From NCBI RefSeq assembly GCF_026151205.1, contig NC_087078.1, positions 3,288,675-3,352,674 on the forward strand: a DNA stretch of 64,000 nucleotides, read 5' to 3'. Under the pieces are notes generated by a model, which worked only from the letters and a program-made list of their open reading frames with translations, searched no databases and was not told the origin of the DNA. This document shows, piece after piece, positions 1 through 64,000 of this stretch. The stretch's first letter is position 1. The number at the start of each line of letters is the position of its first letter. The stretch is from Bolinopsis microptera. Its lineage: Eukaryota; Ctenophora; Tentaculata; Lobata; Bolinopsidae. Position numbers and translations under genes: made by a program.

Positions 1-1328
1 TGTCAGTCTAAAAACTGCTAACTTATAATTCATACTCTCAGTCTCGTGTTCACGTTATGCTGGTTATCTTACATAATATAATGCATTATTATAAAAAGAG
101 CGTTTGAGCTCGTAAATTACTGAGATTTTTTAATTCTGGATGTTTGTATTTAATTTTTAACCGCGACCGTCCATCATCACATGTTCTTTCATTGCTCAAA
201 AAATTAATTCCATTGAACTGAAGTGATTTATTGCAGTTACAGCTTTTTATATTTGTCTGTTATAATCCTTTAGTTGTTTCACTTGGTTGATATTTTCCTC
301 CGTGTTACTTGCCCGGCACTTAATTGAACTGCAGCAAAATAGTTAAATAATAACTCAAATATTAAGTTTGTTAAATGAATAAATGAAATGAATAATTATT
401 ATTAAAATGAATAAATTAAGAATGGACTATTATATCATATTCATGGTTAATTGACATTACTTATACTACGCACTTAATTTGGGACATCTCATTGCATGAT
501 CTAAAATATCGGGTTGCTGCTGGTCATGGTATCTTTGGAATTGAAAGGAAATTAGTTTATGATCGGTGTTACTGCAGTAGTTAGTATAGTATTACTATTA
601 GTATGACTTGTTACTGTTAGTATGACTTGACCATTGTTAATGGTCTGGCCCGGCGCGCGCTACTTCGTAGCTCTTGCCATCGGGCCTATAATTATTGTAC
701 TATCATATTGATTTCAATGATGAATCAGTGGGGTTAAGATAGTCACATTTGTAACAAATAAAACCTGGAAACCGGCCTACCTGGATTACCAGACTTCTTC
801 TTTTCCTCAACAATCAACCTAACCAGGGAAACCAAGGAAGAGCTAGGAAGTAGGAAGTAGGAAGAGCTAGGAAGTAGGAAGCAAGTGTAAATACACCTTC
901 CAACATCTACTGTGACATGTTTTGTACTGTACTCCATACCGATTCATTTGCTATGCGGGATACCTCAAATCACCCCCATATGTCAGGGTCGGCTTAAAAT
1001 AAAATCAACAAGGGTAACATACGGGCAAGGGTAAAATTCAGATACGAGCGTCGGGCAAGGGGTAGTAAAGAACCGGTAACAATTAATTCAGTGAAATGTT
1101 CCACGAGAGTCAGGATAATTTGGAAATTGCTAATAGAGACTGATCCTGATCAGGAAGGTCAAGGATTGTAAATGTTATTGAAGATGTTGATTTGAAATCC
1201 GGACGTTGTGAAATAAAAATACAGGTTCTTTCCGCAGGATATTCGGGGCCCATGATGATCAGCTCGGGATTAATTTGGGAAAGTTCGAAGAGCATTGAAA
1301 AGAGCGAGTTGAAATTTTAAGCTTTCTG
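1..1328. repeat. 1,328-bp direct repeat, copy 1 (copy 2 at 9362)
   Basis: Matches 9362-10689 at a constant offset of 9361, with no difference at any place I compared. Copy 2 begins 58 bp after the MATE stop codon, so the window probably starts inside a larger duplicated unit and a second MATE copy may lie just to the left (inference). The match stops at 1328, where a foldback element begins. It contains a GC-rich hairpin near 650-690 (CCCGGCGCGCGCTAC...GTAGCTCTTGCC) related to the insertion at 1724. No coding frame worth calling. Confidence 0.9.
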
Positions 1329-2666
1329 AACTTTTGAGGAGGTCCCGGAGCCCAACCGCCGAACGGTGCCCGCGGGGCAGCCACGCCCATATTTGGTCCA
1401 AATTAGGCCCAATTTAGCCAAATAACCTGAACATGCCCAAAATCTTGATTTTAGGTGCTCTACTTGTAGCTAGTGGTCCCCTGAAATCGTATATGAATTT
1501 TCATCAAGATTGGACAAAACATGACTGAGTTATGAGCAAAAAACCATATGACCATATTTGGGCATACGAACCAAATTTGATCGAATTTGGCCCATAAATT
1601 GGTTAAATATCAATGTTTTTGAATGAAACCAACTTTATATGAAAGGTAAGCCTATACTACAAATTATCTATGATTATCAGCTCAGTATCTACCTAACTGT
1701 GGATTCTGTGTTCAAATAATCTCTTGACCATTGTTAATGATCTGGCCCGGCGCGCGCTACTTCGTAGCTCGTGCCGTCGGGTAACATTTCGAGAAGAAAG
1801 CGGCGCGCGCTACTTCGAAGAAATTTAGACGAGTAACATCCGTCAAATAATCTCAAAAAAAGAACAAAATTGCCCATATCTCAGTTCGCGATATTTGCAA
1901 AACTGATTTCGCGTCGCTCAAAACAATAGAACTCAATAGGGTTTCAATATTTTTACACGAAATTTTCAGAATCAACGTAGAATCGCATTTCAACCTTAAG
2001 TTATGTATTGGGATTTTGAGTTAGGCCTTTAAACAAATTTGGCGGCCAAATTCCAATATTTGCAATGCGAAATTCAGAATTTGGCCGCCAAATTTTTTTA
2101 AAGGCCTAACTCAAAATTCCAATACAAAACTTAAGGTCGAAATGCGATTCTACGTTGATTCTGAAAATTTCATGTAAAAATATTGAAACCCTATTGAGTT
2201 CTATTGTTTTGAGCGAAATCAGTTTTGCAAATATCGCGAACTGAGATATGGGCAATTTTGTTCATTTTTTGCGATTATTTGAACACAGAATCCACAGTTA
2301 GGTAGATACTGAGCTGATAATCATAGATAATGTGTAGTATAGGCTTACCTTTCATATAAAGTTGGTTTCATTAAAAAACATTGATATTTAACCAATTTAT
2401 GGGCCAAATTCGATCAAATTTGGTGCGTATGCCCAAATATGGTCATATGGTTTTTTGCTCATAACTCAGTCATTTTTTGTCCAATCTTGATGAAAATTCA
2501 TATACGAGTTCAAGGGACCACTAGCTACAAGTAGAGCACCTAAAATCAAGATTTTGGGCATGTTCAGGGTATTTGGCTAAATTGGGCCTAATTTGGACCA
2601 AATATGGGCGTGGCTGCCCCGCGGGCACCGTTTGGCGGTTGGGGTCCGGGACCCCCTCAAAAGTTC
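1328..2666. mobile_element. Foldback palindrome, arms about 590 bp
   Basis: The left end GAACTTTTGAGGAGGTCCC is the inverse complement of the right end ending at 2666, and the match continues inward to TTTGGCGGCCAAATT / AATTTGGCCGCCAAA around 2039-2091, leaving a spacer of about 25 bp. The left arm carries a 119-bp insertion plus a 12-bp target duplication (1724-1854). Without it the arms have equal length. No open frame of note, so this is a non-autonomous foldback-type element. Its left end coincides with the end of the 1,328-bp repeat. Confidence 0.85.
1724..1842. mobile_element. 119-bp GC-hairpin insertion with 12-bp target duplication
   Basis: TCAAATAATCTC occurs at 1712-1723 and 1843-1854. 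The other palindrome arm (about 2273-2285) shows the site without the insert. The insert holds a strong hairpin (GCGCGCGCTAC-TTC-GTAGCTCGTGC) and a second copy of CGGCGCGCGCTACTTCG. Its first part recurs at 627-690 and 9988-10051. There is no poly-A tail. The mechanism is unknown: it could be a SINE-like or a hairpin-type element. Confidence 0.75.
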
Positions 2667-2766
2667 GGTCACTGGTCCTAGTTTGTTGGTCAACTGCTAT
2701 CTCGAAACCAAGTTTCACAAAAAAAATCAGGGTGAACCCCCCCGGCCCCCCCCCCACCCCCCCCCC

Positions 2767-3076
2767 TTAAGGTGAGGATTGCCTCGATCTTTCGGTTTTA
2801 GCTTAACTCCCTAGGCCCTAGGTCATGAGTAGAACCGAAGGTATATAAGTTGCTTGTTGCTCATATTAACTATAAAACATCAATTTTAATAAGAAGGTTG
2901 ATTTCTCGGTTATTTTTAAGCTTCCGTTCAGAAAATAATTCGGGACTTTCAAAGGGGGGTAACAAGAAGGAGTTACGAGTGGTATGTAAGCGTTCTATAA
3001 TACATAATTTGCATCACATCTTCAACCTGCTGAATAGAGGCGCCACCTAAAACGTAAACCAACAATTATCACCTCC
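2767..3076 (+). repeat. Dispersed repeat R1, copy 1
   Basis: Diverged inverted match to 21844-22301: shared blocks include CTTAACTCCCTAGG, CATGAGTAGAACCGAAGG, TATAGTTAA-type sequence and GAGGCGCCACCTAAAACGTA. It is preceded by a C-rich homopolymer stretch (2735-2766). Confidence 0.75.
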
Positions 3077-3092
3077 CCGGCAGTATCGACAT

Positions 3093-3329
3093 CTATAAAG
3101 CGAGACGATATAAATTTATCTGTGCCATTTTACTGACAGCACGGCATCAACTTTTACGCAAATTTCCGCAAAAACCGTAAAATATATACAACTGAAACCT
3201 TTTTTGACTGGGTCAAATGCTTTAATGGCCTCCAAATCAGCATGAAAAAATAAAAAATTGGCCAAGAAATAGGAGTTTTAGAGACCAAAATTTGGTACCC
3301 CAAGTGGTGTCAAAATACGGGTTCCTGCT
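3093..3329 (+). repeat. Dispersed repeat R2, copy 1
   Basis: Inverted, diverged match to 11948-12255. Shared blocks include CTATAAAGCGAGACGATAT, CCATTTTACTGACA, GGGTCAAATGCTTTAATGGCC, CAAATCAGCATGAAAAAATA and ATACGGGTTCCTGCT. In this copy it follows R1 directly. Confidence 0.75.
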
Positions 3330-3668
3330 ATTTTATAATAAAGATAAGAGATGCTTTTACTAAAAGGTTTCAATTTGCAAAATAATTTAATTGCGGATAT
3401 AAGGATTAAGGGTCACAGGTTTCAGTTCAAGTTTCAGTTTACTGTATTTTTTCAGTTCTTTAGCTTTCACTTATCTCTGATGGATGGTTTTTATTCCTCC
3501 CAACCTTTGAAAGTGTCGCTGAACGTAACGATACAATTACAATTTCGTCACATAAGTTAAATTATTTTTTTGAAATTCATTTCATTTCGATCAAGAATTC
3601 AGATAATCATGATATAAATACTCAAAATCTTAAATCAACCTCGCAATCCTTTTTTTCGTTTAATATAA
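3330..3668. other. AT-rich spacer, nothing recognised
   Basis: Short open frames only, and no domain, splice pattern or repeat match was seen. Confidence 0.5.
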
Positions 3669-3995
3669 TTTGACCAAAACCCATAATCATGGGTAGAGTG
3701 TACCGCTGCCAGTGTCTCTCTTTTCCAAACAAAAGGAAATGATATTAATTTGAGGAACCGTCCGCTAATGCAAATTGATACCGAGAATGAAATCGGTCGC
3801 TCGCTTTTCCCATTCATTCACGGCTTACGAATTGTAATAAAGCTTATTAAATGGGAAAAGCGAGCGACCGATTTCATTCTCGGTATCAATTTGCATTAGC
3901 GGACGGTTCCTCAAATTAATATCATTTCCTTTTGTTTGGAAAAGAGAGACACTGGCAGCGGTACACTCTACCCATGATTATGGGTTTTGGTCAAA
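3669..3995. mobile_element. Palindromic MITE, 146-bp inverted arms
   Basis: The left arm TTTGACCAAAACCCATAATC... (3669-3814) is the inverse complement of 3850-3995, with a 35-bp spacer. The same structure recurs in the tandem copy at 5011-5337. Short open frames in the arms are shadows of the hairpin. Confidence 0.85.
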
Positions 3996-5010
3996 TATCA
4001 TCTCTTTTTGATTATAATGTCAGGATAATTTACACAATCGAAACTTCATTAACAAGGAGGTAATTCCGACGATTTCGAAATTCTGCCTTTGAAAACGTTT
4101 CCTTGTGTTTAGTTAGGTATATCTGTCGATAACCGACTGAATATGGCACTTTTTACTCATTCAAGTTGGCATTAAATTCATATATAATGCCATTTAAATA
4201 TCGTGGAAAGCAGAATATATTCGAAATCACGAATGAGCAAAATTCTCACCTTTCGCACGTGCAAACTTTGAGCGGACGTTGCGTGCGCATACAATATTGA
4301 ATCACCGTAAATTTTTGCATAGTGGTATTTAATATATAGTTTGATAAGCATGCAAAGTTTCAGAAGATTTCAAAAAGAACTTGGATCACAACGGGACTCC
4401 AAAGTTGATAAAAATCGTGAAAATCAAAATTTTTAGTGATTTTAGCTATTTTAAATAAATTTGGGCGTGTCCCCACGTGTGCAACTTTTCGATTTTTAAC
4501 TTTAAAACTAGCCTATAACACAATTTACACCTTTAAGAAGCAAAATTGAGCTCCACAACCCAAGGGATGACCCAACACCAGAGAATACTAATTCACAACT
4601 TTTGTGTTTTTATAAAATTATTCTTCAAAAAAGCACTAACTTCAATAGCAAATATCTTTATGAAGAAGCAAGGTAGGAAACTATTCCGGTAGATTTTCGG
4701 AATGCTTGAACAATTATCTAAGGTGAAAATGTCCTCAGATTTTGAATAAAATTACTCCTTAATAGCGTAAAATCGATTTGAAAAGTTGTTACTTTGTCAA
4801 AAATCAAGTTTTTAAAACACTTAATTTGATGACGTCATCAAGTGATGATGATGACGTTAAATTATTTTCAATACAATGTAAACTAAAGCTTAAACGATTA
4901 TCTTTATAACCTGTGGTTCGAGATGACTGTATCGTTTATACTTTCGAATCTACGGACACTTAAATGTAGGCTACAATTGACTGCAAAAAGCGTCTATATT
5001 ATATAATATA
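3669..5010. repeat. 1,342-bp tandem duplication, unit A
   Basis: Repeated head to tail at 5011-6352 with only scattered single-base differences (for example AAGAAGCAAGG against AAGGAGCAAGG). It begins with a palindromic MITE and ends with CGTCTATATTATATAATATA. No gene is visible. Confidence 0.9.
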
Positions 5011-6352
5011 TTTGACCAAAACCCATAATCATGGGTAGAGTGTACCGCTGCCAGTGTCTCTCTTTTCCAAACAAAAGGAAATGATATTAATTTGAGGAAC
5101 CGTCCGCTAATGCAAATTGATACCGAGAATGAAATCGGTCGCTCGCTTTTCCCATTCATTCACGGCTTACGAATTGTAATAAAGCTTATTAAATGGGAAA
5201 AGCGAGCGACCGATTTCATTCTCGGTATCAATTTGCATTAGCGGACGGTTCCTCAAATTAATATCATTTCCTTTTGTTTGGAAAAGAGAGACACTGGCAG
5301 CGGTACACTCTACCCATGATTATGGGTTTTGGTCAAATATCATCTCTTTTTGATTATAATGTCAGGATAATTTACACAATCGAAACTTCATTAACAAGGA
5401 GGTAATTCCGACGATTTCGAAATTCTGCCTTTGAAAACGTTTCCTTGTGTTTAGTTAGGTATATCTGTCGATAACCGACTGAATATGGCACTTTTTACTC
5501 ATTCAAGTTGGCATTAAATTCATATATAATGCCATTTAAATATCGTGGAAAGCAGAATATATTCGAAATCACGAATGAGCAAAATTCTCACCTTTCGCAC
5601 GTGCAAACTTTGAGCGGACGTTGCGTGCGCATACAATATTGAATCACCGTAAATTTTTGCATAGTGGTATTTAATATATAGTTTGATAAGCATGCAAAGT
5701 TTCAGAAGATTTCAAAAAGAACTTGGATCACAACGGGACTCCAAAGTTGATAAAAATCGTGAAAATCAAAATTTTTAGTGATTTTAGCTATTTTAAATAA
5801 ATTTGGGCGTGTCCCCACGTGTGCAACTTTTCGATTTTTAACTTTAAAACTAGCCTATAACACAATTTACACCTTTAAGAAGCAAAATTGAGCTCCACAA
5901 CCCAAGGGATGACCCAACACCAGAGAATACTAATTCACAACTTTTGTGTTTTTATAAAATTATTCTTCAAAAAAGCACTAACTTCAATAGCAAATATCTT
6001 TATGAAGGAGCAAGGTAGGAAACTATTCCGGTAGATTTTCGGAATGCTTGAACAATTATCTAAGATGAAAATGTCCTCAGATTTTGAATAAAATTACTCC
6101 TTAATAGCGTAAAATCGATTTGAAAAGTTGTTACTTTGTCAAAAATCAAGTTTTTAAAACACTTAATTTGATGACGTCATCAAGTGATGATGATGACGTT
6201 AAATTATTTTTCAATACAATGTAAACTAAAGCTTAAACGATTATCTTTAAAACCTGTGGTTCGAGATGACTGTATCGTTTATACTTTCGAATCTACGGAC
6301 ACTTAAATGTAGGCTACAATTGACTGCAAAAAGCGTCTATATTATATAATAT
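5011..6352. repeat. 1,342-bp tandem duplication, unit B
   Basis: Second copy of 3669-5010, including the MITE (arms 5011-5156 and 5192-5337). At its right end the AT-rich junction extends as an (AT)n run before the next tandem pair. Confidence 0.9.
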
Positions 6353-6782
6353 ATATATATCTTCACGACAATCTGTTGTAAAACAGGGGTTCCAGAAAAC
6401 CCACTTCACGATACTCCTGAAACATGAGATTTTTTTTACAGTCGATTTGGACAAGGTCTAGACGCCCTGCAAAGTTTCAGATCTCTAACTCAATTTTAAC
6501 ATGGTTTTTAAGGCACCTGAATATGGCGATTTTGGGTTTTTTACCTAATTTCGTATAACATGCTGGCGCGTATTTTGCGCAAATTTCTTAAAAACCTCCA
6601 TATAACTATTTCTTATTCCTGTCATCTTTAACATTGAATTAGAATGTTTTGAACTTAAATGTACCTGCTGATCTACTTTCGATGAGTCTTAATGCCTGGA
6701 AATCAATAAAGGGGATATAATAGTATAGGGGGTAAATAGTATTGTGAATATAAGGGCGACGGTAATGCTTGCCAGCATTGTG
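6353..6782. repeat. 430-bp tandem duplication, unit 1
   Basis: CTTCACGACAATCTGTTG at 6361 recurs at 6791, and the whole 430 bp is repeated with almost no change. No coding potential seen. Confidence 0.9.
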
Positions 6783-7212
6783 ATATATATCTTCACGACA
6801 ATCTGTTGTAAAACAGGGGTTCCAGAAAACCCACTTCACGATACTCCTGAAACATGAATTTTTTTTACAGTCGATTTGGACAAGGTCTAGACGCCCTGCA
6901 AAGTTTCAGATCTCTAACTCAATTTTAACATGGTTTTTAAGGCACCTGAATATGGCGATTTTGGGTTTTTTACCTAATTTCGTATAACATGCTGGCGCGT
7001 ATTTTGCGCAAATTTCTTAAAAACCTCCATATAACTATTTCTTATTCCTGTCATCTTTAACATTGAATTAGAATGTTTTGAACTTAAATGTACCTGCTGA
7101 TCTACTTTCGATGAGTCTTAATGCCTGGAAATCAATAAAGGGGATATAATAGTATAGGGGGTAAATAGTATTGTGAATATAAGGGCGACGGTAATGCTTG
7201 CCAGCATTGTGA
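6783..7212. repeat. 430-bp tandem duplication, unit 2
   Basis: Second copy of 6353-6782, ending at TTGCCAGCATTGTGA before unique sequence. Confidence 0.9.
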
Positions 7213-7746
7213 TTATGAACGGTAAAATAAAGCTAATTAGAAAGCCTTCAATCCGTATTGACCAATGCTTCTTAAAATCCATCTAAATGTAAGCTATTTA
7301 AGATGTGCTCTTGGATAGTTGGCGATTAACTAATGATCGAATCTGACGTTAGTTTATTTATAAGTTTTGTTAACATACCTTATACATTGTCATTGTTTTA
7401 TTGTGCGTAACGGTAAATCGTTATTTACTTCTTCTAGCTGCTAACTGTTTTAAATGACGTTCAGCAAGATAATTTAGAATAAATAAATTAAATTTTTTTA
7501 ACTGAACCGCTATTTATTATAGCTCAGGACCAAACCCAGATGGTGTCCTACATCATCAAATCTCAGTTTTCGAACTCATCAAACCTGCAATTGATTCGAA
7601 ACTTAATATTACCTTTAATGCTTACACTCGTCATGTAGTTGTTTCATTAGCATTAGTGCTGTTGTTTTCACTAAGTATGCTAACACAGTAAGATAGTACT
7701 GATATGCTATTTCCTAGATTCCAGCAATTTCTTCTCTTCGTTCACC
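7213..7746. other. Upstream region of the MATE gene
   Basis: Unique AT-rich sequence between the tandem repeats and the start codon. It probably holds the promoter and 5' UTR, but I could not single out a TATA box or splice acceptor with confidence. Confidence 0.4.
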
Positions 7747-9303
7747 ATGACATCTCTCTTCTCCAAAGAATGTGAATTCATCCGCCTGTCCATCTCTTTC
7801 ATATTTATTGATTGCACAGAAATTCTGATGGCGTTCATAACCCTTATGTTCGCAGGACACATTAGTCCGGCTCATCTAGCTGGAGTGGGACTCACTAACA
7901 CCCTTTTTAACCTGATCGTCGTCCCAGTGTCCGCTGGATACGCCTCCGTATTCGACACTTATGGTCCTCAAGTCTACGGTTTTAAGGGTGAGCTTGGGAC
8001 GGTCTTCTTGAAATGTCTTCTCCAGGGCTGGCTCTTGCTGTTTTTAGTTCTAGGACCGTACCTGAATATTGTTTACATCATAGACCTTCTGCCGTACTCC
8101 GGATTGAATTCTTCAATCACAGTGGTTAACGAGATGGCCATTTTGGGCCAGGGCGACTTCCGGGATATCGCGGTGAATTATCTTAGGATCACTTTCATCG
8201 TAGAGTTTCTGGACTACACCTTTACCATGATCTCCAAGTATTTCGCTATTCAGGAGCAGACCAAGTTTGTCTATCTTGTTTCCATTGTGATGATCGTATC
8301 ACATTGTCTTGCTAACTATGTTTTGGTTGTCGTGCTGAAGCTTGGGTTGAATGGACTTGGTGTAGCAGCTATAGTCAGTAGAATACTGCCCCTGACTGTG
8401 TCCTTGACGATCTGCTGTGTCATGATAAAACAAGACCAGTTTGCTTGGAATGGGTTCAGCGCCCGCGCACTTTTAGGCTGGAAGCCCATGATGAAGCTTG
8501 GTATATCAGGTGCTCTGAATGTGTTTGCTGAAATGGTTTTATTCGAGATCTCAACATTCTGCAGCCAGTTTGACGGAGCAGTGGCTTTCTCCGTGGTAAT
8601 TATCGCACACCAGCTGGTATCCATCTGGTGGTCAATAGCTCTGGGGATGTCGGAAGCCGCTGCCACACTCATCGGAACAGCTATGGGTGAGGGAGATGCT
8701 GAGAAAACAAAGCTGTGCATGAAGTTGACAGTGGTGAACTCTGTGTTAGTGTCGAGTGTACTTGCTGTGGTATCGTATTGTTTAATGAGCTACGAGATAA
8801 CGTTATTCTCGTCTGATAACGATGTGAAGAGTGTGTTCATGACCACTTTCTGGATAATCTGCCTCGGTATTCCTGTTGATCATATCCAGACGTCTCTCAA
8901 CCAGGGAATACTTGTCTCGTTTGGGGCACAGAATTTCACCTGTTTTACAATGAGTATTGCCTGCTACGGTATAGGTCTGCCAATTGTTTTAGGCACTATA
9001 TTCTTTACTGACATGAAAGTTGCCGGAGTCTTCATCGGATTGGTCGCAGCAGCTTTGGTAATGCTGGTATGTGCTGTTCTGAAGATACGCACAGTGAATA
9101 TTGAGAATGAGATAGAGAAATCTAGAAAGAGAGTGGGTGTTGATCCTGAAGATGAAGATCCTCTCCTCGGGGAAGATTTTCTCCTTGATCGAAGCGAGGT
9201 TGAAAATAAAAAGGAAATGACTCGTGTTATTTTAGCATTTGTGTACGGTGGTTTAGCTTTTTTTTCACTTGGTGCTTTGTCCATGATTAGAAATTCTAAA
9301 TAA
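7747..9303 (+). CDS. MATE-family multidrug/organic cation transporter (SLC47-like), single exon
   Basis: A 518-residue membrane protein with the pattern of MATE exporters. It would use H+ or Na+ gradients to expel organic cations across the plasma membrane (family knowledge). The first half has hydrophobic helices and the conserved stretch LAGVGLTNTLF...SAGYASVFDTYGPQVYG (residues about 44-78). The second half starts near residue 250 with two glutamates (E262, E267) in the position of the substrate-linked acidic residues of animal MATEs, followed by GMSEAAATLIGTAMGEGDA (300-318), the counterpart of the usual G-V-GNALGAGD motif. An acidic cytoplasmic segment (about 465-490) precedes a final helix (about 495-515), as in vertebrate SLC47 proteins. 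The frame is uninterrupted and ATG follows TTCACC. The coding DNA is less AT-rich than its flanks. It lies between two copies of a 1.33-kb direct repeat, which suggests a recent segmental duplication. Confidence 0.92.
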   Translation: MTSLFSKECEFIRLSISFIFIDCTEILMAFITLMFAGHISPAHLAGVGLTNTLFNLIVVPVSAGYASVFDTYGPQVYGFKGELGTVFLKCLLQGWLLLFLVLGPYLNIVYIIDLLPYSGLNSSITVVNEMAILGQGDFRDIAVNYLRITFIVEFLDYTFTMISKYFAIQEQTKFVYLVSIVMIVSHCLANYVLVVVLKLGLNGLGVAAIVSRILPLTVSLTICCVMIKQDQFAWNGFSARALLGWKPMMKLGISGALNVFAEMVLFEISTFCSQFDGAVAFSVVIIAHQLVSIWWSIALGMSEAAATLIGTAMGEGDAEKTKLCMKLTVVNSVLVSSVLAVVSYCLMSYEITLFSSDNDVKSVFMTTFWIICLGIPVDHIQTSLNQGILVSFGAQNFTCFTMSIACYGIGLPIVLGTIFFTDMKVAGVFIGLVAAALVMLVCAVLKIRTVNIENEIEKSRKRVGVDPEDEDPLLGEDFLLDRSEVENKKEMTRVILAFVYGGLAFFSLGALSMIRNSK

Positions 9304-9361
9304 GCCTCCCCGCTTTTAGCTTTTCAGTCTGGTCCCGGCGACAAGTTACCACATCAAAAAG

Positions 9362-10689
9362 TGTCAGTCTAAAAACTGCTAACTTATAATTCATACTCTC
9401 AGTCTCGTGTTCACGTTATGCTGGTTATCTTACATAATATAATGCATTATTATAAAAAGAGCGTTTGAGCTCGTAAATTACTGAGATTTTTTAATTCTGG
9501 ATGTTTGTATTTAATTTTTAACCGCGACCGTCCATCATCACATGTTCTTTCATTGCTCAAAAAATTAATTCCATTGAACTGAAGTGATTTATTGCAGTTA
9601 CAGCTTTTTATATTTGTCTGTTATAATCCTTTAGTTGTTTCACTTGGTTGATATTTTCCTCCGTGTTACTTGCCCGGCACTTAATTGAACTGCAGCAAAA
9701 TAGTTAAATAATAACTCAAATATTAAGTTTGTTAAATGAATAAATGAAATGAATAATTATTATTAAAATGAATAAATTAAGAATGGACTATTATATCATA
9801 TTCATGGTTAATTGACATTACTTATACTACGCACTTAATTTGGGACATCTCATTGCATGATCTAAAATATCGGGTTGCTGCTGGTCATGGTATCTTTGGA
9901 ATTGAAAGGAAATTAGTTTATGATCGGTGTTACTGCAGTAGTTAGTATAGTATTACTATTAGTATGACTTGTTACTGTTAGTATGACTTGACCATTGTTA
10001 ATGGTCTGGCCCGGCGCGCGCTACTTCGTAGCTCTTGCCATCGGGCCTATAATTATTGTACTATCATATTGATTTCAATGATGAATCAGTGGGGTTAAGA
10101 TAGTCACATTTGTAACAAATAAAACCTGGAAACCGGCCTACCTGGATTACCAGACTTCTTCTTTTCCTCAACAATCAACCTAACCAGGGAAACCAAGGAA
10201 GAGCTAGGAAGTAGGAAGTAGGAAGAGCTAGGAAGTAGGAAGCAAGTGTAAATACACCTTCCAACATCTACTGTGACATGTTTTGTACTGTACTCCATAC
10301 CGATTCATTTGCTATGCGGGATACCTCAAATCACCCCCATATGTCAGGGTCGGCTTAAAATAAAATCAACAAGGGTAACATACGGGCAAGGGTAAAATTC
10401 AGATACGAGCGTCGGGCAAGGGGTAGTAAAGAACCGGTAACAATTAATTCAGTGAAATGTTCCACGAGAGTCAGGATAATTTGGAAATTGCTAATAGAGA
10501 CTGATCCTGATCAGGAAGGTCAAGGATTGTAAATGTTATTGAAGATGTTGATTTGAAATCCGGACGTTGTGAAATAAAAATACAGGTTCTTTCCGCAGGA
10601 TATTCGGGGCCCATGATGATCAGCTCGGGATTAATTTGGGAAAGTTCGAAGAGCATTGAAAAGAGCGAGTTGAAATTTTAAGCTTTCTG
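9362..10689. repeat. 1,328-bp direct repeat, copy 2
   Basis: Second copy of window positions 1-1328, starting just after the MATE gene. To the right it runs into different sequence (GTATTTTTTTGCC) where copy 1 meets the foldback element. Confidence 0.9.
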
Positions 10690-11080
10690 GTATTTTTTTG
10701 CCTTCTTTGAGCTGTCAAAGAGCCATGATGCCAAGTAGACGTTTTCGTGATAAACTGTAAAACCTCTCTATACCGGGCCTCTCATGTAATGGGAAAAACG
10801 AGAAGTGTACGGTATAGGTAGAACGTTTCAAATGCCTCATTAAGGGCCATAATATACTATACACGTATTTTGTCGTATTGTGATTGAATACAGCTCGATA
10901 TGTTCTTACATCACCCACCAAATGCGATATGAAAAACTCGGTTTGATTGTTGAGGAAAAAAGAGGTCTGGTAATCCAGGTAGGCCGGTTTAGATTAGCAC
11001 AATTTACGGTACAGAGAGGTTTTATTTATTACAAATGTGATTATCTTAACCCCACTGATTCATCATTTTAATCATTAAAA
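10690..11080. repeat. Diverged inverted copy of part of the 1.33-kb repeat; possible pogo-like MITE end
   Basis: 10938-11070 (GATTGTTGAGGAAAA...CCCACTGATTCATCAT) is the diverged inverse complement of about 10078-10185. Within it ACGGTACAGAGAGGTTTTAT faces CTGTAAAACCTCTCTATACC at about 10755, an inverted pair resembling Tc1/pogo-type termini (ACCTCTxTATA). No transposase is present. Confidence 0.5.
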
Positions 11081-11947
11081 TGATAGTACTGCAGGCTATC
11101 GTTTCGATTTTGACTTTACCATTGGTGCAGTTTCTGTGAAAATCGATAAGGCCGTATTGTAATTAGTTATGAAACTCTTATATTGAATGGTTAACGTTTT
11201 TCAGTTTCAGAACTTTAAACTTAGTAATTCCTGGTCACTAAAATCTGCCGAGATTTACTGAACTCCAACTACAAATATTGGTGATTAAAGTATTCTTGAA
11301 AGGAAAAATTTACTAAGTTTTTTTGAAAAGCATTTTTCTCCGCGTTTCATGCAATTTGGAAAAAATATTTTGAATATTCAAAATTTTTCGAAAATGTTCG
11401 ACATTTTTTCAAGTCTCAAAAAAAGTGAACATTTTCAAAGTTTTTCTAAAAACTACTTTTCTCCGTGTTTTAAGCTATTCCGATCATTTTGAGCCAATAA
11501 AAATTGTTTAGAATTTTGCTAATTAGCTAATTGATAATTATCCAATTAACTGATTATCTGACGTAAAAATTTTTTGAACAAAAGTTTTTATTTTTGATAA
11601 TATGAACACACTCGATTTAATTGATCCGCAACCTTTTACGATGTTTACAACTAAAGATATTCGACAAACAAGAAAGGTGGTAAAAAGTGGTAAAGTGGCA
11701 AAAAGTGGCCTTAAGGGGGCATACACCAAATCTGTCCAGACCAAATGACCTCACAGGCAGTTCAGTGACCTTCTAGCGCACCGTTTCCACACCAAAAAAA
11801 TCATTTTGAGAATACCTATTTTTGTAAACAAGCATTTCCTGGTTAAGAGCGCAATTTTCGGAAAAAATAATTTTTTGGTCAAGACGCTACAAGTTAATTA
11901 TTTCTTGCGGTATCGGGTTGAAATTTTGCTCGCCGTTTATTCACACT
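11081..11947. other. AT-rich region, nothing recognised
   Basis: Long T and A runs. Small open frames show no domain and no repeat partner was found. Confidence 0.5.
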
Positions 11948-12255
11948 AGCAGGAACCCGTATAATATAACCCTAAACGGTGTCAAGACTCAAAATACTAA
12001 AATAATTATTACCTATTTAATTGGCGTTTTTGACACCACTTGGGGGTCCAAATTTTAGGCTCTAAAATCATTATTCCTCGGCCAATTTTTTATTTTTTCA
12101 TGCTGATTTGAAGGCCATTAAAGCATTTGACCCAGCCAAAAAAGTTCCAGTTGTATATCTTTTACGGTTTTTGCGGAAAGTTGCGTTAAAGTTGATGCCG
12201 TGGTGTCAGTAAAATGGCACAGATATATATATATATATCGTCTCGCTTTATATAT
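11948..12255 (-). repeat. Dispersed repeat R2, copy 2
   Basis: Inverse, diverged copy of 3093-3329, carrying extra sequence near its left end (TAATATAACCCTAAACGG...). Confidence 0.75.
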
Positions 12256-12433
12256 AGTAAGATTTCACATCTATTTCAAGGTATGTGTAAAATCTTGATA
12301 TCGTATCTAAAAAGGCTGGTGTGTTATAAATTTTTAAAGTCAAAAAGCTAAAATTGTCCTTTTCAGGCTTATTTTAACAAAAAGGCAGTCAGGGAAGATC
12401 GGATTGATTTGATGGTTGACATCAAATTTTTCT

Positions 12434-12926
12434 CTGAATTCTGGCACAGTTTTTGATGCCCTCAAAAATGTTTTTACTCATTTATCTTAAGATCTATTGG
12501 ACCTCAAAGCCAAACAACAAATTTAGGCACATTTTTCGTTTTTAATATTTACTGATTTTTCTATGTGCTAGTGACTTTTTGAAGAGCGCAAAATAACCGC
12601 AACTAGCACATTTATATATGAGTTATGAACAACAAAACACCCTAAAATGCTTCCCTTTGAAGATGGGAGAAAATGTGATTTTTTATCTGCAAAGCCAAAA
12701 AATCACATTTTCTCCCATAACTTCAATGGGAAGCATTTAAGGGTGTTTTTCTGTTCATAACTCATATATAAATGTGCTAGTTGCGGTTATTTTGCACCCT
12801 TCAAAAAGTCACTAGCACATTCCTATCAAAATTTTAGAAAAATCAGTAAATATTAAAAACAAAAAATGTGCCTAAATTTGTTGTAAAAACATTTTTGAGG
12901 GCATCAAAAACTGCGCTAGAACTCAG
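12434..12926. mobile_element. Foldback palindrome, about 490 bp
   Basis: The left end CTGAATTCTGGCACAG...TTTTTGATGCCCTCAAAAATG pairs with the right end CATTTTTGAGGGCATCAAAAACTG...CTCAG at 12926, and the centre (about 12665-12710) is GGGAGAAAATGTGATTTTTT / AAAAAATCACATTTTCTCCC. Both arms carry the motif ATTTATATATGAGTTATGAAC, which also appears in diverged form in the element at 24768. Non-autonomous. Confidence 0.8.
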
Positions 12927-15330
12927 ACAAATGCAGAAACAAAAATCCAACTCGAGCATAACTAAAACAAGTAGCAACTTTAATTCTTTAAACTTAGTCT
13001 CCAGGAGTGAAACAATAAGGAATGTAATAAACATCCCACAGTCCATTACCATACATGACGACTACGAATACAGGAGGACCATCCTCAGGAGGTGTGAGTT
13101 GTCGAGGTGGAACAATTAACTTAATTACCATGTCCTACTTTGTTATAGAGCTGGATTTGACTCTACAAATTCACAAATGACACCGCAGGGGTCGAGTAGA
13201 ACATTGGCTCGCGATCTTTTATTATTTTAAATTGAGCGGATCTGACGACCTAAACGAGGGGGGGATGTCTGTTTGGAACCTTTATTAGTTATTATAGGGC
13301 TCAGGACGGGACAGTTTGAAGTTTTTATAGAGGATCTATAGGGCGTCAGGGACGGAACCTTATAGTTATTATAGAGGATCAGGAGTCGACACGTACGGGT
13401 TGTAAGCACAATTTCAGCGTTTGTCTGTCTTGATCCTGTACAATGAAAAGATAATGAGAGTGTTCTGACAGCGATTTTGATTCTGGATTGGTCTGTCTAT
13501 TTTTAGGGTGGTCATTGGAATATTGTAATTATTGCGCTCCAAGTCATAGTTATATAGGTCTTCAGTCAGATGACATTCAAATTTACTTAATTCAAGATGC
13601 TGCAGTCAATGTGATGCTGAACATGCCAATTCTAGTGAGACAATTCGATGAGGACATGAGCACCATGATATGCTTCTTCTTTGGTTTCATACAATTAAAT
13701 TGGTCATATCTAATTCAAAATGCTTTAGATATACCTCTTCGAGGTATTAACCAATTCATCGCATTAGACTAAGTAGGTAACTCCGATCTGTCTCATAAAC
13801 TGTGTCCCTAGGAGTATCCGCAATGCGGATATTTTTTCATAAGTTTGTGTCACTTTTTTAGAGTGGCATTATTGTCACGTGACATGTAAGAACTAGAGAA
13901 AATATGCGGGCTACGTCAGAGCCCTACTAGTTTTGTGGGCAATTAATGGCCAGGTTGGAGTTGATTATCACGTGATCTGCGATTTTATACAACACGTGGG
14001 GGGGGGGGCCGCATATTCTGAGATAATATTTCTACATTATTGCATGCATCTCTGGCGTTAGCGTGATCAACTTCTTTATCGTGTGATGGATTTAGGATTT
14101 ATTTTTTGTGGTTGACCTATAATACTGGCTTGGAAATCGGATATTGCTTACCACCTTTATTTATTAATTTGTTCAGTCAAAAGCCAAATCGAAATATCAA
14201 GGGCTTTGTGGAATTGAAGATTCTATGTCTATGTATGTCCTATGTAATTGCATATCTATTGTTTCTCTGCCTAGTCAAAGTAACGTCAGCCAAAGGAAAT
14301 CATATGCTTTTTTGATCCGTCCTGTAACCTGTATTTATTCTGTATATAATTACCGTTATATTACAGGGTTAGTTTTGGGTTAATTTGAGAGTTTGCAGTT
14401 GTAGGTAAATGGGCTCGATGGCTGAGTGGAGGAAGTATCATTGACGAAAGTGCTGAAGGGTGTGTTAGCAGGTTGTTTCTCGTTAATGTCTTGTTACCAA
14501 GAACCGTGACGGTCCAATTTCGGAGCGCGTCGTGGTTAGGTTATATTACACTTCTAAAAGGGTGTGTGGCTATTCTATTGCTGGCATTCGTCAGTGGTAG
14601 GCTCACAGGGACTCGTCAATTCAGTCTAGAGAGTCAGCGTTGGGGGTTTAATCCATTGGGGATTTTGTTTTGCGCGCTGCATTTATAACTGTTTGTGGTG
14701 GGTCAGTTTTTGTTGGGTTGGTGTGTTTGAGGTTTCGTCTGGGGGGTTCGTTAGGTGGGTTTACGGTGTTTTGTGACCTAGCTTTGTATTTATTCGGCTA
14801 ATCGAAACAGTTCTCTGTTATTTCGTTACATGTATTTTCCTTTTTTTATCCCGTACAATTATAGTCTCACATTTGCTTTAGTGCACTTTATTCAAGTCGA
14901 GATTATTTTAATAAAACTCGGCGAAGTATTTTTTCAAATTTAATTACAGAGGCGTGGTTTGAGCTTCAGGTTTTTTAAATTTATAATTTTTATTCACCAT
15001 GCAAGTATGCCGTGCGATAAGACTAACTTTGGAGGGGACCGGTTTTTGATTCGTATACTTTTTTAGAAATAGTATTTTGTAAGCGTTATGGTGTTACTGG
15101 GTATGAACATATTCTTTATACCAGCTCATTTGTTTGTGGTAACGTTTTCGATAACCCATTAATTCTAAAAAAGGAGCGGTTTTTTTTAGTATCCAGTGTG
15201 ATATATGATCGTCGGCATGGCCAGGCAGCCATTACGAATCACTTCTAGTTAGATATAACCAATCACTCTGAGCTACTTTCCACTCGTGACCTCAAGGGGG
15301 TATCATACAGACCGGGTATGAAGACGGTGT
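12927..15330. other. Intergenic region, no recognised gene
   Basis: Several short open frames (for example 13488-13772 and 14473-14688) lack recognisable domains or convincing splice sites. A G run lies at about 14000. A tRNA-like A box near 14411 has no B box partner. Confidence 0.45.
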
Positions 15331-15338
15331 AACGTGGT

Positions 15339-18300
15339 TGAGCAGGAGAGAGAGAGAGAGCGAGAGAGAGAGAGAGAGAGAAGAAAAGAAAGAGAAGCAA
15401 AGCAAAACAACACAGAAGAAAAACAGACGACACAAAAGAAAAAGAGGAAAGATCAGAATAAAAAGGTTTATCATACTAGATAAGGGAGAAAAGCTAGGCA
15501 GTCGAAAAATAAGAGGAAACGAGAGGGAACAACATGAAAGAAAGGACAGAAGAAAAAAGGAAAACAAAGAACGTAAGCAAGCGTAGAGGAGGACGTAGTA
15601 AGACAAGAAACATCCAGCAGAGAAGTAGGTAGGGAAAAGATATAGAAGAGAGAGGGAGAGATTCTTGTATGAGTAGGGAGTAACAAAAAGAGGTGATTAC
15701 ACAAAATTTGAGCAGCCTAAGTAAAGAAACAGAGAGACAGAAACGGCAGATAAAAGAGACAAGAGTAGCGAGAAAGAGACGAAAAGAAGAAGCATAGACG
15801 AGAACAAGAAAAAGAGGAAACGAGACGGAAGGAGAAGAAACAAAAGGAAAGGACACAACAGAAAAAAAGAGCCAAACAGAGGAAGAGAAATCATAGAAAA
15901 AGAGATAAAAGAATAAGAAAGACAGAAAGAGAGAGTGATAAAGCAGAAGAGCAAGGAAAAAGAGAGACGAAAAGTAAACGAGAGCGAAAAGGGACAATAC
16001 GACAGTACACGTAGGAATAGAGACGAGAAAGAAACAAGAGAAGTCATCAAAAGTAAAAAGAAGAAACGTAGGGACAGATAGAATACAAGAAGAGGAAGAA
16101 ACAGAAAAAGAAAAAAACAGAAGAAAGCCGACAAAGCAATAAAAAAGAAGAAGCAGACGGTAAGAACCGAACAGCCAAAAAAAGAAGTCACAAAAACTAA
16201 GGAAAAGCATAGAAAAGCATAGGAGACATATTAAGAGCAGGAGAGCTTCACATAGTACAAAGAAAAAAATAGCAGAAGATTAGCCAGAAAAACCTATATA
16301 GCGGCTAAGAAAAAGGAAGAAGACAGAAGAATGAGAGAAAAAGATAAAGCAAAGAAGCAAGAAGGAGAGAAAAAAGAAGAAGGATAAAAGAGAGAAAGAG
16401 AGAGAAACTTGAGGAAGGACAGAGAGGGGAAAGAAAAGAGTAAATTAGAATAGGTAAGTAACTAGAACGAAAGAGAAAGACGACAGAAAGGAAGCATAAA
16501 ACAGGAGGGAGAGAGTGGATAGAAAAAGGCATAGGGATGGAAACGAAGGACCGGGTGACGGGAACGGAGAACAAGAAAGAGAAGGAGGAGAAACTAAGTG
16601 AAGAGATGGCGCAAGAAGGCGGGAGGGGAGGTCAGGGGAGATGGCGAGGGAGTAGGGGAGAGGGTGGGCGGACCGGGTGTAGAAGTGGGTAGTAAGGATC
16701 GAACGCGTTGAGTCTAGGAAAAGAGAAGCAAAGGGTGGCCGAAGCGCCAGGTAAGAGAAGGGTGTGTCGTGAGAAGGGAAGAAGTGCCTAGGGGGTAATT
16801 GTCGAGCAAAGGAGGAGGGGGAGCCAGGGCGCGATGGGGGAGCATGGAAAGGTGATCAGGGAAAAGCAGAGTGAAAAGGGGAAAGGAAGAGGTAGAAGGG
16901 AGGGAGACGAGATAAAGCGGAGACTCGCCGAAAAGGGGTCCGAGGCACAAAGAACGAGGACAAGAGAGGCAGAGACGACGAGGGGTGCAAGACAAGAGAG
17001 AAGAGGGGAAAAGTAGAGACAAGGGAAGGAGGGGTGGAGAATGAGCAGGAAGGAGTCGAAAGAGGACAATGGCGACAAGTAAGAAGAACAGAAGAGCGGA
17101 GTGGGCGAGCAGAGAGGAGGGGGGGGAAACCGGGGTAGGGGAAAGTGCGAGAGGGGCACGAGGAAGGAAAGAAGAGGAGATAGAAAGTGGAGGAGAAGGA
17201 GAAATCTTATTGAAAAAAAGAGAAAGAGAAGTCGCGGGCGAAAGTACAGGGAGCGGGGAGAGGGAAAGCTAAGCAAGGAGAGTGCGTAGTAAGAGCGAGA
17301 GGAGATGGAGAGAGGCACGTCGGCAGCGTAAAGCGGAAAGTCAGGAAGAGGGGGGAACAGAGGAGGGGAAGAGGATGAGAGAGCCTAGGGAGAGGTAGGA
17401 GAGAAGTGGGGGAACTAAGAGGAGGCTGAACCCGAGGAGGGGAAAGGCCGAGGGAGAAAGGGAATATAGGAACGTGGTCAGGACGCGAGCTGCGGAGAGC
17501 GAGAGAGAAGTTGGATAAGGGGGAAGGAAAGACGACAAAGACAACAACTAAAAAAAGAGAGGAATACACACAAAACACAGGGAGAAGATAACGAGGAGAG
17601 AGGGGAATGAACAAATTACGATTAGGATAGATAACCAAAGAAAGAAAGAATAAATAGGGCGGGGGAGGGGGAAAAAAAATAAAGAAAAAAAAAAAAGAAG
17701 AGAAAAAACGCCGATGGTGGAAACCAATGTGAAAAATAACCACAATAAAAAAGAGTAAAAGAAGAGGAAGACAAGAAAAAAAAAAAGGAGATACAAACAA
17801 CCAGAGCAGAAGATAATAAAGCAGAAAAAAAAAGCAAAAAACAAAAAACAATGAAGAGTAGGAAAAGAGGCGGAAAGAAACGAAGATGCAAGAGAGAAAA
17901 AACAGCATAAAAAAAAGGAAAAAGCGTGGGAAAGAACGCACAGATAGAAAGAAAGAGGAGCAGAATCAGAAGACAGAGAGAAGGGGGGCAAGAAGAGAAA
18001 AAACAAGAAGAGGGGTGGAGTAAGAAACAAAAGAAAAGGAGGTGGAGAAAGCAGGAAGGGATCGGAGAGAGGAGGTCGGAGAGCAAGAAAGGAACAATGA
18101 GGGGGGAAGGAGTGAGAAGAGAAGAAACCAAAGAGGGACAGCTAGCTAAAGACAGAATGACAGGGGGCATGAACAACGAAAGCAACAAAACAACACGCCA
18201 ACGGGGAAAAACAAGGAAAGAGAACCAACAAGGCGGACAAGAGAGAGGAAGAAGAAAAAGCCCAGAGAAGAAGAAAACCAAAGAAAAAAGAAGCGAGGCA

Positions 18301-18366
18301 GACAAAAGAAAAAACAAAGCAGCAAAGGAGGAAGGGGGATACCGAACTACAGGAGGCACCGAAGGG
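15339..18366. repeat. Three-kilobase purine-rich strand (polypurine-polypyrimidine tract)
   Basis: The + strand is overwhelmingly A and G for about 3 kb. It opens with a (GA)n run (15342-15382), continues as degenerate GAAA/AGAG sequence, becomes G-rich around 16.6-17.5 kb, then A-rich again. C and T are scattered singly. Long open frames on both strands (Arg/Glu/Lys-rich on +, Ser/Leu/Phe-rich on -) follow from the composition and are not called as genes. Confidence 0.9.
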
Positions 18367-18672
<306 letters not shown>

Positions 18673-20271
18673 GGCTGCTTCATCTTGATATCTTCCCACT
18701 CACTGTACCCGGCCATGGAGACTGGAGAATGGAGAGGTAGATCATGATGTTATTAGCAGTTGAGAGATTGAGGAGGGAGGGGGGGGGGGTAACCAAGCGA
18801 CATTATCTAACTCATTATATAATATTATTACTATCTGCAGAAAACGTCTAGACTCTACTAGAATATTACCTTGCCCTCATATACCAGGTACATCGACATT
18901 ACGGGCCTCAATCCTGTCTCAAATTGTATTTATTAGCTAGTGTGTGCAAGTTATGTAACATTTCATAGCTCATGTCTTATTTGGTGTTTGATTTGAGTTA
19001 TATAAACATTAGGTGGAAATTCCCCATATGAGCTTAACATTACCAGAATGCCAAAACAATCGAAATCTCGAGATACCCGCAATCCATGGTTTTTTCCTTA
19101 TACTAAACTCCGAGTGGTATTTCGGGGTACTATGTACCTGTGGTACAATGTGATATATTTATAGAGTTGGGATCAACATGCTGAAGGTTAGGATCATACT
19201 GGATCTGATTGTGTTAGCTTTTAATTCTGTTAATTAGCACATGTACCCGAAACTGTTTGTTGAGGTGTTTGCATAAATCCCTGTTGGTTACGGTGTGTTT
19301 CATGTTTAATTGTAACTTTTGGAAACCATCAACAGTGCAAGCATCGGGACACGGAGCTTTGTGGCAATCGGCATATGTAAGATTTGGAGCCAGGGAAGGA
19401 GCAGCTTTCAAAATGGATACGGCCACATGTCTCGGAATTATATATCGGCCACATGTCCGGTTTAGAATCTCGATTGCATGACTGATTTTTTACTGTCCAT
19501 GTCCATTCTCAATCCTCTGTAGCTCCTCTAGCTTAAAATGTAACGGACGAGAATCATGATTTTATAACCCGGTTATAAAATGATGCTTCTTGTCGCAGAG
19601 TCGCAGCGTCTAACAGCTGATATCTAGTTTCCCTTGAAATATTGTATCTAGTTGTCATCAATATGGTCAGAAAAATAGAATGCAGTAAGCAAAAATAGTA
19701 CTTGCATGCAAACTGTTGAGTAGTTCATAGTTTGCTGTGTTATAGCAGTTACAGTTTGATGTTGTTATTCATGAACATTTATATATTTAAATAATGCTTC
19801 TGTATTACTAATTAAGTGATCATCAACCAGATAACTTTCGTTTTTGGTCTGAGTCTGGGGGTATAAACCGCCTTCCCCCTCCCCTCCCCCTAATTTATAT
19901 AATACTTTAACTTCACTAGATGACTCTAGTTAACATGGGAAAAGCAATCGTAAAACTGAAGCGGAGGCAAGTCAGACTTGGGTGAAATAACAGAATTTCC
20001 GGTGAATGAGCTACGAGAATGGTTATTAGGTTCCTGATCGACTGTCATCAAGACTGCCCACACTCACAGTGGAGGTGTTCAAGAAGATATACGGAAACTT
20101 CTTTCCTTTGGAGACGCTGCAAAAAAAAAACTCTCTGAGATGTCTTCTGCAACTTCAATGCTAACAAGGCGGATGTTGATTTCTGGTCGTATATCATGCG
20201 ATTGTCGGTTACTAATTCAAGGTTTGCTTGAGCAGAAAAGCTTCTGTGAGTGTTGAGTATGATTGTGTGTT
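18673..20271. other. Intergenic region, no recognised gene
   Basis: Small frames at 19214-19481 are open on both strands. The minus one is cysteine-containing, but no domain or matching exon could be identified. Otherwise nothing seen. Confidence 0.45.
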
Positions 20272-20476
20272 CAGTGGCGTACGAAGGTATTAGCAAAAAA
20301 CTCGCGTTTTTGATCTAGGAACACATTTTTTAGAAATTTTTACCAGCGTATCCTCTAATATCACCTAATTTGTTTCTATTTTAGTGAGGGGCGCCAAAAG
20401 GGGGAAGGGCCGCCAACAGGGGGGAGCATTTTCGGGGGGCGGGTGGGGGCGGGCGCCAACGCACGTTACGCCACTG
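20272..20476. mobile_element. hAT-like MITE with CAGTGGCGTA termini, copy 1
   Basis: Starts CAGTGGCGTACG and ends CGTTACGCCACTG. The interior (CACCTAATTTGTT...GGGGCGCCAAAAGGGG) matches the MITE at 62430-62723. No 8-bp target duplication is evident. CAGTGGCGTA termini are common in hAT-type elements (family knowledge). Confidence 0.75.
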
Positions 20477-21843
20477 AGAGGGGTGATATCAGCTTTTACA
20501 GGATTTGCTCTAGAGATGATATGCTGGAGGAGGGTTATCTATCTACTTATCTATAAAATGGCGGGTAATGTGGTCATGAACGAAGCAATGAAGCATACGT
20601 GATCACGAACGATTACATGGTGGATAAGGACTTAACACAGCGCCGAGAGTATGTTAGGTATCCGAAGTTGTGTGGGGTTGTAGTGCGACCCTTTTGAGGA
20701 GCTCGATAATGAGGCTTTGGAGTTTCTAGGGAATCGAAAATTGGGAAAAGCTCGGTAATTGGTTGTTCAGGGAGTTTCTGGAAAAGAGATTTGTTCTTTT
20801 TGTTAAACTGTTGGTATTGTTAAAACTGGATAACTATATAAGAACAATTTGTTTTATTAAATGTGTAATCGATTCATGATCTTGGATGTGAATAAGGCTA
20901 AATGATAGATGAATCAAAAGAAGCTAACTTTACCATAAAAGTAAGAGTATCTAAGGAGTATAACTTGATGCGTTTCAAATGTGTTATTTTTTTAGATAAA
21001 CATCATGTGAAATGAGGCACTAATAAAACCGAAACAAATTCTTAATACGGTACTTCAATTTTTAAAACGGTCGGAAGTCCTATTAACATACGGAAACAAG
21101 GCAAACATGTTCCCTGATATCATCAAAGTATAGCCAATATAATAAAAATTACATATAATATTATCCGATGGCACAAAACGTGTCGTGTTAAATTCCAAGA
21201 CGGAGCTGTTAGATACAATAACTCCGTCAACCTCCATGAGGCTTGTAATCAATCGCCAAACCGTTCATTTCAAAACATAAAACACAAGAATAATTATCAC
21301 AAGACTTATATCAGCGTGTTTGGATTAAATTAAACGCCGTCTGGTTGCAGTAGAGGACATCAAGACAAAATAAATATCACATGAACGTCCCATAACCACC
21401 AATCCTCATCTAGGTTCATGCCGCGAAGAAACGAGTTTCAAAGTAAATGGAAGGCTGATTCAAAGATTCATCAGTTATCTGATGGCCCTAGCTACACGCT
21501 TTGGTATGTAACACTTTAAATTATATACGCAAAGACCCACGCGTAGAATGGCCATGAATATGATTGAGTGTTGGAGATGATAAAACGTGATCGGTCTAAT
21601 AACTGGCATAGTTCCAAGTCAATAGTAACATATGCCACGGTTATGATTGAGAAAAATGTAAATGATTAGTTGGGCGTACCAATATGATTATTAAGCTTTC
21701 AAGACTCAGACTCTCAATGATCTGAATTGTAACTAACTGCTCGTTATTGTAAATTATATACCAGGTCTACAGAATGTGGTTCAATCTATTTAAGTGTTGA
21801 TTGTACATTGGAAAGCTTAAAGTTAAGACTAGATGTGGATACT
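20477..21843. other. Intergenic region, no recognised gene
   Basis: AT-rich sequence with short frames only, and no domain, splice pair or repeat partner found. Confidence 0.45.
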
Positions 21844-22301
21844 GGGGGGATGTGATCATTGTTTGTTACGTTTTAGTGGCGCCTCTATTAAGCGGTCAAA
21901 GGATGGTGATCATTGTTTGTTTACGTTTTAGGTGGCGCCTCTATTAAGAAGGTTGAAGATGTGATGCAAATTTTAGTATTATCGAAGGCTTGTAAACTTG
22001 TTACGCCTTCTTGTTACACCCTTTGAAGGTCCCGATTTATTTTCTGAACGGAAAGCTCAAATATAACCGAGAAATCGACTTCGTATTACTAATTTTGATG
22101 ACTGGTTTCTGAACTAAAATTGCACGAAAAAATCGATTTAACTGGTTTCAGAAAGTATAAAAACACTTCATAATCCCTCAAATTGATGTTTTATAGTTAA
22201 TTACGACGGCATCAAGCAAATATATTTTGAATCCTTCGGTTCTACTCATGACCTAGGGAGTTAAGCTGAAACCGAAAGAGCGAGGCAAATCCTCACCTTA
22301 A
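21844..22301 (-). repeat. Dispersed repeat R1, copy 2
   Basis: Inverse, diverged copy of 2767-3076. Its left end has an internal duplication of about 55 bp (GATCATTGTTTGTTACG... repeated with GTGGCGCCTCTATTAAG). Confidence 0.75.
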
Positions 22302-22767
22302 TGATCAACCTGGTACTAACACATTTTCAGATAGAATTGTTCTTTGCGATACGGTTTATTGCCTACTTTGCACTTGTGTGAAGACCAGAGTACGAAAACC
22401 TACTCGCAGTAAGCAACTCAATTTTGGTGACTGTTCCTCACGGAACATTCTGATCCTGCAACATAACTACAGGAGATCGTATCCTTAACAAATTTAACAG
22501 GTATTCACAATTTCAGAGCAGAGCATGATTACATGTCAAAGAAACATAATAATGTAGGTTACGATCACACAATAATATAACATCTACTAACAGCTGATTA
22601 TATTTATGTTTCGCTAACGGTAAAGGCAAAGTTGGAAAATAGATTTACAAACCAGCGCAAAGAAAACCAAGACAAGTGAAGATGGAATTGAAATTTGTTT
22701 TTTTAGTTGGATATTAGTTCTTATTTCTTGGTTCCATGCTATACCGCATTTTTCTTGATTTCATCAG
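22302..22767. other. Spacer, nothing recognised
   Basis: No gene or repeat match found between R1 and the left inverted arm. Confidence 0.4.
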
Positions 22768-23410
22768 AATTGGCCCCACAAGTAGGAAGTAAAATAAGGA
22801 CCTCTGTTCAAATCAAAATAGATTCAAAATATTCGGACAACTCAAAATAATAACAAAATCTGATTGGCAGTCACGCTGCACGTGACTGCCCGCACGTGAC
22901 TGTGCGCGTCCAATGGACGTAATGAAGGAAATTTGTTATGGTTATCGCAGGAGAGATCACGTTTAGAGTGCGTCTCTCTGATTAGACCACGTCACTGCAC
23001 ACGTGACTGTGCAGAGCCAATAGGGTGCTATGTAACTTGTGTAAGGTGTGTACGCTAGGTGCGTGTAAGGGACATCTAATTTACTATTAAACACAGCTGG
23101 CCGGCAGAGAATTGAAAATATAAGGATTTTTTATGGATGAAAATCGAAGCGAAAACCTTGTAACCCTATGTTTTCGAGTACGCTGAACAAGATTAAACTG
23201 GTTATAATTATCATACTCAAGGGCAAATTGCTTTAAAATGTACTTGAATGTCATAGATGCTATTATACGCTTTAACCGGCTTATCGTGTGGCACCAGTCT
23301 CTCTCGCCACTATAGTTCTCAGCTTAATTATTATCGGGCTCATGAAGGAAAGATCTCGAGCTCAGAAGACGAATACCCTTTTCCCAAATATTTGCTAACA
23401 TTAACGAATA
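22768..23410 (+). repeat. Left copy of ~650-bp inverted repeat (possible Penelope terminal repeat)
   Basis: Inverse complement of 31087-31741 at high identity: AATTGGCCCCACAAGTAGG at the outer end and TTTGCTAACATTAACGAATA at the inner end. This copy is interrupted at ATTAACGAATA by the LINE and resumes at 27711 (CGTATATTAACCA). The two copies enclose a Penelope-like RT/GIY-YIG region. Penelope elements can have terminal repeats in inverted orientation (family knowledge), but assigning these arms to it is inference. Confidence 0.8.
22863..23045 (+). promoter_or_regulatory. Promoter-like module: CACGTGAC boxes and CCAAT boxes
   Basis: Three CACGTGACTG-type E-box/CRE-like sites (near 22877, 22892 and 22998), a CACGTCACTG site near 22987, and two CCAAT boxes (GTCCAATGG, AGCCAATAGG) lie within about 180 bp. 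The same module occurs inverted at about 31465-31645, where it points toward the Penelope RT region. A partial third version (GGCTCTGCACAGTCACGTTTGC) lies near 30890-30945. Promoter function is inferred from motif clustering only. Confidence 0.5.
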
Positions 23411-24454
23411 TTTGGGATTAAGGAACTGTCTCACTAGACTTGAGATTTTAAACTGTCTCAAAAAATTGAAGAACCACAAAAGTGCTGGGATTGACGAAAT
23501 CTCTAATGAGCAGTTAAAGTATGGGGCAAGTGGTCTTGTGGATAGGATGGAGAAATTGTTCTCAAAAGTTTGGAATTCAGAAGCAGTGCCTGACGACTGG
23601 TTGAAAGGCATCGTGATAATTGTACCAAAGAAGGGTGATACCTCTCATTGCTCCTATAATAGGGGGATCACTCTAAGATCTACAGCATCTAAACTGTATC
23701 AAATCATCATATTACAACGCATGAGTGACGGTTTAGAAAGTTTGCTACGAGACAATCAGTGTGGGTTTAGAAAGAAAAGATCATGCATTGATCAGATTTA
23801 TTCACTCCGCACTATTATACATAACTGCATTGAATATAATCTCCCCCTGTATGTAAATTTTGTGGACTTCAAGGCAGCTTTTGATTCTATCGACAGGAAT
23901 TATATTTGGAAAGCTTTCAGTCATTATGGCCTGCCATGTAAATACATTCGAATAATACAGGCATTCTTTAATGGAACTGTCAGTGCTGTTAGACACAATG
24001 GTGAACTATGAGAATGGTTTGAAGTAAGTTCAGGCAGTGGCCAAGGAGACATTCAGGATCCCCCACTTTTTAATGTCTGCCTCAATGTGGCTGCTGAGAG
24101 AACAGAAAGCAAAAAAGTGGTGTCCCACGGAGCGGTTCTTCAAAGATCTATCAGTCCGCTTGTTGATGATATCACTGTGTTAGATACAGACTATGCAGAT
24201 GACATGGCTGCACTGGATAACAGCGAGGAAGGTCTTCAAGAAACAACTGACCTTTTGTGTATGTATGGTGCCCAGGGAGGTATCAGATTCAATGGTAAAA
24301 AAGACTGAGGCTATGGTCATTGGTAAAGCAACCTCTCAACGGCCATACACGAAAGAAGCCACAGTGAACATCACTGTTGAAGACACGCCAGTGCAGCAAG
24401 TTAGTGATTTTACGTACTTAGGTACAATTATCTCCAGCGACGGTACTATCGACC
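23411..24454 (+). pseudogene. LINE reverse transcriptase, 5' part, disrupted
   Basis: The translated frame gives reverse transcriptase motifs in order: HKSAGIDEISNEQLK (fingers), VPKKGD, DNQCGFRKKRSCIDQI, FVDFKAAFDSIDR (motif A aspartate), then after a premature TGA at about 24009 GSGQGD and YADDMA (motif C). A further one-base shift near 24295-24305 moves the frame from RFNGKKD to VKKTEAMVIG. The endonuclease domain is absent through 5' truncation. The reading breaks off at the hAT insertion and continues at 27103. Not functional. Confidence 0.9.
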
Positions 24455-27094
24455 CAGGCACGTAGCCAGGGGGGGGGGCTAGGGGGGCGGCAGCCCCCCC
24501 CCCGGAAAAAATCGAACCCCAGAAAAAAGATTAGTCCCCATGGTCGCCTGGTAACTGGGCTGTGTTTATGACTGCAGTCAGTCAAAGATTTGAACTGTGG
24601 ATTAGTAAATATATGTCATTAAATCCAAGCAAACATTCTAGAAGACTTCTATAGACTATAATTATAGTCAATAGTGTCCCCTAGACCGTAGGAAATGTAA
24701 AAATCTTAAGACGATGAGGCCTGAGTAAGTCGTAAATTCTGATTGGAGAATGCAGATTGCTGTTGTGAAAGGACCAGTTAACTGAAAAATTTGTAGTCTC
24801 CAATTTGGCTAAGATTTAAATCAGCTGTGACAAACTGGTAAAGAATCGTATCGCCGAAAGAACCAACTCTCTAGCGTACGTGTAACGCGTGTTATTGCAA
24901 TAATAAGCTGTGGCCTCGTGACGTCATAAAGTCCCTCAGTGCGTGCTTGCATAGCGTAATTTACATTACAAATGTTTATCATCGTCAATAAAACACGTGT
25001 AACTCACTCAAATTTTAGAATTATGACTATTACCCTAGTTCTCCAAAATCCTTATAGTTTTGGCTATCATCCTAACTAAAGGAATAGCTGATTGGATGTA
25101 CAGTGCTCACGTCATGATTTTAAACAGTGATATAGGTTCTTGAACAGTGGCGGGTGAATGTACGGTTAGAAAGTTTCTGCTATTACAACTTATGTCATAT
25201 GTGATAATTTTGGATTGTTTTCATTGCTTAATTACACAAGCAGGGAGACTGTACCGATTATTTTTCCCCAGTCCATGAAACTCTAACGAATTTAGAAAGG
25301 ATACAGATAAGTAGGAGTTTGTTCAATTCCGAGAGCAATTATATTTATAGCATAGCGAAATTTCTAACTTTAATCTGCAAGTGTCTGCCAGTACAGGAGA
25401 CAAGAAGTCTGGCTACTTTACGGCCGTTCCTCTGGGACCATTAGTAGAAGTATCTTCTATCAGAACAGTGCCGTGGGAACAGAATTCCCGCCAAAATACC
25501 CGGTCTACCAAATAGTAAAATTACTGATTGGAGGTGTATATGGTGTGAGGTGTGTTTTGAATTAGACTTCCGGCTTACCTAGTTGTTATCCTAATTGCAT
25601 TATCATCGGTGCATAACATAAATAAACTACTGGTAAGTTTAAATACCAAGTGCAAACGTGTTCAGTCGATCGACCCACTGAACAACTATAGAATTTCCAA
25701 GACCCTATTATTCTCTGGCCATATATTACGGCACGATCGATTGTTAGATGGCTAAATGACCAACGTTAATCTATACAATTCTAAAACTAAGAGCTAGCAC
25801 TTTAATCTAAAAATACCTTTTTTATATTACTCCTGATTTTTACATTTCACGTAAAACATTGTCGCCAGAGGTTGATCATGGACACTAACAGCTTAATTTG
25901 AGATAAATGACTTATGAGTTTCTCTAAAGTTAACTCTAAAGTTGTGTAGTCCAGTCATTTATGGACATTTATGGAAATGAACCTGCAAATGTTCTAATAC
26001 TCACGAAACTTTGCACAGACCTTCCCGAAGTTATGATTAAACGATTTTCGTTTGGAGACATCTTTTTGACAGTGGAGAAAACCCAGGAGGGCCACGCCCA
26101 TATTGACCCAATAACGTAACCGACTCCTTGCTTCTGAAGGTCGTAGAGACTTCAAAATAGGCTTGAACGAAGCCGCATATGCATGTTTATATAGGAGTTA
26201 TTGAGCAACACATGGCCTAAAATCCTTACTTTTCGATAAATTCGCCAAAAACCATTTTGGGCGTGGTGCTAAGCCCATTTTCGATATGATCGTGATGGAG
26301 TCTTCAGACAGGATGCAAAAGAACCGCAATTAGCATATTAATATATGACTTACGAACAAACATATGCCTTAAAGTGCTTACTTTTTCAGTTATTGGCGAA
26401 AAACTGATTTTCGGTTCCAGAAATCCTGCAAAACTATGGGTATCTGGTTAATTGGGTTATGAAGGTCCTAAAGGTTTTTGAATGTGTGCAAATTGTGCAG
26501 AATGGCCATGTTTATATACAACTTATGAAGCAACATGTACCCTAAATTACTTACTTTTCGAGTTATTCGGGGGAAAAGATAGTATTATGTCCATTTTTTA
26601 CCTGTAAAATACAGTCTCACGAGCTACTCTGCGCGCAAGAGGGACTTTATGACGTCATCGCCAAAATAATACAAACGCTATTTACACGCGTTAGAGAGCA
26701 GTTAGAGATTTAGGAATTTCGACTCGTTGCTTAGTTTGCTATTTGTCACAATCTGTCAAAATATGAGGATAACTTTTTTTTCAGTTAACTGGTCCTTTAA
26801 GTTACCAAATTTACGTGAGTACTTGATTCTTTTCAATCCCAGTTTATTGCTGTCCTACAAATTTCTTTAATGCCAAATGTCGTCTAAAACACCCTGTTTC
26901 GCAAAAAATTTCCGGGGGGCTGCGCCCCCCTAGCCCCCGCCAAGGGGCGCCGCCCCTAGACCCCGCTGGGGGCTGCGCCCCCAGACCCCTGCCACAGCTT
27001 GCTCGCTTCGCTCGCTGCGCAGCTTGATTGGACGCGTCGGCTCGCTTCGCTCGCCGACAGCCCCCCTCAAAGAAAAATCCTGGCTACGTCCCTG
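24455..27094. mobile_element. hAT-like element, 2.64 kb, nested in the LINE, 8-bp target duplication
   Basis: Ends are CAGGCACGTAGCCAGG and CCTGGCTACGTCCCTG (one mismatch as inverted repeats). TATCGACC is duplicated at 24447-24454 and 27095-27102. The 8-bp duplication and CAG-type ends indicate hAT mobilisation (family knowledge). Near each end are GC-rich arrays (GGGGGGCTGCGCCCCCC; GCTCGCTTCGCTCGC). There is no transposase frame. A further element sits inside at 24768-26798, and the 630-bp relative at 34564 represents the form without it. Confidence 0.93.
24768..26798. mobile_element. 2.03-kb TIR element nested inside the hAT-like element
   Basis: The left end AAAGGACCAGTTAACTGAAA is the inverse complement of the right end ending GGTCCTTT at 26798 (about 22 bp). 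The related element at 34564-35193 reads straight through this point (inverse of GGTAACTTCACAACAGC), giving the empty site. The interior has no transposase. 25980-26600 contains about three diverged units of roughly 160-180 bp carrying CATGTTTATATAGGAGTTAT-like sequence and CTTACTTTT. Superfamily not determined. Confidence 0.85.
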
Positions 27095-27102
27095 TATCGA
27101 CC

Positions 27103-27674
27103 ATGAGCTGTCAGCTAGGATTCAGAAAGCTTCCGGAGCCTTCAATCAACTGAGTAATACATGGAAAAACCGCAACATCCAGTCTTATACAAAGATCAGG
27201 ATTTATAAGGCAGCGGTTTTGACAATATTGTTATATGGTAGTGAGGTTTGGAACACAACCAAAAAGCAGCTACATCGCTTTGAGGTGTTCCATCAGCGTT
27301 GCTTGAGGAGAATACTTAGGATAAGATGGCTCGATCGGGTTAGAAACACTGAAGTGCTGGAGCGTGCAAAGATAAATCCAGTAGAGACATTCATAGGAGC
27401 AAACCGCCTGCGGTGGTTTGGCCATGTCACCAGAATGCCAGACACTAGGCTTCCTAAGTACCTGCTTAACTGGACCCCTGCGCATGGGAGAAGATCTAGG
27501 GGCCGTCCAAGAAAGAACTGGAGGAAATGTTTGCTGGAAGATGCTGCAGCGTTTACAGGAAACACAGACATAGACCTAGAAGGAGCGAGCGAGATGGCTA
27601 GTGACCGAAAACTTTGGAGGGAGATGATACGTCACAAACGGGAGTTCATTGGTGCAGGCCACTCGAATGATTGA
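27103..27674 (+). pseudogene. LINE reverse transcriptase, 3' part
   Basis: C-terminal LINE region: SARIQKASGAFNQL, YKAAVLTILLYGSEVW and LRWFGHVTRMPD followed by a basic GRRSRGRPRKNW segment, the thumb/connection region usual in this group. It is the direct continuation of the frame cut by the insertion at 24455-27094. It ends with the TGA at 27672-27674, shortly before the 3' end of the element at 27700. Confidence 0.9.
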
Positions 27675-27710
27675 GGAGACCTAATCAAGTACAAGTAAGT
27701 ATTAACGAAT

Positions 27711-27841
27711 ACGTATATTAACCAACCTGGAGGGGGATATTTAAAACATATAAGTGATACGAAAGATTGTATTAGCAGGAGCTTTCAAAATACTTGTGTA
27801 AATCGTTTTCAACTGGGGATGATGTTGTGAAGGGTGATTAT
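27711..27841 (+). repeat. Continuation of the left inverted repeat after the LINE
   Basis: Starts with CGTATATTAACCA, the sequence that follows ATTAACGAATA in the intact right copy, then CTGGAGGGGGATATTTAAAACATATAAGTG. The latter part (27727-27815) matches 35240-35327 inverted. Confidence 0.75.
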
Positions 27842-28149
27842 CAGTGGTCGACCGGGATCGAAATTTAGTCCCGGCCGGGACCGGGCCGGGATGACCTTCA
27901 TCCCGGCCGGGACCGGGACCGGGATCGAAATGAAAACCCGGCCGGGACCGGGATTAACCTCATCCCGGCCGGGACCGGGACCGGGACCGGGATTTTTCCA
28001 ATATTTCTCAATCTCAGTTAAAAGAAACAGTGTTATATGTTAAATAAAATCTTCCAGAACAAACTGAGGTATGTCAAGTTAAAATTGACAGTAAGTAGTA
28101 GTAACTACTCTATCTCTCTCTAATCTCTATCTCTCTCTATCTTTCTCTT

Positions 28150-28196
<47 letters not shown>

Positions 28197-28742
28197 ATCT
28201 CTCTCTCTCTCTATCTCTTTCTTTATCTCTGAGATAGAGAGCGCGAAATCAATGTGGACATAGGTATTTCATCAGATGAAGAAGCTGATGAGGGCGAGGC
28301 CCCTGACTCTTGAGTATTTCTAAGTTTGTTCGGACTTCAGCTTTCTTCTAACATTTTGTAATTTGTTACTCATGAAGTGAACAGTTGAACATATAATTAA
28401 TTTTGAACATTAGTAAATTTTGTTTGACTTTGAAATTTGCCAACTACCATTGATCAAAATTCATAGAATTTTGATCATGTAACATAAACATTTCACATAA
28501 GACTTGAAAGTTGAATTTTCAATAAACTTTTGGCGACGAGAAAGTGAAATGATCTAACTATTAAGAAGCACTGTAGAGCACTGTTGTAGTAAAACTTTTC
28601 GGAAAATGTTCACAGGTTCGTGAAATTCGGGCTCAAATATACGCTCAAAAACCGACTTTATTTTGGAAAAATCCCGGCTAAAAACAAAATCCTGGCCGGG
28701 ACCGGGACCAGGACAAAATCGCCAAATCCCGGTTGAGCTCTG
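27842..28742. mobile_element. hAT-like element, 901 bp, 8-bp target duplication, with CCCGGCCGGGA minisatellite
   Basis: GTGATTAT is duplicated at 27834-27841 and 28743-28750. Ends CAGTGGTCGACCGGGAT and ATCCCGGTTGAGCTCTG form imperfect inverted repeats. The interior has an array of CCCGGCCGGGACCGGG units (27850-28000), a (CT)n/(CTAT) microsatellite (28107-28235) and a frame ending in DIGISSDEEADEGEAPDS then stop near 28314, which could be the C-terminal tail of a lost transposase (weak inference). Non-autonomous. Confidence 0.88.
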
Positions 28743-28854
28743 GTGATTATATATGATGTAGTGCAGTGTCAATGATGAGTGGTGTGTGATGTGAAAGGGT
28801 GGAGTGGTGAGGGTGGAAAAAGTGTTCAGATTACATTACAATAACATTAAAAAA

Positions 28855-30585
28855 CTAGGCTTGTGAGATAGATGAAAAGGAAATGTCAGATGACCTGGTC
28901 TTGAGGGATGAAGCGATCTTGGGAAGGATGGGGTCCCATAGTGAGCTACATTTAGGGGCACGATCAGTACGGTTCATGGAGGGTTGTCTTATCTGGATAG
29001 CAGCATGTTCTGTCAGGTCAAGTTGAGATCGTGTGGTGAGTGATTTAAGGACTTCTATGTTGTTCCAGGAGATGGAATGTCTAGTGGTTAGGGCATGATG
29101 GGCGGGGGCGGATTTGATCCTGTCTGTGGTTTCGTCGAAGGCATTGTTGAGTCTGTAGTATCTTTCGTGTTCTTTTATTCGTTGGATGAGGGGTCTGTAG
29201 GTCTGTCCAGTGTACTTGGAGGGACATTGTGAGCAGGATATCTCGTAGATGGTGTTGGGGGTGAGTTGAGTGGGGGGTGTGGTCTTCGTCTTGGTGAGAA
29301 GGTTGCGGAGAGTAGTGGCTGATGAGTGGGTCACTTTGATGTCGTGTTGTCCGAGTATCTTGGAGATGGGTTTGGAGAGTGAGGGATGGAAAGGAAGGGA
29401 AACGCTGATTGCGTGATCTCTGGTCTGTCAGTAGAATGAGGCTAAGGATTGATGCGGGGGAGGGTTGGTGAACTTGCAATGAACTTCGTCCTTGATGGTG
29501 GTGATGCGGAGGGGTGGGAAGCCGTTCTGAAGGCAAACGTGTCTGACAGTCTTTAGTTCGTCTTCGAGGTGTCGAGGTGAACAGATGTTGTAAGCTCTTC
29601 TGGTGAGGGATCGGATGACGGCGTTCTTGGAGGAGTTTGTGGTGCAGGATGAATACTTGGTGTAGAGGTTGGTGTGGGTGGGTTTTCTGTAGACTGAGGT
29701 GGACTTGTCAGGGTGGATGAGGACGTCGAGGAAAGGTATGGTTCCGTCAGATGAAGGGTGTTCTTGAGTGAATTTGAGGTCTTCGGTGAGCGAGTTGAGG
29801 AAAGTGAGGAAGGATTCTGCGTGCTGTTTGTCTCTGAAGGATCCGGGGCCATCGTCAACGAAGTGGGCGTAGGTATGAGGAGCGTCGGGACATGAGGAGA
29901 GGGCTAAGGATTCTATTTCTGCGAGACGTATTTCAGCTAGTTCTACGATGAGGGGGGAGCCCATGGTGCCACCTTCGTCTTAGGAGTAAAAGGAGCCGTT
30001 GAATTCTAGGTAGGAGTTGTCGAGGCAAAAGTTGATGAGGGATCCTATGGTGGTGGTGGTGAGGTTGGAGGGGAGGAGAGTGGGTTTTTGTTCGTAGGAT
30101 GTGATGACTGTTTTAAGGGCCAGGCGCATGTCACAGGAGGTGTAGAGGCGAATAGGTGCTTGAAGTCTGAGGAGTCTTTAAGGCGTAGGGAATTCTGAGC
30201 TAGGGGTTTGAGGACTGTGGCAAGGACTTTGTGGAGCGCTTGAAGGGGAGTGTTGTAAAAACTAACTACGGGACGGATGGGTGCGCCAGGTTTATGGATC
30301 TTAGGTTGTCCGTAGAGTTGAGGCCATCTAGGGTGAAGGTTCTGCATCTTGTTGAGTTGGTCTGTGGTGATCTTTTTTGTCATTGTGAAGTTTCTTGAGG
30401 ACTTTGTGCAGTTTGGAGGTGACGGATTGTGTGGGGTCTTTGTTCAAAAGGGTGTAGCTACCTGAGGTCAAGTGTTCATTAACTTTATTTATGTATAGTT
30501 CGTGGGTAAACACCACAGTGGCGTTGCCCTTATCGGCTGGGAGAAATTTTAATTCAGATTCCTTAGATTTTAATGATTTTATGTT
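28855..30585 (-). pseudogene. Penelope-like element: reverse transcriptase plus GIY-YIG endonuclease, decayed
   Basis: On the minus strand the order is: FLPADKGNATVV (conserved PLE N-terminal RT block, about 30550), PQLYGQPKIHKPGAPIRPVV (RT), GGTMGSP and the FVDD catalytic box, FLDVLIHPDKSTSVYRKPTHT, and finally the GIY-YIG region IYEISCSQCPSKYTGQTYRP...RIKEH near the C terminus. This RT-plus-GIY-YIG order is diagnostic of Penelope-like elements. Breaks: a TAA just before the GGTMGSP block (about 29980), a frameshift near 30130-30150, and apparent loss of the segment that normally carries RT motif A. Upstream reading closes at a stop near 30588. It lies between two inverted ~650-bp repeats, the right one in sense upstream position. 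Confidence 0.93.
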
Positions 30586-31086
30586 TTGCTACTGACTTCC
30601 AGCATTAGATGCAAACGAAGACCGGTATTCAATTATCAAAAATGTATCCACTTATATCCAAGGAAACATATACATCATAGATGAACGCCTAAATTATAAA
30701 AAACTTAACTTAAAGGTTTTTGTCAAACTGCTATATTATTAGATTGTTACAAACGAACAGGAATTTCTCTTGTATAAACGGCAAACCCACCTATTACTCT
30801 CATAGTTTCCATTCTGTAATGAAAGCGTGGTCCCTAGGGAGTTGGTATGATGCAGGATAGACGCTCCTTACACACACGGCACTGCATTGGCTCTGCACAG
30901 TCACGTTTGCAGTGATGTGCGCTAATAGGAGCGTCAACCAATTTGTAAGTAGCCCTAACACAGTCATATGATAATAATTAGTTCATCATAAAACCTCTAT
31001 GAATAAAACTGCGGACTAGAAATACCGCTTATACTGCTTATACTATAGAAGTCCCGATACAATCTTTGGTAGTCCTTTTTGATATT
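30586..31086. other. Spacer upstream of the Penelope-like coding region
   Basis: No frame. 30850-30945 has a diverged match (GGCTCTGCACAGTCACG...GCAGTGATGTGCGCTAAT) to the promoter-like module of the adjacent inverted repeat. Confidence 0.5.
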
Positions 31087-31741
31087 GGTTAATATACGTA
31101 TTCGTTAATGTTAGCAAATAATTGGGAAAAGGGTTTTCGTCCTCTGAACTCGAGATCTTTCCTTCACGAGCCCGATAATAGTTAAGCTGAGAACTATATT
31201 GGCGAGAGAGACTGGTGCCACTCGATAAGCCGGTTAAAGCGTATAATAGCATCTATGACATTCAAGTACATTTTAAAGCAATTTGCCCTTGAGTATGATA
31301 ATTATAACCAGTTTGATCTTGTTCAGCGTACTCGAAAACATAGGGTTACAAGGTTTTCGCTTCGATTTTCATCCATAAAAAATCCTTATATTTTCAATTC
31401 TCTGCCGGCCAGCTGTGTTTAATAGTAAATTAGATGACCCTTACACGCACCTAGCGTACACACCTTACACAAGTTACATAGCACCCTATTGGCTCTGCAC
31501 AGTCACGTGTGCAGTGACGTGGGCTAATCAGAGAGACGCACTCTAAACGTGATCTCTCCTGCGATAACCATAACAAATTTCCTTCATTACGTCCATTGGA
31601 CGCGCACAGTCACGTGCGGGCAGTCACGTGCAGCGTGACTGCCAATCAGATTTTGTTATTATTTTGAGTTGTCCGACTATTTTGAATCTATTTTGATTTG
31701 AACAGAGGTCCTTATTTTACTTCCTACTTGTGGGGCCAATT
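31087..31741 (-). repeat. Right copy of ~650-bp inverted repeat, uninterrupted
   Basis: Inverse copy of 22768-23410 plus 27711-27724. It shows the LINE target ATTAACGAATACG intact, which proves the LINE boundaries. Read on the minus strand, its CCAAT/CACGTGAC module lies upstream of the Penelope coding region. Confidence 0.85.
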
Positions 31742-32172
31742 TTTGCTTGGGAAGCTAAGCTGTACCATTAAAGACAATTTAAATTAATTTATTTCAGTTT
31801 AATTCAAACAAACCTTGAGAGATTTAAATTTGGCATTAAACTCAACATGAGTTTTTAATTTTTTAGCTTGTTTTTTTGAAGAGATTTTTCGATCATTTCC
31901 ATGTCTTGCGGATTATTCTGATATCGCTCGTAATTCTGGTTTCTATAAAATAACAGTAAGGAATGTACAAAAACAGCTTAAAAACTTTGTTGAAGTTACC
32001 TTTATGTTTTTGCGTGAGAGTTTCGTTCGGAGGAAGCCTACAAATTCCTAAGTAAACGTGTCCTTCTGTGAAAACCTGCGATGGTTTGGTCAGAGAGCTC
32101 AGATTGAGTGACCAATATTTCGAAGTACAGTATGTAGCAATTCGAGAACGGTGGAAGTTTCCAGTCCAAAGG

Positions 32173-34105
32173 CTATACCTTGACTTCGTTTGGAAATAGT
32201 TCAGTGATCTGAAAAACAATGAACATTTCCAATATGTATCATAAACTCACAGATTTGATTTTGTCGTTGATTTCCAGCAGACTCATATTACCAGTATTGA
32301 TGCCGTTTATCGTGATCACATAGTCTCCGATTGATAACCCTGATTTGTGTGCGTACGAGTCTGAAACAGGCGGGATAATTAATTAATTAATTAATTAATT
32401 TAGAACCAGCTGACTAGGGTCTATGTATGCAGTAACGCCACGTTAAAATTATGCACTAGATATTTAGAGACTAAGAGACTTTTCAGATCATTACATTGTA
32501 TGTTACACAAATATAAAAACTTTGTGTTTGACCGAGGCAGCAATCTTATGGAGTTAAACATACAATCGAGCTATTTCGGATACAGAATTGAAATTACCCG
32601 CTCAAGCTTACCTTTTTGTACGGCAGTAATGATGGGGTAGTTGGTGTCAGTTTCCTTGATGGTCACCCCAAACTCATTGCTCTTCTCTGACTTCTCTACC
32701 AGCAAAGTGAACTTGCCATCCTCCTCCGACCCTGGTCGTCCTGGCTTATCCTCGGACTCTGCTCGTGATCTGTTCCTCTTGCACTGAGATTGCTGGGTGA
32801 TCACATGTTATATCACTATGTAATGCTAACTGTGATGGATATGTTTATTAAATTATCATTTAGGTGCATATCATGGTCGTAAGAGCACAACTATCAGATA
32901 TATTTAAACTTATCAGCGACTAGGTCAGCTTTCTGTTCAATAAGATGTCCTTAGTATTATGTTGTGAAGATGTGTATTGTGTAGGGTAGGAAATCTTCAA
33001 AAAGCGATGTGAATGAAATTTTTAGAATATTTTGCTGCCCTCGTCTCATAACTTGCACGTAAACTGAATAACTTGCACCGTGCAAGTTGCACGTAAAGTC
33101 GGAAATTGGAGTTTAGGTCGAGGAAAATATTACGTTATTCCTAGTCCAATAATGCAGCTCAGCACAGTGAAGCAATGAATAAACTTGCAGCTGATCAGCG
33201 ATAGATCCTTTTTGAAATGCGCTGAATTAACCGTTGAAAAACAGTCAAATGCACTTTGTCTCGATAAAAACTGTTTCCCTCAGGAATGGTTTGGTGTACA
33301 CTGTACAGTAACTAGAGTAACTTAGTAACTATTGTAGATAATACCTCGCTTAGCACATGGAGTCAACTGCATTGATCAGTTAGCGCTAGGAAACTGCACA
33401 CATTAGAAAGCGCTAGGAAACTGCACACATTAGAAAGCGCTAGGAAAGTGCGCACAACAGAAAGCGCTTGTCCGAGGGGCATAGAGATACCTGGATGCAA
33501 ATAGAGCAATATCTCCGGTTTGGCCGTTCTATCAAACTCAACATGGTCGTGCTTACTGCTTACATAGCCTACGAATTGTTTGATAAGGACTTGATTACTA
33601 TTTTTGGTTTGCCACATCTGCTTCTCTTTTCGGGACGATACTTTAGTTAACAGGTGACAAAATGAAAGATTTAATCAGGTTAAGATAAGAAATAAATTAA
33701 ACTCAAATCATTTCAAAGAGTTTTAGTACAACACAGATAAGGAAGTATGTACAATCTAAAATATTGCTGAGTGGCTGGTAAGACTTATACAAAATTGTTA
33801 AAAATAATTCCAGATTGGTCCCAGTCAAATTGCCGGATTTTACTGGTACCGGGATTCCAAAAATAGGATGATCAGTGATCTGGGATACTCAACTAGGCTC
33901 TCCTACTTGAGTACATGAAGAATCTTACAACATAGTTATTAGTAAATTTAGAACTAATCGACATTTTATATTGTGAATAGAATAACATCCTTATGATAAT
34001 ACAAAGACAAAAGCTAAAACCGTCAAAAAAATGAATAATGAAACGCAAGAAATGGTTTAAATGAAAACTTACGATTCCAACGTTTTTCAGAAAGTATTCA
34101 TCCAT
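32173..34105 (-). CDS. Small single-PDZ-domain protein, four exons, 119 residues
   Basis: Exons on the minus strand: 34105-34073 (MDEYFLKNVGI, donor GTAAGT), 32792-32612 (acceptor CACCCAG, donor GTAAGC), 32360-32251 (acceptor TGTTTCAG, donor GTGAGT), 32208-32173 (acceptor TTTTTCAG, stop TAG). Phases 0, 1 and 0 agree, which is strong support. After a basic, Ser/Glu-rich lead (KRNRSRAESEDKPGRPGSEE) comes a PDZ domain: FTLLVEKSEK, carboxylate-binding loop NEFGVTIKE, a loop ending IITAVQK, then AHKSGLSIGDYVITINGINT and LLEINDKIKS. PDZ domains bind C-terminal peptides of partner proteins, often at membranes. With only one PDZ and little else, it could act as a competitor or adaptor (inference). 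The first exon is the least certain. GTATAG at the stop codon might be an alternative donor leading to further exons. Confidence 0.82.
33378..33472. repeat. 28-bp tandem repeat in the PDZ gene's first intron
   Basis: Three copies of AAAGCGCTAGGAAACTGCAC-type units. The short frame it creates on the minus strand is not a gene. Confidence 0.8.
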
Positions 34106-34154
34106 GATCTGTCATCATTCTTCAACACAATCAGTTCAATAGGATAATTGGCAC

Positions 34155-34200
34155 ACAATTAACAATTAACAATTAACAATTAACAATTAACAATTAACAA
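34155..34200. repeat. (ACAATTA)n microsatellite
   Basis: Six or so perfect heptamers just upstream of the PDZ gene's first exon. Confidence 0.95.
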
Positions 34201-34563
34201 CAGGGATATACATACAGGTGATAACGAAGGTACATAATATAATGATAGCTAAATTCGGCATTATGTTGTACTGACCGTATATTTTCTAAAAATAGACATA
34301 ATGCCGAGTTGTTGTTTACTATGAATAGTCGGTAATAATGGGTTGAATAAACCGTGATATAAAATAAACAAACTAAAAGATAAGCACTAAAACTTCTTCG
34401 AGACAATCACTAATCAGTGTACAAAATAAATCACCCTAAAATAGATCAGAAATAATATGATATTGTACTACTGCAGTTTTTATAAAAGACTAACGAGCTC
34501 TTTATCTGTATCTAAGGTTCAGCAAACTGATAACGTGATAAGATAATTAGTATTAATCTATAC

Positions 34564-35193
34564 CAGGGACGTAGCCAGGATTTTTCTTTGAGGGGGGCTG
34601 TCGGCGAGCGAAGCGAGCCGACGCGTCCAATCATGCTGCGCAGCGAGCGAAGCGAGCAAGCTGTGGCAGGGGTCTGGGGGTGCAGCCCCCAGCGGGGTCC
34701 AGGGGCGGAGCCCCTTGGCGGGGGCTAGGGGGGCGCAGCCCCCCGGAAATTTTTTGCGAAACAGGGTGTTTTAGACGACATTTGGCATTAAAGAAATTTG
34801 TAGGACAGCAATAAACTGGGATTGAAAAGAATCAAGTACTTACGTAAATTTGGTAACTTCACAACAGCAATCTGCATTCTCCAATCAGAATTTACGACTT
34901 ACTCAGGCCTCATCGTCTTAAGATTTTTACATTTCCTACGGTCTAGGGGACACTATTGACTATAATTATAGAAGTCTTCTAGAATGTTTGCTTGGATTTA
35001 ATGACATATATTTACTAATCCACAGTTCAAATCTTTGACTGACTGCAGTCATAAACACAGCCCAGTTACCAGGCGACCATGGGGACTAGGGGGCTTATCT
35101 TTTTTCTGGGGTTCGATTTTTTCCGGGGGGGGGGGGGGGGGGGGGGGGCTGCCGCCCCCCCTAGCCCCCCCCCCCCCCCTGGCTACGTGCCTG
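34564..35193. mobile_element. hAT-like element, 630 bp, 8-bp target duplication
   Basis: ATCTATAC is duplicated at 34556-34563 and 35194-35201. Ends CAGGGACGTAGCCAGG and CCTGGCTACGTGCCTG. It is the inverse of the ends of 24455-27094 joined without the 2.03-kb inner element, so it is the simpler form of the same family. A G/C homopolymer zone (35127-35179) near the right end may be mis-sized in the assembly. Confidence 0.93.
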
Positions 35194-35239
35194 ATCTATA
35201 CTCTGTAAGTAGTGCGAAGAATGTGACAGTAAGTGGTCG

Positions 35240-35327
35240 AGCTGAAGACGATTTACACATGTATTTTGAAAGTTCCTGCTAAAACAAACTTTTCGTATCA
35301 CTTATATGTTTTAAATAATCCCCCTCC
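35240..35327 (-). repeat. Fragment of the repeat seen at 27727-27815
   Basis: GATTTACACATGTATTTTGA...CGTATCACTTATATGTTTTA...CCCCCTCC is the inverse of 27727-27815 with small differences, showing that this repeat is dispersed. Confidence 0.75.
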
Positions 35328-37464
35328 AAGAGTAAATGGTCTATAACTGCATAAAATAAACCAACGAAAATATCAAGTACTCACGATCAACTGCACTCAC
35401 CTGCAAGAAATAACCATGACAAAGAAGCAAAGTAAATTTATTCAAAGCCACACCAGGAATACATCTACCATGAGTTTTATTACCGCCTCCATAACCACAA
35501 TCCACATGAACCAACCTTAACAGCGATTTTTCTACACACGACACACACGTTCAAAGCACAATCAGTTCGACTCGATACTAAAAAGTTCAAACGTTCACAT
35601 TGTCCTTCAACCCACAAGATGACGCTTTGCAGAAAGTTAGTTAAAGGTATGTTGTTCGTGGGAGATATGCCATATTATGCCATATTAAGATAGTGCTCCT
35701 CTGTAGAAGGACACGGTGCCCACTGTAATCATGATAGACCCGTGGCGCCACGATAAATAGGCTGTGACACTCTGACTTACAGTTTTACTGGCTCGTAAGA
35801 TACTGTAGAGGGGACTCCGTGAAAATGAGTTACAGGATGTCTTACTTTAAATAAGTCTAAACAATAAGCTACTGAAATATTGTATTACAGAGGACTGCAA
35901 AAGTTTCAGCTGATAAATGAGGTATAGTAGGCAGATGACGATAGATCGGGAGTTTGTAATTACCTGCGATATCAAAATAAATGGCTGAAATTTAAACTAA
36001 TATAAAGACTCTGGTCAAAATTGCATCAATAAATCAGAAGTCTTGCAGTATATTAAATTCTTACACTTGGTTTAAATATCTTATTAAAGTCAGCAGAGGG
36101 CCGCCTGTGTGTATGGCTAATTCATATTTAATATCCATATAACTTAATACATATTTCATAAACGTTAAGTTGCTAATCTATCTACGATACATTTAAATAT
36201 ATCGAGCTTTATTATGTTAATCACACATCTCCATACAGCTCCGTGACACACATCTAAATATCTAAACGCGGAATTCTGTTCCAATATAATATATCTCCCA
36301 AGTAAATATTAATTCTAATCAACAAAAGTAAACCAATCATCGCACTAAGCTGCAGACACAGCACTATACAGTGTGATAATAAGACCAATAAAGATAGTAC
36401 AATACTACTGTAGACAGCCTAGTGTAACACACAGTGTGCAGACAACGCTAGTTACATAACGGCTACATCCGGGATACGGCACACCACCAGCTGTACTCAT
36501 ACCATGTGACATTATTGATAAAACCTGAGTAAGCCGCTTTATAGCAGCCACTTATTGTTAAAAACTGAGTAGAGTAAGCCGCTAGAAAGCAGCCACTTAT
36601 TGTTAAAAACTGAGTAGAGTAAGCCGCTAGAAAGCAGCCACTTATTGTTAAAAACTGAGTAGAGTAAGCCGCTAGAAAGCAGCCACTTGATGTAAAAGCG
36701 GCTGTCGTGAAGGGCGGCTATACTTTACTAGTAAGACAGACATTAAACGTAATTACAGAGAGCGAAGTTATATAAACTACTATTGGATCTAAAAATAAAG
36801 CTTCAGCCAAGGACGGTTAGATAACGGTTTAATGGGTGCATATTAAGGAAAAGTAGGGAGCTCTCATTCGAGCAAGAGAGTCTATAGCATGGTCCGCTGT
36901 CAGTCCAGTGCTCAGTGTAGCAATACAGTGACTGAGTGACATATCCGAGCAAGGGAGTTTATTATCGTATCTATCCGGAATATAAACTATACAGGTCCAA
37001 GTGCACACACGAGGGGTTAACATATAAATACTTAAGTAGAAATGAGTTTGAAATTTCTATCAACCATAGATGATCGTTCAAGGCGTGCAGTCACGTGACC
37101 ACCGTTTAACATCATTTAGACGGGTCACGTAAAAATATCATTATAAAAGGTGCCTTTTCGTTTTAATACAAAGTTTATTTTTCATTTTTGCCTAGTGATC
37201 AATTTTGAAAATAATAATGACTGTTGAAGTTGAACATAGAAAATAATAGTAATAGTTAACAGTAATAATAGTAATAATAGTAATTAAGAGCAGGGTATCA
37301 TTTTTCTCAGAGAAGGATAATTAAGAAATACATAATAGTAAGACGGTAAAATCATTACTAAATAATAAATTCTATCATGTTAATAATATCTAAAAAAACT
37401 TCGAAGCCTCCATTCACGGGATAGCCAGTTACCAGGCAACGCTCGCTCATGAGGAGGTAGATTT
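35328..37464. other. Intergenic region with a 45-bp minisatellite
   Basis: 36526-36690 holds about four tandem units of 45 bp (GAGTAAGCCGCTAGAAAGCA...). At about 35620-35650 a short + strand frame MTLCRKLVK is followed by GTATGT, a possible first exon with no partner found. A CT-less AT-rich stretch precedes the helicase gene's 3' end. No other gene recognised. Confidence 0.45.
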
Positions 37465-39921
37465 TCATTCATTTGTACTGATGTTGAATTGTGTTACTGT
37501 TACTGTTGCGTGTTTGCTGAATGCTTTACGAATATTAAACATAGCCGCATCCCATACTTCCTCCGACCTCGTCTCTATTTTAATTTCTGCATCTCTTTCA
37601 ATGTCGGCAGATGACTGGTCATACTTCTTACTCAAATGTGGTGGTAGTTTTATAGCTAACACTTCTGTCCCTTTTAATAAACGATGTTCTTGGGTAGTGC
37701 GAGTATAGGATGTATTCGTTTCAAAAGAATCTCTTTTCTTGAGATAATTGATATACCCATTTGTATCTCGTATAATGAGTATAATGGAACTATAAGCCCT
37801 AGCTCGTGATGCGGTTATATACATTCGCGTCAATATCTGATCGATGACTGTCATCACATCGTATTCTATGTCATACTCAATTTTCAAATAGTAAGGCCAC
37901 ATTGCCCGTGAAAACTCTATGATCCCAATCACTGCTGGCCATTCCCTTGACATTGTGTCAGCATAGTCATAAACTTTGATGTCTTGCAATTTTAATTGGC
38001 TGATCACTTTTTCACAAACTTGTCTCCAATTAATAGCGTCTTTCACTTTATCTTCTTCAATGTCTTTAAACGACATATTAAGATGATGCATCTTCAACAT
38101 ATCGGATCCATTCAATGAAACTTTTTTGTCTTCATTCACAATAACAGCAGCTTGGCTAGTTGACAATTGTTTTAGTTCATCGGTCAAGTGTCCCTCAACT
38201 AAAGCGACTATTTTTTCTTGAGATGATTCATTGCTGAATATGATATTCAACTTTGGCTTTGGACCATGAATATGATGTCCATGTTTTTGACTGATTAGAA
38301 AGATGGGTGGTATGCGTTCTTCTTTTAGCTGTCTAAATCTCACTTGCTCCTCTTCAAGGTCGATTCTTAAACCACGAATTGAGTCCAGTATTCCTGCAAT
38401 TTCGAAGCTGTTTCTCAAATTTGATGAGAGACTTGTGAGCGACTGCGTTCCTGTATGTTTCATTATAAAATTTATTTCTTTATCTTTTAAAAATAGTGTG
38501 TTGATAGTTTCGTCAAGATAACCATTCTGAAAAACATCATTACAAACCCAAAAGACCCTCTGAGAGCTGGAATTCAGATCCGAAGCCACCATCTTCATGA
38601 TTTCTTCAGATGTTCGTCGTTTCATTCCAGCAACGAAGGCGTGAAAATCGTCAATGAAAATATGATTGTTTCTTTTCAGAACAGTGCTTAGCGAAGTTTT
38701 CTTTTCATTATCATCAACAACAAACAATTTATCGGAAATCTTCTCGTCTTCAAAATATCTAACAAAAACCTTTTGGTGCGACATATAAGACCTATACGAA
38801 ATTGTTGTGGACAATGCCATGGCGGCTGTGCCAGAGTCACCAAGCGCCTTAACAAAACTATCTGCCGCAGACTTAGTTGCAACAAAAACGATGATCTTCT
38901 TCATCTTGTTGGTCTGTTTTGCGAGATCGATCACTTTTCCTAAGATAAGAATAGTTTTCCCAGAACCTGCCGGACCGTTAATGAATAATTTTTTTCGTTT
39001 ATCGTTTAATATTTTTTGTTGTTCATCTGTGAGACATTCGATACCTAAGATTTTTCTAAAAGTCTCTGACGCATTAGACACAAAACTTGACGGCGGCTGT
39101 CGCGGTCTTCGACTGATTGAAGATTTTCTTAGGAGGTCATCTACTGCCAAAATGGTTTTACCAAAATCATAAGCTTCAACGTTGAATTCATTGTCACTTT
39201 TCATGCACCAGAGACCTAAAAGGATGTATTTAATCTCAGGGCTAACTTGGGCTCTGTTAAAATTGTTCCCTGCCAAAATTAAACTATCTAGGTTTTCCAG
39301 ATCGTCTTTCGAAAGCAGAGTTCTCTTCTCATCGGGCGTGAGTGTGATTTGCTGTGAAAGTTCTTTCAGAAGATCTTTTCCAAGGGAAGCGAATATTGTG
39401 AACTGTAATATAGCTGGATTATTAGTGCCAGTTTTATTACAAATTCCCACAACTAACTCTTTAACTTGCTCACGCTGTTTCAAAGATTTCTTGTAAGTTC
39501 TTTTAAATGAGTTCTTTCCCGCACATTCTCCAGCTTTGACTTCGATAATGGCGACAAAATATTCCTGTATGATAAGGAAATCACACTCACCCTCCATCTG
39601 ATTCCAACGTTTCCCACATTCGTGTTCAACAAATAGATCGTATTGTTGGTGGGTATACTCGAAACCATGGAGCACGATGAGCCCACGTTCCTGCTCTTCC
39701 AGTAATTTGTAAACAGTTACTTCAGCTTCGTATTCCTGCTGCTGTTTCAGCTCCTTCGCCTCCTTGTTGCTCAGTTCTCCATCCGGAAACTTGTCTGGAA
39801 ATTTTGGAAGAGGTGCTTTAGGAAGCATGGTCGATAATTTGAATTTCTGCTTCACGCAATAAGTTATCGATGCTTGAGCACCAACATCTGCGATCTTTCT
39901 TCGCATATGCTCTTTGTCCAT
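37465..39921 (-). CDS. NERD-like nuclease / SF1-like helicase fusion protein, 818 residues
   Basis: From the ATG at 39921 the frame gives 818 residues. An N-terminal NERD-like (PD-(D/E)xK) region shows ECDFLII with D114 and IIEVKAGE with E127 and K129, preceded by an EAEVTVYKLLEE helix. The second half is a P-loop helicase: LTDEQQKIL (Q-motif-like, 297-305), FINGPAGSGKT (Walker A, 313-323), HIFIDDF (Walker B, 420-426), VFWVCNDVFQ (motif III-like, near 457-466), SLSSNLRNS (motif IV-like, near 500) and YITASRARAYSSIILI (motif VI-like). NERD plus UvrD/DUF2075-type ATPases occur in bacteria and in some invertebrate gene families. A role in nucleic-acid processing or defence is inference. The coding part has no intron. 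I prefer this start to the more upstream in-frame one (40155) because the preceding stretch reads as intron, with TTTTTCGGTTGTAG as a good acceptor near 39958 on the minus strand. Confidence 0.85.
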   Translation of the reverse strand: MDKEHMRRKIADVGAQASITYCVKQKFKLSTMLPKAPLPKFPDKFPDGELSNKEAKELKQQQEYEAEVTVYKLLEEQERGLIVLHGFEYTHQQYDLFVEHECGKRWNQMEGECDFLIIQEYFVAIIEVKAGECAGKNSFKRTYKKSLKQREQVKELVVGICNKTGTNNPAILQFTIFASLGKDLLKELSQQITLTPDEKRTLLSKDDLENLDSLILAGNNFNRAQVSPEIKYILLGLWCMKSDNEFNVEAYDFGKTILAVDDLLRKSSISRRPRQPPSSFVSNASETFRKILGIECLTDEQQKILNDKRKKLFINGPAGSGKTILILGKVIDLAKQTNKMKKIIVFVATKSAADSFVKALGDSGTAAMALSTTISYRSYMSHQKVFVRYFEDEKISDKLFVVDDNEKKTSLSTVLKRNNHIFIDDFHAFVAGMKRRTSEEIMKMVASDLNSSSQRVFWVCNDVFQNGYLDETINTLFLKDKEINFIMKHTGTQSLTSLSSNLRNSFEIAGILDSIRGLRIDLEEEQVRFRQLKEERIPPIFLISQKHGHHIHGPKPKLNIIFSNESSQEKIVALVEGHLTDELKQLSTSQAAVIVNEDKKVSLNGSDMLKMHHLNMSFKDIEEDKVKDAINWRQVCEKVISQLKLQDIKVYDYADTMSREWPAVIGIIEFSRAMWPYYLKIEYDIEYDVMTVIDQILTRMYITASRARAYSSIILIIRDTNGYINYLKKRDSFETNTSYTRTTQEHRLLKGTEVLAIKLPPHLSKKYDQSSADIERDAEIKIETRSEEVWDAAMFNIRKAFSKHATVTVTQFNISTNE

Positions 39922-40612
39922 GTCACGTAATAGGTTTTCAGTCGCACAACTCAACCTACAACCGAAAAAGAAAAGGTCAAATTGGAGAAGATGGAAACAA
40001 AGCGATAGGTTAAGATATACAATAGTAAATAGTTGAACCAAAAAACGGTCAATTACACGACTTATAAGATACAAAGTGAATAAATCTTCGCCTTCATATC
40101 TACAATCAGAAAATTGTAATATCTGCAAAATCAAGATAATGAATATAAAACCCATAAATGCACTGTACAGTCCCCTATGAACAATGAACTAGATATTATA
40201 CCTAAGCTGTGAAATGCCTTATAAGCTGCAGAGGGCATTATTTTACTGATCTCACAATTCACATGAGATCAGCGGGTCTTAGTTATTAGTGAGACTGTCC
40301 AAATTAGAAATATATGGATTTTCGATACGAAATCAATAAAACAAAGCATACAATACGATACAAAAGCAACAGCAAGAGACTTTACTAAGCGTGTGTTGAA
40401 ATAGGGAACCACATTCTAAAAATGAAGGTGTAGGAAGTAAATACTTGCGTGATAATGACCGAGAATGATCGTGAGGTCATTTTTACGGCTCGGTATTATC
40501 CGAGTTACACTATAGTTGGTTAGAGCTTTCGCTGACGTTGAGGTGGAAAAAACAAGCCAATATCGAGTTTTGTAGCCACAATCGCCCCGGAATAAAGCAG
40601 TAAAGGATCACA
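39922..40612. other. 5' flank of the nuclease-helicase gene
   Basis: The in-frame hydrophobic extension upstream of 39958 (to 40155) is probably intron read-through. No first exon could be fixed. Confidence 0.4.
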
Positions 40613-40760
40613 AGATAGTTAAGTGTCATCAAACAAATGATACGACGTATTCCAGGGTGATCTGCTGAAGACTCAACTAGTTTCGGCCGAAATTAGTTGA
40701 GTCTTCAGCAGATCACCCTGGAATACGTCGTATCATTTGTTTGATGACACTTAACTATCT
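40613..40760. repeat. Near-perfect 148-bp palindrome without spacer
   Basis: Starts AGATAGTTAAGTGTCATC and ends with its inverse complement at 40760. The centre is TTTCGGCCGAAA at 40686/40687. Arms of 74 bp differ at one visible position. It is flanked by two AGTTACACTATAG sequences (40502 and 40761). It could be a foldback insertion, a hairpin RNA locus, or an assembly or library artefact. Confidence 0.9.
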
Positions 40761-42745
40761 AGTTACACTATAGAGTATAGTTGAAAGAATGTGGCATAAC
40801 ATGCAATAACTTGACGTGTAATATATGGTGCGGGAGGCCGAGAGTGTTGCACGCAGTAATCGATATGCGTATTCGGTATTGGTAGTGTCGGGCAGGATCT
40901 GCAGCCACTCGAGATTTAATTAGGATACATAAACACAAACAGAAACTTGGGTGCTGGACAACAAAATGCAATTATACAGGTAGGATGACTGAATCAATGC
41001 CCTGATTGGTTGGAGACTACGTCTTATATCTTTATAAAGGACAGCAACCGAAGCGCTATGACGCAAGTTTCTTCGGTTTTAAGGAACGTCACTATAAGTA
41101 TTCACTCAAAGTGATCATATCGTCATCCACCAACATGCTCGTTACCGCCTAATGAGTCTCATTATTGCTCGCTAGCGAATAGCTCCCGATGAGATTACTG
41201 ATTGGGTGACGAAATCACTGATTAGGTGCCAAGATCACGTATCTGCAATATCACAAAAGGGTCATTACTTGGTTAAATTTCCTAGCTGAAAGCGTTCTCA
41301 CTTTATGGTGACAATAGCAAAAAAGAGGGATTGGCGTGCCACACCCACTTTAATTAATTAAATTTGACGAAACTTTCAGGAAATCTAAGTTTGACCCATA
41401 TCTATAATCTCTGAAATTTGTGAGTAATTCTAAGAAGAATTACGTGAGTAATTAAAGGGTTGCGTGTGGGCAGTTACTTTTGGGCACCCTGTAATATCGA
41501 TTACTACCGCTGCATCGACTGTATTAATTGAGTGAGACAAATTTAATACGTAAGCACGTTAGTGAGCAGTTACCGCATAGAGAACCGCATAGATAACTGA
41601 GAATTATACAACCGTGAAACACCATTACATTACAGTTAAACCTCCAGCAGATATGCGATACCTACGAACTTACTAAGGGACAAGTCAGAGAGACAAGACG
41701 TCATACTCATGTAATTAAATGATGATAATATGTGTATTATAAAGTGTCAAAAATAACAAACAGTGTACATGATCATTCAACATTTAAGGATAGTGTAATA
41801 ATTGGAAAGTTATAGCACGGTCTAAGTACTAGTGATGAATGAAAGGAAATAACTAATAAAAGTAGGAAATATCGCTTCGAAATTGAAAATAATCAATTAT
41901 CAATGTGATAATGTAACATAAAGTCCTTGAACTAAAATGAAAAACGCAATTTAATGTACTGAAATGAACAATGCCTCGTAGTGAGTGGCACACTGTAACA
42001 CTGTTACAATATAAATACAATTGCTTACCCTCCACTCCCCTCTTCATAATTTTAAGTTGCCTTTTACCCATTCTAAAATGTCTTGTTTTTTGGCTTTAAT
42101 CCGTAAAAATGACTTTCCTTCATTAATCACTCATCCTCACACTTTACTGTTCAAGCGTATTTATTATTATTATATATTTTCAGTAAAGAAGATAAACTAG
42201 AAGAAATACCTAGTGCTCCAGTACATCACGTGAGCACTAACTTGCACCACCAGTTTGTAAACTTGGAGATTCAATAATTCGGAATTATTACGGGATCTTG
42301 TTAATTTGATCTATACCATTGTGACGGTGAGAAGGACGAATACTGAGTCTTGTTTAACACTTTCTCAGTATTTTTAACAGAGCTATAACAAGTGCTCTGA
42401 GTCCTGGATTTCGTTCTCACTCTACTAAGACTAATTAAATTAATGAGTTAAGCTAGCAATTTGGACCTGCCCCTGTAATATTAAGAACTAAGAATATAGA
42501 AAAATCCTTGCACCATTCACACACCCGTAAGAATTATAACACAGTTTTCAGTATGGGCCCAGATTTACACCACTACTGTAAATCTCATTGTCGTAAACTT
42601 GGCCTTTTTGCTAAGCACAGTAGACAAAAACACTTAGACTAGCCCAAGTGTGTAGACTAATTGTGGAGCCTGATCACTAAATCCTAAGGGTGCAGCAACA
42701 CCTTTATAAGACTACCACTATAGCATTATCTTCACAACAGTTGCA
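40761..42745. other. Intergenic region, no recognised gene
   Basis: AT-rich, short frames only. 41800-42100 contains a minus frame without recognisable features. Confidence 0.45.
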
Positions 42746-44986
42746 ATGAATCTTTTCAGCTACCTTCTACTCGGAGGTCTCCTTACGACAGTAACTTGTA
42801 CGATATTCTACGCAAAGGCTGGAGCTGAAGATGGTGACGGATCCTGGTCAGCCCCCTTTGGAACGATCCAGGAGTGGTAACGAAGCAAGAGGTGGAGACG
42901 AGTGTCAGAATCAGGGAGGGAGTACCACGAGGACGGTTGAGATTAAAGGGGTTAGGGGATGGGCTATACGAAACCCACCCTTATAAGGGATACGGGGATG
43001 AGAGGCCACCTTCTTGATGGAACTGTGGAGATCAAGCCTAAACATGGTGACTGGAGATTATGGGGATATCTACTATGGTGAGATCGAGGAGACAATATGG
43101 CAGCTCTTCTACGATGATCAGATGATGACGAACGCTAGGTGGCCAAACGCAAAATGGTCAGATAAGACTGTATTCGACGGAACCAACATTGGGCAAAGAC
43201 ATCGAAGAACTCTGAAAAAGGAAAGATCATTAGCTTAACGATGACTTGAAAGACAGTGGTTTAAACATGACCGGAGCAATAGGAATCCTCAATATTGGAT
43301 CATGGAATAGTTTCATGACTAAAATAGACCATCACACTCCGGGAAGCAACGAGTTCACATATACAGATACATTTGGAAAACTACGCTACCAAGTGGAAGC
43401 ATTCTAAGTACTATTTGGAGGACAAACTGACCTTCTGGACGCTCCTGAAGAGTGGTTCTTCAACAAAGATACCAAGTACTCTACTTTAACCCTCCAGTCG
43501 GCGAAACCTTTACCGAGGTTACATCTTCCCGTGGGAAAGTTATGAGCTATGCGATGAAGATATCAGACAGCTACAATGTTGAAGTAAAGAATATTGACTT
43601 CTTTGGCACAACAGTAAAAGCAGCCGCCAACAAAGCAGCTAGAACCGGTATCAACTGGCTGAGATTTGATTCTCTTAACTTCAATTTCCCCTGCGCCTCA
43701 AAGCGTATGCTTCAAGAAGTGAGCCTATCAGAGTGCATGGTGGTAGATGGAACAGGAAATGAGGATGGAAAGATGTGGGTCAACAAACGAACCTATACAT
43801 TCTTCAACAACACGTTCCATGGTGCAGACGGTAAAGCACTGGCCTACAGTGGGTCCCACATCACCTTGCAGAACAACCTGTTCGAATACAACGACTGGAC
43901 TTCAACTAACAGTTTAGTGGGCGATGGAGGGCATGCTACCGTAGGATCACAGAGCATAAACGATGTCATGATCCGAAATACCCTTAGAAACAACGGGGAC
44001 GGAGTTGGACTTCGACCGGGTAGAGAAAACGGAGTAGTGGCCTACAATGACGTCAGTGGTACCTGCTTTGGAATGCAGAGGTTGGACGGAACCGCAATAC
44101 AGCTCGCTCAAAAGGCCCAAACAAACTCCACTGTTACCCACAACTGGGTACACGACTCCCCTAAATATGGCATTAGATTCGACGGCCAACCACCTGCTAT
44201 CGGAACACACGGTACGGTGAAGAATAACGTTGCATTCAGGTTGGATGCTGGTGGCTTGCAACTTAAGGGCGACTATCACGAGGCGGACCACAACTTAGCG
44301 TTTGACACCCTGGACGGAACAGTACGGCAATTCCCTGCTGTTCTCTGTGTTTGTGGAGGCATGTCAGAGAGAACCCTGGTGAGATGAATGCTCACTCTGT
44401 GGCAACCAACAACTTGGCTGATATTGCGTCTGGAGGTAGGAAGTATAACTTTGAAACAGGTAAACCATTACGACCACCACAGACTTGGCCGCTACATGGA
44501 GAGATTGTAAAGAACAACAAGGTCACACCAGACCTCAAGCACCTGCTCCATGACCCAGATAACAGTGACTTCAGGGTCCTCCGAAAGTTCGCAGATTCGA
44601 TGGGAGATATAGGACCGTACCGATACCAGGAGAAGATGACCGAATACTGGATACCAGGGAGAATCCTCTACAAGCCCTCATCTCCAGTCCCTCCAACCCA
44701 CTCCACCACTGTTAACAGGGTTAACCGTGATGCCCTGATGTGGTTAAACGCCTGGAGCTGCTCCAAACACCACGTTTACTTCAGCTACGACAAGGAAATG
44801 GTCTCCAACGCAAGTGGGATAGAATCAGATTCCTATGTAGGAACAGCAGATGAAGGAGGCAATGTGGTGTACCTGGGCGAGGAGCTGGAGACGCAGGTTA
44901 CTTACTACTGGAGGGTCGATGCTGTGAGGGAGGATGGTGTTGTGATCAGAGGTGATGTCTGGGATTTCACCACTTTTGGATACTAA
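42746..44986 (+). pseudogene. Secreted right-handed parallel beta-helix protein, frameshifted
   Basis: ATG at 42746 starts a signal peptide (MNLFSYLLLGGLLTTVTC) followed by IFYAKAGAEDGDGSWSAPFG, the usual start of secreted beta-helix proteins. The frame then stops at 42878-42880. Recognisable blocks follow in changing frames: IREGV (about 42905), the block ending KWSDKTVFDGTN (to about 43194), GSWNSFMTKIDHH (about 43300), LDAPEEWFFNKDTK (about 43440), a 311-codon frame from 43452 with stacked NN/DNxF-type coils (NTFHGADGKALAYSGSHI; NTLRNNGDGVGLRPG), and after another shift near 44340 a C-terminal frame (to 44986) with a fibronectin-like end (TYYWRVDAV...GDVWDFTT). Family members are carbohydrate-active or cell-surface proteins. 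The substrate is unknown. At least five small indels: either a recent pseudogene or consensus errors. Confidence 0.82.
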
Positions 44987-46509
44987 CAAGCGTGAAGCGT
45001 TGTGAATATTATTTGTTTTTGAGTTTTTGGGTGCAATGAGACTGTGGTTTTAACTTTTATTTTGTTTCTTGATTACGTATCAAATATACCTGTCTACCAA
45101 AACAAAACACTTGCCAGGAATTTAAAAATGCAAGATAAAATACTTGAAATTAATATAACAATGCGTGTCGTGGTTAAGTAAGTGTATATAATAATACAAC
45201 AAACTAATTTATATAATACTCACGATATCACACAAGTCATCCCTGAAAAATTATCAGTTATTATTAAACTAAAAATATCCAAAAGTTTGGAAAATTACCA
45301 ATCTCGCCGTTTTACTGTTTTAGAGTGGACTGAGATTGAGTAAGATTAAACAGTTTAGGCCTACTGTGAATATGAATGAACATCGTAGACACTTGACACA
45401 ATTAAGTGATAACTTAGATAAAACAAGAATTTAAAAACGTTATGATACGACAGCGGGCTACACTGAACGTTTTACTTACTCAAATACTACGCTCTTCCTT
45501 CTCTCCTTATCAGGCTCCTGGTAGATAAGAGTTGGTTAATCATGGTAGATAAGAGTTCGTGAATCGTGTGAGACTTAAAAGTTGAAATCTATTTCTTAGA
45601 AAAGTTGAAGGGCCGTGGAATGTTAGAACTGGAATTTGAACCGTGGTGGTTTAAAAAACAAAAATCTCAGAGAACAGTTGTCTCTTTGTTGTTCAAATAA
45701 AACATTGACATCTGTATTATATTTTATTACCTTACTGACAATGAGTGGACTCAGTCATGAACGATCACTATGCTTAACAACTCTATAATGACCACAGTCT
45801 TCTCCAAGATTCACACTAAACCACCAACATGACAAGATTCACAGCAAAACAGAACGCTCACATCGAATAATCACACAGCCCATCTCTAGTGGTGATGATT
45901 ATCTCTTGTTATAATATAACTTAAACCACACGTCGCTAACTCCGCGAGCTGCTGCCTGATATTGTGCGGTGAATGATTTATTGCTTGTTATGTCGTGTAA
46001 GGATCACGTGGTGATCATGTTATCCTCACGTGATATTCACGAAAAATCATTAAAACGAATCCGTTTTAAGAAAAAGTATTGAGTGCCAGATATTTCGGAT
46101 ACATCATTATTAACTTATTAAGTTGCATCAAAATAGCATCATGCACTCAAAATACAAGTTGTTTTGCAGTGTTGAATGGAAGTCACGTGATGGCCAAACA
46201 AGCCTCTCGTGTAGCCGGTAGAATGTGAAACTGCACTAAGTACTGCAGTATGCTTACTGCTTTAGCAGTGTGCAAGTGTGTACAAGCATGTAATCATTGA
46301 TTGGAGTAGAATAACTGTGCAATGTTGTGCTCCAGAGTTAATGATGAACAGCGTGTGTGAGAACTTGTCCAAGGATCCAAATTTTAACAATTGGTCAGTA
46401 TAAATTTTAAGAGAACATAACAAAATGAGAATGTAACAAATTTGCAACGATAATAACAGAAAACAACAATTTTCAAAACTCAGGATTAACAAACAAAGAT
46501 GAAAAATAC
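44987..46509. other. Intergenic or intronic region, nothing recognised
   Basis: Probably contains further 3' exons of the minus-strand calponin-homology gene, but none could be identified with confidence. Confidence 0.4.
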
Positions 46510-46992
46510 CTTATTATGATTAGTGCATTTCCTAGAGTACACCGTCTCTCCATTTCCGTTCGTCATCACGTGAGCATTCTCCAAACTCTCCATCTTCTTT
46601 TCAGCACCGTCTATCTCAACCTTCTCCACTATAGTCTGGTTGTGCTCTATGACAGAGAATATGGGGAGGTCCTTAGCTATACGGGATAGCCAGAACAGTG
46701 TTACTGCTATCTTATTGTTCCTTCGCTCCAGCTCCAAGTCGCTGAATTTATTTAGTACCTTATTTCATCTGATAAATTAATTTTTAAATTAATAAAAGGA
46801 TTACCAATCAGCTTCTACTGTCGTGCGTCAAGCTAATACCTCCCTACCAGATACGGATTAGAATTTGGGCCTAATAAGGCTCCACATTAAACTCACTCAT
46901 TCCCGAAGTAATTTTATATCATATGGTTCGAACAACATGTCTTCTTTTAACCCAACTCTTCGGCACCCATCCAAGAAAAACTGTACATTTTC
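46510..46992 (-). CDS. Two exons of a calponin-homology (CH) domain protein, partial
   Basis: Exon at 46992-46897 or shorter: acceptor ATTTACAG then ENVQFFLDGCRRVGLKEDML and FEPYDIK, matching the CH-domain core N-x-FL-x-GC-x-x-x-G-x-x-x-x-x-LFEP-x-D. Exon at 46741-46510: acceptor AAATTCAG, (D)LELERRNNKIAVTLFWLSR, the last CH helix (RN-x-x-x-VA-x-TL-x-x-LSR), then a polar tail to CTNHNK with donor GTATTT. CH domains bind actin or signalling partners. The junction is odd: the obvious donor GTGAGT at 46896 leaves a TGA at the end of the first exon and a phase mismatch, while domain alignment favours a join after EPYD. Upstream exons should lie above 47.0 kb, where repeats and damaged sequence follow. 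Confidence 0.7.
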
Positions 46993-47159
46993 CTGTAAAT
47001 AATTTCAAACATTTCAAGTCTCGTAATGCAAAAAAACAAGAAACTGCTAAAACAGATTAAAAAAGAAAACAACTATAACTCAACTATGACTTATGAGTAA
47101 CTAACTAAAAGTCAAAATTAGTGAACAAATTATCCTATTATGAACATTTTATAAGGATG

Positions 47160-47760
47160 ACAGGAAAATTTCCTTCACTGTTTCGAATGAATTTTTTCTT
47201 CAATAACCTATTAATGAGTTCAATCATCAATGTAGATGGTACAAGACACGATTGAGGTATTTCCAAAAAAAGCTTTGATAAACGGAAAGAGATTTTGGAA
47301 GATTTTGATGCTATGAAAATTTTGAATATGTCCTACCAGTAGGACATTTTCAAATCTCAGCTTTCCGCGACCCAAATTTCACTGTTTTGACTGAATTTTT
47401 CTTGAATGACCATCTTACAAGGTCACTGAGGTGGTCACAAAACACCATTGAGGTACTTAAAGTTCTACTCCCAAAGAAAACTTTGAATAAACGGAAAATC
47501 ATCAGAATATAAAAAGAGATTTTGGAAGATTTTTGAAGAGGAGCTTTTCTGCCATCCCCTTGACCGAAATTTCGAGGTTTTGACTGAAATTTTTACCACT
47601 GATTAATCAGTGAGGTCGGTGAAAGTGACACAAGTCGCCATCAAGGTACTGGAAGCAGTATATCCGGAGAAAACTTTGATGCTATAAAAAATTTTGAATA
47701 TGTCCTAACAGTAGGACATTTTCAGATTTCCGCGACCCAAATTTCACATATTAGGCAGGA
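47160..47760. repeat. Diverged tandem repeat, about three ~200-bp units
   Basis: Blocks such as AGATTTTGGAAGATTTT, TTGAATATGTCCTA(C/A)CAGTAGGACATTTT, TTCCGCGACCCAAATTTCAC and CATTGAGGTACT recur. It probably lies in an intron of the CH-domain gene. Confidence 0.75.
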
Positions 47761-48184
47761 TTGGCGATTAATTTTTGCAGGAATCAGATACTGGAAGCTG
47801 AATTTGTGGAGAAGCTTCAATGAAACTTTGCAAGGTAACTTGTTCACTTATTCTATTCACAGTATAATCACACTTAATATCAGTCTAGAAGCTTTACTCA
47901 CAAGCCAGGTAATCGGATTTCTCCCTACGTTAACAAATGGGATGGTGTTTGGAATGACTTTGTTTATGATCCTGAAATTGATGAATTACCACTAAAATTG
48001 ACGGTTCACCTCCATATGCAAATTGACTAATCGAATAATTTCATGATTTAAAAGAAAACTTGGAGATTAATCAATTATCAGTTAAGTTTGGTAGAGCAAG
48101 AGACGCGAAATCTCGAGGTTCTGGGATCATTCCCAGTTGTCCCTAGTTTTTCAGAGTTAATCATCACATATAGACAGCATGAGA

Positions 48185-51060
48185 GTAGGGCCTGGCCTCC
48201 GAAGTGATTTTAAATTTTCCCAATTTAAAGTTAGTGTTGACCCCCAGTGGGAAAAACGTGGGGCCCCCCACTGCCCTGGGGGGCCCGGGGGGGGGGGGGG
48301 GGGGGGGGGGGGGAAATTGTGGGATTAAATGTGGGACATTTTAATACTAGAAAAACCTATATGTTTTGCCTAGAAAAACACTTTTTTTGTTTTTTTCCCG
48401 GGCTTTATTTTTAAAATCACCTAAATTTGGGAAATTTTCGTTTTATTTTCCCGGGGGAGGGGGGGGGGGGGGGGGGGGGGCCAAAAAAAACCCTTTCCCC
48501 CTGGTTGAGGATTGTTTAAAATTTTACTTAAATTGAAAATTTAAATAGTTTATCCCCTGCTTTGAAAATGCGTCGAAAGCGTTTTCCTTGAAGTCCAAAG
48601 GGTCGTTCCCGGCTTCTTGCTGAACCAGCCGGAAAAATGGGGTTTTAAAGGTTTAAAACCCTACTTTATAAGGATTCTTTTAAAATTAAAAGAGTTGGGC
48701 CCGATAAAGATGGTTGACATGAAACCAGAGAGGAAACGAGGCCCCCCCCAAAATCCTTTGGTGTTTTAAAGTTTTTTGCGAATTTTCCCTGCCATAAACA
48801 CTTAAAATACTATGATCTACCCTAAACCCCAAAAAAAAAGGGGACCCCGTAATATAAAAATTTTAGGGGTTTCCCTAACTAAACAATTTTTCTATTTACT
48901 TTTAAAGGGGTCAAACTATTTTTAAAAAAAAATTTTAAATACAAGTGAAATTTAATAAATGATTTCCCAAAAAATATTCTCCCCTTTTCCTTACCCGGGC
49001 TTTTTAAGAGTTTTTGTCCCTGCTTTCTTGGTGTAAACCCCCACCCCTTTGAAATACTTTTGGTTGTTGTTACATTTCCCAACCTTACCTATTTCAAAAC
49101 TTTTTCATAAGTAACCCTGAAAATTTAAGGGGCCCTTTTTCCTTTTCAAGGGGGGATGCCTAAAATGGGCCTGTGGGGTGCTTTCCCAAAATGGGGCTTG
49201 TACCACGTATTGGAAAAGGGATAAGGGGGAATGTTTTACCCCCCAAACCCCCCAACAATTGAAAGGGGGGGAAGGGGGGGTTAAATTTTTTTTAAAGGGA
49301 AAGGGGGGAAATTGGGCCCAAACCCAAAATTTTAAACCCAAAAACGGGTTAGTACCTCCCAGCCCAAAATTCTGGGGGGGTTTTTATTGACATACTTGGG
49401 GAAACCCCACCAAATTTTTATGTTTTAATAAGGTGTTTAGAAAAAAGGATTGATCCCCATTTGCCTTTGCTTAAAATTAACAGTAGAAGAAATTCCTGAA
49501 AAAAAAGGTTAAATCTAATTCCCTGATCTTTTCCCCTGTATATAAACAATAAATTTAAACAAAAAAAGGACATAATATGTAAAATTTCGAACCCCCTTTT
49601 TTTGGGGTTTTGGTTGGTGGGGGGTTGCCAACAAAGTGGAACGTGTAAGGGGAAACCGGGTGATTTGATTAAAATTTTTTTATAGCAGTTTCTAGACGTT
49701 ACCCTTCAAAAAGGGGCCATTTTTTATAAATTTTAAAATTTAATTTTGATTGTTATTGTTCCCAAGTCTGTAAATGGGGTAAAAGCATAATTAAATTAAA
49801 AATTTTGGAATTTTTATTTAATTTTTTTAAAACCCTTTTCCAAGGGGGGTTAGGGCATTTTAAACCAAAAAAATTTTAATTTGTTTTTTTTAATTTGAAA
49901 TTCTTACCTAGTATTTTTTTTAAAAAGAAGCTGGCCTATAGGTACACGAAAAGTTAAAAAAAGGATTTTTTTGTTTTTTTTGTTGGGACCCTTTAAAAAT
50001 AGGATGCTATGTTTTTTTTGTTTTTAACAAGGAACTTTGTAAAATTTATGAAATTCTAAAGTAAGTGACTTAATGAAATCAAATTTTTACAATAGACTTT
50101 TACCTGGCCCCCAAAACCTTGGGGGCTTTTTTTAAATCAATATTTTTTCCAAAACACTGAATGTGTAGATGTAATTTTAACCCTAATTTTTAAACCAACA
50201 AAAAATTTGGGGGGTGGGTCTATTATTTAAAGGTGTGTCCCCAAACTCTGCAGCGTTGTCCAAAAAGGGCCATTTTTAGATCTAACGTGTTTAAATTTCC
50301 CAAAAAAATTTTTTTAAAGTCCCAAGGCTCCCGGGGCAATAGTAAAGGTTTTTTTAGAATTAGCCTCTGCGGGGAACCCAGTATTATTTCTTGATGCAAT
50401 TATTTTTATCAAAATGTCAATTTACAAAATGTAAAAAAAACCCTAAAATAATTTAAAAACCCAAAAATTTTTCCTTTTTAAAATTTAAATTTTCCCAAAA
50501 ATTTCAAATTACTTGTACTCAAGAAATAAAGTTAAACAATTTACCCAAAAACCCACGGTCACTAGAATTCTCTCAAATGGGAATTTCATTAATCCGCAAA
50601 AAAGTTTTTCCAGAGGTAAACCCTTTAGGGGTCCAGGAGGTTAGTTAATTTTGCTTTAAATTTAACCTTTTAAATTTCCCCAGGGCTTGTGTATAAAGCG
50701 AAATGATTGATATGTTAGATTGATACGATTCTTTAACCCCTTTAAATATAACAACGGTGTATTTTATGTCCCAACACAGGGGGTTTAACATTTTGGGCGG
50801 ATTAAAATTTTCCCAAAGGCAAAACCCCTCCAAAGGTTTGGTGGGGGTTTTATGGAGCAGGGAAAAAAAGGGATAAAAAATTGGGAGTTGGGGAAAGATG
50901 TCGGGGGTAAAGGGGAAAACTGGGGCCCGGGGGGGAATTGGGGGGGTTTTGGGTGGAGACTACAAAGGTTGCAATTGAATTGTCACTAGAAGAATGGTCA
51001 AAGATAATGGTTGGAACTTTAATCACACATCTAGACCAAGGGTGTTTGAGAAAGACAAAA
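48185..51060. other. Low-quality sequence: inflated homopolymers
   Basis: From about 48185 the sequence is full of runs such as GGGGGGG, CCCCC, AAAAAAA and TTTTTTT, including G runs of about 33 (48280-48313) and 20 (48460-48480). Inside it the copia 5' LTR (50640-50790) is recognisable but differs from the 3' LTR mostly by homopolymer changes. Normal sequence with an intact gag frame returns at about 51060. No gene should be read here. Confidence 0.85.
50640..50790 (+). repeat. Copia 5' LTR (damaged consensus)
   Basis: Aligns to 59290-59439 over TTAGTTAATTTTGCTTTA, CCCAGGGCTT, GATACGATTC, ATAACAACGGTGTA and CCAACACA...TTAACA, with homopolymer-type differences. Borders are approximate. Confidence 0.75.
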
Positions 51061-51064
51061 TGAT

Positions 51065-51709
51065 ATGGCCTATGAAAGGTATGTTATTTTTGAAGATATA
51101 AGAAGAAATCAAGATGAAGAAGTCGCAGACTTCATGATTCGTTTTGACCGTGCTATGAAACAAGCTAAAGCTATTGACATTACTTATCCTGATAATTTGC
51201 TTGCTTTCAAATTGATGAGGTCCATGGATCTGAGTGCTGATGAACAGAAAATGATCATGACTGCTTGCACTGATATTAAATATGACTCAATGCAGTCTGT
51301 CATCAAACGTATCTTGGGTGGAAAAACCAGCACATGTGGATCAAATGATATCAAAATTAAGCAGGAGACACAAGAGTCGTTCTATGCCAGACAAGGACAA
51401 AAGAACTACCAAAACTACAGATCAGGGAACAAATTCAGCTCAAATAATAATCAACAGTATTACCCGAACGGTAATCAGCAGCAACATCAGGGCAAGAACA
51501 AGTACATAAATCGAAAGGACAAGTATGGGAACATAATGTTGTGTTTGATATGTGATTCAAAGTATCATTTGGTGCGAGAATGCCCACGCAAAAGTACACC
51601 ATCCTTCTTTACACGCTCAGTCCAAGGAGAGCTGGAAAGTGAACCTAATCTGGAGAGGCAACTTGGTTCCAAACCGGCTACTAGCCGGCACTTAGAAAGT
51701 GGTCACTAG
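51065..51709 (+). CDS. Copia Gag, C-terminal part, truncated by insertion
   Basis: Encodes the structural protein of the virus-like particle. EDIRRNQDEEVADFMIRFDR and PDNLLAFKLMRSMDLSADEQ match the UBN2-type gag region. A zinc knuckle CLICDSKYHLVREC (CX2CX4HX4C) lies near residue 160, and a basic Gln/Asn-rich spacer precedes it. True gag starts further left: about 35 codons from 50955 fit in another frame and are separated by a probable consensus error near 51060. From 51656 onward the reading is the inserted element and ends at 51709. After the duplicated TCTGGAG the natural continuation resumes in frame at 55582. Confidence 0.85.
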   Translation: MAYERYVIFEDIRRNQDEEVADFMIRFDRAMKQAKAIDITYPDNLLAFKLMRSMDLSADEQKMIMTACTDIKYDSMQSVIKRILGGKTSTCGSNDIKIKQETQESFYARQGQKNYQNYRSGNKFSSNNNQQYYPNGNQQQHQGKNKYINRKDKYGNIMLCLICDSKYHLVRECPRKSTPSFFTRSVQGELESEPNLERQLGSKPATSRHLESGH

Positions 51710-53115
51710 CCGGCTACTAACCGGCTACTAACCGGCTAGTAACCACCAAGTGGCTACTAACCGGCTACTAACCGGTCACTAGCCGGCTCTTAATCGGACC
51801 TACTAGTAGCCGGTTCCAAACCGGCTACTAGCCGGCACTTAGAAAGCGGTCACTAGCCGGCTACTAACCGGCTACTAACCGGCTAGTAACCACCAAGTGG
51901 CTACTAACCGGCTACTAACCGGTCACTAGCCGGCTCTTAAGCGGACCTACTAGCCGGCACTCGAAAAGCGGTCGCTAGCCGGCTACTAACCGGCTACTAA
52001 CCGGCTAGTAACCACCAAGTGGCTACTAACCGGTCACTAGCCGGCTCTAAAGCGGACCTTCTAGTTCCAAACCGGCTACTAGCCGACACTTGAAAAGCGG
52101 TCACTAGCCGGCTACTAACCGGCTACTAACCGGCTAGTAACCACCAAGTGGCTACTAACCGGTCACTAGCCGGCTCTAAAGCGGACCTTCTAGTTCCAAA
52201 CCGGCTACTAGCCGACACTTGAAAAGCGGTCACTAGCCGGCTACTAACCGGCTACTAACCGGCTAGTAACCACCAAGTGGCTACTAACCGGTCACTAGCC
52301 GGCTCTAAAGCGGACCTTCTAGTTCCAAACCGGCTACTAGCCGACACTTGAAAAGCGGTCACTAGCCGGCTGGTGGGTACTAGCTGGTTAGTAGACGGCT
52401 ACTAACCGGCTAGTACTAACCTGCTCTAGGCGACTCTAAATCAGACCGGCTATAATTCATTATTGCCAAATAAACAAATTATTTGAAACAAATTATTTGA
52501 AACTTGTTATTTGAAACTTGTTATTTGAAACAAATTATTGAAATGAATTATTTGAAACAAGTTATTTGAAACACGTTATTTGAAAGTAAGTTCCAAAATC
52601 GATTACAACATTTTTATGAAAAATAAAAAAATACTGAAAACTGATTACATTCAATTTCTTCGTGGTGGAGGAGCAGTGTAATTGTTTTTGGGCGCTAGGA
52701 CGACGCCTTGGGTACAAAGGGTCCTAAGAGTGGCAAGATTACGGTTGCAGATCTCGTTTGCGAAGGTGTAAACACTAGGAAGTCTGACGTCTCGTAGTTG
52801 CAGCAGTGCGTGTTGGACACCTGGTAGATCAACTTTTGCTGCTTCAGCGATACATCGCTTTCTTGAGAAGTGACTCCGAGAAATGTGTATCTGCTCCAGA
52901 GCGGCAGACTTTGAGAGACCAGAGTTGACTAGCTGCACAACGGCGTCGTATTCCGCTATAACCCCGTCTAAAGAAAATATCCGCCTCGTTCTGCGACCAG
53001 TAGGCAGAGCAGCAGCATTGGGAGCAGGTTGCTGATCAGTAGCAGGTTGGTGTCCAGGAGCAGCTTGCTGAGCAGGAGGTTGAAGAGAATTGGGAGCAGG
53101 TTGTTGATCAGTACA
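51664..53115 (+). repeat. Left inverted arm of the 3.9-kb element
   Basis: Inverse of about 53823-55330. Outer half: units built from ACCGGCTACTAACCGGCTAG, ACCACCAAGTGGCTAC and GCGGACCTTCTAGTTCC, giving a higher-order period of about 125 bp. Inner half encodes, on the minus strand, a copy of the HTH-like domain (52651-53154). Confidence 0.88.
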
Positions 53116-53154
53116 CCTGCTCCTAAATGCGATCACTGTGGGTCTACCGGTCAC
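52651..53154 (-). CDS. HTH-like domain protein, second copy in the left inverted arm
   Basis: A minus-strand frame whose last ~125 residues equal those of the plus-strand frame ending at 54287 apart from single changes (SRSHFSRKR against SRIHFSRKR; NSLQPP against NSPQPP). It lacks the zinc knuckle and the long PAPQPP array because the arm ends just inside. It may be no more than a by-product of the inverted repeat. Retention of an open frame in both arms suggests recent homogenisation. Confidence 0.55.
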   Translation of the reverse strand: MTGRPTVIAFRSRCTDQQPAPNSLQPPAQQAAPGHQPATDQQPAPNAAALPTGRRTRRIFSLDGVIAEYDAVVQLVNSGLSKSAALEQIHISRSHFSRKRCIAEAAKVDLPGVQHALLQLRDVRLPSVYTFANEICNRNLATLRTLCTQGVVLAPKNNYTAPPPRRN

Positions 53155-53406
53155 ATCTCCTCAATCTGCCCCAGAAGGACTTACAGTCCCGACCTTCCCT
53201 CCCTCAGATGTACTGCCTGCATTCGGACTGTTAGAAGCGCTTACAGAGAGGACCCAGATTATCTACAGATTATAGTACACATCGATCCGTGCTCCCTGCA
53301 CTCTACACCCACAATTCGACCAAACAGACCTATCCCCACCGACTTAGAACCTCTTCTACTTCAAGACCTACCCCACCCCCTCCTCCTCCCACTGTTCCAG
53401 GACTAG
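53029..53406 (+). CDS. Zinc-knuckle frame in the centre of the 3.9-kb element
   Basis: The part from about 53115 encodes CDHCGSTGHISSIC (CX2CX4HX4C), then a second CX2C pair (CTAC) and YREDPDYLQIIVHID. CCHC knuckles bind single-stranded nucleic acid and are usual in Gag-like or accessory proteins of mobile elements. It overlaps, in another frame, the long PAPQPP/HTH frame that starts about 53289, so a frameshift, a splice or a sequence error may link the two into one protein. The first ~28 codons lie in the inverted arm and are doubtful. Confidence 0.6.
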   Translation: MLISSRLVSRSSLLSRRLKRIGSRLLISTPAPKCDHCGSTGHISSICPRRTYSPDLPSLRCTACIRTVRSAYREDPDYLQIIVHIDPCSLHSTPTIRPNRPIPTDLEPLLLQDLPHPLLLPLFQD

Positions 53407-54287
53407 CTCCTCGTACCGCTGCTGCTCCTCAACCGCCTCAACCTCCAGCTCCTCAACCTCCAGCTCCTCAACCTCCAGCTCCTCAACCTCCAGCTCCTCA
53501 ACCTCCAGCTCCTCAACCTCCAGCTCCTCAACCTCCAGCTCCTCAACCTCCAGCTTCTCAACCTCCAGCTCCTCAACCTCCAGCTCCTCAACCTCCAGCT
53601 CCTCAACCTCCAGCTCCTCAACCTCCAGCTCCTCAACCTCCAGCTCCTCAACCTCCAGCTCCTCAACCTCCAGCTCCTCAACCTCCAGCTCCTCAACCTC
53701 CAGCTCCTCAACCTCCAGCTCCTCAACCTCCAGCTCCTCAACCTCCAGCTCCTCAACCTCCAGCTCCTCAACCTCCAGCTCCTCAACCTCCAGCTCCTCA
53801 ACCTGCTCCTGCACAGCAACCTGTTACTGATCAACAACCTGCTCCCAATTCTCCTCAACCTCCTGCTCAGCAAGCTGCTCCTGGACACCAACCTGCTACT
53901 GATCAGCAACCTGCTCCCAATGCTGCTGCTCTGCCTACTGGTCGCAGAACGAGGCGGATATTTTCTTTAGACGGGGTTATAGCGGAATACGACGCCGTTG
54001 TGCAGCTAGTCAACTCTGGTCTCTCAAAGTCTGCCGCTCTGGAGCAGATACACATTTCTCGGATTCACTTCTCAAGAAAGCGATGTATCGCTGAAGCAGC
54101 AAAAGTTGATCTACCAGGTGTCCAACACGCACTGCTGCAACTACGAGACGTCAGACTTCCTAGTGTTTACACCTTCGCAAACGAGATCTGCAACCGTAAT
54201 CTTGCCACTCTTAGGACCCTTTGTACCCAAGGCGTCGTCCTAGCGCCCAAAAACAATTACACTGCTCCTCCACCACGAAGAAATTGA
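53289..54287 (+). CDS. PAPQPP-repeat protein with C-terminal HTH-like domain
   Basis: A frame of 332 codons without an ATG at its left end (GTG at 53289), so the real start is elsewhere, perhaps in the zinc-knuckle frame. Residues about 50-175 are some 20 copies of the hexapeptide PAPQPP, coded by an 18-bp minisatellite. Residues about 210-332 form a compact domain: GRRTRRIFSLDGVIAEYDAV, VQLVNSGLSKSAALEQIHIS, SRKRCIAEAAKVD, ending TAPPPRRN. The pattern (helix, SGLSKSAAL turn, IS-x-x-x-FSRKR recognition-like helix) suggests a DNA-binding helix-turn-helix. I do not recognise the family by name. The antisense frames over the minisatellite (VEELE and RLRSW repeats) are shadows. Confidence 0.65.
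   Translation: MLPALYTHNSTKQTYPHRLRTSSTSRPTPPPPPPTVPGLAPRTAAAPQPPQPPAPQPPAPQPPAPQPPAPQPPAPQPPAPQPPAPQPPASQPPAPQPPAPQPPAPQPPAPQPPAPQPPAPQPPAPQPPAPQPPAPQPPAPQPPAPQPPAPQPPAPQPPAPQPPAPQPPAPQPAPAQQPVTDQQPAPNSPQPPAQQAAPGHQPATDQQPAPNAAALPTGRRTRRIFSLDGVIAEYDAVVQLVNSGLSKSAALEQIHISRIHFSRKRCIAEAAKVDLPGVQHALLQLRDVRLPSVYTFANEICNRNLATLRTLCTQGVVLAPKNNYTAPPPRRN
53434..53805. repeat. 18-bp minisatellite (CCTCCAGCTCCTCAACCT)n
   Basis: About 20 nearly perfect units, with one variant (CCAGCTTCTCAACC) near 53553. Because 18 is a multiple of 3, several frames on both strands stay open. Confidence 0.95.
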
Positions 54288-55330
54288 ATGTAATCAGTTT
54301 TCAGTATTTTTTTATTTTTCATAAAAATGTTGTAATCGATTTTGGAACTTACTTTCAAATAACGTGTTTCAAATAACTTGTTTCAAATAATTCATTTCAA
54401 TAATTTGTTTCAAATAACAAGTTTCAAATAACAAGTTTCAAATAATTTGTTTCAAATAATTTGTTTATTTGGCAATAATGAATTATAGCCGGTCTGATTT
54501 AGAGTCGCCTAGAGCAGGTTAGTACTAGCCGGTTAGTAGCCGTCTACTAACCAGCTAGTACCCACCAGCCGGCTAGTGACCGCTTTTCAAGTGTCGGCTA
54601 GTAGCCGGTTTGGAACTAGAAGGTCCGCTTTAGAGCCGGCTAGTGACCGGTTAGTAGCCACTTGGTGGTTACTAGCCGGTTAGTAGCCGGTTAGTAGCCG
54701 GCTAGTGACCGCTTTTCAAGTGTCGGCTAGTAGCCGGTTTGGAACTAGAAGGTCCGCTTTAGAGCCGGCTAGTGACCGGTTAGTAGCCACTTGGTGGTTA
54801 CTAGCCGGTTAGTAGCCGGTTAGTAGCCGGCTAGCGACCGCTTTTCGAGTGCCGGCTAGTAGGTCCGCTTAAGAGCCGGCTAGTGACCGGTTAGTAGCCG
54901 GTTAGTAGCCACTTGGTGGTTACTAGCCGGTTAGTAGCCGGTTAGTAGCCGGCTAGTGACCGCTTTCTAAGTGCCGGCTAGTAGCCGGTTTGGAACCGGC
55001 TACTAGTAGGTCCGATTAAGAGCCGGCTAGTGACCGGTTAGTAGCCGGTTAGTAGCCACTTGGTGGTTACTAGCCGGTTAGTAGCCGGTTAGTAGCCGGC
55101 TAGTGACCACTTTCTAAGTGCCGGCTAGTAGCCGGTTTGGAACCGGCTACTAGTAGGTCTGCTTTAGAGCTCGGCTAATAGCCGGCTAGTGACCGCTTAG
55201 TAGCCGGTTAGTAGCCACTTTGTGGTCACTAGCCGGCTAGTAGCCGGTTAGTAGCCGGCTAGTGACCACTTTTCAAGTGCCGGTTAGTAGCCGGTTGTTA
55301 ATGTGAAGTTGAGGAGCTGTTATTACAAAA
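53823..55330 (-). repeat. Right inverted arm of the 3.9-kb element
   Basis: Inverse of 51664-53115, with additional CCGGTTAGTAGC units toward its outer end (55170-55360), so the arms differ in length through copy number. Confidence 0.88.
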
Positions 55331-55384
55331 GTGGCTACTAGCCGGTTAGTAGCCGGCTAGTAGCCGGTGTTCATATGGTACTGT

Positions 55385-55550
55385 GCAGGGACGTTGCATA
55401 GACGTTGCATAGACGTTGCATAGACGTTGCATAGACTGACCGTGCAGGGAGTGTGCATAGAGTGTTCATTGTGCAGGGACGTTGCATAGACGTTGCATAG
55501 ACGGTTCTTTTGTTGTTGCACGGACGTTGCATAGACGTTGCATAGACTGT
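55385..55550. repeat. GTTGCATAGAC tandem array
   Basis: Eleven-base units GACGTTGCATA in two clusters separated by CTGACCGTGCAGGGAGTGTG. Present only at the right end of the element, so the two ends are not symmetrical. Confidence 0.9.
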
Positions 55551-55581
55551 CAGGTGGTAAACGACCAACTTCCCTCTGGAG

Positions 55582-58500
55582 AACGTTACAGAGAAGGTGA
55601 AACTTCAATATTTCACCAAAGAGTATTCCTCACCCCAAGCTATTTACCTTGCTGAATCATTTGGTAATGCTATTTTGGATACTGGTTGTACCAAAACAGT
55701 GTGTGGTGAATTATGGTTGAAGGATTTTGTGAAAAAGTCCAAAGTTGTTCTCGAAACCTCTCCTTCTTTGTCTGTGTATAGGTTTGGTGATGGTGACCCT
55801 ATCAGAGCAACAAAACAGGTTCTTCTGCCAATGAATCTTGATGGTGAGTTGTTTGATCTAAAATGTGATGTGGTAAATGATGATATACCTCTTTTAATTA
55901 GTCAAGAGACTATGCAGAATACTGAGACTGTCATTGATATGGTCAACAACCGTGTTAGTATGTTTGGGAAGGACATTCCCACTTCTTTCACCTCTACTGG
56001 GCTAATAATGATTGATATGTTGCCTCACATTGAGATTGATGATACATTTGAAGACCACTTAGAAGAAGCAGCTACCGTTAATGTCTGTCAGTTTGTCGAA
56101 AAGAAATTGGACAAAGCTTCGGTGAAAAAGCTTCATTGTCAGCTGGGACATGGTTCATATGACAAGCTCAGGCGACTACTTAGTGATGCTGGTTTGGGAG
56201 ATGTAGATTTGTTTAGAGTTCTACAAGAGGTCATTGAAACTTGTGAGATCTGTCAAGTTTACAAGAAGGCTCCTGCTAAACCATGCACATCATTTCCAAG
56301 AGCTCGAGGAATAAATGAATCAGTTGCCATTGATCTGCACAAGCTGGATAATAATTTGTACTACCTGCACATCATTGATGAATTCTCTCGGTTTAGTCAG
56401 GCTGGGATTGTCAGGTCCAAGAAGACTAGTGAGATTATTGATGTTCTCAGTCAGAAATGGATATCCGTCTTTGGGTGCCCTTCATTGATATTCTCTGATA
56501 ATGGTGGAGAGTTTTGTTCCAAAGAGTTTGAAGATTGGACACAGAATTTCAACATTGAGCATAAGACTTCTGCTGCCTATAGTCCTTTCTCAAATGGAAT
56601 AGTTGAGCGGCATAATGCTGTAATTTCCTTGATGATGCTGAAACTGGCTGAAGAATTTCCAAATACTAATGTTGATACCATACTCAGCTGGGCGTGTAGT
56701 GCAAAGAACTCACTCAGTACTGTTGCGGGTTTCTCACCCAATCAGCTCATGTTTGGGACACAAACATACCTGCCCAATGTCCTCAACTCAAGTCCACCTG
56801 CTCTTGAGAATGAAACATCAAGTAAAGTAGTCGCTAGTCATATTAATGCAATGAACGCTTCTAGAAGGATGTTTCTAAGCTGTGAAAGCTCCAATAGGAT
56901 AATGAAGGCTTTGAAGAAGCCACTGAGAACTTACACAACACCCATAACCTTTGGAAGTAAAGTTTACTACAAAGCTGTGGGATCAGACAAGTGGAAGGGC
57001 CCTGCAACGGTAATAGGACAAGATAGTACAGTGGTATTTCTTCGTCAAGGAAGCTTTGTAACAAGAGTACATCAGAGCAGGATCTCTCTTGTGAAGGACC
57101 AGGTTCCCTATGAATCTAAATCTGATAGTACAAATGGTCCAATTCAGGATGTTGAGTCTATCAAAGAGGCAAGTGTACTTAGAATACCAGGTCTTGACTG
57201 TTCTAGTGATGATGTTCCAGTCCAAGAAGTTGAAGTAGAGCCTTCTACAAACCCTGTAGCTGAAGTTAATTATCCAGCTGAAATCGAAGCTGAGTCACCT
57301 CCAAGTTTGCCTGAAATTGCTGAGTTAGATAACAACACAGTCAGTACTAAGCAGGATCAAAGAATTGACAAGCCAACTGCCATTAAGAGAGGCTCAACAA
57401 TAATCTTTGTTGATGATGGGACACAGTATGAGGCTGTTGTATTGTCAAGAGGAGGGAGGGCTAATGGTAAACATAAGAACTGGTACAATGTTCATGTTAA
57501 AGAGACAGATGAAGTCATATCTATAGATGTATCTACCATTGATGACTTCACTGTACTGAACAAAGATGAAGGTGATGATTTTGATTTCGACCCAATTGAA
57601 GATGTCTATGCTGTTCAATTGGATGACTATGCAACTGAAAAGCAGTTAGAACTGAGTTCGTGGGTAACTAACAAGGTGTATGAAGAAGTTCAGATAGAAG
57701 AGCTAGATGCTAGAAAAATTATCACAAGTACTTGGGTATGTAAACAGAATGGCGATACCAAAAAGGCTAGACTAGTTGCTCGGGGATTTCTTGAGGATAC
57801 ATCGTCCATCCTAAGTGATTCCCCTACTTGTTGCAAAGAGAGTCTTCGTTTGCTTCTTGCCATCATTGCCGGAAAGAATTGGATTGTACAAGCATTAGAC
57901 ATTAAGTCTGCTTTCTTGCAAGGGAACGACATGATGAGACCTGTGTACATGAAACCTCCTAAAGAAGCAAAAGTTGCCTCAGAGGTAATATGGAAGTTAA
58001 AAAAGTGTGTCTATGGGCTAGTGGACGCCAGTCTTAAGTGGTATCAGCGAGTTGCTGATTGTTTAATTGATCTTGATGGTGTGAAATCGAAAGACCCTGC
58101 TGTGTTTTACTGGAGAAAGGATGGAGACCTTGAAGGGGTTCTTGCCTTGCATGTCGACGATTTCATGTTTGCTGGATCAGCGAAGTTTCTTGAAGAAGTA
58201 ATGACAAAAGTAAAATCTGAATTCCTCATAAAGATTGAAGAAAAATCTGCTTTCACTTACCTTGGGCTAGAAATTCGTCAAAAGGCTGACTATATTGAGA
58301 TGGATCAGAAGAAGTATATTGAAAAGCTTTGTCCCATTGATATACCAGGTGGCGCCCTTAAAACCAGGGACCTCTCTAGTGATGAGAAGAATACTCTTAA
58401 GTCTAAGCTGGGCCAGATCCTTTGGGTATCCAACCACTCTAGGCCTGATGTGTCTTTTCAGGTTTGTGTCACCAGCACAGGTATCAAAGATGCCACTGTG

Positions 58501-59082
58501 AAGGACTTTCATGACTGTAATCAGGTCATAGAAAGGCTAAAGAGAAAGCATGTCTGTATCAAACATCACTCACTTGGGAATCTGAAAAATCTGAAGTTTA
58601 TCCTCTTTAGTGATGCCTCACACAAAAACCTCTACAATGGAGCTTCACAGGGTGGATATGTAGTGTTCATTAAGTCGGATGATAGCCAGTTTGCCACTCC
58701 TTTGATATGGTGCTCAAAGAAGTTAAAGCGAATTGTAAGAAGCACCTTGTTTGCAGAAACCTATGCACTCCTTGAAGCAATTGACTCCTGCATCTTCCTT
58801 CGCAGAATGAAATCACAGCTACTCAACATTGAGGATATTAAAATTGAATGTTATGTTGATAGTCAAACTTTGTGTGATTCCATTGTTAGTAATTATAAAC
58901 TGAATGAGGATAAGAGACTTAGGCATGAAATAGAATGTTTAAAAGAAACTGTTAAATTAGATAATATTGATGTTCATTGGATATCTAATAAACTGCAAGT
59001 TGCAAACGTATTCACCAAAGCTGGGGCACCGACAAATTTAATACTTGAAGTTTTGGATACTGGAGTTTTAAGATTTCAATAA
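55582..59082 (+). CDS. Copia Pol polyprotein (protease, integrase, reverse transcriptase, RNase H)
   Basis: An uninterrupted frame of about 1,166 codons following the duplicated TCTGGAG. Order: aspartic protease ILDTGC near residue 31, GAG-pre-integrase zinc-binding LHCQLGH...CEIC (about 185-230), integrase core with VAIDLH, FSDNGGEF and SNGIVERH (D, D, E, about 250-350), RVT_2 with KKARLVARGF, ALDIKSAFLQG and the catalytic LHVDDF, then RNase H with FSDASHK, FAETYALLEA and YVDSQ. This is copia order (IN before RT). All catalytic boxes are present, so the product looks competent except that its link to Gag is broken by the 3.9-kb insert. No ATG marks the beginning because it is the continuation of the Gag-Pol frame. 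Confidence 0.95.
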   Translation, partial: NVTEKVKLQYFTKEYSSPQAIYLAESFGNAILDTGCTKTVCGELWLKDFVKKSKVVLETSPSLSVYRFGDGDPIRATKQVLLPMNLDGELFDLKCDVVNDDIPLLISQETMQNTETVIDMVNNRVSMFGKDIPTSFTSTGLIMIDMLPHIEIDDTFEDHLEEAATVNVCQFVEKKLDKASVKKLHCQLGHGSYDKLRRLLSDAGLGDVDLFRVLQEVIETCEICQVYKKAPAKPCTSFPRARGINESVAIDLHKLDNNLYYLHIIDEFSRFSQAGIVRSKKTSEIIDVLSQKWISVFGCPSLIFSDNGGEFCSKEFEDWTQNFNIEHKTSAAYSPFSNGIVERHNAVISLMMLKLAEEFPNTNVDTILSWACSAKNSLSTVAGFSPNQLMFGTQTYLPNVLNSSPPALENETSSKVVASHINAMNASRRMFLSCESSNRIMKALKKPLRTYTTPITFGSKVYYKAVGSDKWKGPATVIGQDSTVVFLRQGSFVTRVHQSRISLVKDQVPYESKSDSTNGPIQDVESIKEASVLRIPGLDCSSDDVPVQEVEVEPSTNPVAEVNYPAEIEAESPPSLPEIAELDNNTVSTKQDQRIDKPTAIKRGSTIIFVDDGTQYEAVVLSRGGRANGKHKNWYNVHVKETDEVISIDVSTIDDFTVLNKDEGDDFDFDPIEDVYAVQLDDYATEKQLELSSWVTNKVYEEVQIEELDARKIITSTWVCKQNGDTKKARLVARGFLEDTSSILSDSPTCCKESLRLLLAIIAGKNWIVQALDIKSAFLQGNDMMRPVYMKPPKEAKVASEVIWKLKKCVYGLVDASLKWYQRVADCLIDLDGVKSKDPAVFYWRKDGDLEGVLALHVDDFMFAGSAKFLEEVMTKVKSEFLIKIEEKSAFTYLGLEIRQKADYIEMDQKKYIEKLCPIDIPGGALKTRDLSSDEKNTLKSKLGQILWVSNHSRPDVSFQVCVTSTGIKDATVKDFHDCNQVIERLKRKHVCIKHHSLGNLKNLKFILFSDASHKNLYNGASQGGYVVFIKSDDSQFATPLIWCSKKLKRIVRSTLFAETYALLEAIDSCIFLRRMKSQLLNIEDIKIECYVDSQTLCDSIVSNYKLNEDKRLRHEIECLKETVKLDNIDVHWISNKLQVANVFTKAGAPTNLILEVLDTGVLRFQ

Positions 59083-59275
59083 TTAATTTATCGTGTATTT
59101 GATAGATTTTACCCCCGGTGTTTTTAATGGGTCTATTGAACTTAGATCTCATTCGTTGTTTTATATGAACCCCCAGAGTTTCATCTCACCTTTACTTTAT
59201 AAATGAAGTTTTATATTGACTATTTAAATTATTACTATCACCTCGATTTTTATCCTAAGCTTTTGTTCATTGTTT

Positions 59276-59288
59276 GAAAGGGGTAAGA
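59276..59288 (+). promoter_or_regulatory. Copia polypurine tract
   Basis: GAAAGGGGTAAGA lies directly before the TG of the 3' LTR, the expected plus-strand primer site. Confidence 0.75.
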
Positions 59289-59289
59289 T

Positions 59290-59439
59290 TGTTAAGTTGC
59301 TTTATATCATTAACTATGTATTTCCCAGGGCTTTGCTGTATATAAGCGTATGACTTGATACTGTATGACTTGATACGATTCATTACTACCTTTCATATAA
59401 CAACGGTGTAGTTACTGGTACCAACACACAAGGTTAACA
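59290..59439 (+). repeat. Copia 3' LTR, 150 bp
   Basis: Begins TGTTAAGTTGC and ends GGTTAACA (inverted termini TGTTAA/TTAACA). Contains TATATAAGCG as a TATA-like box. Short for an LTR, but its position after the polypurine tract and the match to 50640-50790 support it. Confidence 0.85.
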
Positions 59440-60012
59440 GTTACGTCTGTGAGCCCCGAGTCTACCAATTTCACTACACATCTCGACAGCAAAACACAGC
59501 GCAGCTTGAGCTGGTGATCTTTCATCGCTCCTCAGTATGTGTCCTAGCATCTTCCACCTAGATAACTCAGCACGCTCAGACATAGGGGTAGAGTTACTCT
59601 GTTTGTAGAGGGTATCTTTGGACATCATACTGCGTGGCCAGCTGACATTCATGATCTTTCTGAGGTGGTTACGGTGACATGCATCTAGTTTGTCCCAGTA
59701 CGATTTAGGCATTCCCCAGCAACTAGAGTTATACATGAGGATAGATACTACTTGGGCCTCATAGACCTTCAGCTTCTTCTGTAGGGGGATCTTACTCTGG
59801 CACCAGACCTTCTTGAAGTTCTGGAATGCTACATTGGCTAACATGATTCTTCTGGTGACATCTTTCCTACTTTCTAGCAGAGAACCCAACAACTTGCTAC
59901 TGCACCATTCTTCATTCATTCTAAGGGGTTTACCATCATCCATGACCTCATCTTTCCCAGCTATATGTAGACGTGTACAAACTCTGTCTTTGATTCATTA
60001 ATATTCAGATTG
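59440..60012 (-). pseudogene. LINE reverse transcriptase C-terminal fragment, interrupted by copia
   Basis: The minus-strand frame reads NESKTEFVH, SSKLLGSLLESRKDVTRRI, VYEAQVVSILMYNSSCWG and LSRWKMLGHILRSDE, the thumb and C-terminal region of a non-LTR reverse transcriptase. It differs in sequence from the LINE at 23411, so it is another lineage. Its 5' side is replaced by the tandem repeats at 60 kb. On the other side the frame runs into the copia LTR at 59439, with the continuation expected left of 50640 in the damaged zone. Confidence 0.88.
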
Positions 60013-60019
60013 GTATGGT

Positions 60020-60655
60020 GTCAATTAATTCCAGTATATTTAATTCCAGTTCCTGGCATCCAATAATTTTATTTAATTCCCCTAGATGGTTCTAATTAGA
60101 ATAGACCTTTTCTTGTATCACGTTGTGACCCCCCTGACGATACAGGGGGAGCCGCGCACTTCGTGCGCGGCGGGTCATACAACGTATGACAAACCTCTTC
60201 AGGGAAACACAGTATTCCAGTATATTTAATTCCAGTTCCTGACATCCAATAATTTTATTTTATTGATCCCCTAAATGGTTCTAATTAGAATTAGACCCCT
60301 CCAGGGAATCCCAGTATTCAGTTCTTGATGTCAATTAATTCCAGTATATTTAATTCCAGTTCTTGGAATCCAATAATTTTATTTTATTCCCCTAAATGGT
60401 TCTAATTAGAATTAGACCTTTTTAGGGAAACACAGTATTCCAGTATATTTAATTTCTGCAGTTCCTAACATCCAATAATTTTATTTTATTCCCCTAGATG
60501 GTTCTAATTAGAATTAGACCTCTTCAGGGAAACACAGAATTCCAGTATATTTAATTCCAGTTCCTGGCATCCAATAATTTTATTTTATTCCCCTACACCC
60601 TAGATCGATGGTTCAAATTAGAATTAGACCTCTTCAGGGAAACACAGTATAGTAT
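60020..60655. repeat. Tandem array of about five ~115-bp units
   Basis: Each unit contains CCAGTATATTTAATTCCAGT, CATCCAATAATTTTATTTTA, ATGGTTCTAATTAGAATTAG and CAGGGAAACACAGTATT. The first unit is split by the insertion at 60113. Confidence 0.92.
60113..60192. mobile_element. 80-bp miniature TIR element with 8-bp target duplication
   Basis: Flanked by ACCTTTTC (60105-60112) and ACCTCTTC (60193-60200). The neighbouring tandem units show the uninserted site. Left end TTGTATCACGTTGTGACCC and right end GGGTCATACAACGTATGACAA (inverse TTGTCATACGTTGTATGACC) form imperfect inverted repeats. The middle holds CCGCGCACTTCGTGCGCGG, a perfect hairpin absent from the copy at 62912. Confidence 0.85.
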
Positions 60656-61389
60656 TTCAATATCATGCATCATCATTGTATATTGTTAATTTGATTGACG
60701 ATGTCAACCCATCGAGATCGTTGCTCTGCGAAGCAAGAATGCTAGTTTGCGCGGCGCGTCGAAGTCCTCCAAATTGTTAATTAACTGATGCATATCATGA
60801 TACTCGTAAAATTTTTGTTGCATGGCACTATTACATATTAATACAAGCACAGGTTGATTCACGATGTCAATCTTTCGCATCTCGCCGCTCTGTGGTTGCG
60901 AGAAGCATTATTGGATGCGCGCGCGGCCCAGTAGTGCATCGCGCTACAAAAGCACAAGCAGCTGACTTAAAAAATACTTGGACTCCAAACAATTTTAAAT
61001 TGCAGTGATATAATCTAATTGCAGCAAAGCGACACACACTTTTCGATATATCGTAATCTTTTCGATATATTGTAATTGTACTACTTATACAACAGACTGC
61101 AAAAATCTCTCAAATCGATTTTGGGCGTTTTTAACCGTTTGTTGTAATGTTTTTAAATACTCAATATATCTTAATTTATAAATTTTTTAATCGGAACGAA
61201 TTAATTCATATTTGATAATTCATTCGGTAGTTTATTATGATGCTGATATTCATTATATTGATATTGTTATTATTGTATGATTAAGCTATAACTCCAAACA
61301 TAACTAATATTACTTCTTTTAACAAAGCAAGGGACTTGGAGTATAAACGACCAAGTTTGCATAAATTTCTATCCAACCAAGAATTCAGG
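60656..61389. other. Intergenic region with two diverged GC-hairpin repeats
   Basis: 60693-60780 and 60853-60935 share GATTGACGATGTCAACC / GATTCACGATGTCAATC followed by a hairpin (CTCTGCGAAGCAAGA; CTGTGGTTGCGAG) and GCGCGGC-type sequence. No gene. Confidence 0.5.
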
Positions 61390-62383
61390 TTGCAATAGTC
61401 GAGGCTCTTACGGGCAAAAAGACGTGTTTTCTGCTACGAGTTTAGAGACCTAACCGCTAATTGGACACAATAGTATGATGTCTAAGGATCGACAATATGT
61501 TAAGAAGTATAAATTTGGCCTTATTAGTTGACATACGTTGCATGCCACTTTTCGCGCGCGAAGCGCGCGCCACAAATATCTCTGATATTTGTGATACGTA
61601 ACATGTATCAACTTATTAGTCACGTGCTATACCAATGCGCGTTTTAAACTTTGACGCGTTTTAAACTTTGACGTTTTAAACTTTGACAGTCTATTACTTT
61701 AAGGCAAATAGAGTAATTATATTCATATTTTGTCAGCAATAAGATCACATTATTTTCTATTTGGTGTGAAAATATGAGCTAGAACGGACATAATCTCGCT
61801 GAGTTATAGCTGTTTGAAATTTATGATGAACGCGCAGGTGCCAATTGATAACAACTAAATGCTTTTGCGCGTAGTGCGCGTCGAAAATTTGGCAAAAACG
61901 CTTGCGGAGTGACAATATTCAAACTTCTATAAAGTATATGAAGTGGGTACTTCTCGGAAAGGAAAAATTTAGGCAAACACGATGTGACTATTTTTGGGTT
62001 GATTTAATACAACTGCAAAAAATTATTCAAACTTCAAGCAAAAAATTCAAAATTTTTACCACTTTTTTGGGTTTTTACCTGCACTAAAATAGAGGGATTT
62101 GTTTTATTTTTATACCATCTTGTGCGGCTGTTTTTTAGCTACTTTCATGCAAATTTTGCCGACATGCCAACAAAATTAACTTGCTCAAATTATTAAAAAA
62201 CATGCTTTTTTGGCCTATTTTTGGCCCCAAAATCGGTTTCTTGCAATTTTAAAGGCACTAACTCAGTCCAATCATTTCGAAACCACTTTTAATCGATTCT
62301 ACGGTCAAAAATACGTCTAGAAAGGTGTATCTGGGGTCCCTAGCGTATCGAGCAGACAATGCCCGTAAGAGCCTCTACTACAA
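61390..62383. mobile_element. About 1-kb TIR element
   Basis: The left end TTGCAATAGTCGAGGCTCTT followed by ACGGGCA is the imperfect inverse of the right end TGCCCGTAAGAGCCTCTACT followed by ACAA. The interior has GC hairpins (CGCGCGCGAAGCGCGCG at 61554) and no transposase. Target duplication not identified, so the borders are approximate. Confidence 0.6.
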
Positions 62384-62429
62384 TGGTGGGTGCGTAAACT
62401 TTATGGTCTCCACTCTCCGATCCAGTGTG

Positions 62430-62723
62430 CAGTGGCGTAACGAAAGGCCCTGCTGACCCCGCTGTGCAGGGGGGGTGCCGTCTTAGGGGGGCGCCAAATC
62501 GTCGTTTGAATGTGGGACAATTTCGAAAACTTAACTAAAGTACTAGCAAAACTGCGCGTTTTGCTCTAGATACACACTTTTTTAGAGATTTTACCGGCGT
62601 ATTCTCTAAAATCACCTAATTTGTTCAATTTTAGGGAGGGGCACCAAAAGGGGAGGGGCGCCAACAGGGGGGCGCTTTTTTCGGCAGGCTAGGGGGGCGC
62701 CAACAGGAAACGTTACGCCACTG
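62430..62723. mobile_element. hAT-like MITE with CAGTGGCGTAACG termini, copy 2
   Basis: Inverted ends CAGTGGCGTAACG and CGTTACGCCACTG are perfect over 13 bp. The interior matches 20272-20476 but is longer on the left (GCAGGGGGGGTGCCGTCTTA...). No clear target duplication. Confidence 0.85.
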
Positions 62724-62911
62724 GCCGGGGGTTTGGTTGAGATTAGGGTTTATGTAAAATCATTTTGTACGGCTGCAAAATCATAAAAACAAAAGTCACG
62801 TGAAATTTTTGGGCGAGCAAATTAGTTTACCTGGGGACCTCAGGCTATTATGTTCATAAACATAGATAGAATAGAGATTCGGCGGAATGACAGGCTGAGC
62901 GCAGCCCAGTG

Positions 62912-62982
62912 TTGTATCACGTGGTGACCCCCACGGTCACTTCACGATACAGGGGGAGCAGGGTCATACAACGTTATGACAA
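62912..62982. mobile_element. 71-bp miniature TIR element with perfect 8-bp target duplication
   Basis: GCCCAGTG at 62904-62911 and 62983-62990. Ends TTGTATCACGTGGTGACCCC and GGGTCATACAACGTTATGACAA. Shares GATACAGGGGGAGC with the 80-bp copy at 60113, but has CACGGTCACTTCAC where that has CTGAC and lacks the GC hairpin. Confidence 0.9.
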
Positions 62983-62990
62983 GCCCAGTG

Positions 62991-64000
62991 AGAGTTAGTA
63001 AGAGCCAATTACAAATTAAGTGACCTTTTTTTCTGGGGCGTCTATTTTCAAATCCATATAACGCGCGTTATATTAGTACGTGCTAAAATATAAGCAAAAT
63101 CTAATGGCGCGTTCCGGACAGCGCTGGTCCAAACATCGAGTTTGTATTACGTAGAAACTGGGTCCGAAACCCGGAAAGATCTGATGATTGCCAGTTGCCT
63201 ACGAACAAACCAAATGTCTGTCCACCCCGTTTATATTGACGGTGAATAAAATTGTCTAGTCAGTGTTTACACATTATGATATGGTCGACAGAATAGTCAT
63301 GGGGTGGGTGTTTGTCGTTACTTTAAAGCTTATCACCAATCTTCACTGAAATTAATTGACTATACAAGTATGGTCTTATAAATTAATTTGATCAGGAAGT
63401 ACCCGAATTCCTGATTAGGTTACAATCGATAGTCTGGAACTGATTTGCGACAATTTACTCTGAGCACATGCACACTCTACTATCTGCTCAATAAAATTGT
63501 TATATTTGAGTATTTGAGTATTATATAAGTATTGAACACCTCATGTAAGTAACATGTATTATTATTTAATAGAAGGCTGCTATTATATATATAATAAGAC
63601 AATTCACTCCACCAAAAATCCCATCCTTTGAAGTGTGCACTAGAGATCAATGGCAGACATGACGTTGATCACTCCCGCTCTCTCTCCTCACTTTGAATAT
63701 AACACAGCAACATATTGCTTCTCCTCACTTAGAATATAACACAGCAACATATTGCTAACCTATTATCTCTCGACGTAATATCTCATCCAACTCGAGAGCA
63801 CTCAGGTACTTAGTAACAATGCCGTATCCTCTCCCCACACACACACACAAACACCACAAATCTTCGTACTGCACCTCCACCAGCCTTCTAAAAATAGAGC
63901 AGCTTGAAGCTCGTCAGACAGGAGGTAGATCTAATAACGGCATTATACTGCAGAAAACTGAGTAAATTTGGAGGACGAAGCTGTGTAGTCTGAGCCCTTC
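62991..64000. other. Intergenic region, small repeats
   Basis: A duplicated ~36-bp unit (GAATATAACACAGCAACATA, at 63697 and 63733) and an (AC)n run near 63836-63849. No gene recognised. Confidence 0.5.

Follow-up and report, generated by a model that had tools for sequence, protein, structure and literature searches.

The insertion at positions 51657-55574 of the window, the whole 64,000-nucleotide stretch of Bolinopsis microptera contig NC_087078.1 analysed here, is a non-autonomous, rearranged foldback-type Merlin (IS1595-related) DNA transposon lodged in a copia gag-pol gene. As this copy lacks a transposase, it is assigned to Merlin through the ends and arms that it shares with other copies. 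We consider it probable that such elements constitute a foldback Merlin with a two-component system, in which an accessory protein binds the arms, and that the window copy is a non-autonomous derivative.

Structure of the window copy

51050-51656, + strand: host copia gag frame, interrupted by the insert (open frames; weak gag match, E=0.015, under the cut-off)
51649-51656, no strand: left target-site duplication TCTGGAGA, exact 8-bp match with 55575-55582
51657-55574, no strand: non-autonomous foldback Merlin element, 3,918 bp, ends common to other copies
51657-51666, + strand: left end GGCAACTTGG, directly abutting the arm; the subterminal block of roughly 260 bp is absent on the left
51674-52452, no strand: left arm, CCGGCTA array, 11-bp period (repeat analysis)
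52458-52650, - strand: AT-rich spacer of 14-bp repeats, inverted copy (repeat analysis)
52651-52998, - strand: second, inverted copy of the 3' (HTH) part of the accessory gene (blastn, 100% to query 53940-54287)
53112-53402, + strand: 5' remnant of the accessory gene, CCHC knuckle and CX2C..CX2H module (96% to the L009 gene)
53436-53804, + strand: PAPQPP linker array, 15-bp unit, 24.6 copies (repeat analysis)
53940-54287, + strand: accessory HTH (CCDC106-like) domain (sequence comparison, weak CCDC106 match)
54288-54480, + strand: AT-rich spacer of 14-bp repeats (repeat analysis)
54486-55296, no strand: right arm, CCGGCTA array, 11-bp period (repeat analysis)
55297-55574, + strand: subterminal block, GACGTTGCATA array (11-bp period) and right end CCAACTTCCC, shared with other copies
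55575-55582, no strand: right target-site duplication TCTGGAGA, exact match with 51649-51656
55583-59082, + strand: host copia pol frame (integrase, RVT_2), downstream of the insert (open frames, domain matches)

The initial annotation had placed an insert inside copia gag-pol, and the insert is real, but the target duplication that flanks it measures 8 bp and not the 7 bp first read. Once 3,926 bp (the insert and one duplication) are subtracted, gag and pol are in phase, so that the claim of a single frame without the insert holds, by arithmetic only. The long inverted arms of CCGGCTA units were likewise borne out: they have an 11-bp period and are 100% complementary (51665-52242 with 54567-55144, and 52076-53113 with 53825-54862). 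The element thus has the structure that defines foldbacks, namely long inverted repeats that are themselves composed of short tandem units.

Three protein motifs noted earlier were found again. The CX2CX4HX4C knuckle matches the zf-CCHC profile (E=2.3e-4), the PAPQPP array is present, and the SGLSKSAAL..FSRKR domain occurs as one copy on each arm. The accessory gene of this copy is truncated and frameshifted; its 5' remnant has lost the start codon, and the frame is disrupted upstream of the linker. The window copy is rearranged, an inverted accessory half standing where the transposase half was, and two other copies (L014 and L015) also carry the HTH part on both sides in opposite orientations. 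A search of 51657-55574 by open frames, domain profiles and family alignment revealed no transposase. Scans of the whole window for Rfam families (gathering threshold) and for tRNAs gave no matches.

Sister copies encode a Merlin transposase

Membership in Merlin was judged on a DDE_Tnp_IS1595 domain in coding copies, an 8-9-bp target-site duplication and 5'-GG termini. Target duplications of 8 bp occur in further superfamilies. Each of the 16 copies with two ends has GGCAACTTGG at one of them and GGGAAGTTGG at the other; 14 have exact 8-bp target duplications, one has a single mismatch and one (L020) has none. The 5'-GG termini are present in GGCAACTTGG and GGGAAGTTGG, and also in GGTAACTCGG. 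The sister copy L022, with target duplication TAATCCAG, encodes a transposase matching PF12762 (DDE_Tnp_IS1595, E=4.5e-14). In the D-D-E triad, 36 residues separate the last two.

The genome contains 58 transposase matches. Six more transposase places, with 96-98% identity over the matched part (L013, L016, L017, L029, L030, L031), each have an arm and an end of the window element's family. Between the same arms, the transposase is found in separate insertions, each with its own target duplication (L022, L029 and a copy on contig C4). In the fuller copies, L016 and L022, which have 8-bp target duplications, a partial Merlin DDE transposase is followed by the accessory gene, and the two are enclosed on either side by an arm and, outside it, a subterminal block. 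In the transposases sampled from the foldback family, most of the N-terminal zinc-ribbon part is missing, and none of the copies found in this genome has both genes intact.

The suggestion that the insert is non-autonomous and derives from a foldback-like element is therefore upheld, since copies share borders and target duplications and the longer ones encode the companion transposase that the initial annotation had proposed to look for. Its statement that there is no recognised transposase is correct for the window copy and wrong for the family, and the reading as a new foldback-like family that has none fails in that the transposase belongs to the described superfamily Merlin/IS1595.

The accessory gene

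The zinc-knuckle and HTH-like products, initially described as two separate proteins of the element, are parts of one gene, as the sister copy L009 contains them in a continuous 401-aa frame. This gene consists of a knuckle, a second C2..CH module, a proline-rich linker and a helix-turn-helix, the last being the part that can be aligned across both deep groups of accessory proteins. L009, which bears the whole frame, has no match to the transposase of the family.

Resemblance of the HTH domain to CCDC106 (PF15794) is weak: L048 scored 24.1 bits (E=3.7e-5), L049 22.4 bits (E=1.2e-4) and the inverted copy in the window 16.8 bits, the best of these being below the Pfam cut-off of 30.2. The profile had no match in the accessory proteins of L042, L044 and L046, and PDB sequence searches gave nothing significant (best E 0.65 and 0.87). 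A single-sequence structure model of the HTH was poor, with a mean pLDDT of 45.8. Between the window copy and L025, the HTH has dN 0.091 and dS 0.435. The knuckle part, compared between L009 and L025, has dN 0.089 and dS 0.072 and hence no sign of purifying selection, the L025 knuckle being damaged. Between L042 and L044, synonymous change is saturated and protein change is constrained.

Accessory gene and transposase are paired across subfamilies

We had considered that the accessory gene was limited to the family of the window element, and this was dropped, as related genes exist in divergent Merlin subfamilies. In this one genome, it adjoins Merlin transposases in six subfamilies, with transposase identity down to about 35%. 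For a first count, the accessory matches with at most 60% identity were kept (60 of 114): 18 of 51 divergent accessory places were within 5 kb of a transposase, against a random mean of 0.17 and a maximum of 3 in 2,000 draws. Three of the 18, on contig C6, resemble near-identical copies. With a second accessory query, 13 of 72 places were within this distance (random mean 0.22, maximum 3). Here, 97 of 98 accessory matches (one on contig C207 was excluded) were compared with 93 transposase matches, 90 from one search and 3 added from the 58 of another. No transposase match was present within 5 kb of the remaining 33 of 51 and 59 of 72 places.

Pairs were read directly in L042-L046, L048 and L049. 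The sister-subfamily transposases match the IS1595-type profile at 1.2e-18 to 5.8e-13, and all four of L042-L045 have 8-bp target duplications; a scan of L046-L048 found none. Accessory and transposase distances are congruent among the six subfamilies (Mantel r=0.84, a value that 2 of the 720 permutations reached, counting the observed one). The relative orientation of the two genes varies among subfamilies, being tandem, head-to-head or tail-to-tail. At L047, which has a 328-aa Merlin and 11-bp arms, no accessory frame was recognisable and no accessory match was present within 580 kb, so that a Merlin may be able to do without the accessory or obtain it in trans.

Of 14 repeat regions tested, 12 gave 11 as the best lag, and none of the 39 tandem-repeat rows from the rest of the window has period 11. 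Arms of the closer subfamilies are arrays phased at 11 bp, and their unit sequences differ. The idea that such arms are universal was abandoned, because the distant subfamilies L048 and L049 have repeats of 14-15 bp; the L049 accessory has a knuckle.

Possible mechanism and alternatives

The two genes would form a two-component cut-and-paste system of Merlin transposase and accessory protein. Judging from sequence, the putative HTH domain of the accessory protein would bind the helically phased (11-bp) arm arrays, and its zinc modules or proline-rich linker may recruit or co-import the transposase. The accessory protein would thereby bring both element ends together, and the transposase would then perform cutting and insertion. 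Long arms, and palindromic derivatives like the window copy, could result from template switching between arms in post-excision repair. The putative binding to arm units is better supported by virtue of the pairing with Merlin transposases across subfamilies and of the 11-bp-phased arms in the closer ones. A wider scheme seems rather doubtful to us: an old two-gene Merlin branch whose knuckle/HTH protein reads phased arrays, with its own 'word' in each closer subfamily at the same 11-bp spacing, and from such an accessory the animal CCDC106 family would have descended.

The accessory might be needed and yet act on the transposase (nuclear import, assembly), the arrays binding the transposase itself. 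This we hold to be somewhat unlikely. By analogy, it would fit the Harbinger Myb-like protein, which co-imports its transposase, and the secondary transposase sites in Galileo TIR repeats (cited passages of PMC9179366 and PMC3573991), but the Harbinger protein also binds TIRs (PMC9179366, same passages), and the HTH domain is precisely what aligns across both deep groups. Less probable still, and in our view unlikely, is that an ancestral Merlin of this lineage acquired the gene in a single capture as a passenger without a role in transposition (a regulator, for instance), the arms being minisatellite-like expansions. The arms of L047 without a recognisable accessory frame, the many accessory copies apart from any transposase match and the inconstant gene orientation all agree with it; however, a useless passenger would not be expected to persist across transposases of about 35-65% identity and to diverge congruently with them, and the constrained protein in L042 and L044 in the face of saturated synonymous change, as well as the 11-bp phase common to arms with differing units, also argue against it.

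A Galileo/P or Mutator foldback was first suggested by the arms and target duplication, and was abandoned once PF12762 appeared in L022. That the element is such a foldback unrelated to Merlin, with Merlin genes nested in it by chance, is now highly improbable. Its arm architecture does resemble those foldbacks, and an 8-bp duplication is not exclusive to Merlin, that of Tetris being 8-10 bp (cited passages of PMC4079207), but the same arms enclose the transposase in several insertions with their own target duplications and the same design is present in other Merlin subfamilies. The transposase located between the arms is PF12762 rather than of Mutator or P type, and the duplication is 8 bp, not the 7 bp of Galileo.

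Relation to known systems

A literature search for a Merlin foldback or a Merlin accessory gene found none. The cited passages of PMC4079207 and PMC3573991 assign foldbacks to Mutator or P. Foldback/Tetris and Tm1, which share with our element the foldback structure and non-autonomous copies (and, for Tetris, the duplication length), are assigned to Mutator (PMC4079207 for Foldback/Tetris), whereas the element here is a Merlin. Galileo is also foldback-like, with long, internally repetitive TIRs as here; its TIR growth through uptake of internal sequence and its tandem repeats with secondary binding sites may have counterparts in our element. Galileo differs by its P-type transposase, its 7-bp duplication and its F-group repeats, which measure about 210 bp, and the passages cited describe no accessory gene (PMC3573991). 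A Merlin foldback that inherits an accessory gene along with its transposase would mean a further origin of the foldback design.

It would also be another convergent two-component DNA transposon. Harbinger, which may work in a similar way, has a second protein of DNA-binding type whose phylogeny tracks the DDE transposase, but this transposase is unrelated and the protein is Myb/SANT, in contrast to the knuckle, C2CH, proline-rich and CCDC106-like HTH parts found here (cited passages of PMC9179366). Lineages of the Kolobok superfamily similarly carry different accessory genes; these are nucleases, a helicase and KolX, unlike the knuckle/HTH accessory (cited passages of PMC9587614). With a unit that changes at a fixed 11-bp spacing, protein-site coevolution becomes directly testable inside a single genome. 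The CCDC106 resemblance, weak as it is, suggests where an animal gene family may have come from, which can likewise be tested.

Merlins are recorded in ctenophores and many other groups, with internal tandem repeats noted, and the published elements have a transposase without a functional second gene (cited passages of PMC8101967, as for what follows). Our element resembles them in its IS1595-type DDE transposase, terminal GG and 8-bp duplication; it differs in its TIRs, about 1.1 kb, array-built and foldback-like versus 24-462 bp, and in its accessory gene, none being described in those passages. In one protist Merlin family, an additional ORF of 1 kb runs antisense to the transposase and is considered fortuitous; a number of copies of that family have a C-terminal zinc finger.

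A foldback element in a copia-type gene

The insert lies in a copia-type gene whose frame starts at 51050 and whose pol frame runs to 59082; integrase and RVT_2 were found in pol 3' of the insert, and the gag match in the frame from 51050 was weak (E=0.015, below the cut-off). By frame arithmetic, removing the insert plus one duplication (3,926 bp) leaves gag and pol in phase, in agreement with the initial annotation. The flanking duplication that it described is indeed present on both sides, with a length of 8 bp, not 7.

Features of the insertion
51657-55574: insert
51649-51656 and 55575-55582: 8-bp duplication TCTGGAGA

The arms are 100% complementary across 1,038 and 578 nt. The C-terminal domain of the accessory protein is present twice, once per arm, and a zinc-knuckle fragment lies mid-insert. 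As the initial annotation had stated, no transposase was seen in the frames, domain matches or feature map of the insert.

Searching the genome with 53823-54287 gave at least 81 matching pieces, and searching with the subterminal block at least 41 (40 scored of 315 first-look candidates), both counts being lower bounds. Both ends were recognised in one stretch for 15 fetched copies, the window included, and 13 of these carry an exact 8-bp duplication, with one mismatch in L023 and none in L020. A sixteenth copy, L009, whose left end is in L032, has the exact duplication TGAAAGAG. That the copies share borders was confirmed, all 16 pairing one GGCAACTTGG end with one GGGAAGTTGG end. The remaining fetched copies showed a single end, or ends not fitting the motif used. 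L020 (3247-8522), with both ends and no target duplication, is possibly a chimera of two insertions. At L013 (1225-4609), an arm-plus-end block occurs three times in succession in one orientation, with an identical flank after each of the three ends, as if half an element had been triplicated together with its flank.

Longer copies encode a Merlin transposase

The element belongs to an already described superfamily, Merlin. The companion transposase, sought in longer copies, was found in L022: one frame enclosed by the arms matches the DDE_Tnp_IS1595 domain (PF12762, E=4.5e-14).

Two-gene copy
L022, 683-6098: element with TSD TAATCCAG

With this transposase as query, seven places were recovered in the genome (L013, L016, L017, L022 itself, L029, L030 and L031), at least 96% over the matched part, and in the feature map foldback-family arm and end sequence adjoins the transposase in all seven. 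In L016 and L022, the transposase and accessory genes follow each other in tandem on the same strand. On C4, the copy seen in L031 and its neighbours measures 4,851 bp, has its own TSD, and holds a frame of 250 aa in which 36 residues separate the last D from the E. Its alignment to sister Merlins starts only at about residue 80, and L013 retains two short pieces of the N-terminal part. Because this zinc-ribbon part of sister Merlins is mostly missing from the sampled foldback copies, no whole autonomous copy of the subfamily was found among them.

On C2, two stretches match pieces of the 720-base transposase query: piece 309-720 (L017 7693-8104) near 414.2 kb and piece 152-307 (L018 2297-2452) near 421.2 kb. 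They share one orientation and are separated by ~6.6 kb, as if other sequence had split a single transposase copy. In L009, ~3.7 kb (814-4483) match neither the window element nor the family transposase; the one frame tested there, 3138-3536, had no Pfam match. Another foldback copy (L033) contains a 308-aa frame (1857-2780) which we take to resemble a LINE ORF1-type protein.

An accessory gene accompanies Merlin transposases

The zinc-knuckle and HTH-like proteins, initially annotated as separate, belong to a single accessory gene: in L009, knuckle, linker and HTH form one frame of 401 aa. Its start is probably the MRTRRNRY methionine, a position at which the sister accessories have a methionine as well. 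Other Merlin subfamilies carry comparable genes.

Sister and divergent Merlin loci
L042, L043: transposase frames of 318 aa; accessory frames of 340 and 356 aa; TSDs GCTTACTG, GGGTTTTG; ends GGCAACTTGTACG
L044, L045: transposase of 337 aa; accessory frames of 280 and 290 aa; TSDs AAAACATG, ATAGTATA; ends GGTAACTCGG
L046: transposase frame of 260 aa; accessory frame of 295 aa; head to head
L048: transposase of 320 aa; 257-aa frame downstream on the same strand, with HTH and without knuckle
L049: transposase of 295 aa; accessory of 292 aa, tail to tail; knuckle-like CX2CX3HX4C

In L042-L045 both genes are head to head, between arms of ~340-650 bp. A second module, CX2C-X23-CX2H, follows the knuckle in the L009, L042, L044 and L046 accessories; its spacing in L049 is 26. 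Seven columns are invariant in the seven-row HTH alignment.

The L009 protein had at least 114 matches in the genome (103 of 758 candidates scored). The 60 matches at 60% identity or less were kept, giving 51 places, and compared with 75 transposase places. Eighteen of the 51 lay within 5 kb of a transposase, against a mean of 0.17 and a maximum of 3 in 2,000 random placements; three of the 18, all on C6, look near-identical and are therefore not independent. The distant L049 query gave 98 matches, 97 of them in 72 places, and 13 of the 72 were within 5 kb of a transposase match (random average 0.22, maximum 3). Across six subfamilies, transposase and HTH distances were correlated (Mantel r=0.84; counting the observed order, 2 of 720 permutations reached this value). 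Two loci count against the pairing pattern: L047, with a 328-aa transposase and arms, has no frame recognisable as accessory, and the similarity of the L050 transposase frame to L048 stops before the accessory HTH.

Between the window and L025, the HTH gave dN 0.091 and dS 0.435. The knuckle part (L009 versus L025) gave no sign of constraint (dN 0.089, dS 0.072), and the L025 knuckle lacks one residue. Between L042 and L044, dN was 0.50 (knuckle part), 0.57 (HTH) and 0.28 (transposase), with synonymous sites at or near saturation. The divergent accessory copy of L025 (C7:2036500-2046499, 882-9395; ~80%) has its proline-rich linker expanded to an array of several kb, with frames of 731 and 2,080 aa.

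Phased arms and comparison with described elements

Lag 11 ranked first by autocorrelation in 12 of 14 repeat regions tested, these 12 comprising the window arms, the window subterminal block, L042, L044, L047, L046 and L025, with values of 0.45-0.78, each exceeding the shuffled maximum of its own region. Other lags were seen in the AT spacer (14) and L048 (15), and the short terminal arrays of L049 have periods of 14 and ~28. Elsewhere in the window, period 11 was absent from all 39 tandem-repeat rows. The array units differ (ACTAACCGGCT, GACGTTGCATA, ACATTAAGACA, GCACACCTCGG, ACCGGTTAAGA), CCGGTTA being common to the window and L047 units. Such a constant spacing, close to a helical turn, combined with a variable unit sequence would fit arrays of protein sites lined up on one face of the DNA.

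Merlin elements are described as having GG ends, TSDs of 8-9 bp and TIRs of 24-462 bp, with matches in three ctenophores (PMC8101967); the foldback arms here are about 1.1 kb long and built of arrays. According to one paper, the majority of foldbacks probably belong to Mutator, though there are exceptions (PMC4079207), and Galileo is placed in P (PMC3573991). Searches combining Merlin, foldback and inverted repeats matched a plant review alone; Merlin, zinc knuckle and transposon gave nothing in the searchable literature; and among the matches listed for CCDC106 and transposon, none was on point by title. The design is unusual and we found no report of it; since subscription papers and Repbase entries fell outside the search, this applies to the literature searched. 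The points of interest are the accessory gene and the phased arms.

Origin of the window copy

Compared with the two-gene order of L016 and L022, an inverted HTH-spacer-arm half stands in place of the transposase half in the window copy. L014 and L015 likewise have the HTH on two sides in opposite orientations, and L034-L037, at 1.1-2.1 kb, are miniature copies composed mostly of arms and ends. The GGCAACTTGG end of the window copy abuts the arm directly, so the subterminal block has been lost on that side; the accessory start was lost at the inversion joint, and knuckle and linker are separated by a frame change. Galileo TIRs are reported to lengthen through recruitment of internal sequence (PMC3573991). 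Template switching between arms during repair would be a likely cause of the window rearrangement too.

The window also contains long direct repeats (1-1328 and 9362-10689, 100% identity; 3661-5011 and 5004-6354, 99.6%); possible explanations are that the sequence was duplicated recently, that these are long terminal repeats, or that they stem from the assembly.
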